From the IMG/VR virus record IMGVR_UViG_3300008459_000164, positions 1 through 35,620 of that record: a DNA stretch of 35,620 bases; one strand, written 5' to 3'. Below, one piece after another: positions 1 through 35,620 of this stretch (position 1 is the first letter of the stretch; each line of letters opens with the position of its first letter). This DNA comes from a virus. The translations under genes and the position numbers were made by a program. Below the pieces are notes generated by a model. That model did no database searches. It was not told the DNA's origin and saw only the letters and a program-made list of their open reading frames with translations.

Positions 1-1883
1 GCAGTTTTTCTTAAATTAAACCCAAGATTCATATATGGGAAACTACGATATCTTTCTAAGTATTCTTGACCATAATTGAAAGGTAACAATTTTGTTTGGT
101 AATTTGGGTTTGCACCAGTAAACACGCTATTGTTAATATCTACTTTTGCCGGCATTCTATGTTGAGGTGTTGATTCGAACCAACCACCTCCGATTTGGAA
201 AAAATAAGTTTCTGTTGGTACGGGCATACTTGGAAACCCATAACTATCAATAGGGTAGTCAATTAGTGTCAAAGCAACATCCTGTGTAACCGCACTTGTC
301 GTGAATCCAGTATATTGTACACCCATGATAGAAAATAAATCATTTGTATCTAAAACCGGTATCTGTTGGGAATAAGTACCTCCAGAAATTTGAGCGTATT
401 GTATATCAAATTGTCTTAGATTAATTTTTTGATCGGCAACATATACGTATTCATTGAAATCAGTCAAAGCCTCAGGAGCTCCAACCATTTTCAATAGTAT
501 TTCGATTGATTTTCTCGTACCCTTAGATTTGAAAAGGAAGGCGGAATTAAGAATTAAATTTCTAAAGTATTGATAATTTAGTTCTTCAGGTGTTTGACCT
601 TGAGGTAAACCCGTAAAAGAATTACTTCCCGTACTGAAAACCGAACTTAGTAATTGATCATTTGTTATTGGGGAAATATTTATATTCCACCCCAAAGTTT
701 GTGCTAAGTTTTTTAATAATTGTGAGGGAATATCATTTTTGACATTATAATTTACAGAATTCATGTTCGCAAGAGCGGTAATGAACTTTCTTGTTTCATC
801 AAAACTTCTTCCATAAATTTGTAATATTTTTTCCATTTTTCTGTCAGGTGTATCAAATTCTTTGATCGCATCCGCAGTTAAAAATCGAGTTATCAAGTTT
901 GTTTTGTATTCATCGATATACTCCGCAATATCATTTAATTTATTAAGATAGTTTGTAAATCTAGGTGAAATTATATCTAAATTCCAAGTACCAACTAAAG
1001 GAAAAATTGCAACTTCTTGACTATATGTGTAAGTACCATCCTCATTTTCTTTTGGTACCTGAAAATAAGCACTATATTTTGGTACTATATTTCTATTAAG
1101 TAAAAAGTTTTCTACTTGGTCCAAATTTTCATTAAAAACTTTATTCACATAAAGTTGCTGTGGTCTAATCAAGAAATTATCACTTATAATTGTTGCACCC
1201 GAGAATGGGTTTCCGTTAACATATATTTTGAATATGGTATCGGTTGGTTGGGCCGGTATAAAATCAGTAACAGGATATTCATTATCATTTATAAATAATG
1301 AATATTTCAAATATTGTGTTGTAAAATTTCTTAAATATGAAACAGGTATTTCCCTCAATTCTAAGTTTCTTGTGGCATTCACAGTATAATCAATACTGAA
1401 TGGGTTTCTGATCACAGAAATTGGGATTTCTAAATAAGTTTCATTTTCAACAGAATCATATGATATGTTTTGCGCCGTCTCCGTAACAACAAAATTACTT
1501 TGTGTGTTCTGTATGTCTAAAGCAGCAGGAAAATAATTTATGATGTTAGTAACAGATGTTGATAATCTTTTGGTTAAAGACCCAAACATTGTAAAATTAG
1601 TCACTTGACTTAAATCGAAGTTAGGATAAACTCTGAAATTATCAGTTATTAATTTTTTTGATTCTTCAATACTATTGATATTCAAACTCTCTAAAGAGAT
1701 TGGATCTGAAAAAGATCCTATAGAAAATACCCTATCTTGTTTTTCTGAGATATTTGTGGTGAACTCAAAATTAGCTTGGGTAAGACCTCCCCCATCAACT
1801 AGTTGTAATCCAACTAAGTTGTCCGAAAAAGTTCCTTGACCACTAGCTGGTTGAGGAGGACATTTATATTTGTTCACCGCCAT
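1..1883 (-). CDS. Baseplate wedge-like protein, P2 gpI/T4 gp7-type motif (3' end cut by window)
   Basis: The frame is open from an ATG at 1883 to the left edge with no stop, so about 627 residues are visible and the C-terminus is missing. The N-terminus reads MAVNKYKCPPQPASG. Near residues 445-470 there is the stretch LFKSKGTRKSIEILLKMVG, preceded by aromatic/hydrophobic residues (YFRNLILNSAF). A lysine-glycine-threonine followed by an amphipathic helix and a glycine recalls the 'KGT...lL...G' core of P2 gpI-type wedge proteins and their T4 gp7 counterpart, which join gp6 in the wedge. The start overlaps the stop of the 302-aa gene by one base (TAATG), which suggests translational coupling. 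The position, last visible gene of a block that opens with genes 25 and 6, supports a baseplate role. The family assignment is inferred from a short motif; other tail proteins are possible. Confidence 0.6.
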   Translation of the reverse strand, partial: MAVNKYKCPPQPASGQGTFSDNLVGLQLVDGGGLTQANFEFTTNISEKQDRVFSIGSFSDPISLESLNINSIEESKKLITDNFRVYPNFDLSQVTNFTMFGSLTKRLSTSVTNIINYFPAALDIQNTQSNFVVTETAQNISYDSVENETYLEIPISVIRNPFSIDYTVNATRNLELREIPVSYLRNFTTQYLKYSLFINDNEYPVTDFIPAQPTDTIFKIYVNGNPFSGATIISDNFLIRPQQLYVNKVFNENLDQVENFLLNRNIVPKYSAYFQVPKENEDGTYTYSQEVAIFPLVGTWNLDIISPRFTNYLNKLNDIAEYIDEYKTNLITRFLTADAIKEFDTPDRKMEKILQIYGRSFDETRKFITALANMNSVNYNVKNDIPSQLLKNLAQTLGWNINISPITNDQLLSSVFSTGSNSFTGLPQGQTPEELNYQYFRNLILNSAFLFKSKGTRKSIEILLKMVGAPEALTDFNEYVYVADQKINLRQFDIQYAQISGGTYSQQIPVLDTNDLFSIMGVQYTGFTTSAVTQDVALTLIDYPIDSYGFPSMPVPTETYFFQIGGGWFESTPQHRMPAKVDINNSVFTGANPNYQTKLLPFNYGQEYLERYRSFPYMNLGFNLRKT

Positions 1884-2791
1884 TATGAAGTTATATTTGA
1901 GAAGTTTTTACTAAAATCTATGTTATCACCTCTATCTTGCCTTACCTCATATAATAAATTATTAAATTGATCTCTAATTTCATAAAGGTTGTACTGCTTG
2001 TATATGTTATTGTCACTATCGTAAATTGTGTAAATACCATCTTCCATGGATTTCGTTTGATTTCCATAAAGAGCAATCGCAAGTGTTGAAATATCATGTT
2101 CAACAATTTCAACTTCAATTGTTGTAGGATTGAAGTACGTATTCGAAACTATTATATTCTGATCAGGTTGGCCAATGAATGGTGTAGCATTTGGTTTGTT
2201 AGTTGGTGAGGACGATGGAGATAATGTACAAAAAATCAAGTTTGTTGCCGCCTCAACATATCTATATCTTATCGCCTTTTGACTTGTATTTGTTAAATTT
2301 TCAACGACAGGCTCACAATAAAAAGATGAGGTAATAATTCTAAAAAAATTAGGAATTTTGGTACCATCCGAATTAAGGTATTCGACCCTAAATCCAACTA
2401 AACCTTGATTTATAAATTTATTTCTGAAGTTTGTTGGTACATTGTTAATATCGATTACAATACCTTTCACATTTGGTAAAGCCGAAAGAATACCACAATC
2501 AAGTATTTTAGTTCTTATTTCAGCCGGTCTAATATATAAAGTATAAATCCCCAATTGGTTAAATTGGTCTGTTGGTAACTTGAGATTGTATAAACCACCA
2601 AGTATTTCAACGTTGGCATTACCACCAGTTGTACCATTGTGAAAATATGGTCTCAATATTGTACTAGCGTTTAACTTTGTAAGCACAAAATTGTCAGTTT
2701 CGTCTCTTGATGGTGTATAATTTAAAATTATTTCTACATCATCAGGACTAACATCTGCACTTCTTATTGTTCCGTAATTACCTGTGGCCAC
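1883..2791 (-). CDS. Unknown structural protein in baseplate gene block (302 aa)
   Basis: This 302-residue protein has no family I recognise. The start is GTG at 2791, since no ATG lies near the N-terminus (MATGNYGTIRSADVSPDD) and an in-frame stop is only a few codons upstream. The sequence is rich in alternating polar and hydrophobic residues with many Asn, Thr and Ile, which suggests a mostly beta structure. There is no signal peptide or membrane segment. A 49-nt gap separates it from the PKD-domain gene upstream and its TAA overlaps the next ATG by one base. It lies between genes of the baseplate wedge block, so a virion role is likely, possibly a peripheral baseplate or fibre-attachment protein. 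That role rests on neighbourhood only. Confidence 0.75.
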   Translation of the reverse strand: MATGNYGTIRSADVSPDDVEIILNYTPSRDETDNFVLTKLNASTILRPYFHNGTTGGNANVEILGGLYNLKLPTDQFNQLGIYTLYIRPAEIRTKILDCGILSALPNVKGIVIDINNVPTNFRNKFINQGLVGFRVEYLNSDGTKIPNFFRIITSSFYCEPVVENLTNTSQKAIRYRYVEAATNLIFCTLSPSSSPTNKPNATPFIGQPDQNIIVSNTYFNPTTIEVEIVEHDISTLAIALYGNQTKSMEDGIYTIYDSDNNIYKQYNLYEIRDQFNNLLYEVRQDRGDNIDFSKNFSNITS

Positions 2792-2825
2792 AATTATTAG
2801 TTTTTATTTTTGTTTATCGTTTAAA

Positions 2826-2834
2826 TATAAATAC
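2826..2834 (-). promoter_or_regulatory. TATTTAT element upstream of the 302-aa gene
   Basis: The coding strand reads GTATTTATA, 34 nt before the GTG start at 2791, in a 49-nt gap with no hairpin. The opposite strand is an exact TATAAATA. It is one of five similar gap elements and its role is unproven. Confidence 0.3.
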
Positions 2835-2840
2835 TCAAAA

Positions 2841-4013
2841 TCATTGTTTTTCAACTTTAAAAAATCCATATCCATATTTTTCTAAATCCCCCACATTATC
2901 AACTTCACCAAGTCGTTCAACGTATTCTAATGCCGAATTTTTACCTCTTTCAACATACACATCTGTCTGTATTTCAGGTTGGTCAATTACGTTTAGTAAC
3001 GCCTCATTCTTTGTAATCGCAGACAAAATCAAATCATTTTGTGTGAAACCAGATGACTCAACGACATAAACCGTAGTTCCATCATTATAATCATAGTAAA
3101 GAATATCATTAATTGTATACGCCGTGTATGTATTTGTAGGATCAGGACCCCAATATGTTCCAACTGACTGAGAAGTCCCCGTTACTTGAATTCCCACTTT
3201 GAATTTACCTCCATACAAAGCGTATTTAGGACCATATACCACTAAATCATTCACATTTGATTGCGTAAATCCTGTTATTACAAATGGTACAGTTGTATAG
3301 TTTGAACTTATGTAATCATTAACATTTGTGTTAGAATCACCCGTGTATATATAATCATAATTAAACGATGTATTAGCCCAACTTCCTCCCGCAGGAGTAA
3401 AAAAAGCGGTTCCGTTAGGGTTAAAAATTGGTACATTTGTAAATGGTACCGTCACTGTTTTCTTCACGATTGAAATACCCCATGGTGACGTTGCCTTAAG
3501 AGTTATCGTATAAGTTTGGTTAACAACAGGATAAACATGATTGTATTGGATTGGACTTGTTACATTTTGTATTTGAGAACCATCCCCCCAATCTACCGTA
3601 TATGTTGAAACTGAAAGAAACTTTTTAAATTCCGTATCAGATGTGTTGAAAAAGAAAAAAGTGTAGGGGTTTCCCGTTGTTGCCGAAAATAAAAAATTAG
3701 TTATTACTTCTTTTTGTAATATAGCCCCATCAAAGACAGAGTAGTATCCTATATCCGTTGCCACTTCAGTTAACAAAATTGGAATAGTTAATCCTGTCAG
3801 AAGTGATTGCCCATTTGTACCACCCGATAATATTTGAGACATTCCCGAATAAACACCTGTAAAACCAGTCAATGTTGTCGAAGTAACTGATGTTATTGAA
3901 CAACATGGATCGGCACTATAACTATATTCAGTATTACCAACATATGTAACGGTAACAATATCTCTCTTAACGTTTTCTGGAGACACTTTAAAATAATACT
4001 TTTGTTCTTCCAT
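2841..4013 (-). CDS. PKD-domain virion protein (390 aa)
   Basis: A 390-residue protein with a PKD (polycystic kidney disease-type, Ig-like) beta-sandwich at about residues 135-190. The signature DWGDG is at 141-145, followed by the YNHVYP turn near 157-162 and an alternating beta strand ending KKTVTV. PKD folds are common in extracellular proteins of Bacteroidetes and on phage virions, where they act as spacer or surface-binding modules. Outside the domain the protein is Thr/Ser/Tyr/Asn-rich and predicted beta, without a signal peptide. The ATG at 4013 follows the upstream stop after one base (TAATATG), so it is probably translated in concert with the 273-aa gene. A baseplate-periphery or decoration role is inferred. 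The PKD call is firm, the exact role is not. Confidence 0.8.
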   Translation of the reverse strand: MEEQKYYFKVSPENVKRDIVTVTYVGNTEYSYSADPCCSITSVTSTTLTGFTGVYSGMSQILSGGTNGQSLLTGLTIPILLTEVATDIGYYSVFDGAILQKEVITNFLFSATTGNPYTFFFFNTSDTEFKKFLSVSTYTVDWGDGSQIQNVTSPIQYNHVYPVVNQTYTITLKATSPWGISIVKKTVTVPFTNVPIFNPNGTAFFTPAGGSWANTSFNYDYIYTGDSNTNVNDYISSNYTTVPFVITGFTQSNVNDLVVYGPKYALYGGKFKVGIQVTGTSQSVGTYWGPDPTNTYTAYTINDILYYDYNDGTTVYVVESSGFTQNDLILSAITKNEALLNVIDQPEIQTDVYVERGKNSALEYVERLGEVDNVGDLEKYGYGFFKVEKQ

Positions 4014-4014
4014 A

Positions 4015-4836
4015 TTACGAGTTTACATATTCATACCACAAAATAGGAAATCCATCAATTCCAACTCTTTGTGTTAAATTCGAAGTCGCAAAAACTTCAT
4101 AGGTTTTATTTGTATAATCCAATTTAACTTTATAGTAATAATAATCATTTGGATTAAATGTAAATTTGTTTGGGATGTTAGATTGTGGTGTATTTGTCAT
4201 TTGAACATAAACACCTAATCTACCATCAAAAAACTTTGCTGTCATATAAAATTCACTTATATCGATGTAAGTTTGTTTTCTCAACCAATAGATGTAAAAT
4301 CCTTCTTTATCCCCAATAAAATCTAAACTAAATTTTGGTCTCCTGATGTCAACGTTAGCCAACAATGAACTCAAAGAAACCGTTTGAGTAAACCCTTGTT
4401 GTACAGGCAAAATAATAGTCAAATATAATATTTGTGTTTTTTCATCGTTTGTATCATATAGGTCCAATTTGAAAAAAGATTTTGTGAATGGTTTTGTATA
4501 ATAATATATTTCATCAACGGTAAATCCTTCATCTAAATAACTATTATTCCAATTTGCACTAGTAACCAAAGGTGAGGTTATAGGTAACACATTGTCATAG
4601 AAGTAGAATTCGTAATTGATATTTGTCTTTTCAAAATTTAAATTATCCACATATTCTTTGTGTGAAAACTGAAGTACTTCAAAATCGTTTGCACCTCCAA
4701 CCACTTCTTTAACCATTGTTTCTTGGTATTCTTCAATACTATCGTCTCTCCCAAGAAAATCCCAATTCATTTCCAAGGGTATATTCAAATATTGATTATT
4801 TTCAGGTAAAAGTATTTTATATTTATTCACAATCAT
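4015..4836 (-). CDS. Unknown structural protein (273 aa)
   Basis: A 273-residue acidic, aromatic-rich protein starting MIVNKYKILLPENNQ. I recognise no family. It has many Tyr and Phe residues (YYYYKVKL near the C-terminus, FYFYDN in the first third), a predicted beta composition, no cysteine cluster and no membrane segment. Its first 14 bases overlap the end of the 589-aa gene in another frame, and its stop lies one base before the next ATG. This tight packing indicates one polycistronic unit of tail genes. Its size and neighbours suggest a small baseplate or tail-fibre-adaptor protein, by context only. Confidence 0.75.
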   Translation of the reverse strand: MIVNKYKILLPENNQYLNIPLEMNWDFLGRDDSIEEYQETMVKEVVGGANDFEVLQFSHKEYVDNLNFEKTNINYEFYFYDNVLPITSPLVTSANWNNSYLDEGFTVDEIYYYTKPFTKSFFKLDLYDTNDEKTQILYLTIILPVQQGFTQTVSLSSLLANVDIRRPKFSLDFIGDKEGFYIYWLRKQTYIDISEFYMTAKFFDGRLGVYVQMTNTPQSNIPNKFTFNPNDYYYYKVKLDYTNKTYEVFATSNLTQRVGIDGFPILWYEYVNS

Positions 4837-6592
4837 CTGTAGTTGGTTCTGCTATTACGGTTATGTCTTGTACACCTAAATTACTTCCTTCGGGGGTTAT
4901 TCTGAATACTGTATTAACGAATGGATAGTGTTTCCCATTTATAAATGGATAGTCAACCCCAATACCATCATTATCAATAAACCCATATGGATATATATCT
5001 CTCCATCTAAAACTATTGGATAAATTAGAATAAAAAGCATAATCAGGTATATTAACAACTTTCAAAGGATCACCTTCTTCAACATAAGAAGAATATCGTC
5101 TTATTGTAATTGGGTCGTGTGGTTTATAATAATATCCAAATTGATTTGTTTGAGGAGCTCCTGTGTCAATACTGAAAAAAGTTTGATTGAAAGTTATTTT
5201 ATGATTATATCTAGAAATGACTCTTTCGGTTTGTTCATAATCATTCCATTCACAAAAATCCCCATCTATCAGATCCCCCGATGATAAATTATCATTATAA
5301 AAAAATGGACCAACAGGAGGAACCGTTGAACTATTATACGTGGAATTAGTTATCGTTGTATTCGAAAGTGGATTTGCAACGTTCCACCATGGGTTTGGTA
5401 ATGAATTACTCAAAGGTAAATTGAAATCCCAACCTTGTTTTAATTTTTTTGTCCACCCAAAATAACCTTTCCAAATTGTTGTAAAAAACAACTCAGTAAC
5501 AGGTCTATTTTGATTATCTCTTAGTGGTTGTAGATCAATGTCAACATTGAATGATAAAGAATATGCTTGCCCACCTTCTTTTACAGAAGATCTTGAGACC
5601 CCATTTGGTGTTAACACTGCATTTTCAAATTTACTTTTTGGGTTATAAATGTTTTGCTCGAATCCGGCTTTAACTAAAACCGCATCTTCGGCGTTAGTTA
5701 AAATTTTATGAACTCTAACATAATATTTTGACTTTGTTTCATTAGTATTACTTTTATTTATAATTCGTTTGAAAGTACCTGTTACCCCATTATTGAAAGT
5801 GGTTCCAATGTAACCAATATTATATATACTGAAAATATATTCATCGCTTCCAAATGCCGGATCTCCCAATTGAACTACTTGAAAAACGTTTGTGTTATTA
5901 TAACTCAAAGACAACTCAACAAATTCATTAACGTTTAAACCATGTTTTACAGGACACCTAAAACTTATAAATCCACCAAAATCATCGTTACCTAAACTTA
6001 TAATGAATGGTATTCCGTCAGAAACAACCCAAGCCCAACTTGTAGAAGTAACAGTATCTATGGCATACATTTGTTTATTAAAATCATTAGAAAACGCATA
6101 ACTCATATAATGTGTCCAATTATAGGTGCTAGCACTTTTATTTACAAAGTTTATATGGTTGTTAGGAGGATACGTATATCCTACAACATTGTTATCACTT
6201 CTGATAAAATCGAACTCAAAATATTGTGGATATCCCTCCCATAAAACATTTAGATTCGGAACTGCGGGAGGTAAATTACCCGCAGGAAAAGTAGCAATAG
6301 TATTTGCAACAGCATTCGTATAATAAAGATTATTCTTGAAAGGATCGTACAAAGTTGTACCAGTATACTCATTTTTGAATATTACCGAATATTTTGTGAC
6401 TGGTCTAAAAATTGTACCTGTTTGTCTTTCACTTGTAAAAACACCTTGTAAACTTAAATCAACATTTCTATCGAATTCTATCAATTCTTTTTCGTTTTGA
6501 TTTAAATCAACATTTACTGAAAGCACAGTATTTGGAGATGCTTTGTATCTAAGCGAACCTAAAACTATTTTTGTTGTATCATTTACTCCCAT
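4823..6592 (-). CDS. Unknown structural protein (589 aa)
   Basis: A 589-residue protein beginning MGVNDTTKIVLGSLRYKASP. No domain is recognisable by eye. It is Asn/Thr/Tyr/Pro-rich with many aromatic residues and a mostly beta character, typical of phage baseplate and receptor-contact proteins. It lacks a signal peptide or membrane helix. The ATG at 6592 overlaps the stop of the 1886-aa gene by one base (TAATG), the same arrangement as at 1883, which implies coupled translation and a related stoichiometry. The 3' end overlaps the next gene by 14 bases. A baseplate component acting with the giant upstream protein is the simplest reading, but this is inference. Confidence 0.75.
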   Translation of the reverse strand: MGVNDTTKIVLGSLRYKASPNTVLSVNVDLNQNEKELIEFDRNVDLSLQGVFTSERQTGTIFRPVTKYSVIFKNEYTGTTLYDPFKNNLYYTNAVANTIATFPAGNLPPAVPNLNVLWEGYPQYFEFDFIRSDNNVVGYTYPPNNHINFVNKSASTYNWTHYMSYAFSNDFNKQMYAIDTVTSTSWAWVVSDGIPFIISLGNDDFGGFISFRCPVKHGLNVNEFVELSLSYNNTNVFQVVQLGDPAFGSDEYIFSIYNIGYIGTTFNNGVTGTFKRIINKSNTNETKSKYYVRVHKILTNAEDAVLVKAGFEQNIYNPKSKFENAVLTPNGVSRSSVKEGGQAYSLSFNVDIDLQPLRDNQNRPVTELFFTTIWKGYFGWTKKLKQGWDFNLPLSNSLPNPWWNVANPLSNTTITNSTYNSSTVPPVGPFFYNDNLSSGDLIDGDFCEWNDYEQTERVISRYNHKITFNQTFFSIDTGAPQTNQFGYYYKPHDPITIRRYSSYVEEGDPLKVVNIPDYAFYSNLSNSFRWRDIYPYGFIDNDGIGVDYPFINGKHYPFVNTVFRITPEGSNLGVQDITVIAEPTTDDCE

Positions 6593-9500
6593 TATATTTC
6601 AGCGGTATCAATATATTTTTTTATGAATCTATTCATGGCCGTTTTACCATTATTCAAACCAAAGTAGAAATGACTAGGAGCCCCAACTAAATAAACATTA
6701 CCATTTGTCGCTAAAGGTTGTCCAGGTATTGTTGGTGATGGTAATAAAGTATTTTGATCAAAATTTGTAATAAACCCTTGTGGTACCAATGGAAGTGGAT
6801 TACCTGGTTGTAATGCAATTGTAGTAAAATATGGGTCTACACTATAATCTAAATCTTGATACCCTTTTTTGAAGAATCCAACCCCATTACTTTGATTGGC
6901 TAACGTATACCAATTGTTGTCTTCAGTTCCAAAAATAACACTAGATGGTTGTAATATCCATTTATAGTTTGGTACAACTTGTGTTTTTGGATATCCATAG
7001 GCATCCTGAATTAATGGTGATATATTGTATATATTGATTCCCGGCGTAAGTTTTCTCCTATATGAATATTCATCATTAGAAGATTGATAAAATATCCCAA
7101 ATACCGGTTTACTAGGTGTTGGTGCTTGCCCATCATCACCAATGAAAATATCAACGTTTCCGTAGTTTTCATCTATAAAAGGATTTATCTTGAACTCCGA
7201 ATTTATTGACAACGTCTGAGCAAAGTCACCATCAATTCTATCTCCCCCTCTGTTGCTGTTGAAAAATTGGGTAATTCCTTTACCTTCAGAGTTGTTACCC
7301 CCTACCGTAATTGGAATCATTGTTTGTCTAAAATTTTCATTTAGAATTCTTGACAAAAACCCAATTTGTATAATTTCAGAATTATCATTATAACTTGTTG
7401 ATCTGAATTGATTACTCATATACCCATTAAAGTTAGGATTGTTACAAATTTCACTTATGTACGCATCTCTCGGTCCCATGTCCAAAAGTGTGGTAGGGAA
7501 TAAAATGTTTCTCTCATTGTATCCCGGCTTGAAATTTAAAGTAACCCAATTGGGTGCTTGGGGTATTTCTTTACCTATAAATTCTTGTAAATTGTCGCTC
7601 CAAGGTGAAGACCTATAATAAAAATTGTTACTTATATTGTTATAAACAACTATATCTTTACAATAAACATATTTTGGATTAGAGATATTTGTTAGATTGC
7701 CTGCAGGATATATTGATCTTTTATTAAATGATGGCATATATAATGTCCCGTTAATCCAATTATTTTGGAATGTTTGCGCAAATACACCTCGGCAAGTCGC
7801 GAAGACCAAAGTAAATCGTGTTTTCCATTCCATATATAATCTTAAATCATCTCTAACTGCCTTTCTTATAAAGTAATAATGTTTAGTTTCACCAGCCTTG
7901 TTGTCTTTATTCAATAAACAATAACAACCTTTTGTTACTCTATCTTCAGGTACAGCACATTGATTTGCAGGAATAACACCAACATTGGTTCCACTTCCTG
8001 AATAACATTGAAGGGATATTAACCCATCACAAGTTAGAGTTTGCGTTAAACCAGTATTTCCGCTAAATTGATCTAAATTTTCCGCAATTTCATAAGTACT
8101 TTCAAATGAATTAGTTTCCGACACGCCCATACCTTTTGATGTGTAATAACAAAAACTATCATTTTGATGAAGAGCATAGGCAGTTCGATTTCCCGGCGCA
8201 TCTTCGACACAAGTTGATGTTGGTAATCTGTCACTTCTCATTACAATTCTGTTACTATCGTTAAACTGAACACCCGTCAATGTCGGATATTTAAAGTAAG
8301 CAGTGGAATATAACGCAAAATACTGTGAAGTAGATTGTAACGGCCATCCATAATCATCCTCCGATGAAACCTGTCCATAAAAAACACTAGTCGAAACGTA
8401 AGGTGTGTTAAAAGACGACCCAATGAATGATCCACCACCTATATAATCAGTTTGTTGTCTTGGTAAAACATAATTATTAAGGGATAATTGCGTTGGTGAT
8501 GCGGACAAACTTGATTTTTGTGGGAAAAAACCACCCGTTATTGGGACATATGAATTTGATATTGTGTTATCAGTGGATAAATAATAATATGGTAGTGTTG
8601 AAGTAAATCCTGTGTAATTTGTCGGAGTAATAGTGAATGTAAATGATGGGAAATATAAATTGTTAACTTGGTTTGTTGTGGTATTATGAGCAATAGGAGA
8701 AACACCAACAGGTTTAATAGGTTGATTTAAGTAATAGTCACCAGTAATTGTTAAATTAGGTTGGTTCCATGATGTATATCCAAAAATACGTGATAAGTCA
8801 TAACTTATTTTTTGTTTTTCTGTGTGTGGATCAACACCTCTAACAAACATTATAACTTCATAATTAAGATTATTTGCTAAAAAATCTAATGAATCAAAAT
8901 TATTTGCCTGAATTGCCGGAATATTGTTATCATTATTATATGTTTGACCATTAACAAATGTTGGTGGAGAAACAGGGACTGAAGCGGAAAATACAGAACT
9001 GACACTTGCCGGATTACTTATAATATAAGTTATTTGGTGTCTCAAATATTTTTTTGGAAATAAGTTTGTATTTGAAACACTCGATAAGTTTATAAAATTA
9101 GATACGGAAACTCCTGTGATCACCTGAAAATATTCCATGTCTGTTGGGTACTTCAAATAATCGGGTTTACTAACTTGTGTTATCGTATCTCCCGTTTGTA
9201 TAATATTTATCACCGATGTCGAAACAGCACCATTTGTCGGGTTAGCATATTGTAAGGAATATGGAATAGGAACTACGTTAGATGTAACGTTAGGTGCCGC
9301 AGACAATATTGTTGTTCCTGTAACAGCATTATTATTAAATTCGTTAGTCGCACCACTCAATAAATTAACATCTCTTTTTATAATCTGACCATTGTCAAAA
9401 CTTGGATCTTGGAAAGTTACAAGTTCCCCAATACCGATTTGTTGAGCCGTTCCAGGTTTCGCCAAAACTACAACAATTTGATCATAAAAAGATGGTTGAG

Positions 9501-12252
9501 GTCCTAAGTTGTATGGAGCATTACTAAGTTGTGGATTAACAGTTGTTTTGATTCTGTTGGCCCCACCTGAAGAGTCAAAATATTTATCTCGGGTATTAAA
9601 TTCATTTAACTTTTGTGGGTACGTTTCGCTCGTTGGGAAACCAAACCACCTATCATCTAAACCTGAAGTTTTTTCACCAGCAAAAAGGAAAGGTTGGGGA
9701 GCATGAAGTTTATTAAATGCGTTAGGGTCGGTTGTACTACTCAAAACATCATACCCTGAGAATAACCTTCTAAAATCAAGAACCGCATTTATAATCACGT
9801 CCCCACCAATTTGATCATCCACAAGTCGATTCAGAAGTGATTTATATTGAATATTTGTTGATGATGAACCACCCGCATAAAAGTATCCTTTATTGTTTTG
9901 GTCACTATCCTCATTTGGATAGTTTTCAAGATTTGGATGTAAAGCTGTGTATGATGACGATAAATTTACAGGAGCAATAAATGATGTGGATTGAGCGTAT
10001 TGAATATTACTACTATTCAAACCATTTTCTTGTTCCGCAATACCCGCATTTACAGAATTTTCATCGATATCATCATCTATTTCAGCATTTCCACAATCAC
10101 AATCACAACTTGTACATTCAGGGTAAGATAACATAGGTAATCCAATTCTAGGAAAATTATCTATCTTCACCAAAAAAATTGCGGTAAACGCAATGAACGC
10201 TAATGACAATGCTAATTTAAAAAGTGCAGCTAATAATTGGGCTGCAATCCTAAGTATTACACCCGCATTAACTACCGGACCACCAGGAATAGCAAATCCT
10301 GTAGTTCCTTCCAAAATAGAATTTACAACATCTATTCCTTGTTGTACCGCTTGATATCCAAGCCAAATCCCTAAAAAAATTAATAAGTACTTTAAAACAG
10401 GCCAAATAAACGCTATAAAGTGAGCCAACCATATTAATACGGGAACAAAAATTGATATTACATTGAGTAGTAAATTAAAAATAAAAAATATGAAATCAAA
10501 ATTTCGAATAATGTCGTTAACGGGAAAAGTATTCACCGTTGATTTACATCCTCTGTCATCAATTTCTTTGATTCCTAAATGTTTTGCTCTACCCGCCCCT
10601 TTTTTATAACGATCCAAAAACATTGCTGTGGTATAAACTTTATTGTAATTGAATTCATAAAACTTATCCTCACAATTTATTGCCTCTTGTATAATTTGTT
10701 GACCAAGAGGTGTAGTATAATCACCATAATCATTCCAATCCAAACTAAAAGCATAAGATTTTAATGCATCATAAGTGGGTTTTTGGTAAAAAGTGTAATT
10801 AAACTGAGTTAACGTACCAGGATTAATAGGAACAACATTTATAGTAATTGTTGTCGGGATAGTATTGATTGGTATACTTTCCAAGTCACCAAAATAAGGT
10901 AAACCATTGACTAATATAGAAAAACTTTGAACATTTATTTTGTTATCTAAAACCAAACCGCCAACTGTGGTGTTATTCAAGTTAAATGCTGTGGATAATG
11001 TACCGTTTGGTAATGTAAATTGATATGGTGTTGTTGGGTAATCTTTGAGTGGGTCTACCGCAGAAGTAACCCATCCGTGTTCTTTAATATTTGGAACTAA
11101 AAAATGTCCTCTTTGAAATGGGTTTTGTAAACCTTGTTCATTTTGCCATTTAAATTTAAATCTGTATTTACCTTTGGTTGGTATCCCTTTTTTCGGATCA
11201 TTCGATAATACTTGTTCCCCAAATTCGTTTGTAATTATATAATTCAAATTCATTGGTACGTTTATCAAAAAAGTTCCGTCCGCATCTATTAACTTACCAT
11301 CCTCATCAAGTTGAAACGACTCGAGAATTGGTCTTCCATTCGCATCCACATCAATAGTTTGTCTAATTGCTAATATTTGACCCGGACCCGCAACTAATTC
11401 ACATAGGTTACCAGTGTTGTTTTTGGGTTTACAAGTTGTTGGTTTTACTGCGTCGTCGTCTGTTGTTGAAATCAAAGATCCCATGAAAACAGAACTCGGT
11501 TTTATAGATATGTTTGCACTTTCTGTAAGATCAAAATCCGCCCTAGTGATTCCGAGTAAACAAATTTCAGGTTCACCCCAAAGAGGAGCAACTTCAATTA
11601 TTTTATTTAAACTCACAATTTGAGGTAATTCATTCAGATTTGATGATGTTTTAAACTTGGACCCATTTACTTGTGATTCTACGGCAACTCCCGAATCTAT
11701 TAAATCTTGAGGGGACAAAGAGAAACAACCAATATCAGATAGATCCACATCCATCAATATTGTTTGAGTTCCGGTTGGAACTCCAAAAATCATATAATCC
11801 CCACTTTCATTTGTTCTTACCGAAAACCTATAATATTTGTCGTAAACCTCAACGTAAGATTGATTAGTCAATATTTCTTCTTTTGTCGGAAATGTACCTG
11901 TAGCTGCGTGACCGGTGTATGAAGGGTCTTTCGGGAGTAAATTATACCGATACCCATCAGCATTCAAATCAGATATCGATTGATATGGGTACAATTCTGA
12001 TATAATTGGATTATCTATATCAACATCATCAATTGGTATGAAAACTGAAACTCTTGCGTTAGGTACCCCATACCCATTATTGACCAAAACTCGACCAATT
12101 ATAACCCCATAATCAGAACACATTCTATTATAGATGTCACCCTGATTTATCTTTAATGATAATATTTCCAAAAACTCAAAATCCTGTTCTAATTGGATGT
12201 TAATTGTTTTTTCGGTACCAGGTGTTGTACGTATTCTATATGATTTTGGCAT
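6592..12252 (-). CDS. Giant baseplate-region protein with carboxypeptidase-regulatory-like domain, hydrophobic cassette and Cys clusters (1886 aa)
   Basis: At 1886 residues this occupies the slot after gene 6 where T4 has gp7 (about 1030 aa). Residues about 45-170 look like a carboxypeptidase-regulatory-like (transthyretin/SusC-type) beta-domain: GRVLVNNGYGVPNARVSVF, then TNESGDYMIFGVPTG. Residues about 585-634 and 663-696 are strongly hydrophobic (FIFFIFNLLLNVISIFVPV, then LLAALFKLALSLAFIAF), like two or three membrane-spanning segments, which is odd for a baseplate protein. They are followed at about 712-720 by CTSCDCDCG. A second Cys-rich stretch lies near residues 1405-1450, ending GCYCLLNK. 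The rest is Asn/Thr/Ser-rich and probably beta. The ATG at 12252 has an AAGAAAG element upstream. A wedge or membrane-contact role is inferred; the domains are read by eye. Confidence 0.8.
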   Translation of the reverse strand: MPKSYRIRTTPGTEKTINIQLEQDFEFLEILSLKINQGDIYNRMCSDYGVIIGRVLVNNGYGVPNARVSVFIPIDDVDIDNPIISELYPYQSISDLNADGYRYNLLPKDPSYTGHAATGTFPTKEEILTNQSYVEVYDKYYRFSVRTNESGDYMIFGVPTGTQTILMDVDLSDIGCFSLSPQDLIDSGVAVESQVNGSKFKTSSNLNELPQIVSLNKIIEVAPLWGEPEICLLGITRADFDLTESANISIKPSSVFMGSLISTTDDDAVKPTTCKPKNNTGNLCELVAGPGQILAIRQTIDVDANGRPILESFQLDEDGKLIDADGTFLINVPMNLNYIITNEFGEQVLSNDPKKGIPTKGKYRFKFKWQNEQGLQNPFQRGHFLVPNIKEHGWVTSAVDPLKDYPTTPYQFTLPNGTLSTAFNLNNTTVGGLVLDNKINVQSFSILVNGLPYFGDLESIPINTIPTTITINVVPINPGTLTQFNYTFYQKPTYDALKSYAFSLDWNDYGDYTTPLGQQIIQEAINCEDKFYEFNYNKVYTTAMFLDRYKKGAGRAKHLGIKEIDDRGCKSTVNTFPVNDIIRNFDFIFFIFNLLLNVISIFVPVLIWLAHFIAFIWPVLKYLLIFLGIWLGYQAVQQGIDVVNSILEGTTGFAIPGGPVVNAGVILRIAAQLLAALFKLALSLAFIAFTAIFLVKIDNFPRIGLPMLSYPECTSCDCDCGNAEIDDDIDENSVNAGIAEQENGLNSSNIQYAQSTSFIAPVNLSSSYTALHPNLENYPNEDSDQNNKGYFYAGGSSSTNIQYKSLLNRLVDDQIGGDVIINAVLDFRRLFSGYDVLSSTTDPNAFNKLHAPQPFLFAGEKTSGLDDRWFGFPTSETYPQKLNEFNTRDKYFDSSGGANRIKTTVNPQLSNAPYNLGPQPSFYDQIVVVLAKPGTAQQIGIGELVTFQDPSFDNGQIIKRDVNLLSGATNEFNNNAVTGTTILSAAPNVTSNVVPIPYSLQYANPTNGAVSTSVINIIQTGDTITQVSKPDYLKYPTDMEYFQVITGVSVSNFINLSSVSNTNLFPKKYLRHQITYIISNPASVSSVFSASVPVSPPTFVNGQTYNNDNNIPAIQANNFDSLDFLANNLNYEVIMFVRGVDPHTEKQKISYDLSRIFGYTSWNQPNLTITGDYYLNQPIKPVGVSPIAHNTTTNQVNNLYFPSFTFTITPTNYTGFTSTLPYYYLSTDNTISNSYVPITGGFFPQKSSLSASPTQLSLNNYVLPRQQTDYIGGGSFIGSSFNTPYVSTSVFYGQVSSEDDYGWPLQSTSQYFALYSTAYFKYPTLTGVQFNDSNRIVMRSDRLPTSTCVEDAPGNRTAYALHQNDSFCYYTSKGMGVSETNSFESTYEIAENLDQFSGNTGLTQTLTCDGLISLQCYSGSGTNVGVIPANQCAVPEDRVTKGCYCLLNKDNKAGETKHYYFIRKAVRDDLRLYMEWKTRFTLVFATCRGVFAQTFQNNWINGTLYMPSFNKRSIYPAGNLTNISNPKYVYCKDIVVYNNISNNFYYRSSPWSDNLQEFIGKEIPQAPNWVTLNFKPGYNERNILFPTTLLDMGPRDAYISEICNNPNFNGYMSNQFRSTSYNDNSEIIQIGFLSRILNENFRQTMIPITVGGNNSEGKGITQFFNSNRGGDRIDGDFAQTLSINSEFKINPFIDENYGNVDIFIGDDGQAPTPSKPVFGIFYQSSNDEYSYRRKLTPGINIYNISPLIQDAYGYPKTQVVPNYKWILQPSSVIFGTEDNNWYTLANQSNGVGFFKKGYQDLDYSVDPYFTTIALQPGNPLPLVPQGFITNFDQNTLLPSPTIPGQPLATNGNVYLVGAPSHFYFGLNNGKTAMNRFIKKYIDTAEI

Positions 12253-12268
12253 TATTTATTCTTTCTTG

Positions 12269-12277
12269 ATAAATAGT
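12269..12277 (-). promoter_or_regulatory. TATTTAT element upstream of the 1886-aa gene
   Basis: The coding strand reads CTATTTATC, 17 nt before the ATG at 12252, in a 73-nt AT-rich gap with no convincing terminator. It is one of five similar elements in intergenic gaps. A promoter -10-like role is a guess. Confidence 0.3.
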
Positions 12278-12325
12278 TTATTTCCTATTTTCAAAAAATA
12301 ATTCTTTTATTGAAAAAATAAATTA

Positions 12326-14164
12326 TCAGTAGAAATTAATAGTTTTGAAGTTGAGAACATTAACAGTAATATCTTTGCTAGGGTACCTTACTTGATAGAT
12401 TTGAGTTGGTTCCGCAAAAATTGTGTCAGCAACTAATTTGATTAATTTTGTAGATGGATCCTCATAGGGTTGAGATGTTTGGGATGAAGAATATTGACCA
12501 CCAACTTTGTTGTATACAAAAATGCCAGAAACTGAAATAACACCATTTTCACTTTGGATTAACCTTCTTATTTCAGAGATGTAAACATTTTGTCCAAGTC
12601 CTCTTACTGCCGGACTAAAATAGGAGGTAACAATATTAATTATTTTTGCAACCACAGATCCTTGGTTTTGACTTGAATCTAAAACAACATCAATATCTAT
12701 TGCTAAATCAATAACATTTGCGGTTTCGACCGATATGTAATCATTGATCATTCTATAATTCGAAAGGTAGTTAGCAACATTATTTTTTAGAGTATTAGAA
12801 ACAACTTCTGTTAAATTACCGCTCGTATCATAAGACAACATTTTTATTTTTATTTTGTTGTTTTCTTCAACAATTGATACTTTTCCAGGAGCCCCAAACT
12901 GAGAAGGCATTGTTCTCAATACCGATTCATAATCATTAATTGTTACCGCTCTATTTTGTGCTGCAAAATTGTAAGTCACGTATTGTCTAACTTCTTCAGT
13001 TGTTGGTGGATTCGCCCCTCCAATTGCTGCCGTTACATTATTTACTCGAAGGGAGTTTACGACAGTAGAATTTATAGATTCAGATGGTCCGTTTACAAAG
13101 AAAGAAACCGTACCTATCTGAGTGATTATGTTTACACCTAAATTAGTTGCTTGACCACCACCAACTCTATATTGTACAAACAAAGTCGAATTTGATTTAA
13201 GTGCGCTTCCTAAAGCTAAATTATTTGTATACTTATTCAAATCAAACCCAACACCATCTCTTGCAAATTCCCTAAGTTGTTGTTCCGCAGATACATTTCC
13301 ACCCCCAAAAGTTAATTTACAAAAACCTTCAGGTGTAAACTCACTTATGAACTTTGTATTTGTGACAATATATTTACCTACTTTTATACCAGGTTGATCA
13401 GAAGGTTTTGTAGGATCTTCAATAAAAACTCTATCTTCCGCTAAAGCTTGTACCTCATACCATCTATTTTCCAAACCTAAAAATTCTTGTGGTGGAGGTG
13501 GTGTGGTGTATTGTGTCCCATCCTTCAACAAAACACTTGTAATTCCCAAAACATTTTTTTCAGGTAAAAATAATTCAAAGAATGGTCTTACATCATTTGG
13601 GGTAATCACTCTTTTGAATACTTTAGTTATACCATTGACAACTACTTCCCTTTTAGTGATTGTATAATTTATTAAATTATTATTAGCATCGAAATTAGGT
13701 ACTTTTAATCTATTTGGGGATCCTTCAGCATTTGTTGGAGATGCAAAATCAATGTCATATACGGTTTCGAAAGGTTGTCCAGCTCCATTCACTTGAGAAC
13801 CTCGTCTAAGTATTCCACAATATCTTAAATCTTCCTTATCTCCGAAAGCAGGTACAGTTATAGAAAAATCAACTAACGCAACAGATGGTCTTGATCCCGG
13901 AATTTTGAGACCATATGTTCTGGCAATGTTGTAAATTGAAGATTTTTGTTGGGCATATTGAAGTACAGTTTCTTGTATACTTCTATCAATTTGGAATTGT
14001 AAGTTATCTGTAACCGCCGCATTCAAATCTAATAACACAGAAAAAACACCAGCGTCATTAAAATTTTGTACAAGATCCGGATAATAAGTCCTTGTAAAAT
14101 TTATAAGTTCGGTTCTGATTCCCGCAAAATCTCTCGTTGTGTACGATATTTTTTTATTTGCCAT
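12326..14164 (-). CDS. 6: Baseplate wedge protein gp6-like (Baseplate J family)
   Basis: This 612-residue protein matches the T4 gp6/baseplate J type in size (T4 gp6 is 660) and layout. It opens MANKKISYTTRDFAGIRTEL followed by TRTYYPDLV and FNDAG, the usual gp6 N-terminus, then LLDLNAAVTDNLQFQIDRS, the helix that pairs wedge subunits. The middle has a beta-domain and the conserved NRAVTINDYESVLRTMP segment near residues 405-420. In T4, gp6 forms the continuous ring of the inner baseplate together with gp25 and gp7. The gene starts 6 nt after gene 25, matching the wedge order, and has no clear Shine-Dalgarno sequence, so coupling to gene 25 is likely. The family call is from characteristic motifs and synteny. 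Confidence 0.9.
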   Translation of the reverse strand: MANKKISYTTRDFAGIRTELINFTRTYYPDLVQNFNDAGVFSVLLDLNAAVTDNLQFQIDRSIQETVLQYAQQKSSIYNIARTYGLKIPGSRPSVALVDFSITVPAFGDKEDLRYCGILRRGSQVNGAGQPFETVYDIDFASPTNAEGSPNRLKVPNFDANNNLINYTITKREVVVNGITKVFKRVITPNDVRPFFELFLPEKNVLGITSVLLKDGTQYTTPPPPQEFLGLENRWYEVQALAEDRVFIEDPTKPSDQPGIKVGKYIVTNTKFISEFTPEGFCKLTFGGGNVSAEQQLREFARDGVGFDLNKYTNNLALGSALKSNSTLFVQYRVGGGQATNLGVNIITQIGTVSFFVNGPSESINSTVVNSLRVNNVTAAIGGANPPTTEEVRQYVTYNFAAQNRAVTINDYESVLRTMPSQFGAPGKVSIVEENNKIKIKMLSYDTSGNLTEVVSNTLKNNVANYLSNYRMINDYISVETANVIDLAIDIDVVLDSSQNQGSVVAKIINIVTSYFSPAVRGLGQNVYISEIRRLIQSENGVISVSGIFVYNKVGGQYSSSQTSQPYEDPSTKLIKLVADTIFAEPTQIYQVRYPSKDITVNVLNFKTINFY

Positions 14165-14170
14165 ATACTA

Positions 14171-14629
14171 TTAAATATTAATAATTACAAAATCGCTTGA
14201 GTTGAAAGCATTATTAGTATTCCTATAATCGATTCTAACTTTTGCAGTGTGTTCTAACTGAGCAATATTGGGTACTGTGAATTCTTTTTCACCATATTGG
14301 TTTATATAGGTCCCTTGATTTTCGTCACCCGCAGAAGCATCAGTAATTTTTATACTAGTAATCAAAATACCTGGCATATATTTACTTACAGAATCTCGAA
14401 TTTCATTTTCAATTTCACTAAATGTTGGACCATCAAGAGGTTCAAAAATGTATTCATACAATCTTGACCCAAAATCCGGTAGAAAATATCTTGTGCCTTT
14501 TTTACTTAACAATAAATGTACAAGGTTACTTCTTATTTCTTCGTCGCTGTCATTTGAGGTATCCAAGTATTTACCCACAAATGAATCTCTGAAAGGAAAA
14601 TTTATACCATATGTTATACCATTTGCCAT
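14171..14629 (-). CDS. 25: Baseplate wedge protein gp25-like
   Basis: A 152-residue GPW/gp25-family protein (T4 gp25 is 132). I choose the ATG at 14629 (MANGITYGINFPF); a TTG two codons upstream at 14635 is less likely. The core is LLLSKKGTRYFLPDFGSRLY at about residues 40-58, followed by YIFEPLDGP at 60-68, which is the family's conserved fold and the site that binds gp6 and the sheath. The C-terminal half has the usual beta strands. In T4 and in type VI secretion systems the homologue links wedge to sheath and tube. It is first in the left tail block, directly after the nrdA terminator, so it probably has its own promoter in the gap. The lysozyme-like name used in some databases does not imply catalysis. 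Confidence 0.9.
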   Translation of the reverse strand: MANGITYGINFPFRDSFVGKYLDTSNDSDEEIRSNLVHLLLSKKGTRYFLPDFGSRLYEYIFEPLDGPTFSEIENEIRDSVSKYMPGILITSIKITDASAGDENQGTYINQYGEKEFTVPNIAQLEHTAKVRIDYRNTNNAFNSSDFVIINI

Positions 14630-14658
14630 ATCCAATAAATATACTCTCGATAATTTTT

Positions 14659-14668
14659 GAATAAATAC
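14659..14668 (-). promoter_or_regulatory. TATTTAT element upstream of gene 25
   Basis: The coding strand reads GTATTTATTC, 30 nt before the chosen ATG of gene 25 and just downstream of the nrdA terminator, where a new transcript would need to start. A related TATATTTATT lies closer to the start. Function is inferred. Confidence 0.35.
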
Positions 14669-14673
14669 ATTAC

Positions 14674-14705
14674 AAAATAAAAAATCCCGAATAGATCGGG
14701 ATTTT
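14674..14705 (-). terminator. Rho-independent terminator after nrdA
   Basis: A perfect 10-bp stem (plus-strand arms aaaatcccga at 14681-14690 and tcgggatttt at 14696-14705) closes a 5-nt loop. On the minus strand the stem is followed by TTATTTTG, extending the T run of the second arm. It begins 22 nt after the nrdA stop and separates the replication/nucleotide cassette from the wedge genes. The arms also carry Ts in the plus direction, so it could act on both strands. Confidence 0.9.
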
Positions 14706-14726
14706 ACTTATGATACGCGATCCATC

Positions 14727-17159
14727 TTACGATGAACACCCAAAACACTCGAATTCTGAATTATCAGGTTTCGGTGGTAAATTCATGTTTGAAAAATCAA
14801 CTTTAGGTGTTTCAATTTTAACTTTAGGTTGTTGTACTTTTGATACATCAACTGCCAAGTGTTTTGCTCCTGTTGAAATCGCTTTAGTTCTTACATAATA
14901 ACAAAGAGTTTTCAAACCTTTTTCCCATGAGTGGAAATGTGATGAGGTAATCTTTGATAATGTTGGATTGGCCATGTAAATATTCATTGATTGTGATTGA
15001 TCAATAAAAGGTGCTCTGTCAGCCGCCATGTTAATCAATTCCTTCTGAGAGATTTCCCAAATTGTTTTATATTTAGGAATTAAGTGTTCAATACGTTTAA
15101 CTTTTTTATTGTAATTTTTATCCTCAGGATCTAAATAATTATTAAAATTAATGTTTTGGATTGACCCCTCATTCATGATAATCTCATTCTTTAGATCTTC
15201 AGACCAAATACCTAATTTCTCAAAATCAGCAATCAAGTATTTGTTAACAATCATAATTTCACCACCAACAACTCTTCTGTTAAATAACGCTGAGTGAGCT
15301 GGTTCTGTCATTTCAAATGATCCTGTGATTTTGGCCGAAGATGCCACCGGCATTTGTGCAGTAAATAAAGAATTACATACACCATATTCTGAAACATCAT
15401 CTTTTAATTTATTCCAATCCCAATATCCCGATAAATCATTTTCAGTTAATCCCCACATATCATATTGGAAAATACCTTTAGACATTGGAGATCCCTTAAA
15501 CAATTTATATGGTTTGTACTTACCTTTTTTACATAGGTCATTACTTTCGTAAATCGCTCCGTAATAAATTGTTTCGAAAATTTGTTTGTTGAGTGTTTTT
15601 GCCTCTTCTTCAGTAAAGATCAAATCAAGTAGATAGAACACATCGGCCAATCCTTGGGTACCGATTGCAATTGCTCGTTGTTCTAAACCTCCTTTTAATC
15701 CCTTTTGAGTTGAGTAATTGTTTATATCAACAACTTTATTCAAAGTTCTTACAACTTTCCTTACTTCATCAAACAATAATTGAAAATCAAACTTATTATT
15801 TTTTACAAAGTTTTTCAAAACAATTGAAGATAATGTACATATCGCAGTTGTTTCCTCGTCAGTGTATTGATAAATTTCGTTACAAAGATTTGATTGTTTG
15901 ATTACACCAATATTTTGATGGTTTGTTTTTTTGTTTGCACTATCCTTGGAACATAAATAAGGTACTCCAGTTTCAACTTGAGATTCAATAATTTTTGTCC
16001 ATATTGTCTGAGCTGAAACTTTTTTTCCAAGACCCATAGAAACGGCTTTATTGTAATTTTCTTCATACTCATCACCATAAGTTTCTTGTAAAGGTTTAAG
16101 ACCCGCTTTAGCAATATCATTAGGACAAAATAAATACCAATCAGAGTTTTCTTTGACTGCTCTCATGAAATTATCAGGTAACCATAGTGCAGTAAATAAA
16201 TCACGTGCTCTTAACTCTTCAGCCCCTGTGTTCTTTTTTATATCTAACAAGTCAATTATATCTTTATGCCAAGGTTCAAGGTAAATAGCCGCAGATCCTG
16301 GTCGTCTTCCTTGTTGATTGAAGAATCTTAAAGATTCGTTTACAATTTTCAGATACTTTAATAGTCCCCCGGCATAACCTCCTGAACTTGAAATTCTACT
16401 TTCTTTACTTCTGATATTGGACATTGACAAACCAATACCAGCCGCATCTGAAGAAAACGTTGAGATGTCCGTTAATGTATCTAACAACCCTTTTCTTGAA
16501 TCAGAATTATTATAGTGAAGAACACATGACGCTAATTGTGGTACCTTTGTTCCAGAATTGATCATAATTGGAGTTGCCTTGGATATAAGTTGATTGGACA
16601 AAGATTTGTAATATTCAACGGCATCAACAAAATTATCTGTGACCCATAAAGCAATCCTCATGTACATATGTTGAGGTCTTTCTACAATAGTACCATTAGG
16701 TCTCTTTAAAAGATACATTTCTTGGAGTGATCTCCATGCGAAATAATCAAAATTGTAATCATTGTCATGATTAATTACGGCATCAATACTATCAGCACCA
16801 TACTCATTAATTGTTTCTATAAGTTTTTCGTTGATGATACCATCAACATAAAGTAGGTCCATAGTTTCAGAAAAACTAGGGTTAGTTTCTTTGTGATAAG
16901 AGGAAATAGCAACAGAAGATGCTAATCTTGAATAATCGTGATGACTTCCAGTGTATGAGGCCGCAATTTCATAAACAAGTTTATCCAATTCTTTTGTTGT
17001 TATTTCACCTTCAGTTGGAACTGAAGTGATAACTTTTATGAATATCTCATCTGAATTTACATTCAAACCTTTGGCCGCTCGTTTTACACGATTATAAATT
17101 TTTTGTGGGTTAAAAGATACATTATCCCCATCTCTTTTAAGTATTTTAAGTGACATCAT
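14727..17159 (-). CDS. nrdA: Class Ia ribonucleoside-diphosphate reductase, large subunit
   Basis: An 810-residue NrdA that reduces ribonucleotides to deoxyribonucleotides for phage DNA synthesis, with the NrdB radical subunit encoded just upstream. Residues about 3-90 are an ATP-cone (LKILKRDGDNVSFNPQKI), the allosteric site for ATP/dATP. Catalytic residues are visible: the redox pair C212 (ASCVLHY) and C441 (AICTLSS), and N424-C426-E428 in NLCNEI, the thiyl-radical site. A Tyr pair in TLCYYVRT near the C-terminus fits the radical-transfer path. The protein ends FECFGCSS, the CxxC tail that re-reduces the active site. Start is ATG at 17159 or the adjacent ATG at 17156. It lies 12 nt after nrdB. 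T4 NrdA is slightly shorter (754). Order is nrdB then nrdA, opposite to T4 and E. coli. Confidence 0.97.
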   Translation of the reverse strand: MMSLKILKRDGDNVSFNPQKIYNRVKRAAKGLNVNSDEIFIKVITSVPTEGEITTKELDKLVYEIAASYTGSHHDYSRLASSVAISSYHKETNPSFSETMDLLYVDGIINEKLIETINEYGADSIDAVINHDNDYNFDYFAWRSLQEMYLLKRPNGTIVERPQHMYMRIALWVTDNFVDAVEYYKSLSNQLISKATPIMINSGTKVPQLASCVLHYNNSDSRKGLLDTLTDISTFSSDAAGIGLSMSNIRSKESRISSSGGYAGGLLKYLKIVNESLRFFNQQGRRPGSAAIYLEPWHKDIIDLLDIKKNTGAEELRARDLFTALWLPDNFMRAVKENSDWYLFCPNDIAKAGLKPLQETYGDEYEENYNKAVSMGLGKKVSAQTIWTKIIESQVETGVPYLCSKDSANKKTNHQNIGVIKQSNLCNEIYQYTDEETTAICTLSSIVLKNFVKNNKFDFQLLFDEVRKVVRTLNKVVDINNYSTQKGLKGGLEQRAIAIGTQGLADVFYLLDLIFTEEEAKTLNKQIFETIYYGAIYESNDLCKKGKYKPYKLFKGSPMSKGIFQYDMWGLTENDLSGYWDWNKLKDDVSEYGVCNSLFTAQMPVASSAKITGSFEMTEPAHSALFNRRVVGGEIMIVNKYLIADFEKLGIWSEDLKNEIIMNEGSIQNINFNNYLDPEDKNYNKKVKRIEHLIPKYKTIWEISQKELINMAADRAPFIDQSQSMNIYMANPTLSKITSSHFHSWEKGLKTLCYYVRTKAISTGAKHLAVDVSKVQQPKVKIETPKVDFSNMNLPPKPDNSEFECFGCSS

Positions 17160-17171
17160 ATATTTATTTTT

Positions 17172-18119
17172 TTAAAAATCATCAGTAAATGAAATTGACT
17201 CATTCAATTTCGCTTTTTGGTATTCCATTGTTCTTGATTCGAAGAAATTACCTTTTGTTTCTACCGCAATCTGTTCCATGAACTTGAATGGTTGTTCTAC
17301 ATTAAAATGTTTACTACAACCTAACTTAACAAGTAACCCATCAACCACAAACTCAAGATATTGTTTCATTAAATTAGAGTTCATACCAATTAATGAAACA
17401 GGTAAAGATTCAGTTATAAATTCTTTTTCAATCTCTAATGCGGATAACAAAATTTCTTTGATTCGTTTTTCAGATGGCTTGTTTTCACAATGATTATTTA
17501 ATAAATGTATTGCAAAATCACAATGTAAATTTTCATCTTTGAAGATTAGTGAATTTGCGTTACACAACCCTTGCATTATCCCTCTTGATTTTAACCAAAA
17601 AATTGAACAGAATGATCCTGAAAAGAAAATACCTTCAACAGCAGCAAACGCCACTAATCTTTCTTGGAAGGAAGAGTTGTCTATCCAATTCAAAGCCCAT
17701 GTTGCCTTCTTTTTTACCGCTGGTAAGTTTTCGATTGCGTTGAAGCATTCGTCTTTTTCTTTAGCATTACTGATGTAAGTATCAATAAGTAAGGAATACA
17801 TCAAAGAATGTATATTTTCCATAGCCAATTGAAATCCGTAAAAGAATTTAGCTTCAGGATATTGTACCTCTCGATAAAAATTTTCGGCCAAATTCTCATT
17901 AACAATCCCATCAGATGCAGCAAAAAACGATAATACGTTCTTCACAAAGAATTTTTCATTATCCGTCAATTTTTCCCAATCACGAATATCATTCGTTAAA
18001 TCAACTTCTTCGGCAGTCCAAAAAGCCGCTTGATGCATTTTGTAAAATTCCCAAATATCATTGTGCTCAATTGGGAAAATGACAAACCTATTAGGATTTT
18101 CAACTAATATTTTTTCCAT
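17172..18119 (-). CDS. nrdB: Class Ia ribonucleoside-diphosphate reductase, small (radical) subunit
   Basis: NrdB carries the diiron-tyrosyl radical that starts each NrdA turnover. I choose the ATG at 18119 ([12 protein letters not shown]), giving 315 residues and a 13-nt gap after the helicase. The longer in-frame ATG at 18215 would add a Lys-rich extension that overlaps the helicase C-terminus. Numbered from 18119, the iron ligands are D40, E101, H104, E162, E196 and H199, and the radical tyrosine is Y108 in ENIHSLMY, matching E. coli D84, E115, H118, E204, E238, H241 and Y122. The protein ends ISFTDDF, a C-terminal peptide of the kind that docks into NrdA. All key residues are intact, so an active enzyme is expected. 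Confidence 0.96.
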
Positions 18120-18132
18120 TTTTTTTAAGTTT

Positions 18133-19524
18133 TTAATTATTTTTTGTTTCTTCTTTTTGTCTTTGTTGTCTTTTTTCCAACAATTCTTTGACTCTTTGTC
18201 TTTGTCTTTCTTCATGTTTTTCTTCCAACCCTAAAAATGTCATTGAACTTTCGGTATCAATGTCAATCATTGCGTTATCAAATTTACAATTTTCAAAGAC
18301 AATCCCGTCATCACCGATCCTCGATTTGGTGATTGCGATAGTTGCTAATTTCATTTCTTTTTGTTGTAACGTTTTAGCAACTGTAATAATAACGTGTCCA
18401 ACTTGGGCCTTTTTAATGGACCCACCCATTTGATCTGTTGTAACTACTTCTGAAGATATCGAATTTCTGTTTCCTTGAGTTGCTGTCCAACCTACTAAAT
18501 TTAGTTCGTGACACATCGCCTCAAATCCTCTCATTACCGACCCTTCACTTTTCCACTCATCCCCCAAGTTTTTATCAGGAACAACACAATCAATATAATC
18601 AAGTAAAACCATATCAATCTTTAAACCATCCGCAATCATCTTTCTGATTTGATTCTTAATTTGTAACATAGTTACAGTGTCAGATGGTAATTTTTTCATA
18701 ATTAACTTATTTGACATGGTTTCCTCAATTTCTTTAACTTTTTGAAGTACTACGTCTCTTTTTTCTGACAATTCGTCAGGGTGTATCTTAGTCCAAAGAG
18801 TATAATGTTTTCTTTGTATTACCTTTGGGTTGTCCTCAAAAAAGATCTGTAAGACATTAAAACCTAAGTTAAATGCGTGGTTTGCAATTTTAGTTAAAAC
18901 GGTCGATTTACCAACCCCTGTTGGGGCTAAGATTACGCCTATCTCCCCTTTCGCCAATCCTCCTTTCATTAGTCGGTCAATACCAGGTATTCCCATTGGG
19001 ATTGGGTGTCTGTAATCATCGTCTAAGACCTGATCCATATTAGAAAAAACATCCAAAATACTTGTATCTTTTTCTCCAACTTGTAAAGCCCCTCTAACCA
19101 TTTCTTCAAGAGCATCGTAGTTTTCAAATTCACCACCATCAATGATCTTTTGTGCTTTACCCATAACTTTCTGTAATTCTTGTTGTTTACAGAACTTTAA
19201 TGCTTTTTCTTGAACGAAATCCACTCCGTCGATAGGTGCATCCTTAATTTTCTTAATTGTGTCCAATACAACTTTAGACGCAATTTCTTGTTGTAATTCA
19301 GATTTTGTAATCTGTTCTAATGTTTCAAATGATGGAGTATGATTGTATTTTGAATAATACTCTCTAATCATTTGTACAATTATTTTAAAGTATTTATTCT
19401 CAAAATAATTGTTCTCGATCACATCTATAATAGAATGTGAAAAGTCCTTGTCTAAGACCATTTGATTTAATAATTGTAATTGGAATACGTTACCCAAATA
19501 CTCGAAATTTTTGTTTGTCGCCAT
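18133..19524 (-). CDS. 41: Replicative DNA helicase, DnaB/T4 gp41-like
   Basis: A 463-residue RecA-fold hexameric helicase that unwinds the fork 5'-3' on the lagging strand (T4 gp41 is 475). The N-terminal 150 residues are helical, as in the DnaB primase-binding domain. The ATPase domain begins near residue 170 ([17 protein letters not shown]). Walker A is APTGVGKST with K206, Walker B is VLLDYID with D309, and a GWTATQGNR segment follows, fitting the motif-3 glutamine sensor. The C-terminus is a charged Glu/Arg/Lys/Gln-rich tail (about residues 435-463). The ATG at 19524 is supported by a strong Shine-Dalgarno sequence, unusual in this window. The gene sits between an unknown 149-aa gene and nrdB. 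Primase and DNA polymerase are not in the window. Confidence 0.95.
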
Positions 19525-19532
19525 ATATTTTT

Positions 19533-19541
19533 CCTTCCTTT
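19533..19541 (-). promoter_or_regulatory. Strong Shine-Dalgarno site of the helicase gene
   Basis: The coding strand reads AAAGGAAGG, 8 nt before the ATG at 19524. It fixes the helicase start. Most other genes here have A-rich leaders without such a site, so the helicase may be translated more independently of its neighbours. Confidence 0.8.
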
Positions 19542-19547
19542 AGTAAT

Positions 19548-19556
19548 GATAAATAC
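19548..19556 (-). promoter_or_regulatory. TATTTAT element upstream of the helicase gene
   Basis: The coding strand reads GTATTTATC, 24 nt before the helicase ATG, filling a 34-nt gap together with the Shine-Dalgarno site. It is one of five similar gap elements. Role unproven. Confidence 0.3.
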
Positions 19557-19558
19557 TA

Positions 19559-20008
19559 TTAGTTTTGGATAAATTCGGGATAGTCAAAATTAAATTTTTT
19601 ACCTGAAAAAATGTCAGTAAGGTCACCTAATATACCTTTTAGTTGCGGGCGTAGGTCTACGGTGTATCTGACCTTTGGTGGGTACAATTTAGCGTCAAAT
19701 GTTCTCTGACAAATTGTCATATCTCCAACCTTTATAAAGAGGTTAAAATTTTCAGGTCCGTCAGTTATGGATGTATTTAACATCTCCGGATTTTCACCAA
19801 TTTCATATTGATTGTCTAACATATAGACAACACTTCTCATTTTAAGATTGTACTGAAGCTTTTCAGTAAAACTACGTATGTACGAATAAAATTCTTGAGA
19901 TTTGTGCGCATTTTTATTAAATCCTTTGACATTAAAAAAACGTTGTACAACAATGTTATCATTACACATTAATAAGAACTCTACTTTTGTTACATCTTGA
20001 TCTTTCAT
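19559..20008 (-). CDS. Conserved-looking small protein between exonuclease and helicase (149 aa)
   Basis: A 149-residue protein, unrecognised. It starts MKDQDVTKVEFLLMCNDN and has mixed alpha/beta character. Notable parts are IVVQRFFNVKGFNK near residues 19-32, a helical middle (EFYSYIRSFTEKLQ), and CQRTFDAKLYPPKVRYTVDL near 100-120, where a charged strand follows two prolines. It has no membrane segment or nucleotide-binding motif. The ATG at 20008 follows a run of eleven As on the coding strand, an A-rich leader in place of a Shine-Dalgarno site. Its place between an RNase H-type exonuclease and the replicative helicase suggests a replication accessory. T4 keeps small genes such as dsbA and 33 near rnh, but I see no clear similarity to those. 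Confidence 0.8.
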   Translation of the reverse strand: MKDQDVTKVEFLLMCNDNIVVQRFFNVKGFNKNAHKSQEFYSYIRSFTEKLQYNLKMRSVVYMLDNQYEIGENPEMLNTSITDGPENFNLFIKVGDMTICQRTFDAKLYPPKVRYTVDLRPQLKGILGDLTDIFSGKKFNFDYPEFIQN

Positions 20009-20024
20009 AAATTTGTTTTTTTTT

Positions 20025-21032
20025 TTACTTTTTGTTTCTAAATTTTAATTTTTCTTTTCTTGACAGTTTTAAAAATGGTTTTAAAAAATTAACCCAATTA
20101 TCATCTCCTTTTGGTAGGTATTTGAAAAAACCATCCTCCATCATCATCCTGATTAAATTTCTATGTCCTCTCCCATCCGGATCCATAGATTCTGATTGGT
20201 ACATTTCAACTAACTTTTTGTCCTCATCTGAAATTAAAGGTTGGGATAAATCCACAATCTTTTGATTAATAACAAAAAACTCATCCCCAAAAATACCTTC
20301 TTTTGTTTTTCCACTTAATAAATTTTGTAGAGCAACAACATCTTTGTTTTCTTTGAGTAACTCCTCCCCTCTTGTTAAAATATCGGTAAAAGACATCTCT
20401 GAATCAAGTAACTCAGGAAAAAATTTAACTAAAGTTTTCTCACCTAAAAAAAATATGCCATCAATATTATCGGAACTATCACCAGTTAATATTTTTACGG
20501 TTTTAATATTTTCGTGAGGAAACTCATAATCTTTGAGTTTAATTTTATCTCCTAACTTATAGTATCTTTTTGATTGTGGAGAGTAAATTGTTACTTTATC
20601 TGAGATTAACTGAGTTAAATCTCTATCACTTGAGAATATTGTTTTTTCTTCATCTAAGGATACTTTACAATAATGGGCAATCAGATCATCCGCTTCTGAA
20701 TTTTCTGTCTCTAATTGTCTTACAAACATCTCTTCGAGATATTGTTTAACTCTTTGTTTCTGATAATTGAATGATTCTTCCTTACTTTCGTTTTCCAAAG
20801 GATTACGATTGAGTTTGTATTTTGGGTATAGTAATCTTCTCCGAGAGGAACTTGTTGTACTATCCCAAAACACAACTACTTTGTTGAAATTAGATTCTTC
20901 TAAGAATTTTCGAAGAGTATTCAGAAAATGCCAAATACCTCCAACGTGTTCACCTTTGTTAAAAAGGTCACGAGCCCCATGAAAACCAATTTTGAGTAAA
21001 TTGTTACCATCAACCAATAAGGTTTTTGACAT
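20025..21032 (-). CDS. rnh: 5'-3' exonuclease/flap nuclease, T4 RNase H-like
   Basis: A 335-residue PIN/FEN-type nuclease (T4 RNase H is 305) that would remove RNA primers and 5' flaps from Okazaki fragments. Metal-binding acidic motifs are in order: LLVDGNN with D8, VVFWDS with D57, NSEADDLIAH with E113, D115 and D116, FSSDRDLTQL with D136 and D138, and GDSSDNIDGI with D185 and D188. The last one leads into the helix-three-turn-helix (FLGEKTLVKFF) that grips DNA. All active-site acids appear present. The ATG at 21032 lies 20 nt after uvsX, and the leader is A-rich. Its neighbours (recombinase, helicase) agree with a replication role. A general Pol I-type 5' exonuclease is the only close alternative. 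Confidence 0.93.
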   Translation of the reverse strand: MSKTLLVDGNNLLKIGFHGARDLFNKGEHVGGIWHFLNTLRKFLEESNFNKVVVFWDSTTSSSRRRLLYPKYKLNRNPLENESKEESFNYQKQRVKQYLEEMFVRQLETENSEADDLIAHYCKVSLDEEKTIFSSDRDLTQLISDKVTIYSPQSKRYYKLGDKIKLKDYEFPHENIKTVKILTGDSSDNIDGIFFLGEKTLVKFFPELLDSEMSFTDILTRGEELLKENKDVVALQNLLSGKTKEGIFGDEFFVINQKIVDLSQPLISDEDKKLVEMYQSESMDPDGRGHRNLIRMMMEDGFFKYLPKGDDNWVNFLKPFLKLSRKEKLKFRNKK

Positions 21033-21052
21033 TTTCTTTTATTTAATTGTTA

Positions 21053-22060
21053 CTACTCTACTTCTTCTTTTTCTGTTTTCAAATCAAAGTCACCATCAAC
21101 TCCGATTATGTCTTTCCAATAGTCCGCATATTCTTTCTTATACTTCTCTATTGATGCCTTTTCCTCTGTCGTATCTTTACCCGGCAAAAACCCGTGTGGA
21201 GTTACAATAATTCTTCCGTCTTCAAAACCAAGACCATTGATGTGGTTTTTCATAACCGACACTTTTGTTCTTGAAGCAAACTTCACAGTTCGTTTGTCTT
21301 TTGTTGCCGTAATCTTTGTTGTCCCCGCACCTTTTTGGTTACCAAATAAAAATACCAAAGAAGAATTTAACCAAATTGCTTCACCACCTTTTGCTTTAAT
21401 CTTTGGTTGTCCAAATGGATTGTCAGGTAATTCTACCCAAGGTTGGTTAACAATGATTAAGGTATTTTCATATTTTGAATCTGCTTTACGAGATCCTGAA
21501 ATACGTTGGTTGATACCCATACCAATTTTGTCGGCTAAAACACTTGCGTTGTGTTGTTTACCTCCTTTACCCTCATATGTCATTTTACAAGGAACAGATC
21601 CAACTGAATCCCACATAATACAAAGTGAATAATCTAATTCACCTTTTTCTTGCGCATCCAATAGATCGTTAATGTAATCTGTGATTTGTTCAATATAACT
21701 GAAGTTGTTATTGAACAAGAAGAATCCGTCCCAAGTTAACTCACCTGTTTCTTCATCAACCACTTCTTCACATTCAAATCCCATTATTTTTGAGTGTTCA
21801 AAAGACCATTTTTGTTCGGTAATAATGAAAACAGGAAGAATACCTTTCTTTTGAGCATCAACCGCCGTCTTAATAAGTGCGGTGGTTTTACCTGTATCGG
21901 AATGGCCTAATAACATATTAAGGTGACCAATTGCAGGTCCGGGTAATCCTACAGCATCCAAAAATTCAGGACCAAGATCAAAAAATCTTTGTGGTTTATA
22001 TTTTGCATCCGAAGAGAATTTTTTCTTCAATGAACTAAAATCTGTTTTCTTAATTGCCAT
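21053..22060 (-). CDS. uvsX: UvsX/RecA-like recombinase
   Basis: A 335-residue RecA-family strand-exchange protein, somewhat shorter than T4 UvsX (391). Walker A is GHSDTGKTT with K58. The expected Walker B acid lies in SLCIMWDSVGSVP near residues 145-157, and a following NQRISGSRKADSKYENT segment leads to IIVNQPWVE, the position of the allosteric glutamine. The C-terminus is acidic (DLKTEKEEVE). UvsX coats ssDNA with gp32's help, repairs forks and starts recombination-dependent replication. The start lies one base after the stop of the 73-aa gene (TAATATG), so the two are probably co-translated. No UvsY mediator is visible in the window. Confidence 0.94.
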   Translation of the reverse strand: MAIKKTDFSSLKKKFSSDAKYKPQRFFDLGPEFLDAVGLPGPAIGHLNMLLGHSDTGKTTALIKTAVDAQKKGILPVFIITEQKWSFEHSKIMGFECEEVVDEETGELTWDGFFLFNNNFSYIEQITDYINDLLDAQEKGELDYSLCIMWDSVGSVPCKMTYEGKGGKQHNASVLADKIGMGINQRISGSRKADSKYENTLIIVNQPWVELPDNPFGQPKIKAKGGEAIWLNSSLVFLFGNQKGAGTTKITATKDKRTVKFASRTKVSVMKNHINGLGFEDGRIIVTPHGFLPGKDTTEEKASIEKYKKEYADYWKDIIGVDGDFDLKTEKEEVE

Positions 22061-22061
22061 A

Positions 22062-22283
22062 TTAGTTGAAATTATATTTACGGAATGTTTCTAAAGCATT
22101 CATTTTATCTTGTGCATTAACCATTTTTTCAACTAAGTTGTCCATTTCCTCAATGTGTTGTGGATGTTCTCCAATACCAACAGGATTTGTAAAATAAACC
22201 AACAATGTTGCTTCAGCTTCCGCCATTTCCGAACGATATTTTAAGGTCAATGCCTCATACATTTTTTCTGAAATCTTATTCAT
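22062..22283 (-). CDS. Small helical protein upstream of uvsX (73 aa)
   Basis: A 73-residue protein starting MNKISEKMYEALTLKYRSEM. The first 30 residues and the last 30 look helical with Glu/Ala/Leu heptads; a loop with TNPVGIGEHPQH near residues 32-43 divides them, giving a helical-hairpin pattern. No family is recognised. It lies between the gene 32 terminator and uvsX and is one base away from uvsX, so a role as an accessory to recombination or ssDNA-binding proteins is a reasonable guess from context, not from sequence. The reading frame is well defined by its tight coupling and biased composition. Confidence 0.75.
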   Translation of the reverse strand: MNKISEKMYEALTLKYRSEMAEAEATLLVYFTNPVGIGEHPQHIEEMDNLVEKMVNAQDKMNALETFRKYNFN

Positions 22284-22295
22284 TTTGTTTTTGGT

Positions 22296-22338
22296 TTTAA
22301 AATATTAGGACCCCTTGTTTATTTAGGAGTCCTAATAT
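22296..22338 (-). terminator. Hairpin terminator after gene 32
   Basis: On the coding strand ATATTAGGACTCC (22338-22326) pairs with GGGGTCCTAATAT (22314-22302) to form a 13-bp stem with one G-T wobble and an 11-nt loop. A short TTT follows, so the U-tract is weak. It lies 17 nt after the gene 32 stop. Partial read-through into the uvsX cassette is likely, which would make gene 32 the most abundant message. Confidence 0.75.
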
Positions 22339-22355
22339 AGAAGTTAATAAATTAA

Positions 22356-23222
22356 TTAGAATGGTAAATCTTCATCTTCCTCATCATTGAGTTGAGGGTC
22401 CTCAACTTCATTGATGGATTTAGTTTTTGATCCACCCATAGATACTTCCGATTCATCACTATTAGAGTAGATGTATTTTCCAGCGTCAGTGTCCCAACGA
22501 GGAGTTTCTCCCCTTGCAATTGCTTCAAGATATTCTACAGGTTTTTTAGAATAAACATCCTCCCAAGTCAATTCATCATTAATCCATTCGTTTGCCGTTT
22601 CAGGATCTTCGTGTGTTGGGGTTGGATCGTCATACATCACAGTTTGAATAACCGTATATGTTGCACCTTTTGGTGTCTTTGCTTTTGTTAGTTCAAGAAT
22701 TAAATCTCGACCTTTATCAGGGTCGGTAACGTCTCCTTTTGCTTTCCAAATTGGAATGATTTTATCAAGAATACCTTCTTGTTTGTAATTGTGTTTAAAT
22801 CTCCAAAATTTAACACCATCCTCTTCGTGATCACGATCAATAACTTTGACAATATAAAACTTACGAGCCTTGTATTGTGTCGCTAATTGTTTATCTGATT
22901 CACGACCTGTTGACATTAACTCCTCGTAAACCTCATTTAAAGGTGAACGTTCGTTGTCATTTTTTCCCGGATCATAGAACTTTTGCCATTTACCATCAAC
23001 ATTAATCTCATGGAACCAAACTTCCTTAAAAGGTGATGATCCATCTGTTGTAGGTAAAATACGGATTTTTCTTTGTCCTTGTTTTTCGCTGTCTTTAAGA
23101 ATCGCCGCGAAATACTTTTTCATTCTTTCTTCTTGAGACATTTTTGAAGTGGAAGAAGAACCACTTTGTTTTGAGTTCTCGTACTGAGCCAAAACCGCAT
23201 CTAAAACATTGTTTGTCGCCAT
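22356..23222 (-). CDS. 32: Single-stranded DNA-binding protein, T4 gp32-like
   Basis: A 288-residue protein (T4 gp32 is 301) that would coat ssDNA in replication and recombination. The N-terminal region is followed by a Ser-rich linker and RKIRILPTTDGSSPFKEVWF near residues 52-71, the start of the gp32 OB-fold, then WQKFYDP and RKFYIVKVIDRDHEEDG with the aromatic and basic residues of the DNA cleft. The protein has no cysteine, so the zinc ligands of T4 gp32 are absent. The acidic tail ends EDEDLPF, like the DDDIPF tip of bacterial SSB. It has its own promoter and terminator, and an AT-only leader. The family call rests on overall pattern and synteny with uvsX and rnh. Confidence 0.9.
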   Translation of the reverse strand: MATNNVLDAVLAQYENSKQSGSSSTSKMSQEERMKKYFAAILKDSEKQGQRKIRILPTTDGSSPFKEVWFHEINVDGKWQKFYDPGKNDNERSPLNEVYEELMSTGRESDKQLATQYKARKFYIVKVIDRDHEEDGVKFWRFKHNYKQEGILDKIIPIWKAKGDVTDPDKGRDLILELTKAKTPKGATYTVIQTVMYDDPTPTHEDPETANEWINDELTWEDVYSKKPVEYLEAIARGETPRWDTDAGKYIYSNSDESEVSMGGSKTKSINEVEDPQLNDEEDEDLPF

Positions 23223-23254
23223 ATTATATATATTAATTAAAAGTTTACGTAGAA

Positions 23255-23283
23255 AATATAAGTTAAATAAAAGTACTAGTCAA
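23255..23283 (-). promoter_or_regulatory. Sigma70-like promoter of gene 32
   Basis: On the coding strand a TTGACT -35 (23283-23278) and a TATATT -10 (23260-23255) are separated by exactly 17 nt. Transcription would start near 23247, leaving a leader of about 25 nt before the ATG at 23222. The -10 region reads TATATTTT, which also nearly fits the Bacteroidetes TAnnTTTG element. This is the clearest promoter in the window. Confidence 0.75.
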
Positions 23284-23322
23284 TAAGGTCTTAAAAAAAA
23301 TTGGTGGTTGTGATGTTTTGTA

Positions 23323-23952
23323 TTACATCATAATATCATTATCGTCTTCTTCGAAGTCATTAAAACTACCTTTGATCTCATTAGGTGAATAATCCTCAAC
23401 TTCATCAGTTGTAAGAACATATTCATTTTTACCTGATTTTTCCATATCATCCATTTTGTCATCAAAAAATTGACTTAACTTTTGATTGAATGGTCCCGAA
23501 TCCAAACTCCTAAGTTCTAATTTTTCTTCAGGCGTTTTTGGTCTCATTTTTTCAATCTTAACTTCCAAGTTATTGATTGTGTTAACTAAATTGTCCATCT
23601 CACCCAATTTACTTTCTAAGTTTTGTAATTGATCGAATAAATTTGTAAAATATTCCTCTTGTTTGTCTGAAAAAGATTTTTGAGCATCAACTAAGTCAGT
23701 AATTTCTAACTCTTCAGTTTCTTTTCCAACTTCTTCTACATCAGGATCATTTGCAACATCTACCACTTGTGGACCTTCAGGTGTTGCTGGTGGGACAGGT
23801 GCCGCAGGTGCTAATGCTTCCTCAGGAGCCGGTGGTGTTACAGGAGCGGCGGCTTCAGCAGGTGGTGGAGGTAACTCACCTTGTTCTAATATGTATTTAT
23901 TAATACTATTATGTCTCTTAATTTCTTGTAAAATTTTATTATCTATTCCCAT
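23323..23952 (-). CDS. Pro/Ala-rich coiled-coil protein (209 aa)
   Basis: A 209-residue acidic protein of unknown family. Residues 1-25 are basic/helical (MGIDNKILQEIKRHNSINKY), residues about 27-60 are a Pro/Ala/Glu-rich linker (PPPPAEAAAPVTPPAPEEA), and residues about 85-140 form a predicted coiled coil (FTNLFDQLQNLESKLGEMDN, then VNTINNLEVKIEKM). The tail is very acidic (DFEEDDNDIMM). The linker is a local GC-rich island in an AT-rich genome because of its Pro and Ala codons. It starts one base after the 74-aa gene. The layout of flexible linker plus coiled coil would suit a scaffold, chaperone or virion linker. No function is claimed. Confidence 0.8.
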   Translation of the reverse strand: MGIDNKILQEIKRHNSINKYILEQGELPPPPAEAAAPVTPPAPEEALAPAAPVPPATPEGPQVVDVANDPDVEEVGKETEELEITDLVDAQKSFSDKQEEYFTNLFDQLQNLESKLGEMDNLVNTINNLEVKIEKMRPKTPEEKLELRSLDSGPFNQKLSQFFDDKMDDMEKSGKNEYVLTTDEVEDYSPNEIKGSFNDFEEDDNDIMM

Positions 23953-23953
23953 C

Positions 23954-24178
23954 TTAACCGTTTAATAATTGTTTAATTCCAGCCTTAGTTTCGACTTGAA
24001 TTTTTTTATGTGTGTTCATTGTGTTATCAACACGTTCAATCAAACCATCTTTCATTCTGATAGTATAACAATCTCCTGTATCAAGGTCACAAACTTCTTT
24101 AAATCCGTTACCCGCATCTTTTTCTGACATTCTTGTGTTTTTTCCAAGATAGTTGTCTAAAATTAATTTTGTGCTCAT
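23954..24178 (-). CDS. Small unknown protein (74 aa)
   Basis: A 74-residue protein (MSTKLILDNYLGKNTRMSEK) with two cysteines seven residues apart (VCDLDTGDCYTI), predicted beta strands in the middle (CYTIRMKDGLIERV) and a helical end. No family is recognised. It follows the giant hub gene after a 48-nt gap and stops one base before the 209-aa gene. The tight coupling and sensible codon use support it as real. It could assist the 209-aa protein, by context only. Confidence 0.7.
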   Translation of the reverse strand: MSTKLILDNYLGKNTRMSEKDAGNGFKEVCDLDTGDCYTIRMKDGLIERVDNTMNTHKKIQVETKAGIKQLLNG

Positions 24179-24190
24179 AGTTTTTTTTAT

Positions 24191-24200
24191 TATAAATATC
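24191..24200 (-). promoter_or_regulatory. TATTTAT element upstream of the 74-aa gene
   Basis: The coding strand reads GATATTTATA, 12 nt before the ATG at 24178. The opposite strand is an exact TATAAATA, the T4 late-promoter core, but in the antisense direction. It is one of five similar gap elements. Confidence 0.3.
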
Positions 24201-24226
24201 TAACAATTAAAAAAAGTATCCATTTA

Positions 24227-27200
24227 CTAAATTTGTTTAACAATATTAAATGCTTCTTTGAATTTGTTTTCAATTGTTTTTTTATCTTGTTCTGTCATTT
24301 TTTCATATACATTATCAGGCATATTGACAGGCCATCTCAAAATAAAAGTTTTACTCAATGCTTTAATTTGTTCTTGTTCAGTTGTTAGTGGTTGACTTTT
24401 AATAAATGGTATTTTTTCTTTAAATTTGGTAATTGCAAATCTAACAAACGCTCTATCATTATCAAAAATTGCCAAAGGTATATTTTGAGTTGTTCCTTGA
24501 TTTACACAATAATATTTATTTTCCATTAGAGCGGAAGCTCCTCCATAAGCAACATCTAAACGTATTGACCCATAATTATGACCGTATGTCTCAAGTTTTC
24601 CTGATTTGAATGAGTCAATATACATTATTGAAAATAAAAATGCTAACATCAATGTTTGATCTTCCGTAGCAAGATTAGCTGTACTCATTTCAGTTTTAAT
24701 TAAATCGATCGCATTTTTCAAAGTCAAAGTTGTTTTTGTCGGTGTTTCATTTGTATAATTCACATATGAACTATTCAACTTATCTGAACAATTTTGATTA
24801 CTTGTTAATGTTCCATTACCATTTGTTGCATTATTTACAATATCACTTTGTTCTTGAAGAATGTTTTCCTCAGATACCAAAAGTGCCGCCTCTTCTTTTT
24901 CAATTTGTTCTCTTATCGTTTCCAAAATTTTGGTGTTTAATGATTGTAAAAACTTATCAATGGCCGGAATACTATAAAAAGGTTGTCGCTGACCCTCAAA
25001 CTCGGTATCAAACCCATTTTCACTAATTCTATGTGAAACTTTAAGTATCATGTACGGACCACTAAACATAGGAACATTTCTCAAATTGAAATACATCATA
25101 GGTTGTATCATGGCGTTACCTAACATATCAATATTACATTTATAACTTCTGTTTCTGTATAAATTATATAATGATACACTTTGTGTTGATTCACTTCTGT
25201 TCCTATTTAAGTTAGCCATTTGATTCAAAACTTCTAATGACTCCGTGGTTGGAACGCCAGGATCTTGAGATATATCAAATTGTTTGAATATTTGTTGATT
25301 TTGTGGGCCTATGTCCACGTTGAACCCAACAATTTTGTTTGATTTATCCCAATCTGTTTTACCATTGAGATTATCAAGTAGTGGGTTGTCGCTAGCCCTT
25401 CTTAAATCGAAAGCATCGTCCCTAAATCTATAATCAACATTATCATTCAAAGCCAAGTGTTCACTTGGTTTGTTGGCATAAAGACACAAGAACTTCGAAG
25501 TCGTATCTCTATAATCCAAAGTTAAGAAAGTACCGAACAAAGAGTTAGCAAACTCCAAAGTCCCCTCGGGGTTTGGTGTTGGGTTTTTACTTGCGTCTTG
25601 GACATTGTAAAAATTAGCGTAAGCCGGTAAAGTGAAGTAGGTGAAGTTATTTTCTGTCAAAATAGTTGTAACCATATCCAACATTGTATTACTATACTTT
25701 GCATATTCAATTAAATCTTTAACTTTAAAAATGTCAGCATAAATCCTTTGACCAACGTCTCTACTCGCTCGGTCAAAAAGCAAAATATCTTCAAACAAAG
25801 TTTTTGTTTTATAATCATTACCAGCAATAAATTTATCATTAATTGATTTGAATGTATCCCAAAGTTCGTATCTACTTTGTTCTCCTTGTAAATCAGATTT
25901 GACACCCACCCTGTCAGGTGTAACTATAACATTAGGTAATTTATTTCTCAATCTTGTCAACTCCAAATCGAGTACGGTATCAATGTAATCTTCATTTTTG
26001 TTCAAATAATCATTCATTAAAGAATAAAACTGACTTCTCGTAATATTACTTTTTTTAAGTTTTTGAGTTGCATAAATTTTTATTATTGGGGCAAATTGTA
26101 TGACATTTTTCTCGTTAAATGCAACATCTAAGTCAATAAAAAAATCTGTGATGTATGAACCTGTATTCTTATATTTTAATTGAGGTATTTCGGAAAATCC
26201 CACATAAGTTTCCAAAGCCTTCCAAGTGTCAGGATTTGTTGCTTTTGATTGAGCTAAAGTTACAGGACTTACAAGACCACTTGGTAGTGTGTTTGGAGAG
26301 GATTGTTTATAACCCTGATAAGAATATGGGTCTTCGATGTATTTGTTTGAAAAAGTGTAGAACAATTTTTTGTTAAAATTAGAAGGGTTTCCATATTTCA
26401 TTACAACATCAAAATTCATGAAACCACTCAAGTAAGTTTTAAATGATTCAATCTGACTATTTTGTATTTCTTGTATTATAGAATTACTTACGGTTTGAGT
26501 TGGAGCAGGAACTTTCATCATCATTCTCATTAACATTTGGAAATTTTTGTATGATTTTTCAGATTCTGTTTCTTCACCCGTAATCGATATTATAGACGTA
26601 TCATAATCATATACCGACCTACTGAAATTCAAAAATTCAACTTCTAACGTATCAAGAGCATCTTTATCAAAAGTTGTAAACATCTCATCTAATTTAGAAT
26701 AGTCGTCTACATCAGAATTGATGGAAAAATTTTGTTGTGTTGTTCCACTATTCAAAATTTCTTTCAGATAACTATCAGGACTTGGAGGTACAACTTTGGA
26801 ATTATTAAAATACCCGTAATTCGGGGCTTTCCAAAATACTCTTACCGATCCATTATACATTGCGTCATTACTAAGAACTTCAGTTTTTATAGATCCATTG
26901 GTATTGAAACACTCGTCTTTAGTTTGATTTACTAAACCACCAAAAGATGGTAATGGATATATAAATGTCTCATCACTATTCACTTTAGTATAACAAGACC
27001 AAGGAGTAAGATTTAGAGAGCGATTAGCAACTATTGGGTCAAATCCATCCGGCCTATTAATCATTGATTCTGTTGTTTTGAACATTTTCAATTTATTCGT
27101 ATCTAAAGCCAATTGGATTTCCGCACTAGTATATCCAACTGAATTTGGATTTGTGACAACAAAGTTGATTACGGGACCTAAAACATTTGCCGTAATTGTT

Positions 27201-30200
27201 GCCCCATTTGGAGTTTGGTTTGGGGTGATTGTATATCTTCCTATGCCACCTGTCACACCACTTAATTGATTAACAATTGTGGTATTGTATTGTAATCCAG
27301 TTCCAGAGATAATTGTACCATCAATAATCTCGTTTGAGTTTATTGTAAGAATTTCAAGTTGGTTTCCGTTTACTACGGCACAAGTCCCCCCAACCGATGG
27401 TGTTACATCAAACAATCTTCTTCCTTGATAAAATACATTGAAATCATCTAAGGTTCTTGGGTAGAACCCGTCATTGATAACGGTTTTGATATAGTTATTA
27501 GCACCTACTGTTGTGGTTAAATTTGTTTGTAAAATGATCTCTTGTGGTACACTATTGATTGTAACATTGTAAACTTTTGTTGTGGCACTATTTACAGGAT
27601 CATAATTGTATGAATAATTAAAATTCTGCCAAACGTCTGATAAAATATCCTTACCCGTATCAACCCAAACTTTATATCTATGCCAAAGGGAACCATATTT
27701 AAGAACCCAAGCGTAGGGTAACTTATGAACTCCACCAAATTTTTTTATTGTTGACATAATATAATTTAACTCATTAGTGGTATCATTAGTATCATTGACT
27801 AATTTATACTTTTCTTTCAGGGTGGCCAAAGGTAAACTATTCAAGAACAAATATGCCGCCAATTTATACGGATATAAATCGTTTGTATTATATCTAAAAT
27901 TATAAACTCCCTTTTGAATTGCATTAACAAAATATGGTGTGTTTAAAATTGATGTTGTTTGTTCCGCAACAAGGTTACCATTGTATCCTTTATAAAATAC
28001 ATTTCCCTCAGTTATAAATTGGTTTTTAATTTGTCTATTTTGATAAAAAAGTTTCAAATCAGTAAGTACAACGTTCTGATCGAAAACACTATCATCATAA
28101 TTATAATTCGTTATTGGTTTAATAATTTGTGTGTCATTAAAGTTTACAATTGATTTGTTATTCAAATTATATTTGAGTACTTCATTAGTTTTGTAAACGG
28201 ATTCAGCATTTTGTAATTGTGCACCATTTGCCAAATAATCTTTATCCCATTTCAAATTTGTTAAAGGATATAAATCACAGATGTCAAATTTTTCCAATAC
28301 GTTATCAACACCAATATATTTTTCAACAAGTTCACTATTTTCTAAACCTACGTTGGGTTGAGATAATGAATTAGTCAAGATTTTACCATCCAAAAGTTCA
28401 AATGGATTTGTTGATTCGTTTTTAATATATGTGGTCGTAAATTCTCCTCTGATAAAATTTTGCCAAGATTGACCTTCACCTTGATTTGAAATGTGTCTTA
28501 GAAATCCTAAATATACTTGGGAATTTATGTTGTATTCTTTCAATTTCTTCGTTAGAAAAGGATTATCATCCCCCAACGCTTTTATGATATCTGTAACCTC
28601 AGCTTCAGCAGAGTAAAACCCCATGTTATAAATTTTTGCAGAATCTCTACTCATTAAACTATAAAATGAATTTAACATCAATCTTTCGTATATCTCATAG
28701 AAGAACTTCACTTCTTCTGTATTTTGGAACACTTGATTACTTATTGGAAATTCAATTGCATTGAAACTGAATCGATCAGGTCTTGTTAATCCATTATTCG
28801 TATATTCTGGATCAGGTATAGGTAACTCTCTTTCCGTATAACCCTTTATGAACTCCTCAACGAATTCAACCTCAGGCCATATTTCGGGAACAAACGCTCT
28901 CAATTTACTAGCCAATACAGGATCACCGGGATATTTTAATTCATATTTTTCACCACCATCATTCTTTGTATTTTCTACAATTAATTGAGGCCAAGGGTAT
29001 ATTGGTGTGTTTTCAATACCATCATTTTTTATATCAACACTTGGTACGGTAGAGTTACTTCCAAAAACCGCATCCTTTCTATATGGATCTTCCCGTAGAT
29101 TCCAAGCCTTAGTGTGGACATCATCCATTAATCTCAAAAACGCCTCACCCTGTGCAAAAAATACCGCCAATATATTTCTCATCGTTGGAGCAAATCCAAT
29201 TCCTGTTGACGTGTCACTCATTTTATCCGCCAACTGAGCGGTCAAACTCTCCTCTATTGATTGTCTTGCCGTTTCATACTTTTGTTGCATTGTTTTGGTC
29301 AAATCCAAAAAGTAATTTTTTCCATCAAATTGGAAGTTTTTGTTTTTTTGGAATTCTACTTTCAAGGTTTTTGTAAATGCAGAAACTTCTGAAGGGTTTC
29401 CCGGTAATTCTTTATTTGTTCTTAAAAAATAGGTTTTATTTATATTAATATCATCAAACTTGTTTTTGGTAAAACAACTATCTAAATTAATTTTATTGGG
29501 AATATAATTGGGTTGATTGAGACCTAAAGTTTTGTTTTTTTCTAAAGCGGTATTGAACTTCTTAATTATTCCATTGAGTTCGTTTAATGGTGCGGTTTGT
29601 TTTGCGGGATCATCACGGAATTCTTTTTTCCATTGGTAAACAATATTTCCACTATCTTTCATCACATAAACATTAGTTTGATCCAAATATGTTTTTGCCC
29701 ATGAGTCGGGAGTGTAGAAGAAAACATAACCCTCATATTCAGTTAACTGATTTGTGTAATCATTCAAATCATTTAACACATTCAAATTTGTTTTTTTGAA
29801 ACTATCAATAATATTTTTTATAAATCTGTCTAATCTATATTTGAGTTGTTGGATTGTAATTTCAGGAAAATTATCCGCAATTAATCCTTTAGATTTATAT
29901 TCAGAATATAATTCTTTCATTTTTTGATATCCCTCACTCGCAAAAGTTTTTACAACCGCCGTTGAATTGTTGGGATTATTATTTGGTTGTGTTTGTTTTG
30001 TCGAAATAATTGACTTATACATGAGTGGGGTTCCCATCATTGCACCAAAACTAACATGAGACATAATTGTGTATTTATATGTCTTCATTTCTAACCTTAC
30101 TCTGAAATTTCCTGTACTTGGGTCAAACGATGAACCAAACTTTTCCAACATAAGAGGTAATCTAACCGCTTTACCTAAATAACCTTTTATTGTTAGATAA

Positions 30201-30775
30201 AATAAAGGATATGGAAATTGGAAAAATGCCGCATAAGGTGAATTATTTCCACCTTCAAATAATGATCTCCCTTTTACATCTTCAAGTGTTATATCAATTG
30301 TTGGAACAAAATCCAAACCACAGGTATAATTTATTTGTGTTATACCTAATAAACCATTATCAACCGCACCAGGAACTCCGTTGGAAACTAAACTTTGACT
30401 GAAATAGAAATCATCAGGTTTATCGGGATTGACACTTACGGATTGTTTTGGTTGATTTACACCTTGACCTGTTAAAGTATTTTTACCCGTTAATTCATCT
30501 GTCCACCCATTATCCAAAAACTTTTTGAATCCGGGATTAAGGAAATTTATTTTTCCAACAGATATTGTTTTTACGGATTCGTTCAAAGAAACCCCCAAAG
30601 CAAGCTTGGTTCTCGGTAAAACAGAGCATTCTAAATTAGCATAAAAAACAAGATTTTCATGATCAATCAGTCGTTCTTTAGGTCTACCTTCCTCATCAAT
30701 AACTTTGTTTGGATCTATAACTGATATGTTTTGGTAGTCAAATTCAACTAATATATTTTCCCCGTTATTTACCAT
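24227..30775 (-). CDS. Giant baseplate hub-like protein (2182 aa)
   Basis: A 2182-residue protein with features of a baseplate hub. Residues about 150-245 hold a tail-type beta-domain (DFVPTIDITLEDVKGRSLF, then FPYPLFYLTIKGYLGKAV). Residues about 1875-1935 read NAMIQPMMYFNLRNVPMFSG then YMILKVSHRI, the hub pattern in which a beta-barrel strand with '...fsG.Y.i..v.H.i' ends the gp27/VgrG-type core. Between them, near 1132-1190, is a glycine-rich beta insert (GTIISGTG then GGIGRYTI). A helical linker follows at about 1945-1985. The last 180 residues resemble a glucosaminidase-type fold with HNYGSI. Its start overlaps the 107-aa gene by 11 nt. It is far longer than T4 gp27 (391), so several functions may be fused here. 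Confidence 0.75.
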   Translation of the reverse strand: MVNNGENILVEFDYQNISVIDPNKVIDEEGRPKERLIDHENLVFYANLECSVLPRTKLALGVSLNESVKTISVGKINFLNPGFKKFLDNGWTDELTGKNTLTGQGVNQPKQSVSVNPDKPDDFYFSQSLVSNGVPGAVDNGLLGITQINYTCGLDFVPTIDITLEDVKGRSLFEGGNNSPYAAFFQFPYPLFYLTIKGYLGKAVRLPLMLEKFGSSFDPSTGNFRVRLEMKTYKYTIMSHVSFGAMMGTPLMYKSIISTKQTQPNNNPNNSTAVVKTFASEGYQKMKELYSEYKSKGLIADNFPEITIQQLKYRLDRFIKNIIDSFKKTNLNVLNDLNDYTNQLTEYEGYVFFYTPDSWAKTYLDQTNVYVMKDSGNIVYQWKKEFRDDPAKQTAPLNELNGIIKKFNTALEKNKTLGLNQPNYIPNKINLDSCFTKNKFDDININKTYFLRTNKELPGNPSEVSAFTKTLKVEFQKNKNFQFDGKNYFLDLTKTMQQKYETARQSIEESLTAQLADKMSDTSTGIGFAPTMRNILAVFFAQGEAFLRLMDDVHTKAWNLREDPYRKDAVFGSNSTVPSVDIKNDGIENTPIYPWPQLIVENTKNDGGEKYELKYPGDPVLASKLRAFVPEIWPEVEFVEEFIKGYTERELPIPDPEYTNNGLTRPDRFSFNAIEFPISNQVFQNTEEVKFFYEIYERLMLNSFYSLMSRDSAKIYNMGFYSAEAEVTDIIKALGDDNPFLTKKLKEYNINSQVYLGFLRHISNQGEGQSWQNFIRGEFTTTYIKNESTNPFELLDGKILTNSLSQPNVGLENSELVEKYIGVDNVLEKFDICDLYPLTNLKWDKDYLANGAQLQNAESVYKTNEVLKYNLNNKSIVNFNDTQIIKPITNYNYDDSVFDQNVVLTDLKLFYQNRQIKNQFITEGNVFYKGYNGNLVAEQTTSILNTPYFVNAIQKGVYNFRYNTNDLYPYKLAAYLFLNSLPLATLKEKYKLVNDTNDTTNELNYIMSTIKKFGGVHKLPYAWVLKYGSLWHRYKVWVDTGKDILSDVWQNFNYSYNYDPVNSATTKVYNVTINSVPQEIILQTNLTTTVGANNYIKTVINDGFYPRTLDDFNVFYQGRRLFDVTPSVGGTCAVVNGNQLEILTINSNEIIDGTIISGTGLQYNTTIVNQLSGVTGGIGRYTITPNQTPNGATITANVLGPVINFVVTNPNSVGYTSAEIQLALDTNKLKMFKTTESMINRPDGFDPIVANRSLNLTPWSCYTKVNSDETFIYPLPSFGGLVNQTKDECFNTNGSIKTEVLSNDAMYNGSVRVFWKAPNYGYFNNSKVVPPSPDSYLKEILNSGTTQQNFSINSDVDDYSKLDEMFTTFDKDALDTLEVEFLNFSRSVYDYDTSIISITGEETESEKSYKNFQMLMRMMMKVPAPTQTVSNSIIQEIQNSQIESFKTYLSGFMNFDVVMKYGNPSNFNKKLFYTFSNKYIEDPYSYQGYKQSSPNTLPSGLVSPVTLAQSKATNPDTWKALETYVGFSEIPQLKYKNTGSYITDFFIDLDVAFNEKNVIQFAPIIKIYATQKLKKSNITRSQFYSLMNDYLNKNEDYIDTVLDLELTRLRNKLPNVIVTPDRVGVKSDLQGEQSRYELWDTFKSINDKFIAGNDYKTKTLFEDILLFDRASRDVGQRIYADIFKVKDLIEYAKYSNTMLDMVTTILTENNFTYFTLPAYANFYNVQDASKNPTPNPEGTLEFANSLFGTFLTLDYRDTTSKFLCLYANKPSEHLALNDNVDYRFRDDAFDLRRASDNPLLDNLNGKTDWDKSNKIVGFNVDIGPQNQQIFKQFDISQDPGVPTTESLEVLNQMANLNRNRSESTQSVSLYNLYRNRSYKCNIDMLGNAMIQPMMYFNLRNVPMFSGPYMILKVSHRISENGFDTEFEGQRQPFYSIPAIDKFLQSLNTKILETIREQIEKEEAALLVSEENILQEQSDIVNNATNGNGTLTSNQNCSDKLNSSYVNYTNETPTKTTLTLKNAIDLIKTEMSTANLATEDQTLMLAFLFSIMYIDSFKSGKLETYGHNYGSIRLDVAYGGASALMENKYYCVNQGTTQNIPLAIFDNDRAFVRFAITKFKEKIPFIKSQPLTTEQEQIKALSKTFILRWPVNMPDNVYEKMTEQDKKTIENKFKEAFNIVKQI

Positions 30776-31088
30776 AATAGAATGTATAATTTTCTAGTTC
30801 ATTTTTATAATCTTGTAATGAAGCTAATAAAGGATACGGAATTGTCAATACAGCACCATCAGGTATATTAAATTCAAAACCGGTAAATTGTGGATTTGCT
30901 TGTAATATTAACCAACCAAAAAAAGGCGTATTATAATATTGTTGTGATACTTTATCTAATCTTGAAATACCAACCTTATAAATATACCTTTTATCGGACG
31001 TTTTTGAAGGTAAATTAATATATGGGACAACAGTTTGTTCCCCATTTACCAAAAATGATGAATATCTATTATAATATTGTAACTGCAT
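30765..31088 (-). CDS. LysM-like baseplate protein, gp53-like (107 aa)
   Basis: A 107-residue protein starting MQLQYYNRYSSFLVNGEQTV. The core reads DKVSQQYYNTPFFGWLILQA, then an Asn-Pro and IPDGAVLTIPYP near residues 75-87. That order (a helix with tyrosines, 'W.il.aN', then a 'G..l.IP' strand) is the LysM-type pattern seen in T4 gp53 and in small tail proteins of the gpX type, which bridge hub and wedge at the top of the baseplate. It is smaller than T4 gp53 (196). It starts two bases after the stop of the giant OmpA-domain gene and overlaps the hub gene by 11 nt, which fits a hub-wedge junction role. The fold family is likely, the precise T4 counterpart less so. Confidence 0.7.
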   Translation of the reverse strand: MQLQYYNRYSSFLVNGEQTVVPYINLPSKTSDKRYIYKVGISRLDKVSQQYYNTPFFGWLILQANPQFTGFEFNIPDGAVLTIPYPLLASLQDYKNELENYTFYYGK

Positions 31089-31090
31089 TT

Positions 31091-34000
31091 TTAATTAAAT
31101 TTTACTTTACCATTGTAATTATCATCATTATTTAGATTCTGTTTAGAATAAAGATTTTTTATTCTCTCTTTGCCCGTATCATAGTTGGGAGCATCTTTAC
31201 TTGTAGTATAACCAACTTTTGCTTCAAAAGGAAGTATTTCGAAATTTTGGAACTTTTGATACTCAGGACTTGCCTCATACTGAGTAAATGGTTCTGTTTC
31301 CGTTTCTCTTTGTAGTTTACAAGGTATTTTAAAGTTTGTAAATCTTAATTTCAAATCTTCAACAAGTTTGGGATCTGATTTTATTTTATCTAATGAGGTC
31401 AAACTTTCAATGAATGTGTTGAATTTAGCATCATCTAGCATAATATCAGACATAACAATATAAAATCTTTGATCAGCCGGTGTCGTAAAAGATTTGAACC
31501 ACTTATCGGGTAGTGTCCATAGATTTGTTCCTTCATTGTACTTAATTGATCCATTGTTAGTAATATAATATGACGATAAAACTTTAAAAAATTCTGTTAT
31601 TGATTTACCAACTTGTTGAGTGTATACATTAATTATTTGGTTTGTGACGGTGGTTGCACTATCTCCTGTTAATGTGTATACTTTAGGTTCTCCAGTATCC
31701 AAAAGAATCCCGTCATACTTTGAAACAACCACATCAGTTTTTCTAAATGTATAATTATAATTTTCTTGGTAACTTGTTAGTTCATTGATAGGTCCAATAA
31801 TTGCATTATTTATTTCGGTCTCTCTAGTTTTTAATATTTCTTCTAATTTATTTCTGACTTGTCTTTGAGCAGCATTTGAGTATATCGATTGTGGTTCAAC
31901 AATGTTTCTAAGTACTGGTGATAAATCATCTTTACAATCTTTTACCGCTTGATCAACAAGATTTTTTACTAACTTTTCAACACCATCAGGTTTACCATAT
32001 ATATCAAGTGGGGTAGGTTGAGTACCAGGAAATTCACATATATTACCTTTCGAATATTTTGTTTTGAAATTAACTAATTGTAATATACCATAATTTCCTA
32101 TTTCTTTGATACTTTTTAATTGACTATATATAGTTGAGAAGAAATCTTTGGTCCCGTTGGAAAGTTCTGTAATGAGATTGTTATAATCAATTTCACCCGT
32201 TTCAACCGTACCTTCGGTATTTGCATTTGCACTTATAACCGTCCCAACGGTTTGACCACCTCTATTAGTAACTTCATTTGGCACATTAGCAACCGTTAGT
32301 GGTGCGGAACCAGTACCAATCAGTTTTCCTACAACTTTTTGGTCTCTTTCTGATGTATCTTCCGTTGCTATAGATCTTTCATCATAAATTTCAGTATTTG
32401 CATAATAATTAAAAGATAAAGCGTTTTGTAATTGTTCTATCGGTCCAGCCAAACCGCTTCCACCAATAAAATCAAAGCCCAAACTTACTTTAGCAATCAT
32501 TGGTTGTACACCAATACCTTCGGGATTTATGTCAAACACTAAAGGATCATAAGTAATACTCAAACTATTAGGTATAATTTTTGTGTGATAAAAATCTCCA
32601 ATTCTTAAAACCAAAACAGGTGGTGCTCCAAAAGATGTATTCAATGCATCATTATGTTTTGGTCTTCCGTCAGGTCCGATAACAGGTATAGTTTGACCTG
32701 GCCTCATACATTGGTTCAAGAATGTTAATCTTGCATTCAACCCTTCAGGTGTTGTAGAATGGAACGCAGGACTAAAATATTTTATTTTCTCCTTGATACT
32801 ATCGTAGACCATAGGATTATTTTCTTTGATAACCTCAAAATAATCACACTCACTAAATAAGTACCTTAATATTTTTTTTGATATCCCATCTTTTACTTTT
32901 TGTATCGGATCCGGTTTAGGTTGAGGTTTTGGACTTGGTGGTATGTTGATGGTGTTGGCGGTTGTACTTCCTGTTGGGTCAGGGACTATAATAACAGGAA
33001 CTATTGGATCAATAGGATCAATTGGGTCTGTTTTTGGTGGGGGTGGGATAGTTGCTTCTATTCTCGCAATTCTCACTCTCCTACAAGCCATTGCAGGTAT
33101 TGAATACCATTGTGCGGTTCCGTTGGCACTTCCATTTGCAGTTAAGCTTATATCCTCACTACAAGTTACCGACTCATACAAACCATCCTTAGTTTTTGGT
33201 ATTGTTATTTCTTCCCCATTTGGATTTTCAATAAATGTAATTTTTCCTTCACTTATCAATGAATCTATTGTTTTGTCACCTAAAGTTTTTGCTTTGAACC
33301 ATTTTATTACAGAATCTATTCTTCTCTTTGATAAACTTCTGTTATAATCTATTTGTGCCGGAGCCGAAGCGGAACCCTGTAATTCAATTTTGACAGTTCC
33401 TTTTTGTTCTATAACTATTTCCTTTAACTTAGTTAAGAAATCTGTCTGAATAGTTTGGTAATTTCCTATTATAATATCATCAAAGAATTTTTGAATAACA
33501 CTCTTGTTTTCATACTTTTTACTTCCTGTATATACAACGACTGGTGGTTGGGTAACATACTTAGTTGATTTTACAGACAAGTATTGATTATACCAATAAT
33601 CATATGGTTGGCTTGCGGTAACTGCTGTTGTGTAACTTCCTTCAGGATAATCATTATCAAAATAAAATGAATAGTCCAAAAATTCTTGAATGTTTGTTGT
33701 ACTAAGATTCTGATTAACGTCACTATTTATGGTTGTTGTGTTTTGATTTTGTACCCCCGCATCAATTGTTTCACCACCATCGGTAGTACCTTGAGCATTA
33801 GTACCTATATTAGTAGAAATATCTTTACCTATATTAGAATAGATATTACCCAACTCTTCTTCAGTTAACCTTGGCTCATTTAAAAGTTGTTGATATGTAT
33901 ATAATTCATTTGTTGGTATTGTATTGAACTTAGCCGCAAGGTCATAGATATCATATTTTACACAACCCGCAAAGAATGAACTTATAATTGAATCTATTTC

Positions 34001-35620
34001 AGCAGCAGGTCTATTAGATAATTGTTTTTCGATAATTGTGTTCATAGCCGCTGGCGTATCCACAACTATTTTCCAACTTATACTTCCTGATCGTGTGGTA
34101 TTAGCATATGTATAAATCGGCTCAGGTCTCCCCAAAAATTTTGTGGGATTCCATGACGCTCTCACATCTTCATTGAATGATAGGTCATATGGTGGAAACC
34201 ACATTATTCTTCCACCATTAGGTCCTTTTTCACAAGTAGGTAAATCATCATATGTGTATCCCGGTTGATCAGAAGTTCTCCAAGCTAAGTTTTCAAGAGA
34301 AAACATATATTTTTTAACTTTGTTATTAATAATATTTGTAGAACCTGGATTTCTCAAAGGTGCAATATTCAAGTTGTAAGTATTATCAAGAACAGAATTA
34401 TTAAATTTTCGACCAGACGTTGTTATACCATCTGTTTTTTGTAAATCAGCATAAGTTAAGTATGGAGTATCTTTTTGAAAAACCCTACAATATTCTCTAC
34501 CGACTTCCGTACCGCTAATTCCTATTGTGTTATCACCTGTTGAACTATCATAATATGCAATAACTTGCGAACCTTTGGTCATTTCTTTGTACCCATCATT
34601 AAACACTTTGGATACTTGATTTATTGCATTACCGGCGTGTTTCAATCTAGCCTGACCTGAAACATTGTCCGCAGCATTAATAATACGTTGAGTTTTATCT
34701 AAAATAGATCCCCCTCTAAATTCAATGTCTGTCGATATATTTTGATTATATGAGTTTTGTATTTCATTAAACTCAGCATCTATTATTTTAGGGTCCCCAC
34801 CAGGTCCAACTTTCCATCCCGCATTTTCTTTATATTTTGGTGAAGTCCAAACAAATTTTCCTGTTATACCCCCTTGGTTCGAGTATGATTCAGCCTGTAA
34901 ACCAAAGTTTATTTTACCTTCATTTCCTTCGTAAAGTTTACCCAATTCGGAAGGTCCATAAACTAACGTTCCTTGTTGTACCCCCAAATAATTAACCGCC
35001 ACTTGATTGGCAGGATGTGTAATCATCGAAGGCTCAGATTCTTCACTTCCAACATAATATCCACCACCACCATTAGGTCCAACACCAAACAAGTTAGAAA
35101 CAGCACTTGTAAATTGTTGTAATGGTGGTTTGTTGTAGTTTGGTCTATAAAGGTTATATTCTAAACTTTTAAATAAAACAGATTGTTGTCCATTACCTGT
35201 GTTCGCTAAAAATATTTCGGATGGGTTTCTGAATTTATTAAGAATTGGTCCCAAAGCCCCACCCGTAAGGTTATTAACCGTATTTAACGCATTTTCAGTT
35301 TGAGGAGAATAAACAGGATCGGGACCATCAAAATAATCACCAGGTATGAAAGAAACAGGAAAATAGGTCCCACTCAACCTGTTACCAAAACTTACCGCAG
35401 CTAATAGTGGATTTTCGGGTACAGTGATTTTCCAATTCTTGGTAAAAAATGGTTGTTGTCCCGTGGCAATCATTGTCGCACTAAATGGGTCTTGTAAACT
35501 ACTTAAGTTGACACTTCCTAAAGTGAATTGATAAAGTTCTTGAGCAATCCTATCTTCGAAGTAACCCCTCAAATAAAGAGCCCCTGTTTTGGCAATATAG
35601 GAATCTTGTGAGAGTAGTCC
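31091..35620 (-). CDS. Giant tail/baseplate protein with OmpA-like domain (5' end cut by window)
   Basis: The frame stays open to the right edge, so the start lies outside; a TTG at 35572 is internal and the frame continues upstream of it (SQDSYIAKTGALYLRGYFED). At least 1509 residues are visible, numbered here from the first one. Residues about 443-530 carry a tail beta-domain (IMWFPPYDLSFNEDVRASW, then FLGRPEPIYTY and SGSISWKIVVD). Residues about 690-850 look like an OmpA C-terminal domain: NRSLSKRRIDSVIKWF, ending RRVRIARIEA. A Pro-rich linker with DPIDPIDPI follows (about 855-910). Residues about 950-1085 hold a second tail domain (RLTFLNQCMRPGQTIP, VLRIGDFYHTKIIPN, GIGVQPMIAKVSLGF), reminiscent of tube-initiator proteins such as T4 gp48/gp54. 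It is followed directly by the gp53-like and hub genes. Confidence 0.75.
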   Translation of the reverse strand, partial: GLLSQDSYIAKTGALYLRGYFEDRIAQELYQFTLGSVNLSSLQDPFSATMIATGQQPFFTKNWKITVPENPLLAAVSFGNRLSGTYFPVSFIPGDYFDGPDPVYSPQTENALNTVNNLTGGALGPILNKFRNPSEIFLANTGNGQQSVLFKSLEYNLYRPNYNKPPLQQFTSAVSNLFGVGPNGGGGYYVGSEESEPSMITHPANQVAVNYLGVQQGTLVYGPSELGKLYEGNEGKINFGLQAESYSNQGGITGKFVWTSPKYKENAGWKVGPGGDPKIIDAEFNEIQNSYNQNISTDIEFRGGSILDKTQRIINAADNVSGQARLKHAGNAINQVSKVFNDGYKEMTKGSQVIAYYDSSTGDNTIGISGTEVGREYCRVFQKDTPYLTYADLQKTDGITTSGRKFNNSVLDNTYNLNIAPLRNPGSTNIINNKVKKYMFSLENLAWRTSDQPGYTYDDLPTCEKGPNGGRIMWFPPYDLSFNEDVRASWNPTKFLGRPEPIYTYANTTRSGSISWKIVVDTPAAMNTIIEKQLSNRPAAEIDSIISSFFAGCVKYDIYDLAAKFNTIPTNELYTYQQLLNEPRLTEEELGNIYSNIGKDISTNIGTNAQGTTDGGETIDAGVQNQNTTTINSDVNQNLSTTNIQEFLDYSFYFDNDYPEGSYTTAVTASQPYDYWYNQYLSVKSTKYVTQPPVVVYTGSKKYENKSVIQKFFDDIIIGNYQTIQTDFLTKLKEIVIEQKGTVKIELQGSASAPAQIDYNRSLSKRRIDSVIKWFKAKTLGDKTIDSLISEGKITFIENPNGEEITIPKTKDGLYESVTCSEDISLTANGSANGTAQWYSIPAMACRRVRIARIEATIPPPPKTDPIDPIDPIVPVIIVPDPTGSTTANTINIPPSPKPQPKPDPIQKVKDGISKKILRYLFSECDYFEVIKENNPMVYDSIKEKIKYFSPAFHSTTPEGLNARLTFLNQCMRPGQTIPVIGPDGRPKHNDALNTSFGAPPVLVLRIGDFYHTKIIPNSLSITYDPLVFDINPEGIGVQPMIAKVSLGFDFIGGSGLAGPIEQLQNALSFNYYANTEIYDERSIATEDTSERDQKVVGKLIGTGSAPLTVANVPNEVTNRGGQTVGTVISANANTEGTVETGEIDYNNLITELSNGTKDFFSTIYSQLKSIKEIGNYGILQLVNFKTKYSKGNICEFPGTQPTPLDIYGKPDGVEKLVKNLVDQAVKDCKDDLSPVLRNIVEPQSIYSNAAQRQVRNKLEEILKTRETEINNAIIGPINELTSYQENYNYTFRKTDVVVSKYDGILLDTGEPKVYTLTGDSATTVTNQIINVYTQQVGKSITEFFKVLSSYYITNNGSIKYNEGTNLWTLPDKWFKSFTTPADQRFYIVMSDIMLDDAKFNTFIESLTSLDKIKSDPKLVEDLKLRFTNFKIPCKLQRETETEPFTQYEASPEYQKFQNFEILPFEAKVGYTTSKDAPNYDTGKERIKNLYSKQNLNNDDNYNGKVKFN

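Follow-up and report, generated by a model that had tools for sequence, protein, structure and literature searches.

Even in T4, the means by which a contractile phage stays attached to the cell envelope and passes its DNA across the inner membrane are not settled, and the locus analysed here raises the question whether a giant protein of the baseplate region carries a part of its own that engages a membrane. The window, i.e. the whole stretch of DNA that was analysed, is a complete IMG/VR record of 35,620 bases. A preliminary description of this DNA had noticed long hydrophobic runs followed by a cysteine cluster in a 1886-aa protein and had proposed that these runs could form a pore in the inner membrane of the host, with the cysteines possibly serving as a metal-binding or disulfide switch.

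Genetic context of the 1886-aa protein

The 1886-aa protein is encoded next to two genes specifying baseplate wedge proteins, and the three genes have the following positions in the window:

6592..12252, minus strand: giant baseplate-region protein of 1886 aa, a single intact ORF
12326..14164, minus strand: gp6-like baseplate wedge protein (BaseplateJ; phrog_219, E 6.2e-24; PF04865, E 5.8e-07)
14171..14635, minus strand: gp25-like baseplate wedge protein (phrog_261, E 5.7e-15; phrog_43, E 2e-11)

In reading direction, the gp25-like and gp6/BaseplateJ-like ORFs are located directly upstream of the 1886-aa ORF, which bears out the earlier placement of the protein in the baseplate region, and a gp6 homologue was found just upstream of the family gene at 180 of the 199 relative loci. 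Since the gene order of T4 is gp6, gp7, gp8 and onwards, the 1886-aa protein would, as judged solely by gene order, hold the wedge position of T4 gp7, the counterpart of which in contractile injection systems (CIS) is Cis12, adjoining Cis11. None of the Pfam, PHROGs or NCBIfam models fits the 1886-aa protein, the match to CarboxypepD_reg being weak and below the cut-off. A frameshift, assembly or chimera artefact was ruled out, as the frame is intact and hundreds of contigs have kept the hydrophobic element.

The window additionally contains a replication cassette (14727-23222) that encodes the large and small subunits of RNR, a DnaB helicase, an exonuclease, a UvsX-like recombinase and a single-strand-binding protein, and that lies within the tail module between a giant tail ORF (24227-30775) and the gp25/gp6 genes. 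The ORF of the RNR small subunit shares 83 bases (18133-18215) with the DnaB-like ORF; the Pfam match of the small subunit begins only at residue 43, and its true start may be further in. The giant tail ORF specifies 2182 aa with only a weak match to a tail protein (phrog_52, residues 1880-1948, E 0.00068) and possibly encodes a giant hub protein. A further ORF of at least 1509 aa (31091-35620) is open at the edge of the window, and the 1493-aa part of it that was searched yielded no PHROGs match.

A hydrophobic helical hairpin with a cysteine-rich closing block

Hydropathy was calculated as 19-residue means on the Kyte-Doolittle (KD) scale, a crude scale, with a threshold of 1.6. This threshold was exceeded at only two places in the 1886 aa, by segments starting at residues 581-615 (maximum 2.54) and 659-682 (maximum 2.38), so that the residues concerned are about 581-633 and 659-700. 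The maximum in the other 13 ORFs of the window that were tested was at most 1.42. The hydrophobic runs reported in the preliminary description (residues 585-634 and 663-696, corresponding to bases 10351-10500 and 10165-10266) are thus real and can be placed at residues 587-634 and 659-697. The following parts of the protein are distinguished:

11053..12252, minus strand: conserved N-terminal domain (residues 1-400), common to the whole superfamily including hairpin-less forms
10495..10692, minus strand: conserved pre-hairpin block (residues 521-586; VYTTAMFLDRYK, HLGIKEID, C569, FPVND), 83% mean identity over residues 521-584 in 68 sequences
10351..10494, minus strand: first hydrophobic helical run (residues 587-634), KD mean up to 2.54, helix 587-654 in the AlphaFold2 model
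10162..10278, minus strand: second hydrophobic helical run (residues 659-697), KD mean up to 2.38, helix 663-694, variable
10090..10155, minus strand: conserved block closing the hairpin (residues 700-721), FPRIGLPMLSYPECTSCDCDCG, 81% mean identity
7735..7770, minus strand: FQNNWINGTLYM motif (residues 1495-1506), resuming the shared core past a clade-specific insertion of about 740 aa

The cysteine motif C713-x2-C-x-C-x-C, which reads CTSCDCDCG, comprises residues 713-721 (bases 10090-10116), two to four bases away from its earlier placement, and its cysteines are conserved. A counterpart of the FQNNWINGTLYM motif was seen directly in the relative L215 (NFQNDWVNGVLY), and a related form in L228 and L214.

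An AlphaFold2 monomer model of residues 1-800, based on an alignment of 68 sequences and of moderate confidence (mean pLDDT 64.6), predicts two long helices (587-654 and 663-694) in an otherwise mainly beta protein. The block means of pLDDT are roughly 73-82 across most of the hydrophobic part and fall below 50 in the flanks and around the cysteines. The preliminary description had named an ordinary hydrophobic core as an outcome that would speak against its reading; in this monomer model the segments are helical and are not shown as a packed globular core. A Foldseek search with the models, which are of moderate confidence, detected no match in the PDB at E<=0.001, and the KimA permease (E 0.2) was rejected as a structural relative, as this match is not significant and probably reflects hydrophobicity. 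The N-terminal domain matched the BFVD entry A0A8S5LA66 of Myoviridae sp. ctPuP5 (E 6.5e-34, 42% identity over 394 columns). Tape measure proteins are large tail proteins with hydrophobic segments to which a part in the passage of DNA through the inner membrane is ascribed. An assignment of the 1886-aa protein to this class was ruled out, since the model consists mainly of strands and loops outside the hairpin and the gene adjoins gp6; unlike the long, mainly alpha-helical tape measure proteins, the 1886-aa protein is beta-rich in the N-terminal model, and lengths in its family vary from 654 to 3019 aa.

Scans of IMG/VR yielded hundreds of related contigs, with at least 586 related stretches in one scan. 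All 141 distinct sequences that carry the H(L/I)GxK...FPxN motif contain a hydrophobic run, and 140 of them contain C..C.C, the sole exception ending at a contig edge. Among 68 diverse sequences, none of the residues C569, H611, C713, C716 and C718 varies, C720 is conserved in 91%, W617 and K621 are near-invariant in the first run, and the 34-35 residues between D586 and K621 are entirely free of D, E, K and R in 64 of the 68. The hydrophobic helical hairpin with its cysteine-rich closing block is therefore a real conserved part of this wedge-position protein. The preliminary description had made its reading depend on conservation of the segments in homologues: all close homologues keep them, but the second run is variable, being missing in L048, L172 and L212, which retain the first, and replaced by a polar stretch in L195. 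It is thus the first run that remains constant.

The hairpin probably makes contact with a membrane, and its role as a membrane-engaging or anchoring element is the leading explanation, held with somewhat less than even confidence. Compared with the identities listed above for the flanking blocks, those of the two runs to the window protein are low (means of 55% and 44% in the 68 sequences). Even at alignment positions where 95% or more of the sequences have a hydrophobic residue, mean identity was 0.70 and 0.52 in the runs versus 0.86 in the N-terminal domain, and a comparison of entropy between residues 1-586 and the two runs gave p = 1.6e-8. This interchange of residues fits a lipid-facing or unspecific hydrophobic surface better than a tightly packed core. 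Such a core is the essence of an explanation that we consider possible but doubtful and that ranks close behind membrane anchoring, namely that the hairpin never meets lipid but packs with the gp6-like and other subunits in the wedge like the (gp6)2-gp7 core bundle, the cysteines stiffening or cross-linking the wedge. The higher interchange in the runs than in the N-terminal domain speaks against it, as does the widely varying length of the hairpin, which is unlike that of a fixed bundle. Conversely, the hairpin helices bear a narrow polar stripe (N593, N597, T600, H611, A614 and K621), and the KD moment exceeds that of shuffled sequences for residues 587-654 (p = 0.006), 663-695 (p = 0.002) and 587-633 (p = 0.04). 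The stripe, the invariant H611 and the near-invariant W617 and K621 suggest specific contacts and, as points against anchoring, also fit protein-packed helices.

Distribution of the hydrophobic run in a superfamily of phage proteins

The wider superfamily was assembled by one scan of a genome collection and three further viral scans with distant members as queries. The distant relatives share the N-terminal 400 residues, with 34-41% identity of this domain to L214-L217, and the motif VYT..GIK..PFN (VYTVK..GIK..PFN in distant clades), which is related to the pre-hairpin block. The relatives include probable freshwater, marine and rumen phages, the habitats being read from IMG sample numbers, and the rumen contigs reach 412 kb. 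A hydrophobic run (KD>1.6) is located within 330 aa after the N-terminal domain in 249 of the 253 distinct scorable relatives, and 234 reach a KD of at least 2.0, whereas only 7 and 3, respectively, of 358 unrelated ORFs of at least 600 aa from the same loci pass the thresholds of 1.6 and 2.0. The family median of the KD maximum is 2.56, with values up to 3.26. The counts of 249/253 versus 7/358 rule out chance or composition as the origin of the runs and confirm that such runs are unusual among the large proteins of these phages. When the hairpin-less L214 served as query, 52 of 53 scorable relatives had the run; as the query itself lacks the hairpin, the count of 249/253 is not a circular result of query choice.

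A clear hairpin is lacking only in the short distant forms L214, L216, L252 and L336, with L217 being borderline. The run-less members measure 654-766 aa, L336 being cut by a contig end, and they occupy at least two places in a tree of 24 rows, so that loss and late gain are inseparable. Throughout the superfamily, the segment that immediately follows the run is enriched in cysteines (5.5 versus 1.9 per 110 aa), and YP(D/E/G)C-type motifs follow the run in many distant relatives. In a collection of phage records, neither the window protein nor four other superfamily queries gave a tblastn match, and the proteins at the comparable position of Immuto, Mel-JY01 and LR756508 showed neither similarity nor a hydrophobic run. 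A search of PMC full texts retrieved no description of the protein family. Four matches in genome bins assigned to Bacteroidota, Cytophagales, Mycoplasmatota and Wolfebacteria may represent mis-binned phage contigs and did not lead to the assignment of a host. A second weak family match (profile positions 412-485) was detected at 80260-80478 of the 144-kb contig G010, which also carries the relative L195, within a frame of 352 aa.

A relative with 272 kb of sequence encodes a major head protein, a portal protein and a tail sheath protein, which identifies the carriers as contractile-tailed phages. Among its ORFs of at least 400 aa, the hydrophobic run is nearly unique to the family protein; besides it, runs occur in a multi-span protein of 443 aa, in a protein of 815 aa, where the run is N-terminal and signal-like, and in one of 496 aa with a single marginal run, and no other protein of at least 1000 aa has one. 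This singularity among the large proteins and the narrow polar stripe of the hydrophobic helices, with the moments given above for residues 587-654 and 663-695, would suit the inner-membrane pore of the preliminary description, if this is pictured as several hairpins with the stripe facing inwards that form a channel for DNA passage after contraction. However, the number and length of the helices vary, the hydrophobic length ranging from a run of about 31 residues in L048 to about 130 residues, and therefore no fixed multi-helix channel is conserved. Moreover, proteins in the gp7/Cis12 position remain at the periphery of the baseplate according to T4 geometry (PMC3004832) and would lie at the cell surface rather than at the inner membrane, and the conduit of T4 is likely made by the tape measure protein (PMC9022992). 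The inner-membrane pore was consequently ranked least among the explanations and is regarded as very improbable.

Membrane anchoring and alternative roles of the hairpin

With respect to the leading explanation of membrane anchoring, residues 587-697 would act as a hydrophobic helical hairpin, both ends of which are marked by the conserved blocks 521-586 and 700-721, and C569, C713, C716, C718 and C720 would probably tie its two ends together at the base via a metal or disulfides. Several copies would be arranged around the baseplate, six if the protein is a true gp7 counterpart. Opening of the baseplate may expose the hairpins, which would then dip into or clamp onto the membrane and anchor the baseplate while the tube is driven in. 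This sequence of events is suggested by the hydrophobicity in comparison with the ORFs of the window, the predicted helicity, the conservation, the gp6-adjacent gene and the precedent of the thylakoid-anchored CIS (tCIS).

In the tCIS of Anabaena, an extension of the baseplate protein Cis12 reaches the membrane, and anchoring of the particle is due to a transmembrane helix in Cis13, without which many particles float free (PMC8894136). The likeness is that hydrophobic or amphipathic elements meet the membrane by way of extensions of the baseplate or of fibres (PMC8894136), and a hydrophobic helix in a baseplate component, here a predicted one, would be shared with the membrane-anchored CIS in general (tCIS, T6SS). 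There are also differences, since no transmembrane domain is predicted for Cis12, which has just a putative amphipathic helix, and the helix that spans the membrane belongs to the fibre-like Cis13, and since the tCIS sits in the membrane of its own cell, whereas the hairpin is found in phages.

The weightiest objection to anchoring comes by analogy from T4 gp7, which likewise is large, contains cysteines and is encoded directly after a gp6-type gene. T4 gp7 (L414:5061-8159) has a single main hydrophobic segment at residues 882-907, HPVGFGFIAITLLTMFINVG, with a KD mean of 2.07, and its GenBank note reads 'C-terminus is predicted integral membrane domain'. A segment of 20-25 aa, HPxGFGFxxIT(L/M)LT, is common to T4 gp7 and three other T4-like gp7 proteins (L415-L417). 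Solved structures of the baseplate include gp7 in spite of such a segment (KD about 1.8-2.1), which counts in favour of a hairpin packed in the wedge and against an inner-membrane pore. The 1886-aa protein is not detectably similar to T4 gp7 in sequence (hhalign probability 0.1), and its hydrophobic part measures about 110 aa in the middle of the protein, followed by nearly 1200 aa, in contrast to the T4 segment of 20-25 aa near the C-terminus; the family median and maximum of the KD values (2.56 and 3.26) exceed the T4 value of 2.07 and thereby count against burial.

Packing within the wedge also draws on the architecture of related particles, as the core bundles of known wedges consist of helix-turn-helix hairpins that gp6-like and gp7-like proteins contribute (PMC10457771), and a bond between a cysteine of T4 gp10 and one of the eight gp7 cysteines was proposed (PMC3004832). 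According to passages of two papers (PMC10457771, PMC8894135), XM1 gp17 and AlgoCIS Alg12, the partners of the gp6-like protein, supply one helix-turn-helix of the core bundle; the same passages contain no mention of a membrane or transmembrane element in these proteins. The AlgoCIS authors refer there to the gp7-like part as a hotspot of re-engineering (PMC8894135), and the gp7-like protein of XM1 is given with 242 residues as compared with the 1886 aa here. Against such packing, the expected partner hairpin in the gp6-like protein of the window is ordinary and charged, with a maximum KD mean of 0.93 in the first 90 residues and 20% charged residues in the first 70.

Another membrane-related role, which we consider unlikely, would lie in morphogenesis rather than in entry, the nascent protein being inserted as a hairpin from the cytoplasm into the inner membrane of the host, where wedges or baseplates would assemble. 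Co-translational insertion machinery recognises hairpins of this kind, with both flanks on the same side and a charge-free run of 34 residues. Heads of T4 do assemble on the inner membrane (PMC3185693), but for the wedge proteins of T4, assembly proceeds from recombinant parts that are soluble (PMC3004832), and the hairpin would need to be extracted later into the virion.

On a broader scale, anchoring leads to the tentative proposal that uncultured contractile phages of lakes, seas and the rumen may carry their own membrane-inserting hairpin in a wedge-position protein, which would anchor the opened baseplate in the host membrane or open a path through it and would make these phages a counterpart of membrane-anchored injection systems. 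The hairpin provides a genetically marked hydrophobic baseplate element that is near-universal among the giant phages of a very large superfamily, one not covered by Pfam, PHROGs or NCBIfam models, and it defines a fragment of about 200 residues for membrane assays as well as natural long, short and hairpin-less variants for comparison. If the hairpin is buried, the data still define, for proteins in the wedge position, a conserved hairpin closed by cysteines and guard against a likely mis-annotation as membrane protein. Unlike the non-phage membrane-anchored CIS, the 272-kb relative possesses the head, portal and sheath proteins of a phage particle. Its tail sheath protein (L235:16040-19405) has a length of about 1120 aa, and the best matches to known sheath proteins cover the C-terminal quarter only.
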